The position numbers and the translations under genes were made by a program. The notes under the pieces were generated by a model. That model had not been told where the DNA came from. It saw only the letters and a list, made by a program, of their open reading frames with translations, and made no database searches. 64,000 nt of DNA, taken from assembly GCA_003216725.1 (NCBI GenBank), contig QCIL01000003.1, forward strand, positions 1-64,000, read 5' to 3'. This document shows, piece after piece, positions 1 through 64,000 of this stretch (its first letter is position 1; every line of letters starts with the position of its first letter). This DNA is from Prochlorococcus sp. AG-402-L18 (GTDB taxonomy: Bacteria > Cyanobacteriota > Cyanobacteriia > PCC-6307 > Cyanobiaceae).

Positions 1-712
1 TAGTAAATTTTGAAAGTTCTGAATAAAAATTAATATGAAGTTTAGATAAATTATTATCGGAAAGAATATAAATTTGATTTGGGATCTTACCCTGCAATTC
101 TCTAGATTTTCTTAAATTCTTTATTAATTCAAACATATATAAACATGAAGGTTTTTCAGATATCTTTTTCTCTAATAATTTATATAAAATAGGTTGCCAA
201 AATTGTTCTGAATTTAAATTCTTAAATAGATTAAGTGACTTAATTTCATATCTATTCCATTCCGCAATCATTTCAGGTCTAAAAATTAGATAATTAATAA
301 AATTATTCGTGATCTTTTTTGCCAGATTATATAGATCTCCATCTATTGTCTTTTTATTATCCAAATATTTATTAATCCAATTTCTAAGCGGAAATGATTC
401 TTTAAAACTATTTAATTCTTCTAATGAATCAATAATGCCCCATTTAATTGAATCAAAATTCCACAAACCCATATCAGTTCCTGGAAAAAAATTTGTCAAT
501 AATGATTCGGTGTAACTTGATATTGTCTTTAATTCATAAAGAGCACTTATTTTATTTTTTATAGTTATTTGTTCACTTAACCACTTACCCAAAAAATAAT
601 TAGGAACTGCTATTTCTAAATTTTTATTTATAAGAGGAGGACATATTTTTAATTCTTCTGCCAAAAGCTCACTAATTACTTCAATTCTGTTTGACTTATA
701 TAGATTGAGCAA
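1..712 (-). CDS. recC: Exodeoxyribonuclease V gamma subunit RecC, N-terminal part (partial)
   Basis: This is the N-terminal ~237 residues of RecC, the subunit of the RecBCD helicase-nuclease that recognises Chi. It is absent from the ORF track because it starts with TTG (710-712) and runs off the left edge. I translated it by hand: it opens MLNLYKSNRIEVISELLAEE and contains EIAVPNYFLGKWLSEQI, the N-terminal signature of the RecC superfamily-1 helicase-like domain. An in-frame TAA lies a few codons upstream, so no earlier start is possible. It lies downstream of ycf54 on the same strand with an 18-bp gap. Identity is from motif memory; the nuclease-like and C-terminal parts are outside the window. 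Confidence 0.8.
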   Translation of the reverse strand, partial: MLNLYKSNRIEVISELLAEELKICPPLINKNLEIAVPNYFLGKWLSEQITIKNKISALYELKTISSYTESLLTNFFPGTDMGLWNFDSIKWGIIDSLEELNSFKESFPLRNWINKYLDNKKTIDGDLYNLAKKITNNFINYLIFRPEMIAEWNRYEIKSLNLFKNLNSEQFWQPILYKLLEKKISEKPSCLYMFELIKNLRKSRELQGKIPNQIYILSDNNLSKLHINFYSELSKFT

Positions 713-729
713 TTTACTTGTTAGTTATA

Positions 730-1047
730 TTAATCAACTTTAAATGGATCAGTTATTTCTGCACTAGGACATTCGAATTCCCCCACAGCAACAAATTCTA
801 AACGAAGCTTTAAGAAAGTAATAAATTTTTTATCTGTTGATAAAACCGCCGCCGGTGGCACTGGGATCTTTGCTCTTAAATCATTAAATTTATTACTTTT
901 TAAAAAGGTTGGATTTTTTAAAAGCCAAAAATCTATTTCTTTATTATTTTCCTTATAGTTCCTCACTCTCTCTTTCAAAATTTCTTCAAGAGGTTCTTCT
1001 ACTGTTAAAAATTTTTCACTTGCCGCGACGAAAAAATATGTTGTCAT
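730..1047 (-). CDS. ycf54: Ycf54 family protein (Mg-protoporphyrin IX monomethyl ester cyclase component)
   Basis: This 105 aa protein is Ycf54 (DUF2488), the small partner of AcsF/ChlA in the oxidative ring-E cyclase step of chlorophyll synthesis. The opening TTYFFVAASEKFLTVEEPLEEILKERVRNY matches the family, and length is normal. It has no membrane segment and would act on the stromal face with the di-iron cyclase. It follows pdxJ on the same strand with an 8-bp gap, so co-transcription is likely, and recC follows in turn. No oddities are seen. Confidence 0.9.
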   Translation of the reverse strand: MTTYFFVAASEKFLTVEEPLEEILKERVRNYKENNKEIDFWLLKNPTFLKSNKFNDLRAKIPVPPAAVLSTDKKFITFLKLRLEFVAVGEFECPSAEITDPFKVD

Positions 1048-1055
1048 TTTTAAAT

Positions 1056-1772
1056 TTAATTTGATGTAATAAGGGACTTCATTTGACGAACAGACTTTTC
1101 TAAACCTACCGCTAAAGCCCTTGCAACAATACTATGGCCTATGTTTAACTCATTCATATTGTTAATTGATGCAATTTTTTTTACATTTTGATAATTTAAC
1201 CCATGCCCTGCATTAACAACTAATCCAATATCATTTGCTAAATAGGTAGATTCAATGATCTTTTGCAGTTCTTCATATTGAGCATCACCCTTTAAGTCAG
1301 CATATCTGCCAGTATGTAATTCTATGAAATCAAAACCTACTTCTTTTGAATAATTTATTTGATTGCTTTCAGGATCAATAAATGCACTAACTTTTATATT
1401 TGAATTTTTTAAAATTTTAACAAAATTTTTGAGATTTTTCTCATTTTTTTTAACATCTAAACCTCCTTCTGTTGTAACTTCTTCTCTTTTTTCAGGTACA
1501 AGTGTTACGTAATCTGGAAGAAGTTTTTTAGATATACCTAACATTTCATCTGTGGCAGCCATTTCTAAATTTAGTTGCGTTTTTATAGTATCTTTTAGAA
1601 GAAATACATCTCTATCCTGTATATGTCTTCTATCTTCTCTTAAATGCACTGTGATTGAATCTGCACCCCCTAATTCAGCTAAAAAGGCAAATTGAACAGG
1701 ATCTGGTTCCACAGTTTTCCTAGCCTGTCTAACATTCGCGATATGATCAATGTTTACTCCTAGAGTGGTCAT
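1056..1772 (-). CDS. pdxJ: Pyridoxine 5'-phosphate synthase PdxJ
   Basis: This 238 aa cytosolic TIM barrel condenses 1-deoxyxylulose 5-phosphate with 3-amino-2-oxopropyl phosphate to give pyridoxine 5'-phosphate, the last ring-forming step of the DXP-dependent vitamin B6 route. Family motifs are in the expected order: [14 protein letters not shown] at the N-terminus, HLREDRRHI near residue 45, HTGRYAD near 152 and NAGHGLNY near 187. Length is typical. It heads a minus-strand run pdxJ-ycf54-recC and is divergent from the acyltransferase at 1888, with a 115-bp shared promoter region. Confidence 0.96.
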
Positions 1773-1887
1773 AATTTAAATTTTAGTTTCTAGACAATCT
1801 AGTAACCGCCCAATGATAGCTAATAAAAAATTACAAAGATATAAATTATTAATATCATATAAATTATTAATATATAGTTAACTAAAT

Positions 1888-2562
1888 TTGAAAAAAAATA
1901 ATATAGATTTTAGATATGGCATTAACCCTTTATTGGGAAATATTGCAATGTTTGTTACTCAAGACATTGTAATTAAATATTTTTTTTGCGAAAAAAATAT
2001 AATAAATAGTCCTTTTCAAATTCCTCAAAATACATCAGTTATACTTGCCCCTACTCATAGATCAAGATGGGATGGATTAATTCTTACAATGGCTATGGGA
2101 AGAAGGGTAACAAAAAAAGATTGTCGATTTATGGTTACAAAATCAGAAATGAAAGGGATTCAAGGTTGGTTTTTAAAGAGGCTTGGTTGTTTCCCAGTTA
2201 ACCAAGAATCACCCTCCCTTTCAGTTTTAAGATATGCAGTTAATCTTATTGTGCAAAAGAGACAATTAGTTGTCTTCCCTGAAGGAAGAATAAATAAATT
2301 TAGAAAAAAAATAATCCTCAAAGAAGGTCTTTACAGGTTAGCCAAATTAGCAATAAAAAAATCTGAATCTATAACTATTCTTCCAATAGGTATAGCATAC
2401 AGTGAAGTTTCTCCAAAATTTAGAAGTAAAGTCTCAATATGTTTTGGGAAACCTTTATTTATAGACCACAATCAAAATTTATCAATTGATAGATTTAACA
2501 CCAAATTGCATATTAGGATGATGAAAGCGGAAGAAATTGCATTAAAAAAAGTCGGCCGATGA
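1888..2562 (+). CDS. 1-acyl-sn-glycerol-3-phosphate acyltransferase-like protein
   Basis: This 224 aa PlsC/LPLAT superfamily protein probably transfers an acyl group to lysophosphatidate in membrane lipid synthesis. It has the acyltransferase H-x4-D motif as HRSRWDG near residue 57 and the second block FPEGRI near residue 131, where the arginine contacts glycerol phosphate. The reading frame starts with TTG (1888-1890); no in-frame ATG precedes the first conserved block by a sensible distance. It stands just before a run of plus-strand genes. Family is clear; the exact acceptor is not. Confidence 0.8.
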   Translation: MKKNNIDFRYGINPLLGNIAMFVTQDIVIKYFFCEKNIINSPFQIPQNTSVILAPTHRSRWDGLILTMAMGRRVTKKDCRFMVTKSEMKGIQGWFLKRLGCFPVNQESPSLSVLRYAVNLIVQKRQLVVFPEGRINKFRKKIILKEGLYRLAKLAIKKSESITILPIGIAYSEVSPKFRSKVSICFGKPLFIDHNQNLSIDRFNTKLHIRMMKAEEIALKKVGR

Positions 2563-2603
2563 AACCTTAATAAGTTACTATTAAAACTATTAATTACGAG
2601 AAA

Positions 2604-3122
2604 ATGAAATTTTTAAAATTAATTCCAATTCTTTTAATATTTTTAGGTACTATCCCAAATTCAAATATAGTTTATGCTGAGGATAAAGATCCATCAAAAT
2701 ATAAAGTCCTCTCAGGCGACAATAAAAGGCTTTCTATAAATAAAGTTAAAAATTTTTTAGAAGAGGGTGATGCATTTGTTAAGGATGGTGATTTCGAAAA
2801 AGCTAAAGAATCTTTTGACAAAGCAAGAACTCTGTCAAAACAATTAGCAGGTTTTTATTCAGACTTAAAAGTTTCATTTAACAAACTAGATGCCAGAATT
2901 CCAGCAGAAATGTCAGAGAAAGGTAAAAAATCATTGCAAATATGGGCACAATCTAATTCAAGATTATCAGCAGTTTATATAAGAAAAAAACAACCTGAAG
3001 TAGCAGTCCCTTTACTTGTAGAAATAATCAGATTAATGACACCTTCAAGCCCTGAGGGTAAAGAAGCCTATGATAATTTAATTAAGCTTGGATTTGTTGA
3101 AACTCCATATAGAGGCTTCTAG
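2604..3122 (+). CDS. Exported TPR-like protein of unknown function
   Basis: The 172 aa product has a signal peptide (hydrophobic residues 3-24, probable cleavage after VYA) followed by an all-helical region. Residues ~50-72 (FLEEGDAFVKDGDFEKAKESFDKA) look like a single TPR hairpin, and a second helical pair near 120-150 has a similar pattern. The product is therefore periplasmic or lumenal and probably a scaffold. It ends 8 bp before bolA and may be co-transcribed with bolA and grx. I do not recognise a named family. Confidence 0.7.
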   Translation: MKFLKLIPILLIFLGTIPNSNIVYAEDKDPSKYKVLSGDNKRLSINKVKNFLEEGDAFVKDGDFEKAKESFDKARTLSKQLAGFYSDLKVSFNKLDARIPAEMSEKGKKSLQIWAQSNSRLSAVYIRKKQPEVAVPLLVEIIRLMTPSSPEGKEAYDNLIKLGFVETPYRGF

Positions 3123-3130
3123 AGGTAATT

Positions 3131-3361
3131 ATGTCTACAAAAAATGAAGTAATTAACCTAATAAAAAAGAAAATTGCAAATTCTGAAGTTTTGGTTGAAA
3201 CTTTAAAAGGTGATGATCATTTGCAAGTTACTGTAATTTCATCTCAATTTAATGGATTATCATTAGTTAAACAACATCAGCTTGTCTATTCCGCTTTAAA
3301 GGAAAAATTAGCTTCAGAAGCAATCCATGCTCTCGCACTTAAAACAAGCACACCCAATTAA
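3131..3361 (+). CDS. bolA: BolA family protein
   Basis: This 76 aa stand-alone BolA domain has the class signature of a short helix, a strand with DDHLQVTVISSQFNGLSLVKQHQLVYSALKEKL, and the VxxxxF..HALAL pattern. BolA proteins form [2Fe-2S]-bridged heterodimers with monothiol glutaredoxins and act in iron-sulfur transfer or iron signalling. The next gene encodes exactly such a glutaredoxin, four bases after the stop codon, which supports a joint function. Confidence 0.9.
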   Translation: MSTKNEVINLIKKKIANSEVLVETLKGDDHLQVTVISSQFNGLSLVKQHQLVYSALKEKLASEAIHALALKTSTPN

Positions 3362-3365
3362 ATTT

Positions 3366-3689
3366 ATGGAAAATTCAACTAAAGATAGAATTCAAAAACT
3401 TATTGAATCCAATCCTGTAATGGTCTTTATGAAAGGCACAAAGCTCATGCCTCAGTGCGGTTTCTCAAATAATGTTGTTCAAATCCTTAATTCCCTCGGA
3501 GTAGAATTTAATACTTTTGATGTTTTAAGTGATTACGAAATAAGAGAAGGCATTAAACAATACTCAGATTGGCCAACAATACCCCAAGTTTATTTAAAAG
3601 GAGAATTTTTGGGAGGTTCAGACATTCTTATCGAAATGTACAATTCTGGAACATTAAAAGAAAAGATAGAAATTGAACTAGCGTCTTAA
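3366..3689 (+). CDS. grxD: Monothiol glutaredoxin, Grx4/GrxD type
   Basis: This 107 aa protein has the monothiol glutaredoxin active site CGFS (in MPQCGFSNNVV) and the glutathione-binding blocks WPTIPQVYLKGEFLGGSDI. Such proteins carry a labile [2Fe-2S] cluster and pair with BolA. The ORF track begins at 3327 inside bolA, but the natural family start MENSTKDRIQKLIESNP at 3366 clears the bolA stop by four bases, so I chose it. Length and motifs are complete. Confidence 0.93.
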   Translation: MENSTKDRIQKLIESNPVMVFMKGTKLMPQCGFSNNVVQILNSLGVEFNTFDVLSDYEIREGIKQYSDWPTIPQVYLKGEFLGGSDILIEMYNSGTLKEKIEIELAS

Positions 3690-3748
3690 ATTTATTACTA
3701 AGTATAAATACTAATAATTTAATAAAAATTAATATTTTGAATCTTTTT

Positions 3749-4006
3749 TTACTTGAAAAAACCTTTATTTTCCTCGCTATCTGGATTAATAAAACTTGAT
3801 GAATCAAGTATCCATCTTTCTATTAATCGTTCCAGTTTTTCTTGATCTTTTAGCTCTAAAGCATTGCAATTCCTTAAAGCTTGAAGGTAACCATCACTGT
3901 ATAATTTCAAGTCTGAAGGAGAATGAAATCTAGTTACTAAGTCCTGACAACTATCGCAAATGGATTGAAAATGACGTATCGCTATTGGATTTTCAAATGA
4001 TGTCAT
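3749..4006 (-). CDS. Conserved small cyanobacterial protein, function unknown
   Basis: This 85 aa soluble, mostly helical protein has two cysteines in SICDSCQDL near residues 17-20 and another at CNAL. It has no signal peptide or membrane segment. It sits convergent to grxD and divergent from the regulator at 4093. The composition and codon use match the neighbours, so it is likely a genuine core gene. I have seen similar picocyanobacterial proteins (possibly a DUF family), but cannot assign a function. Confidence 0.65.
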   Translation of the reverse strand: MTSFENPIAIRHFQSICDSCQDLVTRFHSPSDLKLYSDGYLQALRNCNALELKDQEKLERLIERWILDSSSFINPDSEENKGFFK

Positions 4007-4092
4007 AATTTGATAAATTCTGATTTTTAATTAGCTTTTGTTATACCTTATTAAGGATGATAAAAAATTGCCTGGTCAAACAGTAATTAAGA

Positions 4093-4827
4093 ATGCAATC
4101 AACTGAGCATTTAGCTTCAACTCCTGGCAATTCAAAATTGCCATCAACCTCTCAGACCCCCTCGAGAGTACTTGTTGTTGAACCTCACCCCACATTAAGA
4201 ACAGTCTTAGTACAAAGACTTCGTCAAGACGGTCATTTGGCTGCCGCAGTTGGTTCTGCGTTAGAAGCTGTTGATCTGTGTAGAGAACAATCTCCTGACT
4301 TATTAGTTAGTGCTGAAATATTAGAACAAAATACAGCGATGAAATTAGCTCATCAAATGGGATGTTCTGTAATAGTTCTAACTGCAAGATCAGGAGTAGA
4401 AGCACTAGTAACGCTGTTCGACGAAGGAGCCGATGATGTTCTTAGAAAACCATTTGGCCTTGAAGAACTAGCAGCAAGATGTAGAACACTTCTCAAAAGG
4501 GGTAGGATAGGATTGCAAGAAAAAGTTTCTGTTGGTCCTCTAGAAGTTCATCTACTTTTAAGACAAGTTACTTTGAGTGAGAAGCCAGTAGAACTAAGCC
4601 CAAGAGAATTTGCTTTGCTTTGTGCTCTTCTTATGCCTCCAGGGATGGTTAGAAGCCGTCAGGAGCTTCTAAGAATGGCTTGGCCCCCTTTCAGCGGTGG
4701 TCCAAGATCAGTCGATACTCAAGTTTTAACATTACGTAGAAAATTAGAACAGGCCGGATTAGGTGAAGGAGGAGGTATAACTACAGTTCGTCAACAAGGA
4801 TATAGATTTAGTATTGATAATATTTGA
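4093..4827 (+). CDS. OmpR-family response regulator with atypical receiver
   Basis: This 244 aa protein has a receiver domain (residues ~25-140) and a winged-helix OmpR/PhoB DNA-binding domain (~150-240, ending GGGITTVRQQGYRFSI). The receiver lacks the standard acidic pocket: the usual VEDD is VEPH, and the phospho-acceptor position in the third strand reads DLLVSAEIL, with alanine where the aspartate should be. The conserved lysine (RKPFG) is retained. It therefore probably works without Asp phosphorylation. The coding sequence is richer in G+C than its neighbours. It ends 20 bp inside the convergent gene at 4808. Confidence 0.88.
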   Translation: MQSTEHLASTPGNSKLPSTSQTPSRVLVVEPHPTLRTVLVQRLRQDGHLAAAVGSALEAVDLCREQSPDLLVSAEILEQNTAMKLAHQMGCSVIVLTARSGVEALVTLFDEGADDVLRKPFGLEELAARCRTLLKRGRIGLQEKVSVGPLEVHLLLRQVTLSEKPVELSPREFALLCALLMPPGMVRSRQELLRMAWPPFSGGPRSVDTQVLTLRRKLEQAGLGEGGGITTVRQQGYRFSIDNI

Positions 4828-5332
4828 TAAATAAAAAGAGTTCCCCTAAAATCATAACAATTGACAAAAATGTCAGTAATTTATAAGTCCATAAAGGAGA
4901 AATATACGACAAATCTCCAAATTCAAAGTTAGTTTTTTTCGAAATAATGCTTATAAATTTTTCGAATTTCTCTACCCTTTGTGGAACTAAAAAACTCTCA
5001 CCATTACTTGTTATAAAATAATAGACCTTACTTCCCTGACTAGTTGGACAAGATTTTATTAACTTAATATCTTTCCAAGAAATTTCCCAACTTTTCCTTC
5101 CAAAAATTCTAGAAACAAAGTTTGAGTTGTACGATACTTTTTCATCACAAGTTATTAGGCAATCGTTTGTTATAGAAACTATCAAAAACATTCCAAATAA
5201 GAACGCAATCATTGAAAATATTCTTAATTCTTCAATAGACATAATTGGTATTGGAATTGTAAGTGCCAAATACAATGTAATTAAAGAACTTTTAACAGAA
5301 AAAAGAGTTTTAAATTTTTCTACCATTTGCAT
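4808..5332 (-). CDS. Small membrane protein of unknown function
   Basis: This 174 aa protein has two N-terminal hydrophobic helices (residues ~14-32 and 37-60), a soluble middle region with a PH-like pattern (SWEISWKDIKLIKSCP...GESFLVPQR) and a C-terminal helix (~148-170). The layout resembles bacterial PH-domain-like membrane proteins, but I do not claim a family. Its 3' end overlaps the response regulator by 20 bp on the opposite strand. It lies just upstream of crtISO on the same strand with a 10-bp gap. Confidence 0.6.
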   Translation of the reverse strand: MQMVEKFKTLFSVKSSLITLYLALTIPIPIMSIEELRIFSMIAFLFGMFLIVSITNDCLITCDEKVSYNSNFVSRIFGRKSWEISWKDIKLIKSCPTSQGSKVYYFITSNGESFLVPQRVEKFEKFISIISKKTNFEFGDLSYISPLWTYKLLTFLSIVMILGELFLFIKYYQY

Positions 5333-5342
5333 AAGAAATATT

Positions 5343-6887
5343 CTAGTCTGGTAAATTAATACTATTAATTTTTAATTTTGATCCTATTTTATGAGCACAG
5401 GCATAACCACTGAAGGCAACCGCATTAAGACCTTGCCCAGGGAAACATGAATCACCTACACAATAGAGATTTTTAATTTTTGTAGTATTAAATGGCATAG
5501 GTAGTAAACCAAGTAACTTTTTCTTAGGAATTGGCCCATAACTACCCTCAAATCTACCAAGGAATTTTTTATGTGTTCTTGGAGTACCAATTTCCTTATG
5601 ATCAATGTTTTTGTCTAAATTTGGGATTATTTTAGTGATCTTTTTAATAAGAAATGAGTAATAAATTTCTTTCTTAATGAGGTATTCTTCTCTTGAAAGG
5701 TTCTCCCATTCATCTATTGATGATGGAGTAAAAGCGTGAATAATATGTTTTCCCTCAGGAGCCAAAGATGAATCAAGCAGAGTAGGTATTGAGATAAAAA
5801 TTACCCCTTTTTCATCTTCTAGCTCATCCCAATTCTCCACAATTATATGATGACAATTAAATTCGTTATCTATTACATCTTTAGTAACTCCAAGATGAAT
5901 CGAAACGAATGATGGAGAGGGTTTATAAGTTTCTGACCACCTGTATTCACTTTTAGGTACATACTCTTTTTTAATTAATCCTTTTTTATTTTCATTTAGA
6001 CCAAAAGTATCCCATCTAGTGGAATTAGAAACAATAATATCTGCGTGAAGTTCTTCCCCATTTGAAAGCTTCACTCCAAATGCTATTCCATCTTTTAAAA
6101 GTATCTCGGTTACATTAGCTTTATAACGAATCTTACTTCCTAATCTCTCAATACCAGAGACTAATTTTTCTGCAATTTTGCCTACACCACCTTTTGGATA
6201 ATTTATACCTCCTACATGACGATCAGTAAAAACCATCCCAGCATTTATCATAGGAGTTTTAAGGGCAGGCATTACAGACCAACAAAAACATTCAATATCG
6301 ATAAACTTTAAAAGTTCAGGATCTTTTATGAACTTTCTTGCAACATCACCAGCATTTACTGGCAACCATCTAGCCAACCCCAAGCATGCTAATGGAGCTT
6401 TAAAGAAAACCTTATAAAGGTAATTAATATCTTCTATTGACAAAAGAGGCATTGAATCTAAACAATTAAAAACTTTTTCACATGTTCCGTAAAATTTCTC
6501 AATACCTTCTTTCTCATGCGGAAAGAGTTTAGCTAATTTACTAATAAATTTTTCATATTCTCTATCAACAGAAATATTAAGGTTATTGGGAAGGTGATAT
6601 TCCAGTTGAACAGGATCAGGAATAGTTTCACAATTCTCATTTACATCCCTTAGAGCTCGAGTTAATAAATTTGTATAACCTTTCTTACCAAATCCAAAAA
6701 TCATTGAGGCTCCAACATCAAAGGTATAACCTTTTCTAGTAAAGGAACCTCCACTTCCTCCAGGAATTATATATTTCTCAAGAACAAGAACTCTGGCACC
6801 CTTAGCAGCTAATTGCGATGCTGTTACTAATCCCCCTATTCCTGAGCCAATAATTATTGCATCAAATTTTTCTTTAAAGTCTTTCAT
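5343..6887 (-). CDS. crtH: Carotenoid isomerase CrtISO (CrtH)
   Basis: This 514 aa FAD-dependent carotene cis-trans isomerase converts poly-cis lycopene made by the plant-type desaturases into all-trans lycopene. The Rossmann motif DAIIIGSGIGGLVTASQLAAKGARVLVLEK is at the N-terminus, followed by the CrtISO signature PGGSGGSFTRKGYTFDVGASM, and YCVGDSCFPGQGLNAVAFSG is near the C-terminus. I chose the ATG at 6887 rather than the track start at 6944, because the extra 19 residues are basic, unconserved and overlap trmFO. The start lies 22 bp after the trmFO stop, suggesting co-transcription. Confidence 0.95.
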   Translation of the reverse strand: MKDFKEKFDAIIIGSGIGGLVTASQLAAKGARVLVLEKYIIPGGSGGSFTRKGYTFDVGASMIFGFGKKGYTNLLTRALRDVNENCETIPDPVQLEYHLPNNLNISVDREYEKFISKLAKLFPHEKEGIEKFYGTCEKVFNCLDSMPLLSIEDINYLYKVFFKAPLACLGLARWLPVNAGDVARKFIKDPELLKFIDIECFCWSVMPALKTPMINAGMVFTDRHVGGINYPKGGVGKIAEKLVSGIERLGSKIRYKANVTEILLKDGIAFGVKLSNGEELHADIIVSNSTRWDTFGLNENKKGLIKKEYVPKSEYRWSETYKPSPSFVSIHLGVTKDVIDNEFNCHHIIVENWDELEDEKGVIFISIPTLLDSSLAPEGKHIIHAFTPSSIDEWENLSREEYLIKKEIYYSFLIKKITKIIPNLDKNIDHKEIGTPRTHKKFLGRFEGSYGPIPKKKLLGLLPMPFNTTKIKNLYCVGDSCFPGQGLNAVAFSGYACAHKIGSKLKINSINLPD

Positions 6888-6909
6888 TTTCAATTTCAGA
6901 TATCTTATT

Positions 6910-8319
6910 TTAATTAATCTCAAGAAGTAATTGATCCTTTTCAAAATATGAATCCAAAAATTTTTTAAAATTTTGTGATGCTTCTAAGGATCTCTTCTGG
7001 TAGTTATGATATCTCAGTTTTTTATCTCTTATTTTATTTGCTAATTCAGGAACCAAGCCAAATGAAGCCGGCATTGGTTGAAATTTATTTTTTTGATTAG
7101 ACATTATTTTATTTTTATTACTTATAAAGTTCATTAAAGAACCGATCATCGATTCGTCAGGAAAAGTTACTGGACTTTTATTTTTTGCCAAAAGTGAAGC
7201 ATTAATTCCAGCCAACAACCCCCCTGCTGCGGCTGCTGCATATCCTTCTGTACCAGTTATTTGCCCTGCGGCAAGAAGTGTATCTCTCTTCAAAAATTGA
7301 AGTGTTGGCAAAAGTAATTTAGGAGATTCCAAAAATGTATTTCTATGCATTACGCCAAAACGTACAAATTCAGCTTTTTCCAAACCAGGAATCATCCTAA
7401 ATATTCTTTTTTGTTCTGACCATTTGAGATTAGTTTGAAACCCAACCATATTAAGTAATTTACCTTCAAGATCTTCCTTCCTTAATTGCACAATTGCATG
7501 TGGTCTTTTCTTTAATCTATTTTCCTTATCAAATAAATCTCCCCAATCTGGATTCCATAGACCAATAGATTTCAAAGGGCCATATCTCATAGTGTCAACT
7601 CCTCTTCTAGCCAACTCCTCAATTGGCAAACAAGCTTCAAAAAAATTTGCAGACTCTTTATCAAAATCCTTTAAAGAAGCTTGATGACCTTCAATCAATT
7701 CGTTCCTAAAATTAATATATTCATTTTTATTCATCGGACAATTTAAATAGGCCGGATCACCTTTGTCATATCTACTTGCCTTAAAAACTAATTCATGATC
7801 AACACTTTCTCCATATAAAATTGGGCTTGCCGCATCAAAGAAATGGCAAGAATCGATTCCTGTGAATGTTTTAATTTTGGAAGCTAGTGAATCTGAAGTC
7901 AGTGGACCACTAGCAAGTATGGTAATAGTATCTTTTTGTGGAATATCTAATTGTTCAAACCTCTTGATTTCAATTAAAGGATGATCAGATAAAAGTTCTG
8001 TTAGATATTTGCTGAATTTTGATCTATCTACAGCAAGGGCTCCTCCCGCCGGTACAGAGAATTTATCTGCTGTATTTATTATCAAAGAATTAAAAGTCCT
8101 TAATTCTTCCTGTAGAAGGCCTGCAGCCCGATCAGGGCTCAAAGCACCGAAACTATTACTGCAAACTAATTCTCCAAAATCACTTGTATGGTGAGCAAGG
8201 GTCGAATGAAAAGGTCTCATTTCAACTAATTTAACAGCTATTCCTGAATTTGCTATTTGCCATGCAGCTTCTGAGCCTGCGAGACCAGCTCCTATAACTA
8301 TTACTTTTTTATTTATCAA
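6910..8319 (-). CDS. trmFO: Methylenetetrahydrofolate-tRNA-(uracil-54-C5)-methyltransferase TrmFO
   Basis: This 469 aa folate- and FAD-dependent enzyme makes ribothymidine at position 54 of tRNA. The N-terminal FAD motif is [18 protein letters not shown], followed by LVEMRP and the family blocks ELVCSNSF and [16 protein letters not shown]. The C-terminal region carries [20 protein letters not shown]. Length matches the family. It starts 6 bp upstream of the psbY stop's flank, so psbY, trmFO and crtISO form a minus-strand run. Confidence 0.97.
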
Positions 8320-8325
8320 ATTTAA

Positions 8326-8442
8326 TTAATCCTTACCCAAAAAGTCTCTATTAAATTGTTCTCTGGCAGGCTTTTGAATATTAAAAATAACCCAAGCAAG
8401 AGCCGCAATAATCGGAGCAAACACTACAATAGTTCTCAACAT
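8326..8442 (-). CDS. psbY: Photosystem II protein PsbY
   Basis: This 38 aa single-span protein is too short for the ORF track. I read it by hand as [20 protein letters not shown] followed by [18 protein letters not shown]. The N-terminal helix followed by NIxxPAxxQFNR is the picocyanobacterial PsbY signature. PsbY is a peripheral photosystem II subunit near cytochrome b559. It lies directly upstream of trmFO on the same strand. Two PsbY-like helices recur in an accessory cassette at 34.3-34.8 kb. Confidence 0.92.
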
Positions 8443-8617
8443 TTTAGTAATTTAATAATTCAATCAATATTTTAGCTTTCATCTTCTCATAAAGAGAGAA
8501 TTTTTAATTTTTTATCTTATAAGTTAAGAATTGTATTTCAATTGTTCAAGTTAAAATAATAAGTTGTTTTTTTTACCTTTAAAAGGGATAATTTTTAAGT
8601 ACTCAATTTTACAAAAT

Positions 8618-8689
8618 GGGTCGCTAGCTCAGCGGTAGAGCATCCGGCTTTTAACCGGCTGGTCCTGAGTTCGAATCTCAGGCGACCCA
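8618..8689 (+). tRNA. tRNA-Lys(UUU)
   Basis: A 72-nt cloverleaf with acceptor GGGTCGC/GCGACCC and discriminator A. The D-arm is GCTC..GAGC, the anticodon loop is CTTTTAA with anticodon UUU, and the T-arm is CTGAG-TTCGAAT-CTCAG. No CCA is encoded. No copies of its 3' end were noticed elsewhere in the window, unlike tRNA-Pro. Confidence 0.97.
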
Positions 8690-8777
8690 CATTTAAAAGA
8701 TATTGAGTCAATTTTATTCAATTAATTAAATTTTAAAAAAAATCTAAAATTGAGTTAAAAATAGTTCTTTATTAAAT

Positions 8778-9080
8778 ATGCAATTATACGTTATTGATTG
8801 GTTATTCAAGAATTCTGAAGATCAGCTCTTTGCAACTAAAAAATTTTGTAAATTTTTAAAAGAAGATGGTCTGCATAAATTTATTGAAGGTTTCGAGTTA
8901 AAATTCATAGTCCATACCCCGCAAAATGGATCAGGTATTATCATTTGTTCAGCTCAAAATACTTCCACTCTATTCAGGATTATAAATTCATGGAGGGAGA
9001 ATTATAATATTTCATTCAATATAAAACCTGCTTTATCAAATGAGGAATTACTTGGTTTAACATCATCGGAAGATTATTAA
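8778..9080 (+). CDS. DUF3303-like small protein
   Basis: This 100 aa soluble protein begins MQLYVIDWLFKNSEDQ and has an alternating strand-helix pattern typical of a small ferredoxin-like domain, resembling the DUF3303 family of picocyanobacteria. A second likely DUF3303 protein is at 30879 in the accessory array. No catalytic motif is visible. It lies between tRNA-Lys and an hli gene. Family assignment is tentative. Confidence 0.65.
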   Translation: MQLYVIDWLFKNSEDQLFATKKFCKFLKEDGLHKFIEGFELKFIVHTPQNGSGIIICSAQNTSTLFRIINSWRENYNISFNIKPALSNEELLGLTSSEDY

Positions 9081-9228
9081 AAAATTTCTATACAAATTTG
9101 TGTTCAAAATATGTGTTTTTAAGAAAAAAAATTAAATTCAAAGACTTTTAAGCAAAAATTAGACAATTAGCTTTACAAAGCTTCATAAAAGCTGTTACAA
9201 TAATTTACATAACTTACTTACTTTTATC

Positions 9229-9336
9229 ATGACTCCTGAAGCAGAACGTTTTAATGGTTGGGCAGCAATGTTAGGTTTCGTTGCAGCTGTTGGTGCTTAT
9301 GTTACTACTGGCCAAATCATCCCAGGTTGGTTCTAA
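9229..9336 (+). CDS. hli: High-light-inducible protein (HLIP), 35 aa
   Basis: This 35 aa one-helix chlorophyll a/b-binding-like protein reads MTPEAERFNGWAAMLGFVAA then VGAYVTTGQIIPGWF. It has the HLIP core (E/A)RxNGxxAMxGF. HLIPs bind chlorophyll and carotenoid and quench energy under light or nutrient stress. The ORF is below the track length cut-off. The C-terminal TTGQIIPG is shared with the HLIP at 37718. Confidence 0.93.
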   Translation: MTPEAERFNGWAAMLGFVAAVGAYVTTGQIIPGWF

Positions 9337-9486
9337 GCTTTTTTTCAATACATTTTTAGTATTGACTAAATTCAAACATTCACTAAATTATTAACTATTA
9401 ATTTAAAATTTTAGAGTTAAATTTTCTATAAATATTCGTAGATTCTAACTCTAACAATTTGATGAATTAAATTCACACCAAACCTT

Positions 9487-9514
9487 AAACCTTGAATTAT
9501 TCAAGGTTTTTTTT
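9487..9514 (+). terminator. Rho-independent terminator downstream of hli
   Basis: A strong hairpin AAACCTTGAA-TTA-TTCAAGGTTT is followed by a T-run. It lies about 150 bp past the hli stop. It would also stop transcription of the small minus-strand gene at 9536 in the other direction. Confidence 0.7.
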
Positions 9515-9535
9515 ATTATTTAAATAAAAAACAAA

Positions 9536-9673
9536 TTAGAGATTTTTTTCTGTATTTTTGTCAATTGTATCTAAACATGTTGAACATAATAAATGTCCTT
9601 TTTTTATCCAAAATGTTTTAGTTGACCTTTCTATATCCTTTCTACATATCAAACATTTAAATATTGGAGACAT
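9536..9673 (-). CDS. Zinc-ribbon-like microprotein with two CxxC pairs
   Basis: This hand-read 45 aa ORF (MSPIFKCLICRKDIERSTKT...LLCSTCLDTIDKN) is missing from the track. It has CLIC at residues 7-10 and CSTC at 30-33, spaced as in a single treble-clef or zinc-ribbon site. It is AT-rich with normal codon use. Its 3' end abuts the terminator at 9487-9514. Function is unknown; metal binding is inferred from cysteine spacing only. Confidence 0.55.
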   Translation of the reverse strand: MSPIFKCLICRKDIERSTKTFWIKKGHLLCSTCLDTIDKNTEKNL

Positions 9674-9870
9674 TATGATTTTAGAAATTTTTGATTAGAT
9701 TTTTCTATTAATTATTATCTATTAATGTAGGATTTTGTTAAATTTTTATTGTTTTTTAATGCCTGTCAAATAATCACAGATATCAATTTAATAGAAAAGG
9801 TAAAAATATAACCATATAATTGTTCCCATATGTTCAAATAATCCTAACGTCATTTTTTTATTTAAGTATT

Positions 9871-10926
9871 ATTTGTCATTTAAAAAAGGCCTGCAATTAT
9901 GCAGACCTTTTTGTGTGTTGGAGATTATCTAAACTAAATTAATAAATTTAGAAGCTGAATGAAGTTTTAACCATTACACCTGTTTCGTCATCTACTCCAG
10001 TAGTTGCCTTTTCCTTAACGAAGAATAATGGTGTAACTGTCATACCATCGTTGATTGGATAAGAGTAATATGCTTCATACATATACTCTTCATCTGCATC
10101 CTCTAGGATATCACTGTAACCTAAAGCTACTCCAGCTGTTCCTGGTCCTACGTCTCCGCTAACACCAACGAAGAAACTTGTTGACTCATCTGCACTAGGT
10201 GTAGCACCACCAAGATCAGCAACTTCGTAACCAACACTTATTGAAGGTAAACCTTCTGGTGTGTAGTAAGCATTAAGAGCTGTATACTTGTTAACTGAGA
10301 AAACATTGTCATCAGCACCATTAGGTACTTCATCATTGTCAACGATACCGTATGTTACTGAAACACCGTAGTTATCAGCTGTGTAAGCTGCGTTGAAACC
10401 ATAAGCATCTTTGCTTTCTAAAGTTGCTAGACCACTTTCAGGACCTGCGTAACCAAAGGCAGTAGTAAGTCCGTTTCCGAAGTCATAAGCAGCACCTATC
10501 ATTGCACCACCGTTAGTGATACCAGCATTTACATTAGCGCAGTCATCAAGAGTATTTGATGGTCCGCCGTATGCGCAAGCTGTTGTGAAAAGTGCACTAC
10601 CATCTGTGTTATCACCAACAATAACAGTTGTTGAAGAACCAACAGGGAAAGTGTAAGATACGCCATCAACTCTTAGGCCGTCACCACTTGAGTTACCATC
10701 AAATTCAGCAACTCCAAGACCTGATGCATTACCAGCGTCTAAAGAAATATCAAGTGAATCTTCACCAGTAAAACTTGTATTAAGATCGATCTGGAAGCTA
10801 TAACCTGCCATTACAGCACTGTCTTCCTGAACTCCAGCGAGGGTGCTATCTTGGTCTCCACCATCAACTGAACCGACATACATGTCAGCGCTGAATGAAG
10901 CAGTTGTAGTTTCTGAAAAACTACCA
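9871..10926. repeat. 1056-bp near-identical direct repeat, copy 1 (porin gene A 3' part)
   Basis: Positions 9871-10926 match 11218-12273 at a constant offset of 1347 bp. I see only two differences: c10672/t12019 (Arg/Lys change) and g10890/a12237 (silent). The repeat covers the terminator and all but the first ~70 codons of each porin. Confidence 0.95.
9880..9916 (-). terminator. Terminator of porin gene A
   Basis: On the minus strand AAAGGTCTGCA-TAAT-TGCAGGCCTTTTTT forms an 8-10 bp stem with a T-run, just past the porin stop at 9948. The identical sequence is at 11227-11263 behind porin B. Confidence 0.8.
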
Positions 10927-11135
10927 TCATGACTATCATCAACAAGACCTTCTCCTCCGGCAAGAAGAGGATTTATATCTGAATCGTCATTATTGAAAGA
11001 ATTAGCAAATTCTATACTCTCAACATCAGAGTAATTTGAAATTTCAACTAAATCTACTTCAGAAGCATTTGCAGTAATAGGTGCTAAAAGACCTAATGCT
11101 GCAGGTGCTATAAGCAAACGTTGGAAAATCTTCAT
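9948..11135 (-). CDS. som: Outer-membrane porin A (short Som-like)
   Basis: This 395 aa outer-membrane beta-barrel porin has a signal peptide (MKIFQRLLIAPAALGLLAPITANA) and a long run of amphipathic strands ending in KTSFSF, with the C-terminal aromatic typical of BamA-recognised barrels. The usual TNSRVDGLEARMNNFEAG segment of the family is missing and is replaced by an acidic stretch (LLAGGEGLVDDSHDGS). From FSETTTASFSADMYVG onward it is identical to porin B except for one Arg/Lys change. A Yfr1-complementary motif overlies its ribosome-binding region. This is probably one of the tandem Som-type porins known in Prochlorococcus MED4. Confidence 0.88.
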   Translation of the reverse strand: MKIFQRLLIAPAALGLLAPITANASEVDLVEISNYSDVESIEFANSFNNDDSDINPLLAGGEGLVDDSHDGSFSETTTASFSADMYVGSVDGGDQDSTLAGVQEDSAVMAGYSFQIDLNTSFTGEDSLDISLDAGNASGLGVAEFDGNSSGDGLRVDGVSYTFPVGSSTTVIVGDNTDGSALFTTACAYGGPSNTLDDCANVNAGITNGGAMIGAAYDFGNGLTTAFGYAGPESGLATLESKDAYGFNAAYTADNYGVSVTYGIVDNDEVPNGADDNVFSVNKYTALNAYYTPEGLPSISVGYEVADLGGATPSADESTSFFVGVSGDVGPGTAGVALGYSDILEDADEEYMYEAYYSYPINDGMTVTPLFFVKEKATTGVDDETGVMVKTSFSF

Positions 11136-11141
11136 AAAAAT

Positions 11142-11150
11142 TCCTCACAC
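11142..11150 (-). promoter_or_regulatory. Yfr1 small-RNA target motif, porin A leader
   Basis: The minus-strand leader reads GTGTGAGGA about 6-14 nt before the ATG. This is the reverse complement of the conserved unpaired Yfr1 core (UCCUCACAC). It also serves as the GAGGA ribosome-binding site, so pairing would block translation. Confidence 0.7.
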
Positions 11151-11217
11151 AGAAATTAAACATACTTAAAGATAGTTCAAAATATTTTTATTTACAAGTT
11201 TATGTAGACAAAAAGAA

Positions 11218-12273
11218 ATTTGTCATTTAAAAAAGGCCTGCAATTATGCAGACCTTTTTGTGTGTTGGAGATTATCTAAACTAAATTAATAAATTTAGAA
11301 GCTGAATGAAGTTTTAACCATTACACCTGTTTCGTCATCTACTCCAGTAGTTGCCTTTTCCTTAACGAAGAATAATGGTGTAACTGTCATACCATCGTTG
11401 ATTGGATAAGAGTAATATGCTTCATACATATACTCTTCATCTGCATCCTCTAGGATATCACTGTAACCTAAAGCTACTCCAGCTGTTCCTGGTCCTACGT
11501 CTCCGCTAACACCAACGAAGAAACTTGTTGACTCATCTGCACTAGGTGTAGCACCACCAAGATCAGCAACTTCGTAACCAACACTTATTGAAGGTAAACC
11601 TTCTGGTGTGTAGTAAGCATTAAGAGCTGTATACTTGTTAACTGAGAAAACATTGTCATCAGCACCATTAGGTACTTCATCATTGTCAACGATACCGTAT
11701 GTTACTGAAACACCGTAGTTATCAGCTGTGTAAGCTGCGTTGAAACCATAAGCATCTTTGCTTTCTAAAGTTGCTAGACCACTTTCAGGACCTGCGTAAC
11801 CAAAGGCAGTAGTAAGTCCGTTTCCGAAGTCATAAGCAGCACCTATCATTGCACCACCGTTAGTGATACCAGCATTTACATTAGCGCAGTCATCAAGAGT
11901 ATTTGATGGTCCGCCGTATGCGCAAGCTGTTGTGAAAAGTGCACTACCATCTGTGTTATCACCAACAATAACAGTTGTTGAAGAACCAACAGGGAAAGTG
12001 TAAGATACGCCATCAACTTTTAGGCCGTCACCACTTGAGTTACCATCAAATTCAGCAACTCCAAGACCTGATGCATTACCAGCGTCTAAAGAAATATCAA
12101 GTGAATCTTCACCAGTAAAACTTGTATTAAGATCGATCTGGAAGCTATAACCTGCCATTACAGCACTGTCTTCCTGAACTCCAGCGAGGGTGCTATCTTG
12201 GTCTCCACCATCAACTGAACCGACATACATGTCAGCACTGAATGAAGCAGTTGTAGTTTCTGAAAAACTACCA
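11218..12273. repeat. 1056-bp near-identical direct repeat, copy 2 (porin gene B 3' part)
   Basis: Second copy of the repeat at 9871-10926, with the same boundaries on both sides after subtracting 1347. Flanking bases diverge abruptly at each edge. Confidence 0.95.
11227..11263 (-). terminator. Terminator of porin gene B
   Basis: Same hairpin plus T-run as at 9880-9916. It separates porin B from porin A, so the tandem genes are probably separate transcription units. Confidence 0.8.
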
Positions 12274-12485
12274 GCTTCAAAGTTATTCATTCTTGCTTCT
12301 AATCCGTCAACACGGCTATTAGTTACAGCAAGTTCTTTTGGGTAAAATTCGCTGATGTTTTCAACTTCTTCTGATGAAGAATAGTTGGAGACTTCAGCAA
12401 GGTTAAGCTCATTAGCTGTTGCAGACATTGGTGCAAGTAGACCTAATGTTGCAGGAGCTATAAGCAAGCTTTTGAAAAGCTTCAT
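11295..12485 (-). CDS. som: Outer-membrane porin B (short Som-like)
   Basis: This 396 aa porin starts at MKLFKSLLIAPATLGLLAPMSATA (ATG at 12485). The track start at 12530 adds 15 basic residues ahead of a perfect signal peptide and is rejected. It has the family segment TNSRVDGLEARMNNFEAGSFSETTT after the signal peptide, then a beta-barrel domain identical to that of porin A except for one residue. It lacks an SLH domain of usual size, so it is shorter than most cyanobacterial Som porins. The signal peptide and VDGLEAR segment also match the phosphate-cluster porin at 20227. Confidence 0.9.
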   Translation of the reverse strand: MKLFKSLLIAPATLGLLAPMSATANELNLAEVSNYSSSEEVENISEFYPKELAVTNSRVDGLEARMNNFEAGSFSETTTASFSADMYVGSVDGGDQDSTLAGVQEDSAVMAGYSFQIDLNTSFTGEDSLDISLDAGNASGLGVAEFDGNSSGDGLKVDGVSYTFPVGSSTTVIVGDNTDGSALFTTACAYGGPSNTLDDCANVNAGITNGGAMIGAAYDFGNGLTTAFGYAGPESGLATLESKDAYGFNAAYTADNYGVSVTYGIVDNDEVPNGADDNVFSVNKYTALNAYYTPEGLPSISVGYEVADLGGATPSADESTSFFVGVSGDVGPGTAGVALGYSDILEDADEEYMYEAYYSYPINDGMTVTPLFFVKEKATTGVDDETGVMVKTSFSF

Positions 12486-12490
12486 AAATT

Positions 12491-12499
12491 TCCTCACAC
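12491..12499 (-). promoter_or_regulatory. Yfr1 small-RNA target motif, porin B leader
   Basis: The minus strand reads TCGTGTGAGGAAATTTATG, with GTGTGAGGA overlapping the ribosome-binding site exactly as in porin A. The motif is conserved although the surrounding leader sequences differ. Confidence 0.7.
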
Positions 12500-12650
12500 G
12501 AAATTTAAAGGACACCCTAATATAAGGCATATAGCACTAAAAAATCAAGTATCAACGCACACAAATCTGAATCTCGTGACACTTTATAAAGCTAAACATA
12601 GAATTAATTTTATTGATTCAAAGAATTAATAGGTCAAAATAAAATTTAAT

Positions 12651-12824
12651 TTAATTTGATTTTGATTTCTTTGCAATTTTGAAAGAAACTTCTTTTGTTT
12701 TATATTTCTTTTTTTTATTAATTCCAAAAGAATCTACATACCATCCAGAAGCTAGTCTAGTATCAATTTCCTCGTAACATTCATTACGATTTAATTTATT
12801 TAGAGATTTTTTTTTGTAATCCAT
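12651..12824 (-). CDS. Basic 57 aa microprotein
   Basis: Hand-read ORF MDYKKKSLNKLNRNECYEEI...ASGWYVDSFGINKKKKYKTKE. It is lysine-rich, soluble and has the look of the small picocyanobacterial proteins with a GWYVDSxG core. It is not in the track because of length. It lies upstream of porin B on the same strand. No function can be proposed. Confidence 0.5.
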   Translation of the reverse strand: MDYKKKSLNKLNRNECYEEIDTRLASGWYVDSFGINKKKKYKTKEVSFKIAKKSKSN

Positions 12825-13065
12825 GTTCTTGGACTGTAGTTATCCATATTACGAATATTAAAAATATAGCATCAAAACTATAAATATCATTTATTTAAAT
12901 CAATCTTGTTTAACAGTACGGAAAAATAAATTAAATATATTTTGATATTAAAAAAAATATTATTTGAAATCTGAAGAAAAAAGAAAAAAACATTTAATTT
13001 TCCTCAACAAAAAAAATTATCAGTTAGATTTTCCGAAAATATATACCTGAGGAGCACAAGGTAAA

Positions 13066-13170
13066 ATGACTCAAATTAATTTACTTGTAAATTCTTTGCC
13101 AAGAGATTTGTTAGAATTTTCTTTCTTTTTAGCAGTTGGTTTCACTGCAGGTTCAATAGGGTTAATCTGA
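13066..13170 (+). CDS. 34 aa single-span membrane microprotein
   Basis: Hand-read ORF MTQINLLVNSLPRDLLEFSF then FLAVGFTAGSIGLI. A good ribosome-binding region (GAGGAGCACAAGG) precedes the ATG. The C-terminal half is one hydrophobic helix, as in small photosystem or cytochrome b6f subunits, but I cannot match it to a named subunit. It overlaps the 3' end of the convergent gene at 13162 by 9 bp. Confidence 0.5.
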   Translation: MTQINLLVNSLPRDLLEFSFFLAVGFTAGSIGLI

Positions 13171-13842
13171 AATAACGTTCAATTTCTTAAAGTTTCTCCA
13201 ACAATGTAAGAATATGCCACTTGAAAGTAAAAACTCAAATATTTCCTGATCATTCCTTATTTGTTGAGTTGTGGAAGCCCAAGAAATATCAAAGTAAAAA
13301 TAAAATAAAGCAACAAACAAAAAATATAATGATAAATCTTTTGGTGGAAATGCTTTTACTTTATTGAATTTTTTCCATCCAAACCACCCGAGAAAAATGC
13401 AACTTAATTCAAAAAGAGGATCTAAAAGATAATTATGAAAAAAAGGTAGATTATGAAAATTAGTTTCACCTTGGACGTTTAAATTTGATATTGCATCAAT
13501 TCCTACTCCTGTTAATCTTTCCCCCCAACTAATTTCTTCACCTGCGATTAGAAATGTAAATATTGCTATTAGTAACCAAATTTTACTATTAAAGTCTTTT
13601 TTATTATTAAGTTTAAAAAAAACCAAAAAAGCCAAAATAGACGATCCTGTGTATTCAATAAACTGAATCCACTCTAAAGGGCCATCTTCACTTCTAAGCC
13701 AATCAAACCAACTAATTCCAATAAAAAATTTTCCATAAGGAAGAATATATACAAAACAATATATAAACAATAAATAATAAACAGGAAATAAACTTACTTC
13801 AGGAGTTATTTTTCCCCATGGGGTTTTTATGTCTTTAGCCAT
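13162..13842 (-). CDS. Polytopic membrane protein with EEISWGER motif
   Basis: This 226 aa protein has about six membrane helices. Conserved-looking polar residues are SEDGPLEWIQF near residue 50 and LIAGEEISWGERL near residue 99, placed at helix ends as in membrane hydrolases, but no family function is known to me. A protein of similar plan (FLDDSLQFHDRFEG) is at 47527. It lies between the porins and tRNA-Pro. Confidence 0.6.
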   Translation of the reverse strand: MAKDIKTPWGKITPEVSLFPVYYLLFIYCFVYILPYGKFFIGISWFDWLRSEDGPLEWIQFIEYTGSSILAFLVFFKLNNKKDFNSKIWLLIAIFTFLIAGEEISWGERLTGVGIDAISNLNVQGETNFHNLPFFHNYLLDPLFELSCIFLGWFGWKKFNKVKAFPPKDLSLYFLFVALFYFYFDISWASTTQQIRNDQEIFEFLLSSGIFLHCWRNFKKLNVISD

Positions 13843-14198
13843 TCAAAAAGAATTTAGATGTAATTGGAATTTTCTTAGAAAGATCTTTTCCATTATAAAT
13901 TATCTATAGATTCATATTGAAATAAAAAAAATTTCAAGTTTTTGCATTTGAAGGAAATTCCAGACTTCAAATCGATTAATAAAAATAATAAATTATCAAA
14001 AGATTGGGAATGATAGTAAAGCTTACTTTACTTCTAAATTTCAATCTTGATTCATGAAGAAATCTTTTAATCTCGATCGTATATTTTTTATCGACAAAAA
14101 AGTAATAAAAACTTTTTTCAGACAAAAAGTTCATTTTTATAAAATATTCACAAATAAAGTCTTTTATAGATACCTTTTATAGACTAAGATCTAATAAT
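13843..14198. other. Intergenic stretch before tRNA-Pro
   Basis: AT-rich, with no ORF or strong hairpin that I can support. The last ~60 bp should hold the tRNA-Pro promoter. Confidence 0.5.
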
Positions 14199-14272
14199 CG
14201 GGGCGTGGCGCAGCTTGGTAGCGCGGGTGCTTTGGGAGCACTAGGTCGCAGGTTCGAATCCTGTCGCCCCGA
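14199..14272 (+). tRNA. tRNA-Pro(UGG), integration target
   Basis: A 74-nt cloverleaf with acceptor CGGGGCG/CGCCCCG and discriminator A, anticodon stem-loop GGTGC-TTTGGGA-GCACT (anticodon UGG) and T-arm CGCAGG-TTCGAAT-CCTGTC. Its last 46 nt, from the anticodon stem to the discriminator, recur at seven downstream places. This is the intact, functional copy at the head of the array. Confidence 0.97.
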
Positions 14273-14295
14273 CTCTTAAAAACCAAGTCATACTA

Positions 14296-14322
14296 GCGAG
14301 TCTTCCAACTCGCTTTTTTATT
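14296..14322 (+). terminator. tRNA-Pro terminator (prototype)
   Basis: GCGAGT-CTTCCA-ACTCGC followed by TTTTTTATT. Variants of this hairpin, with the same loop style and TTTTTTATT tail, follow most of the duplicated tRNA ends, so the duplicated segment includes the terminator. Confidence 0.85.
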
Positions 14323-14639
14323 GCTTACTGTCTCATATTGCGAAAGGGTAGCTCTAGGGGTAGCTCATACGAAGTACTTTGATCTACTTTGCGCCTATTT
14401 TTCTATATACATGGAAAGAATTTAAATATCTACAAATCTTGTTGGATTAACCTCTAGTGCTTCTATTGATTTAAATAATTCTCTGATTTTAGATTTAGTC
14501 CTTTTCGCTTTTATTGGTTAAAGTTTTATTTTCTTCTTTTTTTAAGTAAACATCCTTAAACTTAATTTTTTAAAAAAAATTTTTCTTTAACTTTACTTAA
14601 CCATAGGTGAATATTATTTATTAAATTGAAATTGTGGGG
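14323..14639. other. Intergenic stretch after tRNA-Pro
   Basis: Apart from the paired repeat at 14346, I see no gene or strong structure in this AT-rich stretch. Confidence 0.5.
14346..14369. repeat. Paired repeat, unit 0 left end
   Basis: GGGTAGCTCTAG-GGGTAGCTCATA: GGGTAGCTC twice, 12 bp apart, 24 bp after the tRNA-Pro terminator. It matches the pair at 23467 near the other end of the unit. Confidence 0.75.
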
Positions 14640-14846
14640 ATGTTTAAATACAGGGAATTCATTGCTCAAATCAAATATAAAGAATTAATATCTTCACCTG
14701 TATATTTTATTCCTGTTTTGCTTTTATCCATAATGATTATTATTGAAGGTTTTCACATCTTTAATCACAAACAAAATTGCAAAACTAAAGCTGAGTGGAT
14801 GGAACAATCAGGAATGACTTATGACAGGGAATCAGAAGTTAATTAA
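14640..14846 (+). CDS. 68 aa membrane microprotein
   Basis: MFKYREFIAQIKYKELISSP followed by one membrane helix (PVYFIPVLLLSIMIIIEGF) and a polar tail. The track uses a GTG two codons earlier; the ATG at 14640 is simpler. It lies convergent to arsR. Function is unknown. Confidence 0.5.
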   Translation: MFKYREFIAQIKYKELISSPVYFIPVLLLSIMIIIEGFHIFNHKQNCKTKAEWMEQSGMTYDRESEVN

Positions 14847-14864
14847 TAAAATATAAAATATAAT

Positions 14865-15185
14865 TTATTCACAGCAACGTTTTCTTTTTGAGGAATAATC
14901 TGTCAAAGAAGTTATCCATTCCTTGATCAAAAAAAGAGATTCTTTATTTAGGCTGTAGTACACCCATCTACCTTCTTGTCTGTCTGCGATAAGACCAGCT
15001 TCCTTCAAAATTTTCATGTGATATGAAATTCTTGATTGAGACAATTTAGTTAATTTCATAATATCGCAAACACAAATTTCTCCATCCATCATTAGGTCAA
15101 TTATTTCTAACCTAAAAGGATCAGAAAATGAAACCATCAACTTAGATATATTTTCTTTTTTTAATTTGCTACTCTCTTTTAACAA
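14865..15185 (-). CDS. arsR: ArsR-family arsenite/metal-sensing repressor
   Basis: This 106 aa winged-helix protein has the ArsR signature: ICVCDIMKLTKLSQSRISYHMKILKEAGLI, with the Cys38-x-Cys40 metalloid site in helix alpha-3 and a wing reading EGRWVYYSLN. The C-terminus ends RKRCCE, giving a second cysteine pair that may add a third ligand. It is divergent from gap-arsJ across a 117-bp region with a clear operator palindrome, so it should repress both until arsenic binds. Confidence 0.92.
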   Translation of the reverse strand: MLKESSKLKKENISKLMVSFSDPFRLEIIDLMMDGEICVCDIMKLTKLSQSRISYHMKILKEAGLIADRQEGRWVYYSLNKESLFLIKEWITSLTDYSSKRKRCCE

Positions 15186-15249
15186 TTTTAAAGTAATTAA
15201 ATTCTCCTAAATATAGCTTAAATAAAAAAGATTTCATTTATAAAAATAA

Positions 15250-15273
15250 TTTGATGCATCAAAATATTTTGAT
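15250..15273. promoter_or_regulatory. ArsR operator palindromes
   Basis: Two overlapping perfect palindromes, TTTGATGCATCAAA (15250-15263) and ATCAAAATATTTTGAT (15258-15273). The ATCAA..TTGAT type is the usual ArsR/SmtB operator. It lies 30 bp upstream of gap and 65 bp upstream of arsR. Confidence 0.75.
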
Positions 15274-15302
15274 CTATAATTTCAATAGAGAATTTCAAAG
15301 TG

Positions 15303-16325
15303 ATGAAAATTGGAATTAATGGTTTTGGAAGAATTGGCAGATTAGTTTTCAGAGCATTATGGGATAGAGCTGATATAGAAATAACTCACATTAATGAGAT
15401 AGCAGGAGATTCGAATGCCGCAACGCATCTACTCGAATTCGATTCAGTCCATGGCAGATGGGGGAAAGATATAAAGGTTAAAGAAGAAGAAATAATAATT
15501 GATGGAAAGAAATTAACCTACACATCTTTTAAAAATTACCTTGATGTTCCTTGGGAAAAATCTTCTGTAGATATTATTTTGGAATGTACGGGAAAGAATA
15601 AAAAGCCAGACAAACTAAATCCCTATTTTGATTCTCTAGGGATGAAAAGAGTAATAGTTGCTTGTCCAGTCAAAGGAATTGTTGCAGAAGCTGAATCACT
15701 TAATGTAGTTTATGGCATAAATCAAAGTCTTTATGACCCTTCCAAACATAAATTAGTAACTGCAGCATCCTGTACCACAAATTGTTTAGCTCCGATAGTA
15801 AAGGTAATTAATGAAAATTTTTCAATTAAACACGGTGCTATTACAACTATTCACGATGTCACGAACACTCAAGTTCCTGTAGATTTTTATAAAAGTGATT
15901 TGAGGAGAGCAAGAGGATGTATGCAAAGTTTAATACCTACTACCACTGGATCTGCTAAAGCTATCGCTGAGATCTTTCCAGAATTAAAAGGAAAATTAAA
16001 TGGACATGCAGTAAGAGTTCCTCTACTTAATGGTTCTTTAACAGATGCAGTTTTTGAATTAAATAATGAAGTGACAACTGAACAAGTAAATATTGCACTA
16101 AAGGAAGCTTCAGAAACCTATTTAAAAGGAATTCTTGGCTACGAGGAAAGACCTTTAGTTTCTTCAGATTATGTAAATGACTCTAGGAGTTCAATAGTGG
16201 ATAGTTTATCAACGATGGTTGTTAATTCAAATTTATTAAAGATATACGCTTGGTATGACAATGAGTGGGGTTACAGCTGCAGACTTGCAGATCTTACTGA
16301 ATATGTAATCAAAAAAGAAATTTGA
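15303..16325 (+). CDS. gap: ArsJ-associated glyceraldehyde-3-phosphate dehydrogenase
   Basis: This 340 aa type I GAPDH has the NAD-binding [15 protein letters not shown] and the catalytic [10 protein letters not shown] (Cys about residue 157). In ars operons a GAPDH paired with ArsJ adds arsenate to glyceraldehyde 3-phosphate, giving 1-arseno-3-phosphoglycerate for export. The pairing with arsR upstream and arsJ immediately downstream makes this role likely, rather than central metabolism. The ATG at 15303 is preferred over the GTG at 15300. Its stop nearly touches arsJ. Confidence 0.93.
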
Positions 16326-16336
16326 TTTATGTCTTT

Positions 16337-17596
16337 ATGAAGTTATCTAATATTCAACAATATAATGTTGTAACAGCAAACTATTGGGCATTCACTCTCA
16401 CTGACGGCGCATTAAGATTATTAGTTGTTGGTCACTTTCATGAGCTAGGTTACACAACTCTACAAATTGCTTTACTTTTCCTTTTTTATGAGTTTTTTGG
16501 AATAATCACTAATCTTTATGGTGGCTGGATAGGAGCAAGATATGGTTTAAGGCTTACTTTATGGATTGGGACTATCCTGCAAATCATCGCTCTTTTTATG
16601 CTTATTCCAGTTAAGGAAGATTGGCCAGTAATTTTTAGTGTCGCATACGTTATGGTTGCTCAAGCAGTTAGTGGGATAGCAAAAGATTTAAACAAAATGA
16701 GTGCTAAAAGTGCTGTTAAGACAGTAGTTCCAGAGACAAATGATGGCAATGATACTGGCCAAAAACAACTTTTTAAATGGGTTGCTATTTTAACTGGATC
16801 TAAAAATGCTCTTAAGGGAGTTGGCTTTTTCTTGGGTGGATTTTTATATAAGTTATTTGGATTCAATAATGCTGTAGCAATTATGGGTTTTGGACTCTGC
16901 TTAGCCTTTTTATTGACATTAATTTTGCCTGGAGAAATTGGCAAGATGAAAACCAAACCAGCTTTTAATGATCTTTTTTCAAAATCAAATGCAATAAATA
17001 TTCTTTCAGCAGCAAGATTCTTTCTTTTTGGAGCAAGAGATGTTTGGTTTGTTGTAGCTCTTCCAGTATTCCTAGATATGGCATTTGGTTGGGACTACAT
17101 GGAAATAGGATTATTTCTTGGGGCCTGGGTAATAGGTTATGGAATTGTTCAGGCATCGGCTCCAGCAATTAGAAAGATGTGGGGCCAGAAAGAAAGTCCA
17201 GATCGTAAAGCTATCCAATTTTGGAGTGCTGTATTAATGGTCATACCATTTTTGATAGGAGTCGCATTATGGAGAGAAAGTTCTCCATCGATAGCAATAA
17301 TTTTAGGACTTACAATTTTTGGATTTGTTTTTGCAATGAATTCCTCTACACATTCTTATATGATTTTGGCCTACTCTGATAATGAAAAAATCAGTTTAAA
17401 TGTTGGCTTCTATTACATGGCAAATGCTGCTGGAAGACTAGTTGGAACATTACTATCTGGCTTACTATTTATGATTGGGAAAAATCCGAGTATTGGTCTT
17501 CAATATTGTCTTTATTTTTCATCACTTCTAATATTATTTTCTTGGATTTCGAGTCTTAAATTACCATCAATCAAACAAAGCTTATCATCACCATAA
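16337..17596 (+). CDS. arsJ: Organoarsenical efflux MFS permease ArsJ
   Basis: This 419 aa, ~12-helix major facilitator protein has the ArsJ signatures NYWAFTLTDGALRLLVVGHFHELGY near the N-terminus and SGIAKDLNKMSAKSAVKTVVPE with LFKWVAILTGSKNALKGVGFFLGG in the middle. It exports 1-arseno-3-phosphoglycerate made by the adjacent GAPDH, where it falls apart to arsenate outside the cell. The ATG at 16337 is chosen over the track TTG at 16322, which overlaps the gap stop. Confidence 0.94.
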   Translation: MKLSNIQQYNVVTANYWAFTLTDGALRLLVVGHFHELGYTTLQIALLFLFYEFFGIITNLYGGWIGARYGLRLTLWIGTILQIIALFMLIPVKEDWPVIFSVAYVMVAQAVSGIAKDLNKMSAKSAVKTVVPETNDGNDTGQKQLFKWVAILTGSKNALKGVGFFLGGFLYKLFGFNNAVAIMGFGLCLAFLLTLILPGEIGKMKTKPAFNDLFSKSNAINILSAARFFLFGARDVWFVVALPVFLDMAFGWDYMEIGLFLGAWVIGYGIVQASAPAIRKMWGQKESPDRKAIQFWSAVLMVIPFLIGVALWRESSPSIAIILGLTIFGFVFAMNSSTHSYMILAYSDNEKISLNVGFYYMANAAGRLVGTLLSGLLFMIGKNPSIGLQYCLYFSSLLILFSWISSLKLPSIKQSLSSP

Positions 17597-17626
17597 AAAC
17601 TAATTTTTAGAAATTAGAATATTTAA

Positions 17627-18853
17627 ATGGCAAAAATATCCTTAATTGAACTTGCAAAAATTTTTCTAAAAATTGGTATTTTCAGTTTTGGAGGACCATA
17701 TGCTCATATTTCTTTATTCGAAGATGAACTTATAAATAATAAAAAATTAATCTCAACCCAATCTTTTGAAAAAGGTATTGGTTTATGTCAATTGCTTCCA
17801 GGGCCAATATCCACTCAATTGGCAATATATATAGGTCTTAAAATTAATGGTTATCTTGGTGGATTGATATCCGGTATATGTTTCATTATCCCAGGATTCA
17901 TTTCGGTATTAGTTCTTAGCTTTTTTTGGCAAATTTATTCAGGATCAAAATTTCTAAATGATTTAATTTATTTTAATCCTCCTATTATTGCAGGAATAAT
18001 TTTTTCATTTTCATTAGTTCTTTTAAAAAAAAGATTAAAGTTAGATCGATTATTATTCTCTAGCTCAATCTTATTTCTACTTATATTTGCAAAATATAAT
18101 AGTATTCAATTTCCTCTCATAACAATTCTAACTATTGCAGGTTTGATAAATATTTTCTTACAGAAATGGAAAAATATTTTTTATAGCTTGGTTCCTTTAT
18201 CTATGTTTTCAACAACCTCATTTTTAACTAGCTCAATCTTTTTGGATATTGCCAAGTTTTATAATTTTTTAAAGCACTCTACAAACTCAAAGTTTTTAAT
18301 TGATTATCTTAATCTGTTTTTTTTCTTCTTGAAATCGGGACTTTTTATTTTTGGAGGGGGATTAGTAATCATTCCTCTAATGAGTGATTATGTTGTCTCA
18401 CAAGGATGGTTAACAAATAATGAATTTATAGATGGGATAATGATTGGCCAGATAACACCTGGTCCTGTCTTATTAACTACAAGTTTTATTGGATACAAAG
18501 CTGGGTATTCGGTCGGAGGAATAAATGAAGCTTTAAAGTATTCATTTATATCAACTTTTGCAATTTTTTTACCAAGTTTTTTATTGATTTTTGTTTTTGG
18601 AAAAGGCTTCATAAAAAACAGAATTAAATCGATTAATTACTTTATCGAAGGAGTAATCAATACAATTCCAGGCGCAGTTATTTTCTCTGGCTTTAATTTA
18701 ATTGAAGATAGTTTTTCATCAAAATACTTTTTAATTGGCTCTATTTTTATAGTTTTAATCTCCACACTATTATCTTTTTTTAAAATATTTCCAGCCTACA
18801 TACTTATTCTTTTTTCTTTAATATTAGGTTTATCAAAATATTTTTTTGCATAA
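17627..18853 (+). CDS. chrA: Chromate-type ion transporter ChrA
   Basis: This 408 aa CHR-family membrane protein is made of two homologous halves. Each half has the family motif: [17 protein letters not shown] with [19 protein letters not shown] in the first, and [19 protein letters not shown] with [20 protein letters not shown] in the second. Known members expel chromate, a sulfate analogue. Placement between arsJ and pstS suggests an oxyanion role in phosphate-poor water, but the true substrate is unknown. It ends at a terminator shared with the convergent pstS. Confidence 0.9.
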
Positions 18854-18855
18854 AA

Positions 18856-18885
18856 AAAGGAGGAAATAAATTCCTCCTTTTAATG
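18856..18885. terminator. Bidirectional terminator between chrA and pstS
   Basis: AAAGGAGGAA-ATAAA-TTCCTCCTTT, a perfect 10-bp stem flanked by A- and T-runs, so it can work on both strands. Confidence 0.85.
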
Positions 18886-18898
18886 TTTGTCTTACGAT

Positions 18899-19873
18899 TT
18901 ATTTACCGATTCTTTTTACCGCAGCTCTTGACTTCTCAAGAATATCTCCTTTTAAGGGGACAAATCCAAGTGATGGGGCTTTATCTTGATACTCATCACT
19001 TAACAATGTATTAAAGGCTTGTTTGATTGCTTTAGTGTTTTTACCATTACCCTCTTCATAGGCGAGTATCCATGTCAATGAAGCGATAGGGTAAGCTCCT
19101 CTAGCTGAAGGATTAGGATTCTTACCAGCAAGATTTTCATCTAAAGTAATACCATTGAGAGCCTTAGCTCCTGCTTCTACAGATGGTTTTAGAAACTGAC
19201 CTGAGAGATTTTGAAGTGCAGCAGCTTTAACATTACCCTTAATGTAGGACTGGTTAACATAACCAATTGAGCCATAAGTGTTTTGAATAACACCTGCTAC
19301 TCCAGAATTACCTTTGGCCCCAACACCAGAAGGCCATTTTACAGACTTACCTGTGCCTAATGTCCAAGTTTTCGAAAACGCTTCCATGGAGTTTGTAAAG
19401 GCTTTAGTTGTACCTGATCCATCAGAACGATGAGTCCAAGTCAATTTTCCAGGAGCGCATCCAACTTCCTTCCAATCTTTTATAATACCCATTGCAACTT
19501 GTACAGCCTGCTCTTGAGTAAGTTTCAAATCACAATCGTAGTTATATCCAAAAGCAATAGTTCCACCAACCATGGGGATCTGAACTAAACCTCTAGTAAC
19601 TTTTGCTATGTCCTTGTCTTTCATAGGATCGTCAGAAGCACCAAAGTTTACTGTCTCATCAATAAATGCTTTTCTTCCGGAACCAGAACCAACAGCTTGA
19701 TAATTTACTTTTGGGCCTCCATCATTTGATAAATCTTTAAACCATCTAGTATAAATCTTGGCAGGGAAAGATGCTCCTGCTCCACTTAACCTCACTGAAG
19801 AAGTTGAGGTTCCGCAAGAAGCAACAAGAGTCATTGTTGAAGCTAATAAAAATGCTTTTTTAGCTAATTTCAT
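18899..19873 (-). CDS. pstS: Phosphate ABC transporter substrate-binding protein PstS
   Basis: This 324 aa lipoprotein has a lipobox (LVASCG) after a short signal peptide and phosphate-binding loops GAGASFPAKIYTRWF, GSGSGRKAFI and RSDGSGTTKAFT. It captures orthophosphate for PstCAB, whose genes are not in this window. I chose the ATG at 19873 (MKLAKKAFLLASTM), which gives a proper signal peptide; the track start adds five residues. A Pho-box-like triplet lies about 95 bp upstream. Confidence 0.95.
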   Translation of the reverse strand: MKLAKKAFLLASTMTLVASCGTSTSSVRLSGAGASFPAKIYTRWFKDLSNDGGPKVNYQAVGSGSGRKAFIDETVNFGASDDPMKDKDIAKVTRGLVQIPMVGGTIAFGYNYDCDLKLTQEQAVQVAMGIIKDWKEVGCAPGKLTWTHRSDGSGTTKAFTNSMEAFSKTWTLGTGKSVKWPSGVGAKGNSGVAGVIQNTYGSIGYVNQSYIKGNVKAAALQNLSGQFLKPSVEAGAKALNGITLDENLAGKNPNPSARGAYPIASLTWILAYEEGNGKNTKAIKQAFNTLLSDEYQDKAPSLGFVPLKGDILEKSRAAVKRIGK

Positions 19874-19968
19874 TGTTGAAATGATCAAATGATAGACTTC
19901 ATATTTATAGCACTTAATTTGAACACCAATGCTCTTTAACTTTAAATTTATCTTTTAATTAATTAGCT

Positions 19969-19998
19969 CTTAACCTTCTCTTAAACCAAATCTTGATT
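19969..19998 (+). promoter_or_regulatory. Candidate Pho box (pstS side)
   Basis: Three octamers at 11-bp steps: CTTAACCT-tct-CTTAAACC-aaa-TCTTGATT. This matches the cyanobacterial PhoB/SphR box layout. It reads on the strand opposite to pstS; the porin gene is farther away. Confidence 0.6.
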
Positions 19999-20152
19999 AG
20001 AGCTTTTTTCGTTTGGTTTTCAGAATATTTAAAAATAAACTTAGATTAATTTTTAACTTTTATTGATAAAAATTTTGAAATTTGCAGACAATTCTCCTTT
20101 TAATTTAAAAAGAGTTTAAGGTCTATTTAAATTTTTCTTGTTGAGTTTACTT

Positions 20153-20182
20153 CTTACTCATTTCTTAACCTTAACTCGTTTT
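20153..20182 (+). promoter_or_regulatory. Candidate Pho box (porin side)
   Basis: CTTACTCA-ttt-CTTAACCT-taa-CTCGTTTT, three octamers at 11-bp steps, ending 44 bp before the porin ATG on the same strand. Confidence 0.6.
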
Positions 20183-20226
20183 CATATACATGGATACATA
20201 TCCAATTTCACGTGTTGAGTTAATTT

Positions 20227-21321
20227 ATGAAGCTTTTTAAAAGCTTGCTAGTAGCTCCTGCAACATTAGGTCTTCTAGCACCTATGTCTGCTACAGCAAA
20301 TGAAGTTACTATTAGTGACTTCACTCCTGCAGAACAACTTGCTATCACTAACAGTCGTGTAGAAGGTTTAGAAGCAAGATTTAATAATTTCGAAGCTGGT
20401 GGTTTCTCAGAAACAACTACTATGAAAGGTTCAGCTGAATTTTTGATCGGTGCTAAGGAACATGGTAACGCTGCTGATGGTGAAGAAGCTTTTATGAGTT
20501 CCTATCACTTTACATTCGACTTAGATACAAGTTTTACGGGTGAAGATAACTTAAATATTGAGATATCAACTGGTAACCAAACAGGTTCTAAAACAGTTGC
20601 AAAAGATCTTGATTTCGGAGAGCCAGCAGGTGATGAATTAAGAATCGAAGATGTTAACTACACTTTTCCTCTTGGAGAATGGGAAATTTCTGTTGGTGAA
20701 TCAATGGACGCATCCAAAAACTGGCCAAATGCATGTGCAGTAGAGAACACCTTTGATGCATTAGCCGATTGTGGAGCTGAAAATTCCGTCGATCTATCAG
20801 GAGATGTTTCTTTAAGTGTTGGCAGAAGTTTTGGAGATGGATGGGATATTGGTTTCGGAATTTCAGCAAATGATGGCGAAGTTGCTACAAAAGGAATGTT
20901 CACTGAAGAAGGTGCTGATTACTACGGGGCTGCTGTCGGATACACATCAGATAATTATGCCGTAACTATGGCATTCTCTGATAAAGACAGTGGTTCATAC
21001 TATGGGGTTACAGCTGCTTATACTCCAGAAGATTTTCCAACTATAAGTGGAGGTATTGAATTTGGAAGTCCAGATTTCAGTACTGAAGACACTACTCAAT
21101 ACGTAGTTGGTATTTCTTCTGATCTTGGCGAAGGTACCATTGCAGCAGCATATGGAACAAAAGCTGCTTACAAGCCTTCAGAAACAGAATTATTTGCTTA
21201 CGACCTTAGTTACTCTTATCCACTAAACGATTCAATGTCTATTAAGCCATTTGTTTATGTTGTTGAGCAAACTGGTGATGATGATACTGGATTTGGTGTA
21301 ATTACAAAATTCAAATTCTAA
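20227..21321 (+). CDS. Outer-membrane porin of the phosphate cluster
   Basis: This 364 aa porin has a signal peptide almost identical to that of porin B (MKLFKSLLVAPATLGLLAPM), the segment TNSRVEGLEARFNNFEAGGFSETTT, and a different beta-barrel domain ending VITKFKF. Its place between pstS and phoR, with a Pho-box-like element in front, suggests a phosphate-stress porin. The leader (GTGTTGAG) only partly resembles the Yfr1 target of porins A and B. A clear terminator follows. Confidence 0.88.
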   Translation: MKLFKSLLVAPATLGLLAPMSATANEVTISDFTPAEQLAITNSRVEGLEARFNNFEAGGFSETTTMKGSAEFLIGAKEHGNAADGEEAFMSSYHFTFDLDTSFTGEDNLNIEISTGNQTGSKTVAKDLDFGEPAGDELRIEDVNYTFPLGEWEISVGESMDASKNWPNACAVENTFDALADCGAENSVDLSGDVSLSVGRSFGDGWDIGFGISANDGEVATKGMFTEEGADYYGAAVGYTSDNYAVTMAFSDKDSGSYYGVTAAYTPEDFPTISGGIEFGSPDFSTEDTTQYVVGISSDLGEGTIAAAYGTKAAYKPSETELFAYDLSYSYPLNDSMSIKPFVYVVEQTGDDDTGFGVITKFKF

Positions 21322-21336
21322 TCAGAATAACAATGT

Positions 21337-21371
21337 TTAAAAGACCTCCAATCTGGAGGTCTTTTTTTTTT
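21337..21371 (+). terminator. Porin terminator
   Basis: AAAGACCTCC-AATCT-GGAGGTCTTT followed by a long T-run; it lies between the convergent porin and phoR genes. Confidence 0.85.
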
Positions 21372-21374
21372 AAA

Positions 21375-22532
21375 CTATAAATCTTCATTAATGCAAGGAA
21401 AGATAGTTTCAATAATTGCTCCACCATCCTTATGATTAAAAGCCTTTATAAAACCTTTATTGTTATTGATTATTTTTTTTGTTATTGAAAGACCTAAACC
21501 ACTTCCACTTTTCTTGAATTTAGTCCTTGATGGATCACCTCTATAAAAACGAGAAAAAATATCATTAAATTCATTTTCTTCTAATCCAATACCTTTATCT
21601 CTAACTCTCATAACAACAGAGCTATCTCTTTTAAAAATTTCAATTTGAATTTCTTCATTAGCTGGGGAATAACGAATAGCATTATCCAAAATATTTATAA
21701 AAGCTCTTTTTAAATTTTCAATATCTGCAGATATAAAATATTTTGTTGGTATCAGTAGTTTTATTTTTATATCTTTTTTTTCTGCAAGTGGTTTTAAGGT
21801 TTGCCAAGATTCCATCACTAAATCTGAAATAGATATTTTTTTATTGTTATTAAAAGCCTCGTTACTTTCTAGCTTAGAAAGTTCTAAAGTTTCTTCGACC
21901 ATTTTTCTTAATCTTTTAGATTCTTTCTTAAGTCTTTTAACAAGATATCTATCTTTCTTTGATACTACTGCTTCCAGTCTTTCGCCTATCAAAATAAGAC
22001 TTGTAAGAGGTGTTTTCAGTTCATGAGACACATCATTGATTAATTGATTCTGTCTTTTTTTTAAGGATTCAATTGATAATTTACTCTCCAACAATATTAA
22101 ATAATTTTTTTTCCTTGCTCTAACAATATTTACAGAAATGGGTTCCCCCGAAATATTGCAATCTAGGCTGATTGGGAAATCTTTTTTTCTTGAATATAAA
22201 ATCTTATTTCTTAGTACTTCGAGCTCATTAATATCATTAATTGCTTTTCCAATAACATCTTTATATTTAATAAACTTAATGAGAGATAAACCTTTCTGAT
22301 TGATAAATTTTATTGTTAGATCAGATGACAAAATCATCCATCCTTGAGATGAATAATCTAACCAAGATAAAAGTTGCTGTGGTTTAACTTTATTAAATGG
22401 AAAATCAAAAATTTGTTGGTTCTTATTTTTAGTTAATTCAATATTTTTATTATTTTTTGAAAATCCTATAACCTTGGTTTTCCATTTCTCATAAAAGAAA
22501 GTTAATACCTCTTGTAGCGTTTTCATTTTCAT
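21375..22532 (-). CDS. phoR: Phosphate-stress sensor histidine kinase PhoR
   Basis: This 385 aa kinase has a PAS-like region (~60-150), a HisKA domain with the phospho-acceptor in LINDVSHELKTPLTSL (~170), and an HATPase domain with N (NLKRAFINILDNAIRYS), G1 (DKGIGL) and G2 (GSGLGLSITKKII) boxes. It lacks a long N-terminal membrane region, so it is probably soluble or weakly membrane-attached. The start codon overlaps the phoB stop as ATGA, indicating coupled translation. Confidence 0.93.
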   Translation of the reverse strand: MKMKTLQEVLTFFYEKWKTKVIGFSKNNKNIELTKNKNQQIFDFPFNKVKPQQLLSWLDYSSQGWMILSSDLTIKFINQKGLSLIKFIKYKDVIGKAINDINELEVLRNKILYSRKKDFPISLDCNISGEPISVNIVRARKKNYLILLESKLSIESLKKRQNQLINDVSHELKTPLTSLILIGERLEAVVSKKDRYLVKRLKKESKRLRKMVEETLELSKLESNEAFNNNKKISISDLVMESWQTLKPLAEKKDIKIKLLIPTKYFISADIENLKRAFINILDNAIRYSPANEEIQIEIFKRDSSVVMRVRDKGIGLEENEFNDIFSRFYRGDPSRTKFKKSGSGLGLSITKKIINNNKGFIKAFNHKDGGAIIETIFPCINEDL

Positions 22533-23257
22533 CCAAACTTATATCCAAAGCCTCTAACAGTTTTAAGAAACTTTGGAGCTGAGGGATCTTCTTCTAATTT
22601 CTCTCTGAGCCACCTAACATGCACATCTACAGTTTTAGTATCACCGATAAAATCAATTTCCCATATTTTTTCAAGTATTAAATCTCTTGACCATACCCTT
22701 TTAGGATTTTTCATAAATAATTCTAATAATTTAAATTCTTTTGGAGATAATGTTATTTCTCTATCGAAAGAAGTTACTCTGCATTCTTCTAAAAACATTT
22801 TTATATGATTAAATTCGATGATAGATTGCGTTTTTTCAATATATTTTTTATTACGTTTAGATCTTCTTATTAATGCTCTTGATCTGGCAATTAATTCATT
22901 TAAACCAAAAGGTTTTGTTAAATAATCATCAGCACCAACCTCTAAACCAAGAACCCTGTCTGATTCATTATCTTTAGCACTCAAAATTAGTATGGGCGTA
23001 TAATTTTCTTCATTTCTAATATTTCTGCATAACTCTAATCCATTTAACCCTGGCAACATTAAATCGAGAATTATAAGGTCAATATCATTTTTAGAATCAT
23101 TAGTAATAAAATCAAATGCAGTTAAACCATCTTTGAAACTTAATACTCTAAAACCTTCGCTATTTAATGTCTCACTGACTGTCAACCTAATACTCTTATC
23201 ATCCTCTACAAGAAGAATTTTTGAGTCTTGCAAACTTTTATGATCTTTAATAGCCAT
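22529..23257 (-). CDS. phoB: Phosphate regulon response regulator PhoB
   Basis: This 242 aa OmpR-family regulator has an intact receiver (VEDD, phospho-acceptor in LIILDLMLPGLNG, TKPFG) and a winged-helix domain ending KTVRGFGYKFG. I prefer the ATG at 23257 to the upstream TTG of the track. It should activate pstS, the adjacent porin and itself under phosphate limitation. It is a useful contrast to the regulator at 4093, which lacks the acidic residues. Confidence 0.94.
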   Translation of the reverse strand: MAIKDHKSLQDSKILLVEDDKSIRLTVSETLNSEGFRVLSFKDGLTAFDFITNDSKNDIDLIILDLMLPGLNGLELCRNIRNEENYTPILILSAKDNESDRVLGLEVGADDYLTKPFGLNELIARSRALIRRSKRNKKYIEKTQSIIEFNHIKMFLEECRVTSFDREITLSPKEFKLLELFMKNPKRVWSRDLILEKIWEIDFIGDTKTVDVHVRWLREKLEEDPSAPKFLKTVRGFGYKFG

Positions 23258-23362
23258 TTGAAAACCCAACAAATTAATTTTATATAATCAAATTTATTTG
23301 ATGTAATTATTTCACATTTACTTTACATTCAATGCTTATTTTTTATTCGATCTTATTAGCTT

Positions 23363-23392
23363 TTTAATGTTCCCTTAAACCTTTTTACTTAT
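23363..23392 (+). promoter_or_regulatory. Possible Pho box upstream of phoB
   Basis: TTTAATGT-tcc-CTTAAACC-ttt-TTACTTAT: three octamers at 11-bp steps, about 105 bp upstream of phoB and on the opposite strand, as at pstS. The outer octamers are poor matches. Confidence 0.3.
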
Positions 23393-23466
23393 TTTTAGAT
23401 TGTCTCCAATAATGTATCGCCTTGAATCTTGGAGACATATTTCATGGAAGGCCCTAGGTCGCTCAG

Positions 23467-23490
23467 GGGGTAGCTGTAGGGGTAGCTGAG
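23467..23490. repeat. Paired repeat, unit 0 right end
   Basis: GGGGTAGCTGTA-GGGGTAGCTGAG: two copies 12 bp apart, nearly the same sequence as the pair at 14346. Confidence 0.75.
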
Positions 23491-23559
23491 CGTATGTATT
23501 TAGTATATAGTGGTATGTACTTTGTGCTAGATTGAGACTCAAACCCATTTGCACCACTT

Positions 23560-23592
23560 AACTAAACCCTAGCTATAGCTTGAAAATATTGA
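23560..23592. repeat. Conserved arm motif before tRNA copy 1
   Basis: ACTAAACCCTAGCTATAGCTTGAAAA. The ACTAAGCA..ATAGCTTGAAAACCT motif recurs at 26231, 27901 and 35776, each time 20-55 bp before a tRNA-Pro 3' copy. Confidence 0.55.
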
Positions 23593-23614
23593 TAAATCTC
23601 ATTTCATAGACCGA

Positions 23615-23660
23615 GTGCTTTGGGAGCACTAGGTCGCAGGTTCGAATCCTGTCGCCCCGA
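23615..23660 (+). repeat. tRNA-Pro 3'-end copy 1 (perfect)
   Basis: 46 nt identical to 14227-14272 (GTGCTTTGGGAGCAC...GCCCCGA). The 5' half of the tRNA is absent, so this is an attachment-site duplication, not a gene. Confidence 0.95.
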
Positions 23661-23679
23661 CTCTTAGAATATAAGTCAT

Positions 23680-23708
23680 AGACAGGTTTCCTAGCCTGTC
23701 TTTTTTAT
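23680..23708 (+). terminator. Terminator behind tRNA copy 1
   Basis: GACAGG-TTTCCTAG-CCTGTC plus TTTTTTATT; same plan as the tRNA-Pro terminator, with changed but compensating stem bases. Confidence 0.8.
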
Positions 23709-23714
23709 TGGGTA

Positions 23715-23756
23715 AAATTTGTCCACGCATAAAGTGGACAGATAGTGGACAAATTT
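23715..23756. repeat. Inverted plus paired direct repeats, unit 1 left end
   Basis: AAATTTGTCCAC (inverted) is followed by GTGGACA at 23734 and again at 23745, 11 bp apart; the second continues as GTGGACAAATTT, the exact complement of the inverted copy. Confidence 0.85.
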
Positions 23757-23778
23757 ATTGGAAATCAATCTAAACTGG

Positions 23779-24261
23779 ATGGTAAAACCATCTTCATTAA
23801 TGGAAGCAAATAAGAACAAGAATCTAGGGAATGCCGGTGAGTTTTATGTATTAGCCCAATTAGCTCAAAGGGGATACATAGCTGGAAAAACAGATGATGG
23901 AACAACTTTGATAGATATCATCGCAACAAATCCAGATGACTTAAGTACAGTAAATATTCAAGTTAAAACCAGAACAATTGATGGTAGAAAAAGTTCATGG
24001 ATGATGGGAAGAAAAAATGAGCAAATACATAAAAATCTTTGGTACGTAGTTGTAGAAATAGGTTCAAACGATGTATTACCTAACTTCTTTATTTTTGAAA
24101 GTTCTGAAGTAAGTGAATGTATAAAAGATACACTCGAAGAATATATGAATACCCTAAAAAGAGATGGTAGTAAAAGGATTGATAAAGGTATAAGACATTT
24201 CGAACCAAGTGAAAAATTTAAAGCAGAGAGAAAAGATAATTGGGATATTATGTTTAATTGA
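23779..24261 (+). CDS. PD-(D/E)XK-like nuclease-fold protein
   Basis: This ~160 aa protein has GNAGEFYVLAQLAQRGY, then TLIDIIATNPDDLSTVNIQVKTR. The pattern E...D...QxK is the active-site layout of the restriction-endonuclease-like fold (DUF4365-like). The role may be DNA cleavage in defence or mobility, but activity is inferred from motifs only. The track starts at TTG 23758, seven bases after the paired repeat; ATG 23779 or 23800 (MEANKNKNLGNAGEF) is more natural. A hypothetical HNH-like gene follows. Confidence 0.65.
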   Translation: MVKPSSLMEANKNKNLGNAGEFYVLAQLAQRGYIAGKTDDGTTLIDIIATNPDDLSTVNIQVKTRTIDGRKSSWMMGRKNEQIHKNLWYVVVEIGSNDVLPNFFIFESSEVSECIKDTLEEYMNTLKRDGSKRIDKGIRHFEPSEKFKAERKDNWDIMFN

Positions 24262-24355
24262 AATGCTTTTTACTTGCATAAAAAGAGAGTGATAGGTCTA
24301 ATGTTTGGTTTGAAAAGGCTTTTTTTAGTAAACCTTATATATAAGTATTAAATCC

Positions 24356-25438
24356 ATGCAACATAATCAAGCTACTTTTGAAAAAGCAATTGCTTTAGTA
24401 AAAGAAGGCTTGCGTCCATACGAAATAGCAAGAAAAATAGATATTAATCCAAGTACTGCTTGTACATGGGTTAAAAAAATTAAAGCAGGACATAAACGTA
24501 TTCAGAAAAGGCAAACTGATCATACAAATGCTGTTTATGGTGAGTGGACAGTAATAAAAGAATTAGATAGAAGACCTCAATATGGAAGTAAAGCAAATTC
24601 TGGGGAAACTATTCCTAATTGGGAAGTTAAATGTAGTTGCGGATATAAGACTGAAAAAACAGGTACTGTTTTAAATCAAATTAAACGAAAATTTGAAGCC
24701 TCTGAAAAAGGAGAAGGTAAAGATTCCTGGAGATTTCACTGTGAGAGTAATCCTATTCATGTTATGCCTTGTTCAATAGGTGAAAAGATTGGAGACTTAG
24801 AAGTTGTAAGTTTTCCTCTTAATGTAGGTCAGAGGAAAAGGTATAAAACTTATAAAGGGGAAAAACCCTCCTACACAAAATCTGGGAAATGGTTTATTGG
24901 TTGTCTGTGTAATGCGTGCAATAAATACACTGCTAAAGATCCGTATTTAGTAACTATGAAAGAATGGAGAGAGAGAAAAGATAGGTTAAAAAAAGATAAA
25001 AATGCAACTTGTGCTTGTGGCTGTAACCGAAGTGTTACTCATGGATTATGCAGACCTCAAAAGGATGGAAGAGATCAAACGTTCACATATAGTATGTGGC
25101 AAAATGCTAAAAAAAATGCAAGAAGAAAAAAAGTTCCATTTGATTTAACGCCTGAATTTGTTGCGTCTTTAAAAGTTCCAGAATATTGCCCTGTCTTAGG
25201 AATCAAAATTATCTCCCAACCATCTGGTGAACAAAGGAATGATAATACACCTTCAATAGATAAATTTTATCCTGATCTTGGATATGTAGAAGGAAATGTT
25301 CAAATAATTAGCTGGAAAGCTAATGCCTTAAAGAGGGATGGGTCTCCCGAAGAATGGGAGAAAATCGCTGAATGGTGCAAAAAAGAAGATATTAAAAAAA
25401 GACTTGAAGGTAAGCATCCTGATCAGCAAAAAATTTAA
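24356..25438 (+). CDS. HTH plus HNH/endonuclease VII-like protein
   Basis: This 360 aa protein starts with a resolvase-like helix-turn-helix (FEKAIALVKEGLRPYEIARKIDINPSTACTWVKKI, residues 8-42). It has several cysteine pairs (CSCGYKT, CLCNACNKY, CACGCNR) likely to bind zinc. It ends with a phage-type HNH-like module: YCPVLGIKI then NDNTPSIDKFYPDLGYVEGNVQIISWKANALK. It is probably a sequence-specific DNA endonuclease. It lies alone after the PD-(D/E)XK-like gene in unit 1. Confidence 0.7.
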   Translation: MQHNQATFEKAIALVKEGLRPYEIARKIDINPSTACTWVKKIKAGHKRIQKRQTDHTNAVYGEWTVIKELDRRPQYGSKANSGETIPNWEVKCSCGYKTEKTGTVLNQIKRKFEASEKGEGKDSWRFHCESNPIHVMPCSIGEKIGDLEVVSFPLNVGQRKRYKTYKGEKPSYTKSGKWFIGCLCNACNKYTAKDPYLVTMKEWRERKDRLKKDKNATCACGCNRSVTHGLCRPQKDGRDQTFTYSMWQNAKKNARRKKVPFDLTPEFVASLKVPEYCPVLGIKIISQPSGEQRNDNTPSIDKFYPDLGYVEGNVQIISWKANALKRDGSPEEWEKIAEWCKKEDIKKRLEGKHPDQQKI

Positions 25439-25474
25439 GAAATAAAGAGAATTATGAGTAGTGCTTTTCCAAAA

Positions 25475-25496
25475 TATGGACAAATTATGGACAACT
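25475..25496. repeat. Paired direct repeat inside unit 1
   Basis: TATGGACAAAT-TATGGACAACT, 11-bp period, closely related to the GTGGACAAAT pairs at the unit ends. It may mark an internal junction between two joined elements. Confidence 0.7.
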
Positions 25497-25498
25497 TC

Positions 25499-25566
25499 AA
25501 TTCTGCTTAACGGTAATTTTCTTGCTTTTTCCTTATTTTTTCGTAAGTATGCGTATATAGCCTTTA
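25499..25566 (+). promoter_or_regulatory. Conserved leader of the MEIPDE-type gene, copy 1
   Basis: TGCTTAACGGTAATTTTCTT...TTCGTAAGTATGCGTATATAG is about 85% the same as the reverse complement of 32381-32446. In both places it lies upstream of a gene beginning MEIPDE. Confidence 0.6.
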
Positions 25567-25583
25567 ATTTGGGGTTGACGATT

Positions 25584-25859
25584 ATGGAAATTCCAGACGA
25601 AATGTTGAAAGAAATTAGAGAAAGTGGATACGATCAAGAGCTTGTATATAACTACATAAGAGAGCTATTAGACAGCGAGAAAAGAAAATTTCCTAAAGAA
25701 AATAACAATCTAGAGCTTATAGACAATTACTTATTAGACCAAGATGTACAAGAACCTGCTGCTGAGATACTGATGGCATCAGAGCTTATAGACAACTACT
25801 TATTAGATAAAAGATTTATGAGAGAGCTTGAAGATAGAGATGAATATGATGCGGCTTAA
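25584..25859 (+). CDS. MEIPDE-type small acidic protein with internal repeat
   Basis: This 91 aa protein (MEIPDEMLKEIRESGYDQEL...) is helical and highly charged. It contains an internal duplication (LELIDNYLLDQD and SELIDNYLLDKR). I start it at the ATG at 25584, which has the same GGGGTTGACGATT context as its 37 aa paralogue at 32183-32296; the track TTG at 25461 includes the paired repeat. Function is unknown. Confidence 0.6.
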   Translation: MEIPDEMLKEIRESGYDQELVYNYIRELLDSEKRKFPKENNNLELIDNYLLDQDVQEPAAEILMASELIDNYLLDKRFMRELEDRDEYDAA

Positions 25860-25873
25860 AAATAACTAATTTT

Positions 25874-26086
25874 TTATGCTGCTAGTTTTTGTCTAGCTTG
25901 TCGTATTTTTAAAATTGAATAAGTTTTTGAAGCCCATTTTTGAGAATTATTAGATTCAGTAACTAATATCTTTCTAGTTAATTTGCCTATTTTAAATACT
26001 TCTACTAAGCCAAAATAAATTATTGCCAGAACCTTAGTTATGTTTACTGCGACTGCTGCCATCTTTTCAATTCTTTGATCTTGCAT
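25874..26086 (-). CDS. 70 aa protein with one hydrophobic helix
   Basis: MQDQRIEKMAAVAVNITKVLAIIYFGLVEVF is followed by a basic helix (KTYSILKIRQARQKL). It has the look of a small membrane-associated helical protein. It is the last gene before the right end of unit 1. I do not recognise it. Confidence 0.4.
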   Translation of the reverse strand: MQDQRIEKMAAVAVNITKVLAIIYFGLVEVFKIGKLTRKILVTESNNSQKWASKTYSILKIRQARQKLAA

Positions 26087-26179
26087 TTGAACTTATTAAA
26101 GCCAACCAAAATTACCAGTTGTTAGAAATTATGCAATGACAAAAAAAAGAGAGGTAAAGCTCCACGTGATTTTGAAAAA

Positions 26180-26201
26180 GTGGACAAATAGTGGACAAAT
26201 G
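26180..26201. repeat. Paired direct repeat, unit 1 right end
   Basis: GTGGACAAATA-GTGGACAAATG, 11-bp period; same sequence as the pair at 23734. Confidence 0.85.
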
Positions 26202-26230
26202 TTGCTTAAATTCTCAGGACAAACTACGCA

Positions 26231-26268
26231 GAACTAAGCAAAAAAATAGTCATAGCTTGAAAACCTAG
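26231..26268. repeat. Conserved arm motif before tRNA copy 2
   Basis: GAACTAAGCAAAAAAATAGT followed by CATAGCTTGAAAACCTAG; nearly the same as at 27897-27937. Confidence 0.65.
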
Positions 26269-26288
26269 TGCTGCACTAGAGCTGTTAA

Positions 26289-26334
26289 GTGCTTTGGGAG
26301 CACTAGGTCGCAGGTTCGAATCCTGTCGCCCCGA
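26289..26334 (+). repeat. tRNA-Pro 3'-end copy 2 (perfect)
   Basis: 46 nt identical to the end of tRNA-Pro at 14227-14272. Confidence 0.95.
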
Positions 26335-26356
26335 CCATTTAAAAACCAAGTCATAC

Positions 26357-26384
26357 TAGCGAGTCTCCCAACTCGCTTTTTTAT
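26357..26384 (+). terminator. Terminator behind tRNA copy 2
   Basis: GCGAGT-CTCCCA-ACTCGC plus TTTTTTATT; one base different from the tRNA-Pro terminator loop. The ~24 bp before it (AAAAACCAAGTCATACTA) also match. Confidence 0.85.
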
Positions 26385-26394
26385 TGGAAATTAT

Positions 26395-26430
26395 GACGGT
26401 ATCTTTATCCGTCAAAAATCCGTCAAAAAA
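26395..26430. repeat. Inverted plus paired direct repeats, unit 2 left end
   Basis: GACGG (inverted, 26395) then CCGTCAAAAAT at 26409 and CCGTCAAAAAA at 26420, 11 bp apart. The same arrangement, with a different sequence, is seen at 23715-23756. Confidence 0.85.
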
Positions 26431-26480
26431 TTTTTGTACCCTTTAAGTCTTTTTTGATGAGATGACTTAAAATTAAAACA

Positions 26481-27821
26481 ATGAAAATAAATATGGTGAA
26501 AAAATTTTTTTTAATATGTACATATATTTTTAATCTTCTAATATTTGTTGAGATTCCAAGATCATTCGCCGTTGAAATAAATTGTGATTCACCTGTTTTT
26601 AAAAAAAAACCAATTTGTATAAAAAAAAGAGAAAAATTAAAAAAGCTGAATGAATGCAAACTTTTAAAAAATATTCAAAATTCAGAAATTCGCTTATACA
26701 AAGGGAATAAGCTTTTTGAATCTTTAGATTGTTTACCTAATGAAGAACCCCTTGTCTTTTTAAATAAAAAAGGCCAAAAAAAATATATTCTCACTTCAAG
26801 AGTAAGATCATTTGCAGGAAGTACATATCTAGTTTTTGAAAACCAATCAGCTTTTTATATTCATTTTTCTAGTCCTATTGCAAGCTTTCCCTTTAAAATT
26901 ATTGGAATTGATGGTGAAGAATACGAGTTAAATCCTAAAAGAGTAAGCCCATACACCAATAAATACGTGTTAAACAGAAAACAAATAAAAGCTTTCAAAA
27001 GTCTTGAAGGATCTTTTGATATTGCATTAGATCCAGGATATAGAAAATGGTCTGTTGTAAGGGAAGTTCCAGTTATCAAAAAATACTTTAGAACGAAGAA
27101 GTCCGAATGGAAAAGTAGATCGCCGGCATTAATTGGAAGGAAGTTACCATCGATAAAGGTTTCACAAAAACCGCAAGATGGTTCTTCAATTTTCAAAAAT
27201 TCAATTGAGAGTTTAGCGACAATTGAGCTTGGGAATGGCTCATCTGGTTCTGGATTTTTTGTTGATAATGATTTAATAGCAACTAATAGTCATGTAGTTA
27301 GCGGAGAAAAGGATATTTCTGTAATAACTTATGACAAAGGAAGTCATGAAGGTGAAGTTGTTTATGATGATGAATTATATGATTTCGCGCTAGTAAAGAT
27401 TAATACTCAAAATGAATATAAACCATTACCTGTTTGCAGAAACAGTAGTTTAAAAACAGGAGACCCAGTATACGTTTTAGGAAGTCCAGGAGCAGCAATT
27501 GTTGATAAAGGATACTTAGAAAATTCAATTACAGGTGGTTTGGTTAGTAGTGTTAGATATGTTGATGAGCAATTATTTATTCAAACCGATGCAGCAATGA
27601 ATCCCGGTAATAGTGGAGGCCCTTTGCTGAATAAATTTGGAGCAGTAGTAGGAATATCAACTTTTATCCTCAGTGATCAAAGAATACAGGGGATATATTT
27701 TGCAGGTGAAATATCTAATATAATCTCTGAAAGTGGTTTAATCAAATTGGACACTTCGATCAACACTGAATATTGCGGTCTTGAGAAAGATGCTAATAAT
27801 ATTTTTGATAGATTTTTTTAA
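26481..27821 (+). CDS. Secreted trypsin-like (HtrA/Deg family) serine protease
   Basis: This 446 aa protein has a signal peptide (residues 1-30, ending FAVE), a ~200 aa N-terminal region of unknown type, and a trypsin-like protease domain (~240-430). The catalytic triad is visible as ATNSHVV (His), DFALVKI (Asp) and GNSGGPL (Ser). No PDZ domain follows, unlike DegP/HhoA. Four or more cysteines in the mature protein suggest disulfides. It is the sole cargo of unit 2. Confidence 0.85.
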   Translation: MKINMVKKFFLICTYIFNLLIFVEIPRSFAVEINCDSPVFKKKPICIKKREKLKKLNECKLLKNIQNSEIRLYKGNKLFESLDCLPNEEPLVFLNKKGQKKYILTSRVRSFAGSTYLVFENQSAFYIHFSSPIASFPFKIIGIDGEEYELNPKRVSPYTNKYVLNRKQIKAFKSLEGSFDIALDPGYRKWSVVREVPVIKKYFRTKKSEWKSRSPALIGRKLPSIKVSQKPQDGSSIFKNSIESLATIELGNGSSGSGFFVDNDLIATNSHVVSGEKDISVITYDKGSHEGEVVYDDELYDFALVKINTQNEYKPLPVCRNSSLKTGDPVYVLGSPGAAIVDKGYLENSITGGLVSSVRYVDEQLFIQTDAAMNPGNSGGPLLNKFGAVVGISTFILSDQRIQGIYFAGEISNIISESGLIKLDTSINTEYCGLEKDANNIFDRFF

Positions 27822-27849
27822 AATGTTTATTTGATTTCTTAATATAATT

Positions 27850-27871
27850 CCGTCAAAATTCCGTCAAAAGT
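27850..27871. repeat. Paired direct repeat, unit 2 right end
   Basis: CCGTCAAAATT-CCGTCAAAAGT, 11-bp period; same core as the pair at 26409. Confidence 0.85.
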
Positions 27872-27896
27872 TTCGTCTTTAGTCTGAACAAATCAC

Positions 27897-27937
27897 GAAA
27901 AACTAAGCAGAAAAAAAGATATAGCTTGAAAACCTAG
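27897..27937. repeat. Conserved arm motif before tRNA copy 3
   Basis: AAAACTAAGCAGAAAAAAAG followed by ATATAGCTTGAAAACCTAG, as at 26231. Confidence 0.65.
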
Positions 27938-27957
27938 TGCCTCACTTACCCCATCAA

Positions 27958-28003
27958 GTGCTTTGGGAGCACTAGGTCGCAGGTTCGAATCCTGTCGCCC
28001 CGA
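27958..28003 (+). repeat. tRNA-Pro 3'-end copy 3 (perfect)
   Basis: 46 nt identical to the tRNA-Pro 3' end. Unlike the other well-preserved copies, no matching terminator follows. Confidence 0.95.
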
Positions 28004-28092
28004 TGCAGTTATAGCATTAAGTCTCAGCTAGTAATAATTTTCCCTCAAAAAAGCGTTCCCTCATATTTCCATCAAATGGGACTTGGTTCTAC

Positions 28093-28824
28093 TTATTTTT
28101 TATACTCAGGCAAGAGTTCTCTAGTGATCGAGTCTTTAATAAAATCCCAGTCTTTATAAACTGTTTTCCATGCTTTTACAGTTTCTTTCCCAATTTCATT
28201 TATTCTCAAACCTGTTGATCCATAACTAGAAATCATAAGAAATGCTTTGCCATTAATTATTGGATAATTAGCTAGTGCTTCGGCAATTTCTTTATTTACA
28301 TCAAAAACACCATCACAGCCATTAACAACAAGATATTCTCCATTACCTGTTAGTAAAGCAAGAGAAGTTACTTCATTCGAACCAGTTGCTGATCTTCCTC
28401 CCAACCTACCCTGACGAATAGTTTGTTCCATTATTTTGATTTCACTTCTACCAAAAAAAGATGCCACTCTAAAAGTCTTATTATAATTACGATCAAATAC
28501 ACCAATAGTCTTTCCAGTAATTGGATTTTCAATAATTATTGGCTCAGATAATGGGAATTCATCACTATCTAAACCTTGGGTTCTCCAATCTTCTTTGATA
28601 ACAAATTTTTTAATATTCGGAAATTTCTGATTTAGTTTAGTTTTTTTTATTTTTATGTATTCCTCCCTCCTTGTAGGCCTACAAAGCACTAAATCATTAT
28701 CTTTACCAAAAATATCTGGGCCCGTTTCAAAAGAGATAGGATAAGCAAAAACTTTTGGGATAAAAGCGTTTAATGCCAATATGAATAATAATCTTAGCCT
28801 CATAATTCTAAAAAATTTTTTCAA
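28093..28824 (-). CDS. Exported protein of unknown function
   Basis: This 243 aa protein begins MKKFFRIMRLRLLFILALNAFIPKVFA, a signal peptide with cleavage after VFA. The mature part is soluble, with GRLGGRSATGSNEVTSLALL and ANYPIINGKAFLMISSYGSTGLRINEIG as its most ordered-looking stretches. I find no known motif. The PLD-type nuclease at 28945 is divergent from it. Periplasmic location is inferred from the signal peptide. Confidence 0.6.
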   Translation of the reverse strand: MKKFFRIMRLRLLFILALNAFIPKVFAYPISFETGPDIFGKDNDLVLCRPTRREEYIKIKKTKLNQKFPNIKKFVIKEDWRTQGLDSDEFPLSEPIIIENPITGKTIGVFDRNYNKTFRVASFFGRSEIKIMEQTIRQGRLGGRSATGSNEVTSLALLTGNGEYLVVNGCDGVFDVNKEIAEALANYPIINGKAFLMISSYGSTGLRINEIGKETVKAWKTVYKDWDFIKDSITRELLPEYKK

Positions 28825-28944
28825 TTATAAATTGCCATTTAAAACTTTAAAGCCTGTTAATTTAGTATTTAAAAAACTGATAAATAGTTAAATTGCATAC
28901 TTCAAAAAAGTCTTTTAAACTAATATGAATAATTTTCTCGCTAG

Positions 28945-29979
28945 ATGTATTGCGAAAATCTTGAAAATCTTGTACTCAAAAGACATCACTCCAATCGAGC
29001 CGATGAGCTTTTAATACTTGGTGGATACATTGGATTTAAACCCTTAGAGAGGATATCAAAAGAAGAAATAAATACAACAATAATTTATGGTTGTATGGCA
29101 AAATCAAATTTGAATAAAGAAGGACATAAGAAATATTTAGAACTTACAAAAAACTCAAATAATCTTGAAGTCTTCTATCAAAGAAAATACAATCACTCAA
29201 AAATTTATTGTTGGTTAAGAAATAAAAAAGTTGTTCAGATTTTTGCAGGCTCTGCTAACTTTTCCACTGAAGGTCTCTGCAATGATTATCAAGAAGTACT
29301 ATTTGATATCGACAATAAATACTTCGAAGAAACCTACACTTTTGTAGAAAATGCTTTAAGTGATAGCCAAAATTGTAAAGAATTCATTTTGCCCCCCAAG
29401 AAGGAAAAAAAGTCATCCAAGGAAAAAACTTCTTTGGATCAAATCATTTCATATTCACCACCTAAGGCGAAACTTTCATTAAGAAGCAGTCTTGGATGTT
29501 TCGAAAAGTCAGGAATAAATATTAATAAAACAGGCAAAAAAAGAATTAATCAAAAAGGCAAAAAAGTATCTCATGTGAATATTAATGATTGTTATGTACC
29601 AATAAGATCCTCGTTAATTGACAAGTTACCAGATCTTTTCCCTAATAAAGGTATTAATGTGAATATTGGCTCTGGTTGGGGAAGAGACAAAAAAAAATCA
29701 ACTACTAATGCAGAATTTTTATTTGATGATGGAGAGGTCATAGAAATCAATTTTCAACAAAAAGGGCCAGAGCGAAAAAAAGGGCAATTTCTATATAAAG
29801 GATTTAGATCATCTCGATCTAACGCTATACTTGGCAAGTATTTGAGAAAAAGAATGAATATTAAAGACGGTGCTCCTTTTACTGAGTTAGATTTTAAAAA
29901 TTATGGTAGAGATAACATCGAACTCACCCTTTTAGCAGAGGGGCAATATTTTGCCGACTTTGGAGTTAAAAAACAATAG
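28945..29979 (+). CDS. PLD-family restriction nuclease (NgoFVII-like)
   Basis: This 344 aa protein has an N-terminal phospholipase D-like half-site: YNHSKIYCWLRNKK (HxK) followed by FAGSANFSTEGL with the conserved Asn. This is the arrangement in NgoFVII-type and related restriction endonucleases, which work as dimers. The C-terminal half is basic and may recognise DNA. No methyltransferase is nearby, so host protection is not explained here. It is the main cargo of unit 3. Confidence 0.72.
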   Translation: MYCENLENLVLKRHHSNRADELLILGGYIGFKPLERISKEEINTTIIYGCMAKSNLNKEGHKKYLELTKNSNNLEVFYQRKYNHSKIYCWLRNKKVVQIFAGSANFSTEGLCNDYQEVLFDIDNKYFEETYTFVENALSDSQNCKEFILPPKKEKKSSKEKTSLDQIISYSPPKAKLSLRSSLGCFEKSGININKTGKKRINQKGKKVSHVNINDCYVPIRSSLIDKLPDLFPNKGINVNIGSGWGRDKKKSTTNAEFLFDDGEVIEINFQQKGPERKKGQFLYKGFRSSRSNAILGKYLRKRMNIKDGAPFTELDFKNYGRDNIELTLLAEGQYFADFGVKKQ

Positions 29980-30023
29980 TTTTTATTTGATAATTTAAAG
30001 TTGTTTGACAAGTGAATAAGATA

Positions 30024-30045
30024 GCCGACAAATCGCCGATAAATA
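30024..30045. repeat. Paired direct repeat, unit 3 right end
   Basis: GCCGACAAATC-GCCGATAAATA, 11-bp period, one mismatch between the two copies. Confidence 0.75.
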
Positions 30046-30131
30046 TATCTGAGTTTGTCATGTCAAACCCTGCAATCCCCCCAACTATTTATTCATGGTC
30101 TGTAGACATAGTGTTCAACTAGGCTTGTTAA

Positions 30132-30177
30132 GTGCTTTGGGAACACTAGGTCGCAGGTTCGAATCGTGTCGCCCCGA
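30132..30177 (+). repeat. tRNA-Pro 3'-end copy 4 (two mismatches)
   Basis: 46 nt with two changes from tRNA-Pro (GGGAACAC and TCGTGTC). Confidence 0.9.
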
Positions 30178-30199
30178 ATCATAAAAACCGATTCATAAT

Positions 30200-30227
30200 A
30201 GAGAGTTTCCCATGCTCTCTTTTTTAT
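30200..30227 (+). terminator. Terminator behind tRNA copy 4
   Basis: AGAGAG-TTTCCCATG-CTCTCT plus TTTTTTATT, preceded by ATAAAAACCGATTCATA, like the segment after copy 2. Confidence 0.75.
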
Positions 30228-30260
30228 TACTTTCTCTTAGAACAATGCGACTGAGAGAGC

Positions 30261-30317
30261 TTTGAGCGAGGATTTGCTAAACCTTGCATAACTTTGCTGC
30301 CTGACCTCGCTCAAGCT
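30261..30317. other. Long-range hairpin element
   Basis: CTTTGAGCGAGG pairs with CCTCGCTCAAGC over ~10 bp around a 33-nt loop. The loop and right arm (CCTTGCATAACTTTGCTGCCTGACCTCGC) resemble 42305-42333, where the left arm is not preserved. It could be a structured RNA or a mobile remnant. Confidence 0.35.
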
Positions 30318-30377
30318 AATTGTGACATCCACAATATATTCCTATTAATTCTTAAGATAAGAAAAACAATAATTAAA

Positions 30378-30548
30378 ATGAAATCACTGCTTTCGAGTAG
30401 AAGATCAAAAGCAATATTAGGTATTGGTTTAATAGCTATTAGTATTGGTGCTATTTCAAAAAAGTTTATCAGCTACCCAACTGGAGGCTGTATGAAAGGT
30501 AATCAAGAATTGACTTTAAATAAAGGGATAAACAAGTTCTTTATTTAA
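30378..30548 (+). CDS. 56 aa membrane microprotein
   Basis: MKSLLSSRRSKAILGIGLIA then ISIGAISKKFISYPTGGCMK: one hydrophobic helix after a basic start. The ATG at 30378 is chosen, as the track start at 30294 runs through the hairpin element. Function unknown. Confidence 0.45.
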   Translation: MKSLLSSRRSKAILGIGLIAISIGAISKKFISYPTGGCMKGNQELTLNKGINKFFI

Positions 30549-30564
30549 CGATTAAGCGTTTCAT

Positions 30565-30828
30565 TTACGCAACAAGTTCAATCGAATATACAGTATCCTT
30601 ACAGTTATTTTTTTTATCCCATTCTTTTGCGAAAGGAGATTCCATTTCTGCACCTAATTTTTCCAAGTCAGTACAGTTCATTAATAAATGAGATTTGTAT
30701 TCATTGACTTTTACAAACTCATAATCAGTTACAAAATCTTTGCACATTTCTTCAAGAAATAATGTTGTTACATCATTTTTAAATTCTTCAAATGTACAGC
30801 TAAAAGTTGAGATAATTAAAGTATTCAT
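30565..30828 (-). CDS. 87 aa soluble protein, alpha-beta sandwich-like
   Basis: MNTLIISTFSCTFEEFKNDVTTLFLEE... has the strand-helix rhythm and length of the small stress-related DUF3764-type proteins, but the sequence is diverged and I do not assign it firmly. Its leader contains a GGGGCAATTAGCCCC hairpin just before the ATG and a TACAAT box, shared in part with the DUF3764 gene at 36890. Confidence 0.55.
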   Translation of the reverse strand: MNTLIISTFSCTFEEFKNDVTTLFLEEMCKDFVTDYEFVKVNEYKSHLLMNCTDLEKLGAEMESPFAKEWDKKNNCKDTVYSIELVA

Positions 30829-30834
30829 TAAAAA

Positions 30835-30872
30835 AGGGGCTAATTGCCCCTTATTGTATATTGACTGTCAAT
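30835..30872 (-). promoter_or_regulatory. Promoter/leader element with GGGGCAATTAGCCCC hairpin
   Basis: Minus strand: TTGACAGTCAATATACAATAAGGGGCAATTAGCCCC. The CTACAATAA(G)GGGCAATTA part recurs before 36890 and, decayed, at 33007-33033. Confidence 0.4.
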
Positions 30873-30878
30873 CTCATT

Positions 30879-31151
30879 CTAAGAGTAGACTTTAGCAACT
30901 ATTGGACCAGCTTCTTCATCGGTAAATACAGGTGTAGTTTCCCAATTTAGAAATTCCCCCCATTCTGCAACATGTTGATATATTGCTTTTGGATCATCAG
31001 TCTTTAAAACTATCCAACCCTCTAAAGAACCGGGTGCATGATATCTTCCAATCATCTCAACTCCAGGATAATCTCCCCCACCACCAAGAAATTTTTCTGC
31101 ACCTTTTTGATGATATCCGGCCTTAAATGACCAATGCTGCACATAAAGCAT
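30879..31151 (-). CDS. DUF3303 family protein
   Basis: This 90 aa protein, MLYVQHWSFKAGYHQKGAEKFLGGGGDYPGVEMIGRYHAPGSLEGWIVLKTDD, has the DUF3303 plan: a strand with HWSF, a GRYHAPGS turn and a GW(I/L)V strand. It is probably a ferredoxin-like fold dimer. It lies upstream of 30565 on the same strand. Function is unknown; the family is common in picocyanobacterial accessory regions. Confidence 0.75.
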   Translation of the reverse strand: MLYVQHWSFKAGYHQKGAEKFLGGGGDYPGVEMIGRYHAPGSLEGWIVLKTDDPKAIYQHVAEWGEFLNWETTPVFTDEEAGPIVAKVYS

Positions 31152-31406
31152 TTTATTTTTTAATTTTTATTGGCTTTCTATTACTAGCAAAAAAAATTAT
31201 TCCTGAAAATAAATATTGTTAATTACAATTTATTGTAGAACGACTTTAAAAAAACTATCAAATCTCAGGCCTAGTTTACAGAGAGCGCTATGTGATAGCA
31301 ATTTGATTTAAAAGTGAGCAAATCAGTGGAGCGAGGTATCTTTTTATTGTTGGAACTTCTGGCTTTATAGATATTTGATTTTTATTCGAAATTCGTTTCT
31401 ATATAT

Positions 31407-31724
31407 TTAGTTAATTATTTTTTTAATTTTTTCTAAATTCCACTTATTAAATATTAATTTCATTTCTCTTTCGTAGTATCTTACTTTCTTTGAGAAAGGT
31501 AGTTGTTGAATAATTATCCCAAAGGGAAATTTAAAGAAAGAAGAAACATAAACAATATAAAACTCTGCAAAAGATGGTTTTATTGGGAGAGGTAAATTTT
31601 TTAAATATGCCCAATCAATGCATGGTTTTAGTTGCTTATCACTAGCAGCAATATTTTTTTTACATCTCCAATACGAGAATAGATAGACGCAAATGAAGAA
31701 AGGTATAGGGAGAAGTCGCAACAT
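31407..31724 (-). CDS. 105 aa basic protein, possibly membrane-anchored
   Basis: MLRLLPIPFFICVYLFSYWRC is a hydrophobic N-terminus, followed by a basic region with FAEFYIVYVSSFFKFPFGII. It looks like a small membrane protein. I recognise no family and its codon use is ordinary. Confidence 0.45.
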   Translation of the reverse strand: MLRLLPIPFFICVYLFSYWRCKKNIAASDKQLKPCIDWAYLKNLPLPIKPSFAEFYIVYVSSFFKFPFGIIIQQLPFSKKVRYYEREMKLIFNKWNLEKIKKIIN

Positions 31725-32055
31725 TAAATATCAAGGATTATTTTTTCAAATTAATTTTATAAATATTAGTTTAGTTATTTTTAAAATTTTTGCTATAAAT
31801 TAACTGAGGCCAAACCTCGTAAGCACACTCTACGTTTGCTGCAAGACATAGATTGATTCAATATAGTTGCGAGTCGATTTAATAACCTTTTCAGTAGTTG
31901 GAATTTCTGGAGGGGTTTCTTGTTTAATACCCAATATCGTTTTTTGGATTTGTTATAAAAATAATCAATTTAAGGACTAGGTTTGCAGGTAAATCTAAAG
32001 GCTTCAATAGTAGTAAAGCCAAACCCTGGGTTACATTAAAACCTTTCTCTTCCAT
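31725..32055. other. Intergenic stretch in unit 4
   Basis: No ORF that I can support. TAGTTGGAATTTCTGG (about 31896-31911) resembles TTGTTGGAACTTCTGG (about 31349-31364), suggesting a faint duplicated non-coding piece. Confidence 0.35.
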
Positions 32056-32193
32056 TTAACTAGGTAGTTGATGGGTGGGCGGTGCATGAAACTTTCTTTT
32101 CTTTCTTTTTGATCTCTTATAAACAACAAATACTCCTAAACCTAATAAAGGCATCAATAGACCTTCTACAAAAATTGGGAAATTAAACATCAT
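32056..32193 (-). CDS. 45 aa single-span membrane microprotein
   Basis: Hand-read: MMFNFPIFVEGLLMPLLGLGVFVVYKRSKRKKRK then a short proline-rich tail. The helix is followed by a strongly basic stop-transfer segment. It overlaps the MEIPDE-type gene by 11 bp, suggesting coupling. Confidence 0.45.
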   Translation of the reverse strand: MMFNFPIFVEGLLMPLLGLGVFVVYKRSKRKKRKFHAPPTHQLPS

Positions 32194-32296
32194 ATTCTTT
32201 ATCGCTGTCTAATAGCTCTCTTATGTAGGTGTATAGAGGCTCTTGATCATATCCGCTTTCTCTAATTTCTTTGATGATTTCGTCTGGAATTTCCAT
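32183..32296 (-). CDS. MEIPDE-type microprotein, 37 aa
   Basis: Hand-read: MEIPDEIIKEIRESGYDQEP then LYTYIRELLDSDKEYDV. About three quarters of its residues match the start of the protein at 25584. The shared GGGGTTAACGA context and the longer shared leader confirm the start codon. The internal repeat of the longer paralogue is lacking. Confidence 0.6.
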   Translation of the reverse strand: MEIPDEIIKEIRESGYDQEPLYTYIRELLDSDKEYDV

Positions 32297-32380
32297 AGTC
32301 GTTAACCCCCATGTGAAAATTTTTTAGTGAAAAATAAGCCTAAATAAGCAATTAATAGTAATATTTAGAGCAAATTAGAG

Positions 32381-32446
32381 CCTATAAACGCATACTTACG
32401 AAGATATAAGAAAAAAGCAAGAAAATCACCGTTAAGCTGAATTGGA
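32381..32446 (-). promoter_or_regulatory. Conserved leader of the MEIPDE-type gene, copy 2
   Basis: Reverse complement CAGCTTAACGGTGATTTTCT...TTCGTAAGTATGCGTTTATAG matches 25499-25566. Here it lies about 85 bp upstream of the ATG, versus about 20 bp at the other locus. Confidence 0.6.
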
Positions 32447-32530
32447 TTCTGTAGCTTATTGCCCTCGACCTTATACTTATATTGATTGACAGTCGATCTA
32501 AAATAGAGTGTGTAAAATCCCTCTTTATTT

Positions 32531-32656
32531 ATGTCCTCTTCAATGAAAGATTTCTTAGATAAATTTTTTGATTTATGTAGAGAATATCAAGAAGAAATTC
32601 CACCTCAAAAGATGGCTGAAGTTTTAAGAAATTACGCAGATAGGCTAGATGGATAA
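32531..32656 (+). CDS. 41 aa acidic helical microprotein
   Basis: Hand-read: MSSSMKDFLDKFFDLCREYQ then EEIPPQKMAEVLRNYADRLDG. Amphipathic helices and a well-formed length suggest a real gene. Its upstream region has TTGATTGACAGTCGATC and a TAAAAT box. Confidence 0.5.
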   Translation: MSSSMKDFLDKFFDLCREYQEEIPPQKMAEVLRNYADRLDG

Positions 32657-32682
32657 GTTAAGGTTGGGTAAGAGATAAAGAA

Positions 32683-32817
32683 TTAGATCCAAATTAGATT
32701 AGAAAAAAAGAAATACCAAAAAAATGCTATTGCATTAAGTCCAAATATTATTCCAAAAAAAATATATGCAAATTTTTTACCTATAAAAGCTGAATCAGGT
32801 TCAAGTTTTACTCTCAT
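32683..32817 (-). CDS. 44 aa single-span membrane microprotein
   Basis: Hand-read: MRVKLEPDSAFIGKKFAYIF then FGIIFGLNAIAFFWYFFFSN. It has one long hydrophobic helix with aromatic residues. Its function is unknown. Confidence 0.4.
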   Translation of the reverse strand: MRVKLEPDSAFIGKKFAYIFFGIIFGLNAIAFFWYFFFSNLIWI

Positions 32818-32853
32818 TTTGTGCCCTAAATTTGGTGGTAAATCTAGCACCTT

Positions 32854-33000
32854 TTACAATAAAATTTTCTTCTTTAGATTAATATTTACAGGCATCAAAA
32901 AATTTGAACATGGACTGGCATATCCTCCTTGAATAATTAACTCATCTGCCCTATTTTTTTCTCTTTCTGAAATTATCTTTAGTAGGTCTTTAGTAAAATA
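32854..33000 (-). pseudogene. Relic related to the N-terminus of the PLD-type nuclease
   Basis: An open stretch without start codon reads EREKNRADELIIQGGYASPC and ends NFLMPVNINLKKKILL. The NRADEL(I/L)I..GGY part matches NRADELLILGGYIGF in the nuclease at 28945. It may be a truncated copy; the match is short. Confidence 0.3.
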
Positions 33001-33006
33001 AAAAAA

Positions 33007-33033
33007 AAGAGCTAATGGCCCCTTATTGTAGAT
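33007..33033 (-). promoter_or_regulatory. Decayed copy of the CTACAATAAGGGGC element
   Basis: Minus strand CTACAATAAGGGGCCATTAGCTC, like 30835-30872 but with the hairpin stem broken. It precedes the relic at 32854-33000. Confidence 0.35.
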
Positions 33034-33051
33034 CGAATGTCAAATAAAAAC

Positions 33052-33072
33052 TCACGCAAAATTCACGCAAAT
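33052..33072. repeat. Paired direct repeat, unit 4 right end
   Basis: TCACGCAAAAT-TCACGCAAATC, 11-bp period. Confidence 0.8.
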
Positions 33073-33161
33073 CAACTTTAGATAGTCCTAATTAGTCTAC
33101 AATTTTTTCTCTAAAAGCACTTATATCATAATAAGTCTCAGGTATAGATTCAATCTTACGG

Positions 33162-33207
33162 ATTTTTTGGGAATGCTAGGTCGCAGATTCTAATCCTGTC
33201 TCATCGA
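33162..33207 (+). repeat. tRNA-Pro 3'-end copy 5 (decayed)
   Basis: TTTGGGAATGCTAGGTCGCA then GATTCTAATCCTGTCTCATCGA; about three quarters of the 46 positions still match. A partly broken terminator follows (AGATAGATTTCCCAACCTGTATTTTTTATT). Confidence 0.8.
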
Positions 33208-33266
33208 CTCTAAAAAACAAAGTCCTAGATAGATTTCCCAACCTGTATTTTTTATTACTTATATTC

Positions 33267-33305
33267 TGTCCTCATCAATGATTGCGGACAAATTCCGGAC
33301 AAAAG
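33267..33305. repeat. Inverted plus paired direct repeats, unit 5 left end
   Basis: TGTCC (inverted) then GCGGACAAATT-CCGGACAAAAG with 11-bp period at 33284 and 33295; same architecture as units 1 and 2. Confidence 0.75.
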
Positions 33306-33309
33306 ATGC

Positions 33310-33723
33310 TTAATTGAAAGGGAAAATATTCTTAGTAGGAGATATAAAAAGTACTTCAAAAACAATTCCAGTCAAAGCAATAGGCAATACCCAAATAGCG
33401 ATAAACCTATGATCAAAAAATCTTAAATTGTCTTCTCCTTTAAAAACACCTTTTAAAGAGGTGTGCAAAGTTTCGGGTCTTTTATAAGAAGGGCCATTTT
33501 TAATTGGAGAATATGGTTTTATAAATGCAGAGGAAGCTGCAAACTTTGCAATTTTTCTAATCAAATAAATAGGTAATACCCAAAGGGCTACATATCTTCC
33601 ACCTAACCACTGTCTAGCATTAGGGAGCGCATATTCTTTAATAGATTTATTCTCTGGCATTCCAGATTCCAAATTCTTGTAGATATTTTCTATTGAGGAT
33701 ACTTTTTGTGATTTATTGATCAT
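33310..33723 (-). CDS. Two-span membrane protein with duplicated R-F/Y-x-A-x-WVLPI motif
   Basis: This 137 aa protein contains two related membrane segments: GGRYVALWVLPIYLIRKI (~42) and DHRFIAIWVLPIALTGIVFEVLF (~105). It arose by internal duplication. The second segment has a faint resemblance to PsaJ (AIW..LTG...E....FPF), too weak to name it. It sits at the left end of unit 5 beside PsbY/PsbF-like genes, so a photosystem-associated role is a guess from context. Confidence 0.6.
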   Translation of the reverse strand: MINKSQKVSSIENIYKNLESGMPENKSIKEYALPNARQWLGGRYVALWVLPIYLIRKIAKFAASSAFIKPYSPIKNGPSYKRPETLHTSLKGVFKGEDNLRFFDHRFIAIWVLPIALTGIVFEVLFISPTKNIFPFN

Positions 33724-33807
33724 TTGTTTTTAAGAAAAAATTTACCTTAAAATAAAAATATTCCTAACTACTAAAATAACTAAAACGTAGTTAAGAATAT
33801 TTTTGTT

Positions 33808-33886
33808 GGCTAGGTTCATAAGGACGGAATCAATACCGTTGCAGATTCGCCAAATATCTACATAATATTTATAAATAAAAAACTCT
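33808..33886. other. Repeated structured non-coding element, copy 1
   Basis: GGTTC..AA then a CGG..CCG hairpin (CGGAATCAATACCG), then TTGCAGATTCGCCAAATATCTAC and a TAATATTTATA tail. A second version is at 34017. It lies 85 bp upstream of the gene at 33310-33723 on the minus strand. RNA function is unproven. Confidence 0.35.
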
Positions 33887-34016
33887 TTTTTAAAAAGTAA
33901 ATAATATACATAACCATGAATAAAATTTAATGACTGGATTTAAATTGAATATTAACTTGAATGTTTCTGACTATTAAAAATTATTTAAACCTCATTTTCT
34001 AAGATTGCGAAAAAGA

Positions 34017-34105
34017 AAATGAGGTCAAAGGGAGGTTCTCATTATGAACCGCTTTATCAAAGCTTGCGGTTAGTAGATTGCCCTAATATCTACTTATATA
34101 TTTAT
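34017..34105. other. Repeated structured non-coding element, copy 2
   Basis: GGTTC..GAA then a CCGC..GCGG hairpin (CCGCTTTATCAAAGCTTGCGG), then TTAGTAGATTGCCCTAATATCTAC and a TATATATTTATA tail. The stem bases differ from copy 1, but a stem-loop is kept. Confidence 0.35.
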
Positions 34106-34309
34106 ATAATGAAATTTAAAATACAGGAAGCTTAATTTTATACAAATAAGTGTTTAATATTTATATAATTATTGTTTAAGAAAACCTAATTAATACGCTT
34201 ACTATGGTTATTGAAAGATAAAAAAAGGAATAAAGAGAAACTGCAAAAAATAAATACTGTTCTATTGGAATCATGACAAGGTGTTAATTAAAGAATAAGT
34301 AAAATTTGA
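34106..34309. other. Remaining intergenic stretch in unit 5
   Basis: AT-rich; no ORF or strong structure that I can support. Confidence 0.4.
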
Positions 34310-34495
34310 TTAATTTTTTGTTAAAGAGATATTTTCTAAAATATAACTTTGTTCTATTGATTCATTTTTAAGAGTCATTTTTTTTTGGAAATTATTATTA
34401 GGAGAATTAAAAGCACCCCATTTTTTTAGCCAAAATAAGGTATAAAAAAATGCAATCAAAAATGGTGCTCCAACAATTAAAAATCTTATATCCAT
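34310..34495 (-). CDS. PsbY-like single-span protein
   Basis: This 61 aa protein begins MDIRFLIVGAPFLIAFFYTLFWLKKWGAF and has a polar tail. The first ~28 residues match the N-terminus of the neighbouring gene ([29 protein letters not shown]), and both have the look of PsbY (R-x(2)V-V-x-P-I). It lies 13 bp downstream of that gene on the same strand, so this is a tandem partial duplication. Confidence 0.55.
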   Translation of the reverse strand: MDIRFLIVGAPFLIAFFYTLFWLKKWGAFNSPNNNFQKKMTLKNESIEQSYILENISLTKN

Positions 34496-34508
34496 TTGAA
34501 TTTAGAAA

Positions 34509-34805
34509 TTAATAACCTTTAAACTGCATTGCCAAAATTGCTCCAAGAAAGAAAACCGTTGGAATACCTAGGGCATTAACAGCTGCGGTTCTTACAGTAA
34601 ATACTGGATAACCTTCTACTGGTCTGCCAGTATCAGGAACTAATGCTGAATCTTCCCATACTTGATAATTTTTGAAAGGAGCTACTCCCTTCTTTGGTAA
34701 TCCTAGTGGCGTTAATCTAAATACATCCCATTTACCTAACCAAAAGACTGTAAATATCCATGAGAATATTATTGGTGTAACAACAAGTACAATCCTGAAA
34801 TCCAT
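34509..34805 (-). CDS. PsbY-like/PsbF-like fusion lacking the heme histidine
   Basis: This 98 aa protein has an N-terminal helix of PsbY type (residues 1-25), a ~40 aa polar linker, and a C-terminal segment [30 protein letters not shown] that closely follows PsbF, the beta subunit of cytochrome b559 ([30 protein letters not shown]). The histidine that binds heme in PsbF is Asn here and the preceding Trp is Thr, so it should not carry heme. It could be a photosystem II assembly or replacement subunit. Confidence 0.7.
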
Positions 34806-35027
34806 TTCTATAAAGTAATAATAAATTTGATTATTATTCTGTCTTTTTTACTTAAATAAATGATTTGATCATTAACTTATATTTAAAGAAAAACACTTAA
34901 TAACATTGATCCTAATCATTAGTAACATCAAGAAATGATTAATTAATTTACTTAAAGTATATTTTTTGAATTGCGATATTTTGATATTTTTTTTGATGTA
35001 AATTTTAGTTAATTAGAAAACACAAAT

Positions 35028-35396
35028 ATGGAAACCTTTAGATTTTTACTTTTTGGTTTTGCAGGAGTTAGTGTAGTTTTTTGGGTAGCAATAATAGCTT
35101 TATGGCATGCATACATGTTTCCAAGATTCTTCAATGAAGATAAAGGTCTAAATTCAGTAATTAATGAAGAAATTAGTTATCCAAAAAAACCAATCTTAGG
35201 AAATTTAGTTAAGAGCAATAATTTCAGAAATAGAGATAAATATTCAATGAAAAGTCTGGTTATTGCTGACTTTTCATCTGTAAGTAATAATTTCAAACTA
35301 AATAAACTCTACACAACAGTAATGATTGGAGTCACTTTTGCAAGTTTTATTTTTCTCACTTATGGATTAAGCAGTTCAATAACAACGGTAAGTTAA
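35028..35396 (+). CDS. 122 aa membrane protein of unknown function
   Basis: METFRFLLFGFAGVSVVFWVAIIALWHAYMF is an N-terminal helix; a polar middle follows and a second helix (TVMIGVTFASFIFLTYGLSS) lies near the C-terminus. It is divergent from the PsbY/PsbF-like genes, with a 220-bp gap. I recognise no family; co-location suggests a shared thylakoid role. Confidence 0.5.
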   Translation: METFRFLLFGFAGVSVVFWVAIIALWHAYMFPRFFNEDKGLNSVINEEISYPKKPILGNLVKSNNFRNRDKYSMKSLVIADFSSVSNNFKLNKLYTTVMIGVTFASFIFLTYGLSSSITTVS

Positions 35397-35775
35397 ATGG
35401 AATCTATATATGTAATTATTTTTATTACTTGCTTTGTATATTTAATTTTTGACTCATTCAAAAATATAAATATTAATAGATAGCTAATGTTTTTTGGAAG
35501 CTAATAAAAATTTTCTTCTTATATAAAAGAATACCAATGTAGTTATTATCATTACAGGTGGATGAAATGATATTGAATTTAGATATTCGAAGTAATCAAA
35601 TGATTCCAAAATTTTTTGCTCATAAATATCCTAAAACTATATTTCATCTCTCAAATTTTTATTGATTTAAATAGATCAATATCTTGTATAAAATGCTATT
35701 TAAATTTTTATCAACTAATATTTTATGGAAAATTGCGGAAAAATATTACTTTATTTGTCACGGCACACCTCCCAG

Positions 35776-35812
35776 AACTAAGCAAAAAATTAGATATCGC
35801 TAGAGAACCTTC
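35776..35812. repeat. Conserved arm motif before tRNA copy 6 (decayed)
   Basis: GAACTAAGCAAAAAATTAGA followed by TATCGCTAGAGAACCTT, a decayed match to 26231-26268. Confidence 0.5.
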
Positions 35813-35832
35813 TTTAGCACTATAGCTGTTAA

Positions 35833-35871
35833 GTACTTTGGGAGCACTAGGTAGCAGGTTCTAATTTTTGT
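35833..35871 (+). repeat. tRNA-Pro 3'-end copy 6 (decayed)
   Basis: GTACTTTGGGAGCACTAGGT then AGCAGGTTCTAATTTTTGT. The anticodon arm is well kept and the acceptor part is lost. Confidence 0.8.
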
Positions 35872-35956
35872 TTCTTTTTTTTATTTAGGAATTCAAAATA
35901 AATTAATCTTCTCTTTACATATTCGAAGTAAATTAATCATTAATATTAATATTTTT

Positions 35957-36346
35957 ATGACTGACAAAGAAACAATCGAGTCAATGTTATATGAGCTAGC
36001 TACACCAAAAAAAATGGGCTCATTTTTTATAAATAACGCTACTTCAGATTTTCTACTTATCAGGCCTAGTGGGAATCCAATAAGTGCTAAGGGATTCGAG
36101 GAAATGATGAGTTCTGGCGATGTGGTTCAGGAAAAAGCGGAAATTACAAAAATACATAAGTTTGAATTTCTCTCTTCTGATGTAGCAATGTGTGTTTTTA
36201 CACTTGGGTCAAAATTCTCTTACAAAGGAACTCCTAATGATGATTTGCCTACTGTCACTTCTATCTTCAAAAAGATTGATGGAATTTGGAAAATTCATTG
36301 GATGCAAAGATCAACAGGAGATTCAGATTTGTCCTTATGGGATTAG
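35957..36346 (+). CDS. DUF3804 (SnoaL/NTF2-like) protein
   Basis: This 129 aa protein reads TDKETIESMLYELATPKKMGSFFINNATSDFLLIRPSGNPISAKGFEEMM and ends KIHWMQRSTGDSDLSLWD. It has the DUF3804 signature and an NTF2-like cone fold pattern. No catalytic role is known. It is followed by two other small stress-associated genes on the same strand. Confidence 0.8.
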   Translation: MTDKETIESMLYELATPKKMGSFFINNATSDFLLIRPSGNPISAKGFEEMMSSGDVVQEKAEITKIHKFEFLSSDVAMCVFTLGSKFSYKGTPNDDLPTVTSIFKKIDGIWKIHWMQRSTGDSDLSLWD

Positions 36347-36446
36347 CTAATAGGTATTAGAAATTGAAAGTAGATCGATAAAGGGCCTTAAAAAGCTCCC
36401 TTTTTTATAGAAATACAAATAAAATAAAATAAAATGTTTATTATTT

Positions 36447-36836
36447 ATGACAAATTTTGGAGCAGATACTCCTTTTATTCTTCTAGCAAAAATCACAGTA
36501 AAAGAAGATAAAGTTTCTGAGTATTTAGAACTTGCAGATAAAACAGATAAAGCCGTTGAGGCTTATGAGCCAGGAATGTTACATCATACTTTTGATCAGG
36601 ATCCAGAAAATCCTCTGATCTTTGTATGGTCCGAGGCTTATAAAAATGATGAAGCTTTTATCGCTCACTTGGCTAATCCAGCAATTGGTGAATATTTACA
36701 AGAGCATCCAAAACTTGCTGATGATTTTACTGTTGAAGTATATGGAACAGTTGGGGATAAATGTCTCGAAGTAATGAAAGAAACTGGTGTTCCCTTTAAG
36801 GTTTTTCAGTCAAAATTAGGCTACAGCAGACTCTAA
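36447..36836 (+). CDS. Antibiotic biosynthesis monooxygenase (ABM) domain protein
   Basis: This 129 aa ABM-fold protein has PFILLAKITVKEDKVSEYLELADKTDKAVEAYEPGMLHHTFDQDPENP, with the E-P-G..H motif and FVWSEAYKNDEAFIAHLANP typical of quinol monooxygenase-like YgiN relatives. It may act on quinols or other small aromatics. It precedes the DUF3764 gene by 53 bp. Confidence 0.8.
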   Translation: MTNFGADTPFILLAKITVKEDKVSEYLELADKTDKAVEAYEPGMLHHTFDQDPENPLIFVWSEAYKNDEAFIAHLANPAIGEYLQEHPKLADDFTVEVYGTVGDKCLEVMKETGVPFKVFQSKLGYSRL

Positions 36837-36858
36837 TAGAAATTTTTGATAGTATATC

Positions 36859-36878
36859 TACAATAAAGGGCAATTATC
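36859..36878 (+). promoter_or_regulatory. CTACAATAAAGGGCAATTAT element
   Basis: About 12 nt upstream of the DUF3764 start; the same motif precedes 30565 on the other strand. Confidence 0.4.
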
Positions 36879-36889
36879 TTCATTTATTT

Positions 36890-37174
36890 ATGTCAATTGA
36901 AACAACTGTTTTAGACTTCAAATTAAGCAATACTTTTGAGGAATATGAGGCTCACATGAATGCTCCTGAACAGCAAGCCATGTTTAAAGAGATGGGAGTA
37001 AAAACCTTCTATATTGGTAAATCATTAGAAGACCCTAAAAGAGCAACTGTTATGTTTCAAGGACCACTAAATACTTGTTACGACATTTTTATTGATCCAG
37101 AAACAAAACCAATAGTTGAAGCATCAGGTCATATTTATGAAGGAACAATTATTAATCGTTGGATTTCTGAATAA
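36890..37174 (+). CDS. DUF3764 family protein
   Basis: This 94 aa protein (SIETTVLDFKLSNTFEEYEAHMNAPEQQAMFKEMGVKTFYIGKSLEDPKRATVMFQ...) matches the DUF3764 family, common in picocyanobacterial accessory regions. Fold is probably ferredoxin-like. Function is unknown. Confidence 0.8.
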   Translation: MSIETTVLDFKLSNTFEEYEAHMNAPEQQAMFKEMGVKTFYIGKSLEDPKRATVMFQGPLNTCYDIFIDPETKPIVEASGHIYEGTIINRWISE

Positions 37175-37350
37175 TTTTGAAACGCTTACAAATTACACCG
37201 ATTGATTAAATTAAATTGGAAGAACGGGACTGTATACTTTTTAATTTTTTGAAGAAAATTTAACCAAAATTTAAAGTGAAGTAATTGCTTTTAAAGAAAA
37301 TACAAAGAATATAAAGAAAAAGGTAATTCCCACGAAAACAGAAACTTTAA

Positions 37351-37491
37351 CTACCGTAAATATTCAAGATTAAATAAATACTTTTCACCATCATCATTAC
37401 TATCATCGTCATCATCATTGAAGGATGCAATCAGCACGTAAACACCTCCCAGTCCTAGGATCATTGAAATATAGAGAATAGGATCAGTCAT
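37351..37491 (-). CDS. 46 aa membrane microprotein with Asp-rich segment
   Basis: Hand-read: MTDPILYISMILGLGGVYVL then IASFNDDDDDSNDDGEKYLF. One helix is followed by a run of acidic residues. Its function is unknown. Confidence 0.5.
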   Translation of the reverse strand: MTDPILYISMILGLGGVYVLIASFNDDDDDSNDDGEKYLFNLEYLR

Positions 37492-37717
37492 TACCTAATT
37501 TTGGCCAATCCAGAATGAATCTGAGGAAAATTTTTTATATCTCCATGATCTTTTAATTATTAAGTTCAACCTTTAAAAATTAATTCCCTATTGCTACGTA
37601 TATGTATCAAAATTGCTCATAATACACTAGATTTCTCGTATATATATTCTTTTTCTTTACAAAAATTAATAATAGTGTTACGTTTATTAACAATTAAATA
37701 ATTCCTGGTGTCTTCTA

Positions 37718-37978
37718 ATGTCTTCCCTTTCATATTTTTTAGCAGTAATCGTATTCTTAACAGCTATCCTTGTTGCTTATCTAACAAAGCAGTTTCAAAA
37801 CGAAAACTCAAACTATCTAACTTCAAATACAATGACAAATTCGAAAACTAAATTAAAAACAATCGAAAAAGAAAAAGTTGTTGCAGAAACTCTTAATGGC
37901 AGATTTGCAATGATTGGATTAATTGCTGCTGTCGGAGCTTACTTAACAACAGGTCAAATAATTCCAGGTTTTGTTTAA
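37718..37978 (+). CDS. hli: High-light-inducible protein with extra N-terminal helix
   Basis: This 86 aa protein has a first membrane helix (YFLAVIVFLTAILVAYLT), a polar linker and a C-terminal HLIP domain (AETLNGRFAMIGLIAAVGAYLTTGQIIPGFV). The chlorophyll-binding E-x-x-N-G-R-x-A-M motif is intact. It is followed by another hli gene and a small gene, forming a likely operon. Confidence 0.9.
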   Translation: MSSLSYFLAVIVFLTAILVAYLTKQFQNENSNYLTSNTMTNSKTKLKTIEKEKVVAETLNGRFAMIGLIAAVGAYLTTGQIIPGFV

Positions 37979-38003
37979 AAATTTCTAAAAACCAAGCAAT
38001 ATA

Positions 38004-38132
38004 ATGGATAATTCAAAATCAACTTACTGGCAAAACGTCGAGAGAACTAATGGAAGAATGGCAATGATAGGTTTAATTACCCTAATTGTAAACTATGTCC
38101 TTTTGGATTGGATTATTCCGGGTATCTTTTAA
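38004..38132 (+). CDS. hli: High-light-inducible protein, 42 aa
   Basis: Hand-read: MDNSKSTYWQNVERTNGRMA then MIGLITLIVNYVLLDWIIPG. The HLIP core ERTNGRMAMIGL is intact. Its TAA is directly followed by the ATG of the next gene, suggesting translational coupling. Confidence 0.9.
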   Translation: MDNSKSTYWQNVERTNGRMAMIGLITLIVNYVLLDWIIPGIF

Positions 38133-38360
38133 ATGCATTTACTCTCTGTACCATTTTACGATTTTCCATCCTCGCCAATACTGATAATTGGTGCGATAGG
38201 AATTGTTGTAGCTCTGGCTGTATTTTTTCTTGCTTACCAAAAATACTTTAATTCCCCATTTAACAAAGAACTTCGATTAAAGAAAAAAGTACTGTTGAAT
38301 GAGAAAAAAGAACTTAATAAAAAACTTGAAAAAATAGAACAAGATTTAAAAAATCTTTAG
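38133..38360 (+). CDS. 75 aa membrane protein with coiled-coil tail
   Basis: One helix (ILIIGAIGIVVALAVFFLAY) is followed by a Lys/Glu-rich heptad region (KKKVLLNEKKELNKKLEKIEQDLKNL). It starts at the stop of the hli gene (TAAATG), so both are likely made together. Its role may be to tether or organise HLIPs; this is inferred from position only. Confidence 0.6.
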   Translation: MHLLSVPFYDFPSSPILIIGAIGIVVALAVFFLAYQKYFNSPFNKELRLKKKVLLNEKKELNKKLEKIEQDLKNL

Positions 38361-38423
38361 TGAAACTAATATATATAGTCATTTTTTATTTCTTTCATTA
38401 CTTATCACCTAGTATCAGTATTA

Positions 38424-38565
38424 ATGAGAGCTAAAGGTAAAAAGCAACAAAGTAAAAAGATTAAGGCAGCCAAAATATGAATTTAAACTCTATGCAAAGT
38501 CCTTTGGTATTGAATCTATTTTTTATGAAGATGAAAATAAGTACTTATTTTATCTAACAAAATAA
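38424..38565 (+). pseudogene. Frameshifted 46 aa basic microprotein
   Basis: MRAKGKKQQSKKIKAAK ends at a TGA, but removing one A from the AAAA run at 38472-38475 continues as YEFKLYAKSFGIESIFYEDENKYLFYLTK. It is either a broken gene, a frameshift site or a sequencing error. Confidence 0.4.
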
Positions 38566-38645
38566 ATAATTCCGCCAACAAAAGTGCTCCCTATGAGAAG
38601 AAAAACCATGAGAAGTGCAATTAGTTTTGGTAAACTTCCAATCAT
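38550..38645 (-). CDS. 31 aa single-span membrane peptide
   Basis: Hand-read: MIGSLPKLIALLMVFLLIGS then TFVGGIIYFVR. Two overlapping hydrophobic stretches form one helix. It overlaps the microprotein at 38424 on the other strand. Confidence 0.35.
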   Translation of the reverse strand: MIGSLPKLIALLMVFLLIGSTFVGGIIYFVR

Positions 38646-38767
38646 CTATCTAGAAAATCATTTTTTTTTTATAAAAGTATATCCCAATTTTCTTTTCAAT
38701 ATTTCCTATCTATTTAGTTTAAATCAGCTGTCAACCAAATAAAAGATAGAATTAGCCCATATTACTC

Positions 38768-38799
38768 TTGGCAGCAGGTTCTAATCCTGTCTGACCTAC
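38768..38799 (+). repeat. tRNA-Pro 3'-end copy 7 (strongly decayed)
   Basis: TTGGCAGCAGGTTCTAATCC followed by TGTCTGACC. Only the T-arm region is left. A hairpin with T-run follows (AAGGAAAGATTTCCTT..TTTTTTTATT, 38813-38843). Confidence 0.7.
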
Positions 38800-38868
38800 T
38801 CTAGATAATTCATTGAAGGAAAGATTTCCTTACCTTTTTTTATTGATCAACATCTGTCTGCAGCAAGA

Positions 38869-38890
38869 GCCGCCAAAATGCAGTCAAAAA
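38869..38890. repeat. Paired direct repeat after tRNA copy 7
   Basis: GCCGCCAAAAT-GCAGTCAAAAA, 11-bp period, partly decayed. Confidence 0.5.
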
Positions 38891-39012
38891 TTCATTAATA
38901 AAAAATATGTTTTAAAGACATCCCATAAAAAATGCAATTGTTTTTGATTAATTTCTTATAATTGCCTAAATAATAATTGCTATCCTTACCTTTAGATGGT
39001 AACAAAGTATTT

Positions 39013-39162
39013 ATGAAGGAATTAGAAGAAAATACTATTGAACAAATAAGAACTCTTCTGCATTATTTGGAGCAAACAGATCTATTAAAAAGGAAGGAAA
39101 TTCTAAGATGTTTAGATGTAATAGCTAGGGAGTATGGAGGAGAAGTAGTAGATAAAAATTAA
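39013..39162 (+). CDS. 49 aa helical microprotein
   Basis: MKELEENTIEQIRTLLHYLEQTDLLKRKEIL... The ATG at 39013 is preferred to the track TTG at 38977. Its stop is directly followed by the next start (TAAATG). It is soluble and helical, with unknown function. Confidence 0.55.
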   Translation: MKELEENTIEQIRTLLHYLEQTDLLKRKEILRCLDVIAREYGGEVVDKN

Positions 39163-39348
39163 ATGGCTAATCCTGATCAAAAAACAATATTACTAGAGCA
39201 AGCTTATGATGAACTTAAATCAGTTTGTTCTAAATTCCAAGAAGAATCTGGAGCTTCAGATATGGAAGTAAAAACTTTACTAGGAGAACTTTCTAGGGTT
39301 TGGGGAAAAGATATTGATGACGATTACGACATAGATTGGGAAGTTTAA
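39163..39348 (+). CDS. 61 aa acidic helical microprotein
   Basis: MANPDQKTILLEQAYDELKSVCSKFQEESGA... ends in an acidic DIDDDYDIDWEV. It is stop-start coupled to the preceding gene; the two products probably act together. No family recognised. Confidence 0.6.
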   Translation: MANPDQKTILLEQAYDELKSVCSKFQEESGASDMEVKTLLGELSRVWGKDIDDDYDIDWEV

Positions 39349-39470
39349 ACTTTTTTTGCTCTATTAGCTCTATTCATTACTTTTCTCAAAATATTATTTT
39401 TTATTGATAAATCAGAAATACAATAAATAGCTAAAAACAAAACTAGTTTTACAAAAAATGAGATTTGCAT
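39345..39470 (-). CDS. 41 aa membrane microprotein
   Basis: Hand-read: MQISFFVKLVLFLAIYCISD then a basic tail (NILRKVMNRANRAKKV). It overlaps the previous gene's end by 4 bp on the other strand. Confidence 0.35.
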   Translation of the reverse strand: MQISFFVKLVLFLAIYCISDLSIKNNILRKVMNRANRAKKV

Positions 39471-39579
39471 AAAAAATCCTTTTACTTATAGAACCAAATT
39501 TCATTTTAAAATGCCAATTTTTTAATAATTACCTTTGTTCTAACTCGAAAAAAATAGTTAATTTTTCTATAATTTTTTT

Positions 39580-39837
39580 ATGGGAAAAATAGAGAAATTT
39601 ACATTAATAAATAAAGACAAATCAAGAATAAAAGTATTTGAACCATTCGAAGATGTTTCCAAGCCCTCCCCATCTATAAATGTAATAATGATTTCTTATG
39701 GGTGTATTTATAAAAGATCAAGCAGACCAATAATGAAAGGTAGCAGAGTAGAGACTATAGAAAGTGCACGAAAAGAATATAAACAGCTATTAGAAGAGGG
39801 TTGGAAGAGGACCAGTATTTTTAGAAGTTATTTTTAA
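39580..39837 (+). CDS. DUF1651 family protein
   Basis: This 85 aa protein has the DUF1651 plan: a central beta region and C-terminal SARKEYKQLLEEGWKRT. A second member is encoded at 42343. The family is restricted to picocyanobacteria and mostly found in accessory regions. Function is unknown. Confidence 0.75.
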   Translation: MGKIEKFTLINKDKSRIKVFEPFEDVSKPSPSINVIMISYGCIYKRSSRPIMKGSRVETIESARKEYKQLLEEGWKRTSIFRSYF

Positions 39838-40061
39838 GGATAAAAGTCTACCTTCCAACGCATCACGCAATATCTTAAAGGGTTATATCCATTGCAATTC
39901 CAAAACTTAAATATTTTTACAACGAAATAATGGAAACTAGCATCATTGAAAAATGCCCAGCCAAGATAAATAGCAAATGCAGTCAAAACAAAAGCAGCAT
40001 ATTGAAGCCAATGCGTTCCTGACTTATCTAAACCATTTTTGTCAAAATTAGAATTACTCAT
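39834..40061 (-). CDS. 75 aa membrane protein coupled to hli
   Basis: The N-terminus is polar and one helix follows (WLQYAAFVLTAFAIYLGWAFF). Its ATG follows the hli stop directly (TAAATG on the minus strand). Its 3' end overlaps the DUF1651 gene by 4 bp. Confidence 0.55.
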   Translation of the reverse strand: MSNSNFDKNGLDKSGTHWLQYAAFVLTAFAIYLGWAFFNDASFHYFVVKIFKFWNCNGYNPLRYCVMRWKVDFYP

Positions 40062-40319
40062 TTAAAGGATTGGATATGCTATCCAACCAAATAAGGTATA
40101 GTTAATAATGACAGCCATGAAGCCTATCATTGCTAACCTCCCATTTGTTCTTTCCGCAATAAACCAATAGCTATTTGGCCATTCAAAATTTTCTCCTATA
40201 TTTGATATTTGAGCTTTTGATAGTGGAGTCTCTTTAGGGGTATTATTGTCCTGATCAAGATAATAATTGCTATCAGGGTAATAGCTTTCGCTTCGAATAT
40301 TGTCTTCTTTTTTAATCAT
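40062..40319 (-). CDS. hli: High-light-inducible protein, 85 aa
   Basis: A ~50 aa polar N-terminus precedes an HLIP domain FIAERTNGRLAMIGFMAVIINYTLFGWIAYPIL with the full ERTNGRxAM chlorophyll-binding motif. It is stop-start coupled to the 75 aa membrane protein, as the HLIP at 38004 is to 38133. Confidence 0.88.
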   Translation of the reverse strand: MIKKEDNIRSESYYPDSNYYLDQDNNTPKETPLSKAQISNIGENFEWPNSYWFIAERTNGRLAMIGFMAVIINYTLFGWIAYPIL

Positions 40320-40446
40320 TTTATTAGAAATTTGAACTTTAAATATCTTAAAGAATAAAAAAGCTAAATAGGTTAAAAAGGTATTTCATAAACTTCATAT
40401 TTTTTGTTCAGGATATTGCATAGGAACCAATTCAATGGCCTGAAAC

Positions 40447-41169
40447 TCAGTTAAATGTTTTAGAAGACTTTTCGAGTAATCTTTTTAATTCTAAGAGTTC
40501 TTCTTTAGATAATTCACGATATTTTCCTATTGGCACGTCTAACTTAATATTCATAATTCTTATACGCTTTAATGTTTTTACTCTGTAACCTAAGGACTCA
40601 CACATTCTCCTGATCTGACGGTTAAGTCCTTGAGTGAGTATTATCTTAAATTTTTTTAGTCCTAGTTGTGTTACTAAACAAGGCTTAGTTATAGTATCTA
40701 ATATTTCAACTCCATTACTCATACTTTTAATAAAGTCTCTATTAATTGGACGATTAAGGCTAACGATATACTCTTTTTCATGATTATTTTTTGCTCTGAG
40801 TATCTTATTTACAATATCTCCATCATTAGTTAAAAAAATTAATCCCTCACTGGGCTTATCCAATCTTCCAATAGGAAAAATTCTTGTAGGGTATTTAATA
40901 AAATCTATGATATTGTCAGGTTCTACACTTCTATCGGTAGTGCAAACAATTCCTACAGGTTTATTAAAAGCTAAGTAGATATTTTTTTGTTTTGTTGATT
41001 TATCTATTATTTGCCCTTCAACTTCTACTTTATCACCTTCCTCTATCTTGGTACCTATCTCTGGACTTTTACCATTTATTGTTACTTTTCCTTCTTCAAT
41101 TAATTTATCTGCGACTCTTCTAGAACAGTAACCGGCCTCACTTAAATATTTATTTATTCTGATAGCCAT
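40447..41169 (-). CDS. rluF: 23S rRNA pseudouridine synthase, RluF/RsuA type
   Basis: This 240 aa enzyme has an N-terminal S4 RNA-binding domain (INKYLSEAGYCSRRVADKLIEEGKVTING) and the RsuA/RluF catalytic motif IGRLDKPSEGLIFLTNDGDIVNKILRA with the active-site Asp. The LNRQIRRMCESLGYRVKTLKRIRIMNI block matches RluF, which modifies U2604 in the peptidyl-transferase region. It is an ordinary house-keeping-type gene inside accessory DNA. Confidence 0.85.
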   Translation of the reverse strand: MAIRINKYLSEAGYCSRRVADKLIEEGKVTINGKSPEIGTKIEEGDKVEVEGQIIDKSTKQKNIYLAFNKPVGIVCTTDRSVEPDNIIDFIKYPTRIFPIGRLDKPSEGLIFLTNDGDIVNKILRAKNNHEKEYIVSLNRPINRDFIKSMSNGVEILDTITKPCLVTQLGLKKFKIILTQGLNRQIRRMCESLGYRVKTLKRIRIMNIKLDVPIGKYRELSKEELLELKRLLEKSSKTFN

Positions 41170-41479
41170 TTTTGATATTTCTTTTTATATACCCTGAGAT
41201 CAATTAATTGACCTTTATTCTAAAGTAACTGTCAATAAAAAAATTATTATAAGTTGTTTTTATTACATTAAATATCGAGAAATTCTCATCAAAAAATAAC
41301 AGCTGTTTCGGCAAGGTCATTGTTATCGCTCAGGACTTTTGCCATACTTAAGTTCTTAAAAGATTAGCCAACACTAAGAAGAGGTACTGAATAAAATTTT
41401 TATAAAAATTGAACCATACTAGATAGGTTTTTTTATTTATCTAGAATTTTCAAATATTAATTCTTTGTATTTGTTTTTT
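41170..41479. other. Intergenic stretch upstream of rluF
   Basis: No gene seen; only the rluF promoter region is expected here. Confidence 0.4.
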
Positions 41480-41581
41480 ATGCTGAAAAATAATATTGTT
41501 CCAAATAAGAAAGAGCAGGAAAAAACTAACTCAATAACTTCCATAGTCGATTCTTTTTATGAAATTTTATTCCAAGCTTAA
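41480..41581 (+). CDS. 33 aa microprotein (doubtful)
   Basis: Hand-read: MLKNNIVPNKKEQEKTNSIT then SIVDSFYEILFQA. Short, soluble and without conserved features; kept because length and start look plausible. Confidence 0.25.
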   Translation: MLKNNIVPNKKEQEKTNSITSIVDSFYEILFQA

Positions 41582-41734
41582 AAAGTATTTAAATTCTCGA
41601 TATGAGTATTCTTTTTCATCTCTATTATCTAAAGACTCTCTAAATAAAAGAAATATCATATAAGTACGGGTTCCAATTACACAAAAAGTAAAAAAAGCAA
41701 GAGCTACACAAATCGGACAATGTGGAAATCCCAT
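41567..41734 (-). CDS. 55 aa membrane microprotein with N-terminal CxxC
   Basis: Hand-read: MGFPHCPICVALAFFTFCVI then a charged tail (FRESLDNRDEKEYSYREFKY). HCPIC just before the helix suggests metal or redox chemistry at the membrane surface. It is absent from the ORF track. Confidence 0.5.
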   Translation of the reverse strand: MGFPHCPICVALAFFTFCVIGTRTYMIFLLFRESLDNRDEKEYSYREFKYFLSLE

Positions 41735-42002
41735 TTTTAATTTTCCAGGATAAATCTTAATTGAGTCTCTGATTTAAAAATATCGATTTTTCTTGTAAGG
41801 GTTTTCAAAAATCTAATCATTTAAGAGTAAAACAAATATAAATATCGATAATGAATATAACTCTTTGAATTGATTATTATCAATAAGCAAATATACTGAA
41901 GCGATGGATACTACTAAGTTCTAGTAACAAATCTAAACAAAAAAATAACTCTAATCATGCTTAAATAACCCGAATCTTATTTGTTTATAAATGGCTTATT
42001 CT

Positions 42003-42119
42003 TAAATAAGAATTGTAAAAGGTGGTCTAGCACATATCCCTGTTCTTATTTTTATAGCTGATTTTATTAAGGGAAAGCTTGACGTAAAAACTGAAGTCAA
42101 AAAAAGAAACTTTAGTTAA
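42003..42119 (+). pseudogene. Possible relic of a small membrane protein
   Basis: An open frame without a usual start codon reads IVKGGLAHIPVLIFIADFIK followed by GKLDVKTEVKKRNFS. It looks protein-like (helix plus basic tail), but an in-frame TAA lies just upstream. Confidence 0.3.
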
Positions 42120-42342
42120 AGAAATAAAAGATAAAAAGTGATTAACTGATCGCAAAAGAATGAAGTAAAAATATTCTTCAAATAAACCTAAATAGCCGTA
42201 AAATATATCTCATTTTTTCATATCAAATTAAGTAATAATAACTAACTATTATTACGGTCTTTAAAACATTAAATTAAGCTAGGTTTGATCAAGTTTTTGC
42301 CGCATCCTGCATAACCTTCCTGTCTGATCTCGCAAAGTTTAA
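42120..42342. other. Non-coding stretch with partial copy of the 30261 element
   Basis: CCTGCATAACCTTCCTGTCTGATCTCGC (42305-42333) resembles 30281-30308. The rest is featureless. Confidence 0.35.
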
Positions 42343-42606
42343 CTACCATTTTGGCTCAGTAACCTGCCAACCAGCAGTAATTAATTTTTGATACTCTTTG
42401 CGAGCATCATCTATTTTTATCTCTCTTCTTGTTTTCATAAGCGGTGGTGATTCACCATTAGAACCAACAACAATCCCGCTATCAACAAACATATAGTCAA
42501 AAAACTTATCCTTGTTGTTCCTATTTTTTATAAATCTTCTTACCTCAGTCCAATTAGGACATATTAACCATGCTTCTTCAGTTACTTTCTTTGAGTCTTT
42601 ATCCAT
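42343..42606 (-). CDS. DUF1651 family protein
   Basis: This 87 aa protein has the same plan as 39580: EAWLICPNWTEVRRFIKNRNNKDKFFDYMFVDSGIVVGSN and C-terminal DARKEYQKLITAGWQVTEP. Function is unknown. Confidence 0.75.
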   Translation of the reverse strand: MDKDSKKVTEEAWLICPNWTEVRRFIKNRNNKDKFFDYMFVDSGIVVGSNGESPPLMKTRREIKIDDARKEYQKLITAGWQVTEPKW

Positions 42607-42855
42607 ATAGTTTTCTTTTAATTTGGTAAGTAGTCGATAATAATATTTGAAATATAAAACATTTTTCTATTTTTTCTGGCTCTTAAGAATTTAGTGCAAC
42701 CATATCAGAATTTTTTATTAGTCATAAAATCAGAATTTTTCATTATTAAATAGCCTTTTTTTGAAATATTTCACTACATTCACAATCAGTATTTTTGCTC
42801 TAGTAAATTTACATCATCACATCTATGTTAGATCCACTGATTGAGGTTTAACTTC

Positions 42856-42978
42856 ATGAGTACATACATAAAGAAATACTTTAAAAATACAAAAAAGATA
42901 AACAACACTATTTGGCTAGACAAATTAATTAATCAACTTGAAAAAAAGCAAAGGGGGGGCATTTATGAATACCTTTAG
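42856..42978 (+). CDS. 40 aa basic microprotein
   Basis: Hand-read: MSTYIKKYFKNTKKINNTIW then LDKLINQLEKKQRGGIYEYL. It overlaps the next gene by 14 bp in another frame, with the ribosome-binding GGGGGG inside its own coding region. Confidence 0.4.
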   Translation: MSTYIKKYFKNTKKINNTIWLDKLINQLEKKQRGGIYEYL

Positions 42979-43135
42979 GAATAAACAATTCAAAAATGAA
43001 TTGGATCCCAAGTTTGCCTTTTATGATTGTTTAAGAAGTTGTGAACTTAAAAGTTCTTCAAAAAAAACCTTAGAAGATTGTATAGAATTTTGTGATTGCA
43101 CTTCCTCATCAGAGGATTTAGGTACCCAAAAATAA
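42965..43135 (+). CDS. Cysteine-rich 56 aa protein
   Basis: Starts MNTFRNKQFKNELDPKFAFY (ATG 42965, behind AAAGGGGGGGC); the track GTG/TTG start adds nine residues. Two C-x3-C pairs (CLRSC and CIEFC) plus CDC recall CHCH-like or metal-binding helical hairpins. Function unknown. Confidence 0.55.
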   Translation: MNTFRNKQFKNELDPKFAFYDCLRSCELKSSSKKTLEDCIEFCDCTSSSEDLGTQK

Positions 43136-43150
43136 AGACAACAAATACCT

Positions 43151-43261
43151 CTAAATTTCATCATCTTCCCCGAAAGGGCTATATCTAATATCCCAAATTA
43201 ATACAACAGCTATTGAAAGTAGCAGTAAACCAAAAACAACCTGTGGTGGTGGAAATATCAT
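43151..43261 (-). CDS. 36 aa single-span membrane peptide
   Basis: Hand-read: MIFPPPQVVFGLLLLSIAVV then LIWDIRYSPFGEDDEI. A proline start, one helix and an acidic tail. Confidence 0.45.
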   Translation of the reverse strand: MIFPPPQVVFGLLLLSIAVVLIWDIRYSPFGEDDEI

Positions 43262-43302
43262 TGATGATAATCTAACAATAATTTTAGTAATTAAAAGTCA
43301 AA

Positions 43303-43680
43303 CTAATAGCAAAGTATACTATCAGCTTTAATTGACTCTTCAACTAAGATATCAGGCGTTACAAACTCTGCTTTATAGCCATTTAAAAGCGTTTCATCGT
43401 AACCTCTTGACTTAGCAGAAATTCCCGAAACGTAAATAATAATTTTTGAATTTTTTAAATTTTCAAGATGTTCGTATAAATCTCCAGTACCTTGACCAAC
43501 TATTTCACCAGGTTTTTTACAATTTAGTATGTTTACTCCATCTCCATCAAGGAAGAGAGTTACTTTATGATCATTTTTTTCAGCAGTTAGAGCAATTAAT
43601 AAACCTAAAGTTACTTTATTTTTGAGGTCTAAGCCGCTGTAAACATGAACGAGCACTTTATTGTCGGTTATGATGGACAT
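43303..43680 (-). CDS. DsrE/DsrF-like protein
   Basis: This 125 aa protein has the DsrE fold pattern: KVLVHVYSGLDLKNKVTLGLLIALTAEKNDHKVTLFLDGDGVNIL and KIIIYVSGISAKSRGYDE. The sulfur-relay cysteine of DsrE/TusD is not obvious (SGISAKSRG has none). The ATG at 43680 (MSIITDNK) is preferred over the longer track start. Probable role in small-molecule or sulfur handling is only inferred. Confidence 0.65.
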   Translation of the reverse strand: MSIITDNKVLVHVYSGLDLKNKVTLGLLIALTAEKNDHKVTLFLDGDGVNILNCKKPGEIVGQGTGDLYEHLENLKNSKIIIYVSGISAKSRGYDETLLNGYKAEFVTPDILVEESIKADSILCY

Positions 43681-43807
43681 ATTATTCCAATTGAAGTTCA
43701 TTTATAATTTTAAAATATTCTATTTTTATTAGCTTTATTTTTTATAAATAGCAATTATATAAATTTTCTATTATTTTGTTACTGTATATTTAAAGTAAAG
43801 ATCACTT

Positions 43808-44335
43808 ATGAGCATTTTATTTAAGAAGTTATTCTCTAAGAAAAATTTACTAAATTCTATGCTTTTTTCTACTCGCATATTCGCTAATGCGATTATCCCT
43901 CAAGAAAGTAGTGCTAAAAGTCAAGAAAGAATAGATATCCCTTCAGTTATTTCTTACAGGAAAGAATCATGCAGCTGTTGTAAGAAATGGGTAAATCATA
44001 TTAGAGATAATGGACTAAAAGTTGTCGATAATATTATTGAAGATGTCTCAGCAATTAAAAAGCAATATCAAATTCCAAATAATTTGAAATCATGTCACAC
44101 TGCACAAATAGGTAAATACACAATTGAGGGTCATGTACCTTTTGAGTCAATTAAAAAACTTTTTAGAGAAAAACCAATCATCTATGGTCTAGCTTTACCT
44201 GCGATGCCACTTGGCTCGCCAGGAATGGAAACTAATAAAGTCCATTCACACTCTTATAAATATGAAAGTTATGAAGTTTTTTCATTTAGTAAAACTGGAA
44301 TAAAAAAAGTATTCGCTAAAATTTCGCACCAATAA
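43808..44335 (+). CDS. DUF411 metal-binding protein
   Basis: This 175 aa protein has a signal-like N-terminus and the DUF411 signature YRKESCSCCKKWVNHIRDNGL, then LKSCHTAQIGKYTIEGHVPFESIKKLF and LALPAMPLGSPGME. DUF411 proteins occur with copper-handling genes. It is followed by DUF3721 and a PepSY-like gene on the same strand. Confidence 0.8.
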   Translation: MSILFKKLFSKKNLLNSMLFSTRIFANAIIPQESSAKSQERIDIPSVISYRKESCSCCKKWVNHIRDNGLKVVDNIIEDVSAIKKQYQIPNNLKSCHTAQIGKYTIEGHVPFESIKKLFREKPIIYGLALPAMPLGSPGMETNKVHSHSYKYESYEVFSFSKTGIKKVFAKISHQ

Positions 44336-44355
44336 GAGATCTAATCAATTTATTA

Positions 44356-44577
44356 ATGAATTTTATACATAGAAAATATAAAATTTACTCTTTTTTGGTT
44401 TTGATAGCTATAAATTTGCCTATTAATTCAAATGCTCATGTGAGGGGGACTTTTACTTCTGAGCAAGGTGCTCAAAAAAAATCATTAGAACTAGGCTGTA
44501 AAGGTATACATCAAAATAAAGATAAATGGCTTCCATGTGAGAACGAACAAGAATTGCATAAGTACTTGAGAAAATAA
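44356..44577 (+). CDS. DUF3721 family exported protein
   Basis: This 73 aa protein has a signal peptide (YSFLVLIAINLPINSNAH) and a small mature domain with two cysteines: GTFTSEQGAQKKSLELGCKGIHQNKDKWLPCENEQELHKYL. It has the DUF3721 look. Its stop is directly followed by the next ATG (TAAATG). Confidence 0.7.
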   Translation: MNFIHRKYKIYSFLVLIAINLPINSNAHVRGTFTSEQGAQKKSLELGCKGIHQNKDKWLPCENEQELHKYLRK

Positions 44578-44838
44578 ATGTCAAAATCAAATATAAATAA
44601 AAGGAAAATACATAGGAAAGTTGCTTCAATCTCTTCAATCCCTTTGCTAATTACTCTAATATCTGGAACAATATATAGTTTTCTTCAGCCATTAGGAATA
44701 GATGCTTTTTGGTTGATAAAATGGCATACAGGAAATTTTGGTATTTTTAATTTACAGCCTTTTTATTCTATTTTTCTTGGCATTGCCTCGATAATCGCAG
44801 TAATATCAGGCATTAACTTATTAAAAAAAAGTTCCTAG
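44578..44838 (+). CDS. PepSY-type membrane protein, short
   Basis: This 86 aa protein starts with RKIHRKVASISSIPLLITLISGTIYSFLQ, typical of the first helix of PepSY-TM proteins, and continues with WLIKWHTGNFGI and a second helix. It probably works with DUF3721 and DUF411 in metal or redox handling at the membrane. It is stop-start coupled to DUF3721. Confidence 0.65.
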   Translation: MSKSNINKRKIHRKVASISSIPLLITLISGTIYSFLQPLGIDAFWLIKWHTGNFGIFNLQPFYSIFLGIASIIAVISGINLLKKSS

Positions 44839-45177
44839 ATTAAGCCTTAGAAATCTTAAAATTTATTAACCTGTTATATCAAATTAAAAATATTATCACT
44901 CTTAATCATACTGAAGAAGGACTACGAATTATCTTATGAGTTTCTTGCAAAATCCTGAATCCTATTGGCCCTAATTTTAAAATCAAAATTTCAAAGGGTT
45001 CGCTTAGTTTTGTTTTCTATTTCACATTTTTGAGTTATAAATATCTTTGAAACCATTAGCAAGAAGATATTGCTATGCCTAGAAACCTTGATAATTGATA
45101 TCATTCAATTGCTTTATTACTACATAGGATAATGAGAAAATTTTTAAGGTATAAAAATCATTTGATAAAGTATAAGT
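44839..45177. other. Intergenic stretch
   Basis: AT-rich, no ORF or clear structure; probably contains the promoter of the ligase-like gene. Confidence 0.4.
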
Positions 45178-45927
45178 ATGAGGACTTACCTAGAAGAAAG
45201 AATTAAATACTATGATGAGGAATATCGAGTTGGTAGGCCTTTAATTTCCGATAAACAGTTCGATCAGTTAGAGAAGAATCTTCTTAGGGTTGACCCCAAG
45301 TGCGATTACTTCAACCAAAAAAATAATTTAATGTTACCAACTCTACCTAAGAATCAAATTTCAGAATTTTTAAAAGGTCTTCTTCCTAATACTCGATTGT
45401 TAATTGAACCTAAAATTGATGGCTGTGCTATTGCTATTAAATATATAGATGGCAAATTTGATTCAGCAATAACTAGAAAAGGACAAGATGTTTCGAAGAA
45501 AATCCAAGCAATTAAAAGTATCCCCCAAAAAGTCAAAGTTAGATCACGTCTTGTGGTTCGTGGAGAGCTATTTGCCCCAAAAGAAAGATCGAGCTACTCG
45601 CAAAGAATTACATCTGGATACATCAGCAGTTGGGACATGCAACCAAATCCAAAAATTAGTTTCTGTGCGTTCCAAATCATTAACTCAAATTGCAATGAAT
45701 ACGAAAGTCTCGTTTATCTTAGGAAGCTGGGCTTTGCCATACCTGAAATTGTTGAAGCAAATAGGACTAGCCAAATAGAAACTTTTAGAAACGCTTGGAG
45801 AAATAATAAATTGTTTTCTAAATGGCCAACAGATGGAATAGTAATAAAAATAAATTCAAGAAAATTACAACTATTACGAGAAAAATCTTATGGGACATAT
45901 CCCCATTGGGCTATGGCTATAAATTAA
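45178..45927 (+). CDS. Stand-alone adenylation domain of NAD-dependent DNA ligase
   Basis: This 249 aa protein has the NAD-binding Ia region (YYDEEYRVGRPLISDKQFDQLEK) and the nucleotidyltransferase core with the KxDG lysine (EPKIDGCAIAI, Lys79), RKGQDV, RGELF and TDGIVIKIN. It ends at HWAMAIN, exactly where LigA continues with AYKFPAE, so the motif V lysine, OB, zinc-finger, HhH and BRCT domains are absent. Either a self-adenylating accessory factor or a decayed viral/plasmid ligase. Confidence 0.8.
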   Translation: MRTYLEERIKYYDEEYRVGRPLISDKQFDQLEKNLLRVDPKCDYFNQKNNLMLPTLPKNQISEFLKGLLPNTRLLIEPKIDGCAIAIKYIDGKFDSAITRKGQDVSKKIQAIKSIPQKVKVRSRLVVRGELFAPKERSSYSQRITSGYISSWDMQPNPKISFCAFQIINSNCNEYESLVYLRKLGFAIPEIVEANRTSQIETFRNAWRNNKLFSKWPTDGIVIKINSRKLQLLREKSYGTYPHWAMAIN

Positions 45928-46198
45928 TAGAAGTGCTTTGATTGCCAGTAGTTCAAAATTAAAGGGATAAGGCAATTCTTTTTTATACAAGCAAAAGATT
46001 TCATTGTAACTCAAGGCTTAGCTTTGCTAATCTTGAAGCAGTTGAACTTGCTAGCTAATTACTTTTTAAATTTAATTATTTTTATAACAAACCCTAGGAA
46101 TAATATTGGATATTAAATTACATAAAAAAAATAGCTCGAAAAGTTAATAAAAGAGAATGGCTATAACTATTTTCTAAAATTAACATATACGACGTATG
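45928..46198. other. Intergenic stretch
   Basis: No gene seen. The first 10 bases after the ligase stop (AAGTGCTTTG) resemble the start of a tRNA-Pro copy, but the match is too short to count. Confidence 0.3.
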
Positions 46199-46315
46199 TC
46201 ATCTATTCTCTTTTTCTTTTCTTAAAGCATTACCTTTAGATCTTAATAAAAGAGTTATTGTTAAAGCAGCACTTAAAATACAAGCATCTATTAACAAATG
46301 TGGGGAAAAATTCAT
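46199..46315 (-). CDS. 38 aa single-span membrane peptide
   Basis: Hand-read: MNFSPHLLIDACILSAALTI then TLLLRSKGNALRKEKENR. One helix and a basic tail. Confidence 0.4.
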   Translation of the reverse strand: MNFSPHLLIDACILSAALTITLLLRSKGNALRKEKENR

Positions 46316-46872
46316 AAAAATTTTAGGCAATAATTGAACCAAAAACATGGCCAGTCACTCCTAATTCTGGCTATAACTCTAACATGTATTTTCTTACTTC
46401 ATTAATATGAGCAATCATTTTAGTTTTTTTCAGCAATATTATCATCTTTTTTAGAGACCAACAAAACAGTAATTATAAATATCTATATTAGCAATATATC
46501 TTTCTATCATCCCTTCAAAATAACTTTTATTTATTACCTAAAAATGATTATCTAAACAAACTTTTTTGCAATTTAATCCGAACAATATTCATAAATTTTT
46601 GGAATTCATATTAAAAAATATTCAATTAACATAAATACAAAATCTCCAAAAAATTTAATTTTTAAAGTAAGATTTTTGGATAACAGATTCTATATTAAAA
46701 GTTTTAACAAGCATATATTAATTAACATACTTTAGATAATCCTTATGATTAGTTATTTTTCATTTACCAGAATTTTTATTCTATTTGAATGTCATATAAA
46801 TTGAGCTTATAATAATCTTTTTTAATCGCTTTCTTAAATATTATTATTGATTATTCTTGGATAATTTAATTT
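46316..46872. other. Long AT-rich stretch without genes
   Basis: No ORF over 30 codons that looks like protein, and no strong hairpin. It may hold decayed genes. Confidence 0.4.
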
Positions 46873-47007
46873 TTAAGCAGCACAATTTTCGTCATAAATT
46901 GATTTTATATGTGCAGCCTTTTTCAACAATCTAACCACTTCTTTTCTTCCAACAGCTTCGTCAGCTTGATGCATTATTTCTGCATATTTTTTATTAATTT
47001 TTTTCAT
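46873..47007 (-). CDS. 44 aa helical microprotein
   Basis: Hand-read: MKKINKKYAEIMHQADEAVG then RKEVVRLLKKAAHIKSIYDE. A basic helical protein with an ARMC/TPR-like hairpin look. Confidence 0.45.
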   Translation of the reverse strand: MKKINKKYAEIMHQADEAVGRKEVVRLLKKAAHIKSIYDENCAA

Positions 47008-47112
47008 AAAAATTACCAATTTAAACCAAAAATACACCAATAGAAAATCTTGTCAACAAAAAGAGGGTATTAACCCTCTATGTCAAAGTCAAGATTAAGT
47101 TAATTTTATCTT

Positions 47113-47277
47113 TCAAGAATATTTACTTAATAAATCTCCTTTAGCTTGGATTATTCTCTTTTCGAAGACAGCTCTTCTATAAGGAATAACTTCTCCATTT
47201 TTAGTCGCTAAAAGTTGTGCTTTATTAAGTCTTTTGGCTTTGTTAATTTTCTCTTTTATTTTTAAGAGGTTATTCAT
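47113..47277 (-). CDS. 54 aa basic microprotein
   Basis: Hand-read: MNNLLKIKEKINKAKRLNKA then QLLATKNGEVIPYRRAVFEK. Strongly basic and helical. A perfect 12-bp palindrome lies about 70 bp upstream and could control it. Confidence 0.45.
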   Translation of the reverse strand: MNNLLKIKEKINKAKRLNKAQLLATKNGEVIPYRRAVFEKRIIQAKGDLLSKYS

Positions 47278-47344
47278 GAAGTTATGCAGTTAATGAGAAT
47301 CCCGTTCCTTATTCTCATGTCATGCGTCCAGAAATATATACAGT

Positions 47345-47356
47345 ATGAACGTTCAT
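47345..47356. promoter_or_regulatory. Perfect palindrome ATGAACGTTCAT
   Basis: Within AGTATGAACGTTCATAAAC, between the microprotein at 47113 (minus) and the membrane protein at 47527 (plus). It could be an operator; resemblance to a LexA box is loose. Confidence 0.3.
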
Positions 47357-47526
47357 AAACGATAACATTACAGAGATATTTATGTGAGAGTAAATATAAC
47401 TAATTTATCTTTATTGTATTTTTTATATATGAAAAGTTTTAACTATTTATTCTTATATTTCAACAATTTATTCTTATTCAAATATAAAGTTTAAGATAAG
47501 CTAGATATTATAGATAAAGAACTTTG

Positions 47527-48243
47527 ATGAATTTAAAAAGCAAACATAATAAAGGATATTTTAAATTAAATAAAACAAAAAAGATTTTTGGGTTACTTAT
47601 AATAAGTACTATTATTATTCACATTGGAGGTTGGGCATTAGATTGGAAATTTGGAAAAACATTTTTTCCACTATCAAAAAGCTCAGTTATCTATTCTGAA
47701 TTATTTGCCCCTGGTTTTGATGGAGGTTATTTTGAACACTATCAATATATACTTCTCATATGGTGTGGATTACTTTCAGCAAGTTGGATTTATTCGAAAA
47801 AATTTTGGGAAGCATTTTCAATTCCAATTATTTATATTTTTTTGTTTTTAGACGATTCTTTGCAATTTCACGATAGATTTGAAGGCAATATATTCAATAT
47901 TTTTACTGATAAACAAATAATTTTCTTTGATAATTTTTTAAAAGTTAGAGATTTTTCAGAATTGATATATTGGTTTTTAGTTTTTATAATTATCATTCTT
48001 ATTTCATTTCCTGCAATAATTAAAAAAAATAATGAGATACGAAGTTTTATATTTAAAAATTATATGTTTTATTTTAGTATGGCATTTTTTGGTATTTTTA
48101 TTGACTTTATAGGACCAAATACTGACATATTTTTGTATAAAGTGCTGATGATACTATTCGAGGAGATTGGAGAAATAACCACAATTGCTTTAAGCTGCAT
48201 TTGGTTATTTAATTTGAATTTCAATAACCAAAATTATAATTAA
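47527..48243 (+). CDS. Polytopic membrane protein with DD/HDRFE motif
   Basis: This 238 aa protein has about six helices and the polar motif FLDDSLQFHDRFEG at a helix end, similar in plan to the protein at 13162 (EEISWGER). The TTG at 47524 is followed directly by an ATG, which I use. It lies at the left edge of the surface-polysaccharide region. Function unknown. Confidence 0.6.
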   Translation: MNLKSKHNKGYFKLNKTKKIFGLLIISTIIIHIGGWALDWKFGKTFFPLSKSSVIYSELFAPGFDGGYFEHYQYILLIWCGLLSASWIYSKKFWEAFSIPIIYIFLFLDDSLQFHDRFEGNIFNIFTDKQIIFFDNFLKVRDFSELIYWFLVFIIIILISFPAIIKKNNEIRSFIFKNYMFYFSMAFFGIFIDFIGPNTDIFLYKVLMILFEEIGEITTIALSCIWLFNLNFNNQNYN

Positions 48244-48454
48244 GCTCAAATTCAAAAAATAAATCTTAATCTTTAGTAGAGAATTTTGCTAAATTTAATC
48301 TAAAACTTTATAACGATAAAAAAAATAATCTCTATTAATGATTTATTAATTTATTCATATTTTTTATTGATCATTGGCTATTAGCCTTATAAGTCAGTTT
48401 TATTTTAATCATATTCACCTTAAAAATTTGCTTCGTAAAACAATCTAATCTTAA

Positions 48455-50107
48455 TTAATTTTGTGTTTCATATATAATTGTAAGCATTGGACGCTCAACT
48501 AAGCCTTTCCACTTGGAAGATCTAAAATTCCAAAAACCATTATTTTTAGCAATAAATACCCATCCATAATTATTTGATCCATTGACCCAATTTTGCACTG
48601 TTTCAGTTACATCATAACTTCTAGTACCTTTAGTTAAGGCATCAATATTTAAAACTGAAATTACTGATGCTTCAGATCCTAATTGAATACCATTATTTAA
48701 ATCATCCCAAGTTGTATCTTCTTCCCAGTCTTTATACATTTGATACATTTCAATACTATTTTTTCCAATCTTTCTACCTTCTGAAGTAAGAGTAAGTATT
48801 GCTTTCTTAATTTTAGTATTAGGAACTATTTGACCTTTTGTATAACCAATAATATTTTTAAACTTTAAGAGGCCTTGTTTAATATTTCTTCTACCTCCAA
48901 TCAAAATATTTGATTCTCCAGAAACAAACTTCTTACTTATGAACTTATCTACTGTCCCTTGATATTTATTTTTAAATAAATTTACTTGACCTTCCCTAAA
49001 ATGAATTATTTGATGAGTATTCAAGAATTCATGTAAATTATTTAGATCACTTTTGATTTTTTGATTAATTTTTTTATTATTAGATCTATCTAATACTTTT
49101 GTCTCAGATAATTCATAAGTAGGCGAAAAAACATTAATTTCTAACTCAGATTCCTCAGGATTAAAACTAAGAAGTTTTATCCATCCATTACCTCCTTCAG
49201 GATCTTTTGAATAATCGGAAAGTATCTGAATGACTGATTGATCCAATATAGTTTCACCAACAAGTAATCCATCTCCATGCCTATGACCAGAAAGTACCAT
49301 GAATACTTGTGGAAAAGGATCAATTAATTTGTGAAATAACTGTTTTGGACTATTATTACCACTTGAAAATTGAGAGTCATTTAATATACCTATTTGTGAA
49401 CTCTCATCACTTTCTATAGAAAAATATTTTTCATCATTTTCGAGGTAATAATGTGTACTAATAATTACAGGAATTTTAGGATAAGAAGTTATTATTTCTT
49501 GAGCATATTTTATTGCCAAATCAGAAGGCTCAAACTCTAATCCAATATGTATATAAGGCTTTCCATCAGCATAGAATTTTTGAGCCATATTCATTTGAGT
49601 TAAATCACTTTGTAAGAACCATTCTTTTTGTGAGTAGCGTTTTGGACTTAAAAATTCCGAAAATTGCTTAGATGCCACCTTGTTTGAATTACAATCATAA
49701 TCATGATTACCTGGAATAATTGAATATGGGATATCATTAACTGGCATTTCTAACTTATTTAATGCCTCCATTGATCTATTCCAATTCATATGCGTCTTAT
49801 TTAAATAAGGAACTATCCCAGAAGTACAAAAAATATTAAAGTTGAAGTATTCACCTATTCCTGCAATAAAATTAGTAGGATTTTCTACAACATCACCAAC
49901 ATGAGATATAAATACAATATTTTTCCTTGATTTATTACTTATAATCCATTCGATTTGTTCTTTAAAATGAAATATATATTTATCTGAAACTGAATAACTC
50001 TGAGTATCAGGAATAATAGCAATATTGAAGATTTCAGAATTTGCTTCTTTTGGTATAAATGTTGATATTGAAATAAAAAATAATAAGAATTTATTTAACA
50101 TTCTCAT
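48455..50107 (-). CDS. Secreted metallophosphoesterase with C-terminal DNRLRE-type domain
   Basis: This ~550 aa protein has a signal peptide, a calcineurin-like phosphoesterase domain (IAIIPDTQSY, HVGDVV, PGNHDYDC, STHYYL, LSGHRHGDG; residues ~30-300) and a C-terminal region with IKKAILTLTSEG..., RSYDVTETVQNWVNGSNNYGWVFIA and RPMLTIIYE, typical of the DNRLRE beta-sandwich. It would act outside the cytoplasm on a phosphoester, possibly on the surface polymer. Confidence 0.8.
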   Translation of the reverse strand: MRMLNKFLLFFISISTFIPKEANSEIFNIAIIPDTQSYSVSDKYIFHFKEQIEWIISNKSRKNIVFISHVGDVVENPTNFIAGIGEYFNFNIFCTSGIVPYLNKTHMNWNRSMEALNKLEMPVNDIPYSIIPGNHDYDCNSNKVASKQFSEFLSPKRYSQKEWFLQSDLTQMNMAQKFYADGKPYIHIGLEFEPSDLAIKYAQEIITSYPKIPVIISTHYYLENDEKYFSIESDESSQIGILNDSQFSSGNNSPKQLFHKLIDPFPQVFMVLSGHRHGDGLLVGETILDQSVIQILSDYSKDPEGGNGWIKLLSFNPEESELEINVFSPTYELSETKVLDRSNNKKINQKIKSDLNNLHEFLNTHQIIHFREGQVNLFKNKYQGTVDKFISKKFVSGESNILIGGRRNIKQGLLKFKNIIGYTKGQIVPNTKIKKAILTLTSEGRKIGKNSIEMYQMYKDWEEDTTWDDLNNGIQLGSEASVISVLNIDALTKGTRSYDVTETVQNWVNGSNNYGWVFIAKNNGFWNFRSSKWKGLVERPMLTIIYETQN

Positions 50108-50176
50108 AAATAATAAAACCATAAAAAATTAAAATTTTTAGGACAACAAACTATGATTTTAATTGTATATTGCTTG

Positions 50177-51502
50177 TCAATTAAAATATTTTGAAAGTCT
50201 AAAACCTACTTTAATGGCATTATTAATACTCCTTTCATCAGGATAAACATTAGACATATTTCCTAAATATATATTTTTCTTCTTAAAATAATCCATCTCT
50301 GTTGCACAAAAATCAAAGTCAGTTACCACTTGTGCTTTATGAGAGATAGAGATATGAATCTTTTTTACTATGGCTTTGATATCTTTATTAGGAAAAAGTT
50401 TTATTAAACTTTTAAAAGCAAGTTCCTCGAGTTCAATATTAGATAAAACTTTTTCATTTTTTTCCAAGAATAAATATTTAGTGAGATAACCTAAATAAAT
50501 CCCTCCGTACTCTTTGGTACCTGTAAGATTTGTTTGCTCAATATATCCACAGAAGTAGATGGCTTTATCAGCAATATTTGTCCAATAAGCATTTGATAAG
50601 GATTCTCTAAGTTCTAGTAAAACGCAATAAGAGGTGAAATAATTGTGTTTTTGAAGTTTATCTTTATATAAAAGAGCATTATTTTTTAAAATTTCTGATG
50701 TTGTATTTTGATCAATAGTAAAAATTATTTTGTCTATTCCATTTAATTTAGTAACCTGGTTTTTATTATTAATTATTTCTATAAGATATTGACTTTCTTT
50801 TTTATTTAACTTGATATTAGATATTTGTGAATTTGAGTAGATTTTTGAACCACTAGAATTATTTATGAATTCGACTATTTTATCAGTTAATTTATTCAAA
50901 GATCCTTTTAAATATCCTAGCTTTTCAATACCTAATTTTCGTGATTCAAGTCTCTGTTTTAACCTTCCAGACATCCATCTTAAAGGAATAGAATTTACTT
51001 TATTGCCAAATTTTCCATTCAAGATTGGGGACCAAATACTTTTAAATGCGCTTCTACCAAAAAGTTTTTTCATCCCGAATGATAATGAATATTTATCCAA
51101 AAACATACCTTTTAGATATCCTTTTGAGAGAAGTATTATTGAAAAGATAAATCTTATCTTCGATATAAGAGTTATATGGGGATATAAAATTAAATCAATT
51201 AATCCATTCCAATTATGATGCCTTTTCTTGTGAAAAATAGACATCTTTGTAGATTTATATGTGGGTTTGCTTTTAAGAAATCTTTTGACAAAGTCAATTA
51301 AGTAAGTATCTTTTATAAAAAAATGATGATAAAAAGCTTCACAATGAAATTTGTTTGATAATTTTATAACCTTTCCCAATCCACCAAGATAGTTTGATAA
51401 TTCAACCACATGAACCTTATAACCTTTATCAATTAAAAAAACAGCCGTGGCAATTCCCGTGTAACCTCCACCAACTATTAAGACAGAATTATTTTTATTC
51501 AT
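50177..51502 (-). CDS. FAD/NAD(P)-dependent amine-oxidase-like oxidoreductase
   Basis: This 441 aa protein has an N-terminal Rossmann motif SVLIVGGGYTGIATAVFLIDKGYKVHVVELSNYLGGLG, and a later pattern like protoporphyrinogen oxidase-type or UDP-galactopyranose mutase-related enzymes found in polysaccharide clusters. The C-terminal YLGNMSNVYPDERSINNAIKVGFRLSKY gives the second FAD-contact region. It is divergent from the glycosyltransferase at 51610. Substrate is unknown, probably a sugar or lipid-linked sugar. Confidence 0.7.
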   Translation of the reverse strand: MNKNNSVLIVGGGYTGIATAVFLIDKGYKVHVVELSNYLGGLGKVIKLSNKFHCEAFYHHFFIKDTYLIDFVKRFLKSKPTYKSTKMSIFHKKRHHNWNGLIDLILYPHITLISKIRFIFSIILLSKGYLKGMFLDKYSLSFGMKKLFGRSAFKSIWSPILNGKFGNKVNSIPLRWMSGRLKQRLESRKLGIEKLGYLKGSLNKLTDKIVEFINNSSGSKIYSNSQISNIKLNKKESQYLIEIINNKNQVTKLNGIDKIIFTIDQNTTSEILKNNALLYKDKLQKHNYFTSYCVLLELRESLSNAYWTNIADKAIYFCGYIEQTNLTGTKEYGGIYLGYLTKYLFLEKNEKVLSNIELEELAFKSLIKLFPNKDIKAIVKKIHISISHKAQVVTDFDFCATEMDYFKKKNIYLGNMSNVYPDERSINNAIKVGFRLSKYFN

Positions 51503-51609
51503 ATTAAGAATATATCAGAATAATTATTTCATAATTAATTATTTAATTAAAAATAAAGTTGTTAAAAAGATTTATAAGTTGTTTAATGTTTATAAAATTA
51601 AATTATTAA

Positions 51610-52560
51610 ATGAATCAATCAATATCTTATGTAATTCCTATCTTTAATGAAGAGGTAAATTTAGAAAAAATAATTTTCAGAATTAAAACTGCTTTTGAAA
51701 AAAATAAATTATGCTCTTATGAGATAATATTCGTTGATGATGGTTCAACAGATAATACATTATCAACAATTAAAAAATTTATTAAAGAAGGCCATCCAAT
51801 AAAATGTATTTCTCTAACAAGAAATTTCGGACATCAGGCTGCTTTAAGTGCAGGTCTAAAATATCCTAAAAATGATTTCATTGCAATTCTAGATGGCGAT
51901 TTACAAGATCCCCCTGAAATTATTAATATTTTTTTGAATTATATCGATGAAGGATATGATGTTGTATATGGTGTTAGAAAAAAAAGAAAGGAAGTTTTTT
52001 ATAAAATATTGGCTTACAAAGCTTTCTATCAAATATTATCAAAATTAAGTAATATAAAAATTCCTTTAGATTCAGGAGACTTTTGTCTTTTAACACAAAA
52101 AGCTCTGTTTGCTATAAATAAAGTCCCTGAAAAAAACAGATTCATTAGAGGTATAAGATCTTATATAGGATTAAATCAAATAGGCGTGCCTTACGAAAGA
52201 GATGAAAGATATAGTGGTGAATCAAAATATAGTTTCAATAAATTATTGAAACTTGCATGTGATGGAATTTTTAGTTTTAGCGATAAACCTCTTAAAATTA
52301 CTAGTTCGATAGGAATCTTTATCTCATTATTAAGTCTATTTCTGATTATGGGATTATTAATTCAAAGAATATTTTCAATAGAAATTTTAGGGTATTCTCC
52401 AAAGGATATTCCTGGTTATACATCTATTATTATCACAAATATATTTATCTCAGGAATCCAATTATTTGCGTTAGGAATTATTGGGGAATATATTTCAAGA
52501 ATATTTGTTGAGACAAAAAAAAGGCCTACATATCTTGTTCGTGAAGTAATTGATAAATAA
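51610..52560 (+). CDS. Family 2 glycosyltransferase, GtrB/DPM-like
   Basis: This 316 aa enzyme has a GT-A domain (ISYVIPIFNEEVNLEKII, IIFVDDGSTDNTL, ARNFG-like LTRNFGHQAALSAGL, ILDGDLQDPPE) and two C-terminal membrane helices (~230-255 and ~270-295). It probably moves a sugar from a nucleotide donor to a polyprenyl phosphate for surface-polymer modification. Confidence 0.88.
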   Translation: MNQSISYVIPIFNEEVNLEKIIFRIKTAFEKNKLCSYEIIFVDDGSTDNTLSTIKKFIKEGHPIKCISLTRNFGHQAALSAGLKYPKNDFIAILDGDLQDPPEIINIFLNYIDEGYDVVYGVRKKRKEVFYKILAYKAFYQILSKLSNIKIPLDSGDFCLLTQKALFAINKVPEKNRFIRGIRSYIGLNQIGVPYERDERYSGESKYSFNKLLKLACDGIFSFSDKPLKITSSIGIFISLLSLFLIMGLLIQRIFSIEILGYSPKDIPGYTSIIITNIFISGIQLFALGIIGEYISRIFVETKKRPTYLVREVIDK

Positions 52561-52811
52561 ACTAAAGTTTGTGATTTAAGATGACTTTACTATATAAAAA
52601 GTATTGAACTAAAGAAATAAAACCTAATGTAAAACTTTTTGCATATTTAATATTTGTTCCAAAAATAATAAAATTTATAAGAAATAATAACCACATAAAA
52701 TCCCTATAATGAAAACCGATAAAAAATATTTATAAATATTTTTATAAGATTTTATATGTTTTTTTTTACAAAAAATTATTTCGCAAATCTTGGATTAATA
52801 ACTAATCACTC

Positions 52812-53891
52812 TTATTGAAATGAAGACTTTGTGTACCATGATATGGAATGAGAAACAATATCATAAATATTAGGGTATTTAGGCTCCCATCCTAATTCTT
52901 GAATAATTTTAGATGCAGAGGCTATTAAAGAAGTTGGATCTCCTTCTCTTCTTTTTTCAATAATTATTTTAATTTCTTTTTGAGTGACCTTTTCTATAAT
53001 ATTTATTATCTGTTTTACAGAAATACCAGAACCATTTCCTAAATTATAAATTTTACATAAATCATTATTTTTATAATCATGTTTGAGGTGAACTTGTTTT
53101 TTTTCAAAAATTTTTAATGCTAATACATGAGCATTTGCAAGATCACAAACATGAATATAATCCCTAAGACAAGTACCATCAAAAGTTGGATAATCATCTC
53201 CAAATATTTTTAGTGGCTTCGATTCAAAAGCAGCCTTAATAGCTAAAGGTATAAGATGTGTTTCTGGACAATGATCTTCCCCAATAACTGAATCTGGACT
53301 AGCCCCGGCAGCATTAAAGTATCTAAGGATTACACTTTTCAAATTACAGGAAATTGCCAAATCCTTAATTATCTCTTCAACCATAAGTTTACTTTTACCA
53401 TATGGATTAATTGGATTTTGAGGAGTATTTTCAGTTATTGGTGTTTCTTTTGGAATACCATAAGTAGCACATGAACTTGAAAAAATTATGGGTATTGGAT
53501 CTGAAGATGACCTTCTTGAAATAACATCATTACTACAAATAATATCTAACAAATTAATGGACTCACTTACATTATTTTTGTAATATTTTAAAGGTTGTTT
53601 TACTGATTCTCCAACATAAGCGTAAGCAGCAAAATGTATTATCGCATCAATCATTTTACCTTCATGATTAGTACTTATAAGTTCATTATGAGTACCAAAA
53701 ATTACACTTTTCAATAAATTAGTATTACCTATATTTCCACAAATAAGAGGAGTCTTAAAGATATTTTGTATTACTTTTTTATGACCATAAACTAAATTAT
53801 CAATCACTACAGGTTCGTGCTTTGCTTCAATAAGTGCTCTAACCGTATGACTTCCTATATAACCTGCCCCTCCCGTAACTAAAACTCTCAT
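52812..53891 (-). CDS. galE: UDP-glucose 4-epimerase GalE
   Basis: This 359 aa SDR enzyme starts MRVLVTGGAGYIGSHTVRAL; catalytic residues are SSCATYG and PYGKSK, with the later motifs NAAGASPDSVIGEDH and NLGNGSGISVKQII. The track start adds eight residues and is not needed. Its ATG overlaps the ugd stop (ATGA), so ugd and galE are translationally coupled. It interconverts UDP-glucose and UDP-galactose. Confidence 0.95.
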   Translation of the reverse strand: MRVLVTGGAGYIGSHTVRALIEAKHEPVVIDNLVYGHKKVIQNIFKTPLICGNIGNTNLLKSVIFGTHNELISTNHEGKMIDAIIHFAAYAYVGESVKQPLKYYKNNVSESINLLDIICSNDVISRRSSSDPIPIIFSSSCATYGIPKETPITENTPQNPINPYGKSKLMVEEIIKDLAISCNLKSVILRYFNAAGASPDSVIGEDHCPETHLIPLAIKAAFESKPLKIFGDDYPTFDGTCLRDYIHVCDLANAHVLALKIFEKKQVHLKHDYKNNDLCKIYNLGNGSGISVKQIINIIEKVTQKEIKIIIEKRREGDPTSLIASASKIIQELGWEPKYPNIYDIVSHSISWYTKSSFQ

Positions 53892-55312
53892 ATTAAGTCT
53901 CTTCCTAATTGCCAAACTAGTAATCCAGAAGATTTTGCTAAATCATGATTGGCAACATTTCTTGTATCAAAAAGCCAAGCTGGTTTTCGCATATTAGCGC
54001 TAATTTTTTGCCAATTAATATTTTCAAATTCTTCCCATTCGGTTAGGATTATTAAAGCATCAGAATTAATTGCTGATTGATAAATTGATTCAGAGTATTC
54101 CCATGTTCCATCCCTAAAATTTTCCTGAGAATTTAAATTTTTTTCGTTTAATTCGTTTTCTATTTGCTCCTTCTTAACTTTTGGGTCATATATTTCCAAT
54201 TTTGCACCCTCCTCCAAAAGATTTTTGCAGATTTGGATCGCACTCGAATCTCTTGTATCATTGGTATTGGCTTTGAAAGAAAATCCAAGTACCACTAATT
54301 TCTTACCGCTTAAAGTCCCAAATAATTTTTCTATAATAATCCTTGATATTCTATCCCTTGTCCAAATATTTATTTTTAAAACCTGTTCCCAATATTCTGC
54401 AACTTTTTCCAATCCATAGAAATCACATAAATAAATTAAATTTAAAATATCTTTTGTAAAACAACTTCCCCCAAAACCAGGACCAGACTTTAAAAATTTA
54501 TTACCTATTCTTGAATCCATGCCAATTGCATTTGCGACTTCATTAATATTCGCACTTGTAACTTCACAAATTGCTGCAATGGAATTTATAGAACTAATAC
54601 GTTGTGCAAGAAAAGCATTTGCGGTTAACTTAGATAGTTCAGAGCTCCATAGATTGGTTTTTAGAATTTTACTTTTATCAATCCAATGTCTATAAATAAA
54701 TGCTAATGACTCAATTGCCATTTCATCATGTCCACCTATTAAAACCCTATCTGGATTTTGTAAATCATTTATGGCAGTACCTTCAGATAAAAACTCAGGA
54801 TTTGAAAGTACAGAAAAAGTTTTCGGACTAGAAATTGCTTCATCTTTTTCTCTATAAGCTAATAAAATCTGATTAATAGTATCTGCGGTTCTCACTGGGA
54901 TTGTGCTTTTTTCAACAACAATAGTATGTCCTTCAGCATACTTCGCAATTTGTCTTGCAGATTCCTCTACCCATTTCAAATCACTTGCTTTACCAGCCCC
55001 AATTCCTTTAATTTTTGTAGGCGTATTGACAGATAAGAAAATCATATCTGCTTGCTTAATTGAGTCGGCAATATTAGTGGTAAAAAATAAATTCAGATCC
55101 CTTGATTTTTTGATTAAGTTTTTTAATCCTGGCTCATAAACTGGCAGCTGTTCTAAATCTTTTTTATTCCAACTCGCTATCCTATCTACATCAATATCTG
55201 CAACATAAACATCTATATTTGGGCAATTATTAGCAATTACAGACATGGTAGGGCCCCCAACATATCCAGCACCAATACAACAGATTTTTTTTATTGGATA
55301 GAATTTTTTCAT
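53888..55312 (-). CDS. ugd: UDP-glucose 6-dehydrogenase
   Basis: This 474 aa NAD-dependent enzyme oxidises UDP-glucose to UDP-glucuronate. It has ICCIGAGYVGGPTMSVIANNCPNIDVYVADID, SVNTPTK, the family block FLKSGPGFGGSCFTKDILNLIYLC with the catalytic Cys, and GFSFKANTNDTRDSSAI. The sequence, including FGGSCFTKD and VNTPTKxKGxGAGKASDLKWVE, is of the animal/plant type rather than the shorter common bacterial type. It feeds the UXS enzyme encoded just upstream. Confidence 0.93.
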   Translation of the reverse strand: MKKFYPIKKICCIGAGYVGGPTMSVIANNCPNIDVYVADIDVDRIASWNKKDLEQLPVYEPGLKNLIKKSRDLNLFFTTNIADSIKQADMIFLSVNTPTKIKGIGAGKASDLKWVEESARQIAKYAEGHTIVVEKSTIPVRTADTINQILLAYREKDEAISSPKTFSVLSNPEFLSEGTAINDLQNPDRVLIGGHDEMAIESLAFIYRHWIDKSKILKTNLWSSELSKLTANAFLAQRISSINSIAAICEVTSANINEVANAIGMDSRIGNKFLKSGPGFGGSCFTKDILNLIYLCDFYGLEKVAEYWEQVLKINIWTRDRISRIIIEKLFGTLSGKKLVVLGFSFKANTNDTRDSSAIQICKNLLEEGAKLEIYDPKVKKEQIENELNEKNLNSQENFRDGTWEYSESIYQSAINSDALIILTEWEEFENINWQKISANMRKPAWLFDTRNVANHDLAKSSGLLVWQLGRDLI

Positions 55313-55320
55313 AAATATTA

Positions 55321-56244
55321 CTATAAAGTTTTTTTAAAGTAATCAATTGTTTTTTCTAAACCCTCACTTAGTTCAATAGTTGGATTCCAATCTAATTCTT
55401 TTTTGGCTAACTCAATAGAAGGTTTTCTCTGCAAGGGATCATCTTGAGGTAAAGGTTTAAATTTATATTTTAAATCCCAATCAAATTTAGAATTAATGAT
55501 TTCTGCAAGCTCTAAGATAGTGAATTCTTTTGGATTACCTATATTAATTGGCTTGGAATAATCACTATTCATTAATTTTATTATTCCATTTACTAAATCA
55601 TCGATGTAACAAAAAGATCTTGTCTGTTGACCATTGCCATAAATTGTTAGCTTTTCATTTCTCAATGCTTGCACTATGAAATTACTTACTACTCTTCCAT
55701 CATCAGCCAACATTTTTGGGCCATATGTATTAAAAATCCTTGCCACCCTAATCTCAACATTATGTATTCTATTAAAATCAAAACATAAGGTTTCAGCTAT
55801 TCTTTTTCCTTCGTCATAACAGGCTCTTATTCCAAAAGTATTTACAGAACCTTTATAGTCTTCACTCTGAGGATTTACTTCAGGATCTCCATATACCTCA
55901 CTAGTACTCGCCATTAAAAATCTTGCGCCAACTCTTTTTGCCAATCCCAACATGTTATATGTTCCTAGAAAACTTATTTTTGCTGTTTTTATTGGATTAG
56001 ATTGATAATGTACCGGTGATGCTGGACAAGCAAAATGCCATATCTTATCAACTTCTAATAAGATAGGCTCTGTAATATCATGTCTTATTATTTCGAGATT
56101 AGGCTTTTCTTTTAAATGTAAAATATTTGTTTTTCTCCCAGTAAAATAATTATCTAAGCAAATTACTTCTTCACCATAGGATAATAATTTCTCTACAATA
56201 TGAGATCCTACAAATCCTGCACCACCAGTTACTAAATTTCTCAA
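55321..56244 (-). CDS. UDP-glucuronate decarboxylase (UXS), UDP-xylose synthase
   Basis: This 307 aa SDR protein has [18 protein letters not shown] and the UXS-specific [36 protein letters not shown], with [14 protein letters not shown] and [10 protein letters not shown] (Tyr-x3-Lys). It converts UDP-glucuronate to UDP-xylose. Together ugd, galE and uxs give UDP-galactose, UDP-glucuronate and UDP-xylose. Uxs is first in the minus-strand run. Confidence 0.93.
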
Positions 56245-56504
56245 AGTATTTTTTTAAATTTACAATAATATTATCATTAAATAGCATTATGAAATTTATC
56301 TTTTTTCTCCTAGCTAAAATCAAAACTAAACTCTGAAAATTAAACTAACTTTAAGAATAAATAATTTTTTTCTTTGATATATTTATAAACTTTTGAGCAT
56401 ACTAACAGTTTACAAAAACTAATATTTTATTTTGATAATTTACTTATATTTAAATTTTAAATTTATTTACTTTTCCTATCAAAAACATTTTAGGTTAGAT
56501 TTTT

Positions 56505-56759
56505 TTATACACAATTCTTATAACCTTCGATTTTTGCTAATTCCTTAATAGTTAATCCAGTTTCTTTAAGAAGTTTTTCTGCAATATTATCCTCACTAAA
56601 TTTATTTAAAGCACCTTTTTCAGAAAGTTTAATACATGTATTTTTTAATTTTGCCTCTTTAATAAGCGGGGATAAATACAAACTTAAAAGGATTAAAAAA
56701 CCTCCAAAAGTAACTACTCTTCTATGGTTTTCCCACCATTTGTAAAATTTATTAGTCAT
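56505..56759 (-). CDS. 84 aa single-span membrane protein
   Basis: MTNKFYKWWENHRRVVTFGGFLILLSLYLSPLI is followed by a helical region (AKLKNTCIKLSEKGALNKFSEDNIAEKLLKETGLTIKELAKIEG). It is probably a real gene but without known function. Confidence 0.5.
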   Translation of the reverse strand: MTNKFYKWWENHRRVVTFGGFLILLSLYLSPLIKEAKLKNTCIKLSEKGALNKFSEDNIAEKLLKETGLTIKELAKIEGYKNCV

Positions 56760-56917
56760 TTTAAAAATAAATTAATAACTTAAATATACTTGACATTAGA
56801 CTAAAAATACCCTTTTTATAAGAATTCGATAATTGATACTGATATAAGATTAAAAAAGAAAATTTGAAAAACCTTAACGTTTATTTTATCATTTTATTTA
56901 GTTTTGTTTTGAGATAG

Positions 56918-58195
56918 ATGAAAGTAGCTCTTATAGGAAATACATGTAATAACAATTTTGCTTTTTTAAGGTATCTTATTGACTTGGGTATTGATGCACA
57001 TCTATTTCTTTATAATAATGAAGGTAAAAATGATTCAAATCCAATTCATTCTCCTTCATGGGATACTTTTTCAATAAACAAAATCGAAAATAATATATCT
57101 TACCTAGACATACCAAATGGATTAATTTCTGTAGTTGGGAGACCTGATAAATTAAAACCTCCTCTTAATCTAACATCATTTGCTAATAGTATTTCAAATT
57201 TTGATATATGTGTTGGTTCAGGCCTTACTCCAGCTATATTTAAACGTCTCAAAAAAAGATTAGATGTTTTTTATCCTTATAGCATAGGTATTGAATGGAT
57301 AGGAGAATGTGAAACAAGAAAAAAATTGTCCACTTTTAATCTAGAACTACCATTCAGAAAATTATTAAAAAGTTATCAGTTAGAAGGAATTAGAAATGCT
57401 AGGAAAGTAATTAACTGGATACCTGGTTATACAGAGGATGTTTTAAAAGAGCATTCAATACCTTTTAAGATGATGCATATTCCTGTTTATTATCCAGAAA
57501 GGATAAATATTGAGCCTAAAAAAGCTTTAGAAAAATTAGATAACTCATTGATTAACAAAATTACTGATAATAATGTTTTCAAGATATTTTCATTTATGAG
57601 ACATTTTTGGGTTTTTAATACAAAAAACTATGATTCCCAATCTTGGTCTAATAACAATAAAAATAATAATCTTTTAATTCTAGGATTTAAAAAATTTATT
57701 TCCAAATTTCCTGATAGTAACGTATTACTATTCTTATCAGAATGGGGGCCTGACGTTGATGAATCAAAAAAACTTATTTCTAAGTTAGAAATTAAAGAAA
57801 AAGTTGAATGGTTACCGCTTTTACCTCGTTCATATATCTCATATATTTTATCAAAGTATGCAAATTTAGCAGTTGGCGAATTTGCCATTTCCCCAAATGA
57901 AATTTGGGGTTCTACAGCATGGGAGTGCATTGCTTTAGGAGCACCATTTATGCAAACAATAAATTTCTCTGATTCTTATTTCCAAAAAAAATTTGGATAT
58001 CCATTACCTCCTAAAGTTTTAGATGTTAAATCGAGTGATGACGTTTACATTCACATAGAAAACCAATATCGTAAAAACTCTTCATCAAAATTAAAAGAAG
58101 AAGAAAATATCTCATGGTTCAATAGTTATAACTCTCATGCTCTTGCCGCAAAATGGATTAACCTTTTCGAGGAGATTATAAATAAAAAGTCTTAA
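56918..58195 (+). CDS. Glycosyltransferase-like protein, GT-B type
   Basis: This 425 aa protein begins MKVALIGNTCNNNFAFLRYLIDLGIDAHLFLY, as in GT-B nucleotide-sugar transferases, and has a second-domain helix-turn WECIALGAPFMQTINFSDSYFQ with an EIWGSTAWECIALG loop like the donor-binding region. It lies two genes before hisH. Specific sugar unknown. Confidence 0.65.
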   Translation: MKVALIGNTCNNNFAFLRYLIDLGIDAHLFLYNNEGKNDSNPIHSPSWDTFSINKIENNISYLDIPNGLISVVGRPDKLKPPLNLTSFANSISNFDICVGSGLTPAIFKRLKKRLDVFYPYSIGIEWIGECETRKKLSTFNLELPFRKLLKSYQLEGIRNARKVINWIPGYTEDVLKEHSIPFKMMHIPVYYPERINIEPKKALEKLDNSLINKITDNNVFKIFSFMRHFWVFNTKNYDSQSWSNNNKNNNLLILGFKKFISKFPDSNVLLFLSEWGPDVDESKKLISKLEIKEKVEWLPLLPRSYISYILSKYANLAVGEFAISPNEIWGSTAWECIALGAPFMQTINFSDSYFQKKFGYPLPPKVLDVKSSDDVYIHIENQYRKNSSSKLKEEENISWFNSYNSHALAAKWINLFEEIINKKS

Positions 58196-58263
58196 TTTAT
58201 ATAGATGTTTTTCGGTTTTATAATTGCTAAATTCTATATTGAAGCAAAAGTTTATTTACTAGG

Positions 58264-59778
58264 TTGAATAAAGAAGCATCATATTTGTCAAATGAAAATG
58301 TAGTTTCTGGATTAGCCAAAAGCTCATTCATATACGCTATATCAAAAATTTTTAATATAGTTTTAGGATTTGTTTCTTTTGGTTTACTAGCACGAAATTT
58401 TTCTCCAGTCGAATTTGGTAAACTTGATTTCTTATTCACAATAATAATATTTATAGGAAACACTGCAATTTTTGGGCAAGATCAAGCTCTCGGTAGATTA
58501 ATAAATGAGCCTATTGATGATAAAGAAAGACTAAAAATTGCTAATCATGGTTTTCTTATTCAGATAGTTTACTCAATTTTTCTAACCTTATTAGTTTTTA
58601 CTTTATACAACTGGCTGATACCTTCTGAGAATATAATTTCTTCATCCTATCCTTCTCTTACTTTTTCTATTAGCCTCATACAAATTCCTTTTTTCGTAAT
58701 ATTATATGCAGGCTTAGGGCTTTTACAATGGTCAAGTTCTAAAAAATCATATGCCTTATTATCGGTTCTTTCTTATTTAATTCCTACAGTTCTTTTATTC
58801 GCTTTAATAAGAAACCATGACTTATCAATAACACAAGTTTTATTACTCTATTTAGTATCTAGATTCATAATTGCAGTTCTCACAATAATATTTTGTTTAA
58901 GAAAATCTTTTTTAAATAAGATTTTTTCAATAGATCTTAATTTAGTAAAAAAGCTCATAATCTTTGCTATTCCTCTAGGTTTAGTTGTTACTTTTGAAAC
59001 TTTTGCACCACTCCTTCAAAGGTATTTAGTTAAATCTATTCTTTCTGATTATGATCTTGGACTATTTGCATTAGCATATAAAATTGCTTCAGTTATTCTA
59101 ATTTTAAGTTCTGCTTTTTCAACTGCATGGGGACCAATCTTCCTGAATTCATATAAAGATCTAAATGCAAAAATTTCTTTTATATTAGTCTTCAAAATAT
59201 TTGTAGTGATTTCATCTATAGGGATAGTTTTTCTTTCTGTTTTTTCATCTAACTTTATAAATATCTTAGGAAGCACTGAATATCAAGCTGCTAAAAACTT
59301 AATTTTGCCTTTAAGTCTTGGAATCTCAATAGAAATTCTTAATGATATTACAGGAATAGGCTTTTTTATTTATAAGAAAAATTATTTTTATACATACTCA
59401 TTCTTATTATTTATTTTTGCCTTCACTTTAATATTTTTACTTTTATCGCCTATTTATGGATATTTATCAATAGGATATTCAATCTTTTTATCATACTTAA
59501 TTAAAAATGTTTTTATCACAATACTTTCAAATAAACTTTATTTTGTAAATTGGCCATATAAGATTGCTTTTTTTTCTTATTCGATAAGTTTTCTAATTAG
59601 CTCTTTAGCAAATCAATATACCACGAGTGCAATTTTAATTAGTAAATTTGCGCTTCTCATTCTAGGTTTATTTCTTTTATTAACTATTTTCTTTCAATCA
59701 TTATCTCAAAAAGAAATAAAAATCTTTAGAAAAACTACTAAATCTTTTACCAAGGAATTAAAAAGATTTATAAATTAA
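58264..59778 (+). CDS. Polysaccharide flippase (Wzx/MATE-like)
   Basis: This 504 aa protein has ~12-14 membrane helices and the Wzx-type start VSGLAKSSFIYAISKIFNIVLGFVSFGLLARNFSPVEFGKLDFLFTI. It starts with TTG. It would move lipid-linked oligosaccharide across the inner membrane for surface polymer assembly. The following genes (hisH, hisF, amidotransferase) prepare a sugar for the same polymer. Confidence 0.88.
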   Translation: MNKEASYLSNENVVSGLAKSSFIYAISKIFNIVLGFVSFGLLARNFSPVEFGKLDFLFTIIIFIGNTAIFGQDQALGRLINEPIDDKERLKIANHGFLIQIVYSIFLTLLVFTLYNWLIPSENIISSSYPSLTFSISLIQIPFFVILYAGLGLLQWSSSKKSYALLSVLSYLIPTVLLFALIRNHDLSITQVLLLYLVSRFIIAVLTIIFCLRKSFLNKIFSIDLNLVKKLIIFAIPLGLVVTFETFAPLLQRYLVKSILSDYDLGLFALAYKIASVILILSSAFSTAWGPIFLNSYKDLNAKISFILVFKIFVVISSIGIVFLSVFSSNFINILGSTEYQAAKNLILPLSLGISIEILNDITGIGFFIYKKNYFYTYSFLLFIFAFTLIFLLLSPIYGYLSIGYSIFLSYLIKNVFITILSNKLYFVNWPYKIAFFSYSISFLISSLANQYTTSAILISKFALLILGLFLLLTIFFQSLSQKEIKIFRKTTKSFTKELKRFIN

Positions 59779-59871
59779 ATAGATTATAGTTAATGTCTTA
59801 CTTCACAATACTAATTAAAATTAAATCTAATTAAAGTGAAACTCTTTAATGCATAAGGATAATTAAGACTC

Positions 59872-60480
59872 ATGATTACTATTGTTAATTATGGACTTGG
59901 AAATATTGGTTCTATGCTTAACATGCTTAAGTATTTAGATATAGAAGCTACTTTAGAATCAGATCCAGTTAAAATATCAAATTCCGAAAAACTCATATTA
60001 CCTGGAGTAGGTAGCTTTGATATAGCCATGAAAAAAATACATTCTATAGATGGACTCCTGGATGTGTTGAATTTTAAAGCCAAAGAAGAGAGAATTCCAA
60101 TCTTAGGAATATGTCTTGGTATGCAGCTGATGACTAAATCTAGTGAAGAAGGCAAAATAAAAGGCTTGGGATGGATAGAAGCAGAAACTAAAAGATTTCG
60201 CTTAAAAAGTAATCTAAAAGTGCCTCATATGGGTTGGAATAAAGTTAGATCAAGCTCAAACTCCTTACTTTCGGATTTTAACGATATTAATCAAAGATAT
60301 TATTTTGTTCATTCTTATTATGTCTTAGTTGAAAATCAAGTTAACTCATTATTTAAAACAAAATATGGTTTAGAATTTGACTCTGGAATAGTTGATCAAA
60401 ATATTTATGGAGTGCAATTCCATCCTGAAAAAAGCCATAAATTTGGAATGAAATTATTTCAAAAATTTGCCAATCTTTAG
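59872..60480 (+). CDS. hisH: HisH-type glutamine amidotransferase (surface-sugar paralogue)
   Basis: This 202 aa class I amidotransferase has the catalytic triad ILGICLGMQLM (Cys), VQFHPEKS (His, Glu) and VPHMGWN. It resembles HisH but sits beside hisF and a WbpG-type enzyme, so it most likely gives ammonia for amidation of an N-acetyl sugar, not for histidine. The ORF is normal in length. Confidence 0.9.
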   Translation: MITIVNYGLGNIGSMLNMLKYLDIEATLESDPVKISNSEKLILPGVGSFDIAMKKIHSIDGLLDVLNFKAKEERIPILGICLGMQLMTKSSEEGKIKGLGWIEAETKRFRLKSNLKVPHMGWNKVRSSSNSLLSDFNDINQRYYFVHSYYVLVENQVNSLFKTKYGLEFDSGIVDQNIYGVQFHPEKSHKFGMKLFQKFANL

Positions 60481-60481
60481 T

Positions 60482-61249
60482 ATGCTTTTAAATCGAATAA
60501 TACCTATAGTCCTCTTGAAAGAGGAAAGTTTAGTTAAAACCTATAAATTCAAATCATTTACGTATGTTGGAGATCCATCTAATACTCTTCGAATATTTAA
60601 CGAACTTTTAGTTGATGAATTAATTGTCTTAGATATCTCTGCAGTAAAATTAAATAAACAGCCTAATTTTAAACTTCTTAAAGAGATTGCAGAAGAATGT
60701 TTTATGCCCCTTACCTATGGAGGGGGTATTACTAATTTAGATCATGCAAAAACTATATTTGATTTAGGCTTTGAAAAGATTTCGATAAATACTAATATTT
60801 TTACTAATCCCGATTTGATTATTGATTTATCATCTTATTTTGGGAGTCAAGCGATTATAGGCTCTATAGATGTAAAAAATAATTTACTCAGAAAACAAAA
60901 GGTTGTTTCTCACGGAGCAACAAAGTTTACGAACTGGGATCCCCTTAGTTGGGCCATTAAGCTCGAAAAACTTGGCGTTGGAGAGATACTTTTAACATCT
61001 GTAGATAGAGAAGGGACTTGGAATGGAATGGATATAAATCTTATTCGTAAAATAACTGATAATATCTCAATACCTTTAATAGCTCATGGAGGAGCAGGAA
61101 CCTTATCTCATATTAGAGAAGCCTTTAAAATAGCGAAAGCTTCCGCAGTAGGATTAGGAAGTATGGTGACATTCCAAAAGAAAGGAAAAGGTGTTTTGGT
61201 TAACTATCCTTCAAGAAATGATATTGATGATTTGCTAGATTCTGATTGA
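60482..61249 (+). CDS. hisF: HisF-type cyclase subunit (surface-sugar paralogue)
   Basis: This 255 aa TIM barrel has the HisF plan (NRIIPIVLLKEESLVKTYKF, PLTYGGGITNLDHAKTIF, INTNIFTNPDLI, GEILLTSVDREGTWNGMDINLI, PLIAHGGAGTLSHI). It differs from housekeeping HisF at the front (PCLDV is PIVLL), which supports a paralogous sugar role. The ATG at 60482 follows the hisH stop by one base. Confidence 0.9.
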   Translation: MLLNRIIPIVLLKEESLVKTYKFKSFTYVGDPSNTLRIFNELLVDELIVLDISAVKLNKQPNFKLLKEIAEECFMPLTYGGGITNLDHAKTIFDLGFEKISINTNIFTNPDLIIDLSSYFGSQAIIGSIDVKNNLLRKQKVVSHGATKFTNWDPLSWAIKLEKLGVGEILLTSVDREGTWNGMDINLIRKITDNISIPLIAHGGAGTLSHIREAFKIAKASAVGLGSMVTFQKKGKGVLVNYPSRNDIDDLLDSD

Positions 61250-61317
61250 TAGTAATATCATAATTAAAGTAAATATTCTCATTTATTATTTATTTTCAAA
61301 ATATAGTGATTTAATTA

Positions 61318-62487
61318 ATGAATAGTTTAGAACTGCAAGATTTTGACATTGCCAAATCTCAGTATAAAGTTTGTTCAAAATGTATTTATGACGAAAGAGT
61401 TTCAAATATTAAATTTGATGCATTCGGTATTTGTAATTACTGTCATCAAATAAAAGAACTTAAAGAAATTTATGGAACAGGAAATCATAAAGGTAAGAAA
61501 TTACTAAACGAGATAATTCAAAAAATAAAAATTGATGGGAAAAATAAGAATTATGATTGTATTGTAGGAGTTAGTGGTGGAACTGATTCTTCATACTTAA
61601 TTTATTTAACTAAAAAGTGGGGTCTGCGTCCTTTAGCAGTTCATTTTGATAATACTTGGAACACGGCCATTGCAACTATGAATATTCATAATGTATTAAA
61701 TAAATTGGATATAGACCTTTATACGCACGTAGTAGACAATAAAGAAATGGATGATATCATCCGTTCCTTTATTCTTGCTGGAGTGGCAGAAACTGAAGCC
61801 GCAACAGATATGGGTTTCGCATACCTCTTACGTTTGGTTGCAAGAAAGTATTCTATTCATTATGTTTTAGAAGGTCATTCTTTTACAGAAGAAGGAATTA
61901 CTCCTATTGGTAGAAATTATTTTGATGGTAAATATATTCAAAGTATTCATAAAAGATTTGGTAAACGTAAACTTAAAACATACCCTTTAATGACTTTTTC
62001 TAAATTTATGAGGTCTGTTTTTTTCGATAGAATTAAGTTTATTAGACCTCTTTGGTACATCAATTATTCAAAACAAGATGCTCAAGAATTTCTTATTAAA
62101 GAATTTGGTTGGAAATATTATGGAGGTCATCATCTAGAGAATAGATCTGCAGCATTTTTTCATTCAATATATTTACCAACAAAATTTAACTCTGATTTTA
62201 GAAATAATACTATTTCTTGTATGGTTCGCAACGGAATAAAATCAAGAGAACAAGGTTGGAAAGAATACAATACTCCTCCTAAACATGATCCTCATTTATT
62301 GAGCTATGTCAAAAAAAGGTTAAATTTCTCAGATGAAGAGTATCTTAAAATAATGAATAAAGAGCCAAAGTCTTGGAAAGATTATCCAACATACAAGAAA
62401 CGCTTTAAGCTTTTAAGACCTTTATTTTTTTTACTTAGCAAAGCAAAACTTGTGCCAATATCGTTCTATTTAAAATACTGCTTTTAG
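61318..62487 (+). CDS. N-acetyl sugar amidotransferase, WbpG family
   Basis: This 389 aa ATP-dependent amidotransferase has an N-terminal zinc-like knuckle (KVCSKCIYD...GICNYCHQI), the PP-loop DCIVGVSGGTDSSYLIYL and AGVAETEAATDMGFAYLLRLVARKY. With HisH/HisF-type partners it converts an acetamido sugar to an acetamidino sugar, as in Pseudomonas O-antigen synthesis. It closes the hisH-hisF cluster. Confidence 0.88.
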   Translation: MNSLELQDFDIAKSQYKVCSKCIYDERVSNIKFDAFGICNYCHQIKELKEIYGTGNHKGKKLLNEIIQKIKIDGKNKNYDCIVGVSGGTDSSYLIYLTKKWGLRPLAVHFDNTWNTAIATMNIHNVLNKLDIDLYTHVVDNKEMDDIIRSFILAGVAETEAATDMGFAYLLRLVARKYSIHYVLEGHSFTEEGITPIGRNYFDGKYIQSIHKRFGKRKLKTYPLMTFSKFMRSVFFDRIKFIRPLWYINYSKQDAQEFLIKEFGWKYYGGHHLENRSAAFFHSIYLPTKFNSDFRNNTISCMVRNGIKSREQGWKEYNTPPKHDPHLLSYVKKRLNFSDEEYLKIMNKEPKSWKDYPTYKKRFKLLRPLFFLLSKAKLVPISFYLKYCF

Positions 62488-62541
62488 ATATTCTAGATCA
62501 TTAAAATATATCTTTTATAATTTAATTATATTTACTTTTAT

Positions 62542-63237
62542 TCAATAATTATTTTTATATATTTCAAATTTTTCTATCAGGTCTTTTTCAATTTCCCAAG
62601 GCACAGATTTATACCTTTTACCTTCTCCTAACTTAGAATAACTAATTTTATCTCCATTACTTAACTTATCCAAATAATCTATCATCATCTTAATTTCTAA
62701 ATTCTGTAGTCTAGATAATATATCTACCAGTGAGTCATCTTTATAAACTTTGATTTCCTTTCTATCTATGAGCAAACCTTTATCTATATACTTATCAATT
62801 AAATGAGTGGTTACTCCTTGCTTTAGATTATTTATGATAGCCCATTTTGTATTATCTAAACCTCTATTATCTGGTAATAACCCTGGATGCATATTTAGGA
62901 TTCCTAATTTAAAAGTATTGATTATTCTTTCTGGTATTATTCTTGCTCCAAGTATAATTCCTAATTCAAGAGAATAACTCTTAATAAGTTTTACACATTC
63001 TTCACTTTTATGATCTACAACATGATACGGGATAGAAAAAAGCTTAGCTAAATCTTTTGGGTGAGTATAATCAATATCTTTAAGAGTTTCTCTATATTTA
63101 GATTTATAAAATGTGATCTTTACTGCTTCTGCAGCCAAAATACATTCCGGTTTATATCCATGAATAAATAAATTAATTAAACCTTCATAAGTTTTTTTAT
63201 GTTTAAAATTATATGCAAAAACACCAAATTTCTTCAT
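62542..63237 (-). CDS. Formyltransferase-family enzyme, probably sugar N-formyltransferase
   Basis: This 231 aa protein has the formyl-THF transferase motif LGILNMHPGLLPDNRGLDNTKWAIINN followed by TTHLIDKYIDKGLLIDRKEIKV. The HxSLLPxxxG-type region corresponds to MHPGLLPDNRG. It probably formylates an amino sugar made in this cluster. It has no C-terminal tRNA-binding domain, so it is not Fmt. Confidence 0.8.
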   Translation of the reverse strand: MKKFGVFAYNFKHKKTYEGLINLFIHGYKPECILAAEAVKITFYKSKYRETLKDIDYTHPKDLAKLFSIPYHVVDHKSEECVKLIKSYSLELGIILGARIIPERIINTFKLGILNMHPGLLPDNRGLDNTKWAIINNLKQGVTTHLIDKYIDKGLLIDRKEIKVYKDDSLVDILSRLQNLEIKMMIDYLDKLSNGDKISYSKLGEGKRYKSVPWEIEKDLIEKFEIYKNNY

Positions 63238-63464
63238 TTGTTATTTCAATCATATCGGTAAATTATACATAAATTACACTATATTAAATCAACTTCCAAT
63301 ATGAAATATAAATTATGTTATCTATTTAAAATATAAAAATGATTTTTTTTATTTAAAAAAGATTAATTAAATTTTAGAAAAACTTTATTGTTATTAATGA
63401 TCTATAGAAGTTATCTTAATAATTCGAATTTTAATAATTAACTAAAAATTTTAAGTAATATTTT

Positions 63465-64000
63465 TTAAAATCCCTTTCCTTTATTAATTAAATCATTTCT
63501 ATGACCTCCACCTTTATAGTCATGATTTATGACAACTGATTCTGCATTAATTTTTGACCAAAAGATAGAATGTTTATCCATTCTATTATAGGTTTTTGGT
63601 AGCCAAAGAGTCTTTAAATCAAACCCGCCTTTATTAAAAACAAAATCTAAAAAAGGGTCGTCTCCCTTGTCCTTATTTTTGGTTTCTTTCAAAACATTTA
63701 TCCAATTTATTAATAAATGAATTGATGGTGCCGTATAGCTATATTTTTGAACTCCTCCTGAGCATATAAGTGAATTAGTTTTTGGATCATATGGGATTTT
63801 TCCGAATAAATGATGATCCCTATCCGCAATCCAATTATAAATGGCAAAATCATGATCTCCAAATAATAATTCTGGAAATTGCCAAACTTCAGTATCAATA
63901 TCTAACCAAACAACTGGTTTTCTAAACTTCAACAAAGATTGAAGTATAAAATTCGGTTTAAAGTATGTACCCTCTTCCCAAGTATTGAAGCATTTTTCTA
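63465..64000 (-). CDS. Putative nucleotide-diphospho-sugar transferase-like protein (partial)
   Basis: The reading frame runs past the right edge (upstream residues EKCFNTWEEGTYFKPNFILQ precede the track start). VVWLDIDTEVWQFPELLF gives a D-x-D type motif, followed by LICSGGVQKYSYTAPSIHLL and GGFDLKTLWLPKTY, and VINHDYKGGGHRND at the end. It resembles GT-A fold enzymes acting on glycans. The true start lies outside the window. Confidence 0.65.
   Translation of the reverse strand, partial: EKCFNTWEEGTYFKPNFILQSLLKFRKPVVWLDIDTEVWQFPELLFGDHDFAIYNWIADRDHHLFGKIPYDPKTNSLICSGGVQKYSYTAPSIHLLINWINVLKETKNKDKGDDPFLDFVFNKGGFDLKTLWLPKTYNRMDKHSIFWSKINAESVVINHDYKGGGHRNDLINKGKGF

Follow-up and report, generated by a model that had tools for sequence, protein, structure and literature searches.

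The window, by which we mean the whole 64,000-nucleotide stretch analysed here (positions 1 to 64,000 of contig QCIL01000003.1 from Prochlorococcus sp. AG-402-L18), contains an intact tRNA-Pro(TGG) gene followed by a series of fragments of that gene, which divide the DNA behind it into units numbered 0 to 5. Each unit is an insertion at tRNA-Pro with a tRNA fragment at its far end, and pairs of short direct repeats lie near the unit ends. In Prochlorococcus much of the local adaptation sits in islands behind tRNA genes. The features of the array are listed below, with the repeat pairs labelled as arms according to the interpretation developed further on.

14199-14273, + strand: intact tRNA-Pro(TGG), attachment gene (attB/attL), found with ARAGORN
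14346-14366, + strand: unit 0 left arm pair, period 12, GGGTAGCTCTAGGGGTAGCTC
23467-23488, + strand: unit 0 right arm pair, period 12, GGGGTAGCTGTAGGGGTAGCTG; the same pair adjoins the L167 integrase
23615-23660, + strand: putative core, tRNA-Pro 3' fragment at the boundary of units 0 and 1
23719-23754, + strand: unit 1 left arm, inverted half TTTGTCCAC, then GTGGACAGATAGTGGACAAAT
23758-25859, + strand: unit 1 cargo, weakly PD-(D/E)XK-like and HTH-containing ORFs, no integrase
25475-25494, + strand: internal pair TATGGACAAATTATGGACAA within unit 1
26179-26200, + strand: unit 1 right arm pair AGTGGACAAATAGTGGACAAAT; the same pair adjoins the L164 integrase
26223-26243, + strand: 10-bp-period repeat ACTACGCAGAACTAAGCAAAA (ACTACGCAGA ACTAAGCAAA) between the unit 1 right arm and the core
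26289-26334, + strand: tRNA-Pro 3' fragment at the boundary of units 1 and 2
26393-26429, + strand: unit 2 left arm, inverted half TGACGG, then ATCCGTCAAAAATCCGTCAAAAA
26481-27821, + strand: unit 2 cargo, trypsin-like peptidase (Pfam PF13365, E 3e-31)
27846-27869, + strand: unit 2 right arm pair AATTCCGTCAAAATTCCGTCAAAA; the identical 24 bp adjoin the L166 integrase
27958-28003, + strand: tRNA-Pro 3' fragment at the boundary of units 2 and 3
28039-28077, + strand: unit 3 left arm, decayed, TTCCCTCAAAA class
28093-29979, no strand assigned: unit 3 cargo, an unknown protein and an NgoFVII-type restriction endonuclease (28945-29979; Pfam PF09565, E 4e-26)
30024-30044, + strand: unit 3 right arm pair GCCGACAAATCGCCGATAAAT, class of the L160 and L145 integrases, unlike its own left arm
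30132-30177, + strand: tRNA-Pro 3' fragment (96%) at the boundary of units 3 and 4
30249-30270, + strand: unit 4 left arm, decayed, TGAGCGAG class
33050-33071, + strand: unit 4 right arm pair ACTCACGCAAAATTCACGCAAA, unlike its own left arm
33162-33208, + strand: tRNA-Pro fragment, decayed (81%), at the boundary of units 4 and 5
33282-33303, + strand: unit 5 left arm pair TTGCGGACAAATTCCGGACAAA, class of the L159 integrase
35723-35743, + strand: unit 5 right arm, decayed, TTATGGAAAATTGCGGAAAAA
35833-35878, + strand: tRNA-Pro fragment, decayed, at the right end of unit 5
38869-38890, + strand: decayed pair GCCGCCAAAATGCAGTCAAAAA, preceded by a tRNA remnant near 38773; the oldest visible left arm

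All of the pairs named in an earlier note on this DNA are present. The 11-bp period that it called exact is so in the runs at 23733 (AGTGGACAGATAGTGGACA), 26179, 26407 and 27846, and also at 25475, 33052 and 33285, but it is imperfect at 30024 and 38869. Inverted halves do lie at the left ends, at 23719 (TTTGTCCAC gcataaa GTGGACA) and 26393, and in units 1 and 2 the pair sequence agrees between the two ends, as had been claimed. The note also placed the pairs at unit ends, which holds for those it named except the pair at 25475, located inside unit 1 and away from any tRNA fragment. The sequence that follows this pair is also found after a left arm in L081, and the pair probably marks the left end of another element that has been fused in. 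Unit 0 (block 14273-23660), to the left of unit 1 and not listed in the note, is arranged likewise, with a period of 12 bp. Beyond units 1 and 2, the ends match in unit 5, where the right copy is decayed, and do not match in unit 3 (left TTCCCTC, right GCCGACA) or unit 4 (left TGAGCGAG, right TCACGCAAA). No tyrosine recombinase is found in the window units or in the 85% complete genome to which they belong, and no packaging families, such as a phage satellite might carry, were detected among the window cargo proteins scanned.

The association of the pairs with unit ends extends across genomes. In a set of 175 distinct tRNA-Pro units, with a complexity filter applied and 403 kb of unit interiors as background, period-11 pairs occur at 3.36 per kb in the end zones versus 0.037 per kb in the interiors, a difference of about 90-fold. 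The corresponding values are 1.36 versus 0.042 per kb for period-12 pairs and 0.35 versus 0.047 per kb for period-10 pairs, and no other period rises in the end zones of these units. Background was also taken from the window flanks, where a single period-11 pair occurs in the 38 kb outside the array and pairs of period 10 or 12 are absent, and from pattern searches of 101 genomes, which gave 27 matches to GTGGACANNTAGTGGACAAAT, 13 to TCCGTCAAAANTCCGTCAAAA and none to the backwards control. At 21 of 24 measured loci the distance of GTGGACA from a fixed point of the tRNA-Pro fragment is 120-131 bp on the upstream side or 108-110 bp on the downstream side, and 12 of 13 matches to CCGTCAAAA lie at 120 bp or 107-109 bp from such a point, the remaining one being at a contig edge. 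Where a pair is present at both ends the two match in 74 of 87 units, compared with an average of 8.6 in shuffles, and the 13 units with unlike ends include window units 3 and 4. The earlier note would have been contradicted by pairs equally common elsewhere in the genome or by ends that disagree in other genomes, and neither is what we see, given that matches in the 101 genomes lie nearly all at fixed tRNA-Pro distances and that most two-ended units agree with themselves. Four exact 21-mer matches were seen outside the cyanobacteria.

Identical pairs adjoin diverged tyrosine integrases in other genomes, where they lie between the start codon and the tRNA core, in several elements with the right pair only a few bases from that codon. 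A cognate tyrosine integrase with an attP is present in integrase-bearing elements and in phages, and the window units have none. The catalytic domain of these integrases has the tyrosine recombinase fold, as judged from a weak match to PF00589 and a profile match to 4a8e, and the closest PDB chain to the predicted integrase model is lambda integrase (1z1b). The N-terminal domain is predicted to consist of a helix, three strands and a helix, and on its own it gave no Pfam match and no significant PDB fold match. When arms and integrases were matched by a 9-mer at the same period and the same offset, a procedure that replaced loose matching of 8-bp words, 59 of 84 right arms of integrase-less units were equal to an integrase arm (0.65 for shuffled units), and for five of the six window units an integrase-bearing element elsewhere has arms that are identical to theirs over 9 bp. 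In the integrase set examined there was no cognate for the unit 4 right arm ACTCACGCAAAATTCACGCAAA and no integrase for the arm classes TTAGCGATTA, TGAGCGAG, TCACGCAAAA and AGTGCCCAAAA. The correlation with recombinase subtype that had been suggested is borne out, in that period, offset and sequence of the pairs follow the integrase tree, on which the period classes change 7 times versus 31.1 times when shuffled. Moreover, the N-terminal domain and the arm have been exchanged jointly, as one block, between L159 and L166, L160 and L165, and L145 and L160. Partial Mantel tests on 13 integrases did not favour the N-terminal domain over the rest of the protein (arm with N-terminal domain given the rest, r 0.29; arm with the rest given the N-terminal domain, r 0.41), and our claim on this domain therefore rests on the three block exchanges.

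These results also bear on which protein would read the pairs, for which the earlier note had offered element-specific recombinases or directionality factors. Excisionase-type directionality factors commonly recognise short direct repeats spaced by one turn of DNA, and a 10-bp repeat lies between the right arm and the core in many units. However, such factors usually have their sites on one arm, whereas the pairs are on both sides of the core, follow the integrase phylogeny and are exchanged with the integrase N-terminal domain, and we regard it as improbable that a directionality factor binds them instead of integrase. The 10-bp-period repeat at 26223, present on the right side only, is a better candidate than the pairs for such a site. 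The recombinase part of the proposal fits every test that we ran. Still less probable is that the right pair is an operator for integrase autorepression and nothing more. Its position close to the start codon would suit that role, and intS of KplE1 does repress itself through overlapping att sites (PMC2951348), but the right pair is retained in units without an integrase, and a matching left pair, distant from the integrase gene, is retained in every kind of element. An operator role and an arm-site role of the right pair can coexist.

The same design is present in phages. An alignment search of IMG/VR identified eight uncultured phage contigs with a joined attP, consisting of a pair, the tRNA-Pro half and a matching pair, beside related integrases. 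In the units and in the joined attP of the phages alike, a core identical to the attachment gene is flanked on either side by repeated sites. A single-sequence search of IMG/VR with the GTGGACA integrase found none, nor was an exact GTGGACA pair found there; the integrase of the phage contigs had no match in 50,697 phage records, and when unit DNA was compared with phage records, the matches listed were to tRNA-Pro only. These contigs are relevant to whether lysogeny occurs in marine picocyanobacteria, an open question; isolates of these organisms lack intact prophages (PMC8776855).

Short repeats in pairs are known from Tn7-like ends and plasmid origins as well. We nevertheless give almost no credence to the pairs being the ends of another kind of transposon or replication iterons, in view of their direct orientation at both ends, their fixed distance to the tRNA core, the tyrosine integrases that adjoin them and the same arrangement around the phage attP core. 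Based on the fixed geometry relative to the tRNA core, the match between ends, the same sites beside integrase genes elsewhere, the co-inheritance with integrase clade, the joint exchange with the N-terminal domain and the joined attP of the phages, we propose with high confidence that the pairs are arm-type (P and P') binding sites of tyrosine integrases at attP. In the mechanism that we put forward from sequence comparison, the ends of a unit would meet when it is circular, giving an attP with the right-end pair as the P arm, the tRNA-Pro half as the core and the left-end pair as the P' arm. The integrase N-terminal domain would bind the pair, one site per helical turn, and the catalytic part would exchange strands in the tRNA-Pro core. 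The sequence of the pair would thereby act as an address read by one integrase subtype, and the window units would carry the address of integrases that reside in longer elements of other strains, and their mobilisation most likely took place in trans, in cells that harboured such an element at the time.

Movement of integrase-less packages has so far been hard to test. Units without an integrase, 0.6-4.4 kb long, are more numerous than those with one and lie directly behind the intact tRNA, for instance in the complete genome G270, in which no relative of the tycheposon integrase is found. Some integrase-less units are nearly the same in diverged genomes, partly beside different neighbours: they are 97.6-99.3% identical where the one core gene used to measure genome divergence is 84-86% identical. 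(The DNA first chosen for this measurement was a variable region and was dropped.) Unit identity of 98-99% against a core-gene identity of about 84% therefore suggests mobilisation in trans, and we consider action in trans on these units reasonably probable. They could instead be remnants that lost their integrase in place and did not move in trans, their sites still being arm sites. The unlike ends of units 3 and 4, the internal pair in unit 1 and the decay of the older fragments all indicate deletion and fusion in arrays, and whole blocks could pass from strain to strain by homologous recombination. Set against this are the excess of integrase-less units, their position behind intact tRNA genes in a genome such as G270, and their near-identity in diverged genomes with partly different neighbours, and we judge the remnant explanation rather unlikely.

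Paired arm sites as such are already known. In mycobacteriophages (Cluster K, Giles, L5) 11-bp repeat pairs lie on both sides of the attP core, the arm sequence varies among relatives together with N-terminal residues, and there can also be an additional inverted site and a terminator between core and arm (PMC3203893). The Prochlorococcus units share the flanking 11-bp pairs and the variation of the arm with the N-terminal part. They differ in having periods of 10, 11 and 12 by clade, an N-terminal block exchanged whole with the arm, and many codes at one tRNA, mostly on integrase-less units, whereas each mycobacteriophage has one attP with the integrase adjoining. What appears to be new is the arrays of integrase-less, arm-coded units. 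Tycheposons are described, for example in PMC10872708, as Prochlorococcus elements that sit at tRNA genes and carry a tyrosine recombinase along with nutrient cargo. As the window units lack a recombinase, we refer to them as integrase-less units at a tycheposon site. The accessible text of later tycheposon literature such as that paper makes no mention of arm sites. CALINs, integron cassette arrays without an integrase (PMC11389934), would be a functional parallel, their packages being mobilised by an integrase that is encoded in another place. In the units described here no attC site or integron integrase was noticed, a tRNA half serves as the putative core, and the flanking arm pairs would hold the address. 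The cyanophages P-SS2 and P-SSP7/S-TIP37 have an attP with tRNA identity adjoining the integrase gene, and the available portions of the two sources (PMC2784084, PMC8776855) mention no arm pairs; these phages use tRNA-Met and tRNA-Leu, in contrast to tRNA-Pro here.

The N-terminal domain, right arm, core and left arm would be contiguous in the circle, so that one crossover could recode an integrase or a package. This leads us to a broader hypothesis, to which we give an even chance, of a population-wide address system in which one tRNA-Pro gene gathers integrase-less packages, each coded for an integrase in other elements or in temperate phages of the same waters, with packages and integrases changing partners. 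An arm code that links each package to one integrase subtype would make it possible to pair helper with cargo using only their sequences and to trace how ocean-adaptation genes move, and integrases that differ almost only in the N-terminal domain and arm offer natural swap experiments on how integrases read DNA. The phosphate-gene block of the window itself carries an arm code.

Downstream of the intact tRNA-Pro(TGG) gene, 3' fragments of the same gene delimit six units in the window, which lies in a Prochlorococcus-like genome (85% complete, 44 contigs). The block 14273-23660 is called unit 0 here, and those that follow it are units 1 to 5. Tycheposons are already known elements, and the short direct repeat pairs at the ends of these units are read here as predicted integrase arm-type sites, on evidence that consists throughout of sequence and models.

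tRNA-Pro site and unit 0 pairs
14199-14273, intact tRNA-Pro(TGG)
14346, unit 0 pair, period 12, GGGTAGCTCTAGGGGTAGCTC
23467, unit 0 pair, period 12, GGGGTAGCTGTAGGGGTAGCTG
end 23660, tRNA-Pro 3' fragment, 100% identity
end 26334, tRNA-Pro 3' fragment, 100% identity
end 28003, tRNA-Pro 3' fragment, 100% identity
end 30177, tRNA-Pro 3' fragment, 96% identity
end 33208, tRNA-Pro 3' fragment, 81% identity
end 35878, tRNA-Pro 3' fragment, 91% identity

The pairs of 11-bp period that the earlier note had listed at unit ends are all present at its positions, although those at 30024 and 38869 are imperfect and that at 25475 is internal to a unit, and its list omitted unit 0, where the pairs are arranged likewise but with a period of 12 bp. 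Because matching 12-bp arm pairs lie at both ends, the phosphate-type gene cluster at 14273-23660 forms a unit in its own right. Its cargo comprises an ArsR-type regulator, GAPDH, a chromate transporter family protein, a PstS-like binding protein, a histidine kinase and a response regulator, close homologues of which share a tRNA-Pro element with an integrase of another arm class in three other stretches (L118, L119 and L125). Unit 3 carries an NgoFVII-type restriction endonuclease (28945-29979) with no obvious methyltransferase partner within the unit. The sequence 25495-25570, after the internal pair at 25475, is found again as its reverse complement around 32360-32460, which looks like the insertion of a piece from the same element family in the opposite direction. 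A terminator-like hairpin and T run lie directly behind the tRNA fragment at 23660-23715 and at the left ends of many units; since many units bring this hairpin with them, their insertion would also give the tRNA gene a terminator again.

The concentration of pairs at unit ends, and the agreement of the two ends of single units, both hold in other genomes of the genus as well. Stretches spanning tRNA-Pro islands, 20 kb long at most, were cut at tRNA fragments and passed through one identical complexity filter, giving 175 distinct units that are biased towards the GTGGACA class (the arm class of unit 1), as some stretches were picked by that pattern, while other classes were not picked by their arms. 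End zones contain 3.36 period-11 pairs per kb vs 0.037 per kb in the 403 kb of interiors; the densities are 1.36 vs 0.042 for period 12 and 0.35 vs 0.047 for period 10; no other period rises in the end zones of these units under the same filter. The two ends share a word of 7 bp or more in 74 of the 87 units that have a pair at each end (400 shuffles: mean 8.6, maximum 18). Whole-genome pattern searches of 101 genomes, which are free of the GTGGACA selection bias, gave 27 matches to GTGGACANNTAGTGGACAAAT in 15 genomes and 13 to TCCGTCAAAANTCCGTCAAAA in nine, and none to a reversed-pattern control. Apart from contig-edge matches and three GTGGACA matches, these keep one of two distances to a fixed point in a tRNA-Pro fragment, 120-131 bp ahead of it or 107-110 bp behind it. 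The exact 21-mer GTGGACAAATAGTGGACAAAT is also found, more often than simple random expectation, in four non-cyanobacterial contigs (L185, L188, L191 and L199) with Bacteroidota and Lachnospiraceae titles.

PF00589 has no match in the window's own genome, 85% complete as it is. Relatives of a tycheposon-like integrase (L084) are present in 97 of 249 genomes of the genus; their genes occupy the right end of elements and are read in the direction leading away from the tRNA fragment. An arm pair stands between start codon and core, and several of these arms are those of units in the window.

Integrase arms at other loci and the window units that carry them
L164 integrase (GTGGACA class), AGTGGACAAATAGTGGACAAAT, as unit 1
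L166 integrase, AATTCCGTCAAAATTCCGTCAAAA, as unit 2
L160 integrase, GCCGACAAATCGCCGACAAAT, as unit 3, right
L159 integrase, TTGCGGACAAATTGCGGACAAAT, as unit 5
L167 integrase, GGGGTAGCTGTAGGGGTAGCTG, as unit 0

Among integrase-less units, 59 of 84 right arms are identical over 9 bp, at the same period and offset, to the arm of an integrase, vs 0.65 for shuffled repeat units. Seven changes of period class suffice on a tree of 76 integrases vs 31.1 for shuffled labels, a contrast to which near-copies add; arm sequence and offset also cluster on the tree.

Some integrase-less units have travelled recently, because they are near-identical between genomes in which one core gene, our yardstick of divergence, is at 84-86% identity. 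G374 has a 4.37-kb unit in common with G302, G344 and G349, at 97.6-97.9% identity to each; a 1.45-kb unit is 99.3% identical between G373 and G374, and a 3.0-kb unit 97.7% between G270 and G457; the neighbours of such units differ in part. In G270, a complete genome with no relative of the tycheposon integrase, a GTGGACA unit stands directly behind the intact tRNA-Pro. The main alternative is that these units were imported by homologous recombination; the simplest reading is that an integrase acting in trans would have moved them.

In the offset-85 clade the first ~60 integrase residues behave as a separate block. Between the integrases of L159 and L166 the difference is 3% outside this block and 59% inside it, and 3 of 10 arm positions are unlike; their DNA is mostly 86-96% identical in the catalytic part, falls to 43-63% across the N-terminal codons and the arm, and returns to 76-90% as far as the core. 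The pattern recurs between L160 and L165, and L145 and L160 have block and arm in common with 32% difference elsewhere. From these comparisons we conclude that block and arm move as one in such exchanges. When 13 sequences were put through a partial Mantel test, the N-terminal domain was not favoured by that test alone. In a model of the L189 GTGGACA integrase (pLDDT 81), the N-terminus forms a helix, three strands and a helix; the closest PDB chain to the whole model is full-length lambda integrase, and the domain alone gave no significant fold match in the PDB search.

Relatives of these integrases (36-43%) are encoded on 11 IMG/VR contigs, nine of which have two pairs, with a tRNA-Pro half between them, ahead of the integrase gene. 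The two pairs agree in eight of the nine and differ in L226.

Matching pairs on phage contigs
L229, TTTTGAGCAG
L230 and L233, TAGGCCGC
L231, CTAGGATACA
L232 and L234-L236, CTAGATTAC

Where the core is the tRNA 3' half, there is a gap of 28-30 bp on the side away from the integrase and one of 80-93 bp on the side towards it, which is the geometry of one tycheposon clade. Genes for terminase, portal and tail are present in L235. This arrangement is the predicted joined attP that the chromosomal units imply; the putative host assignment of the contigs is based on the tRNA match only. In L230 and L233 the core is the 5' half of tRNA-Pro, a putative second way of using the gene. One integrase family (L081, L173 and L178), which has arm pairs of its own, lies on the upstream side of the intact tRNA-Pro, a position that use of a 5'-half core would explain.

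In Cluster K mycobacteriophages, paired 11-bp arm sites flank the core on both sides and vary together with N-terminal integrase residues (PMC3203893), and in KplE1 the att site overlaps the integrase promoter (PMC2951348). As far as we have seen, in a comparison that leaves the founding tycheposon paper aside, the new features are arrays in which integrase-less units with many codes share one tRNA, the match of these units to integrases found elsewhere, an N-terminal domain that is exchanged jointly with the arm, and the connection to phage contigs.

Left pairs start ~30, 51 or 73 bp past the tRNA end, in steps of about two helical turns, and single arm classes occur at two left offsets (TGAGCGAG at 29 and 73-75, GGGCGAGG at 30 and 73-74, TAGCGATTA at 31 and 74-76). 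Right pairs keep a class-specific fixed distance, mostly 84-88, 97-100, 121-126 or 194 bp. We infer from a few families that helical phase is what counts. Between right arm and core only, at 26223-26243 and at many right ends, lies a 10-bp-period repeat (ACTACGCAGA ACTAAGCAAA and variants; TGCAGTCTCG in another clade), which is a candidate directionality-factor site.
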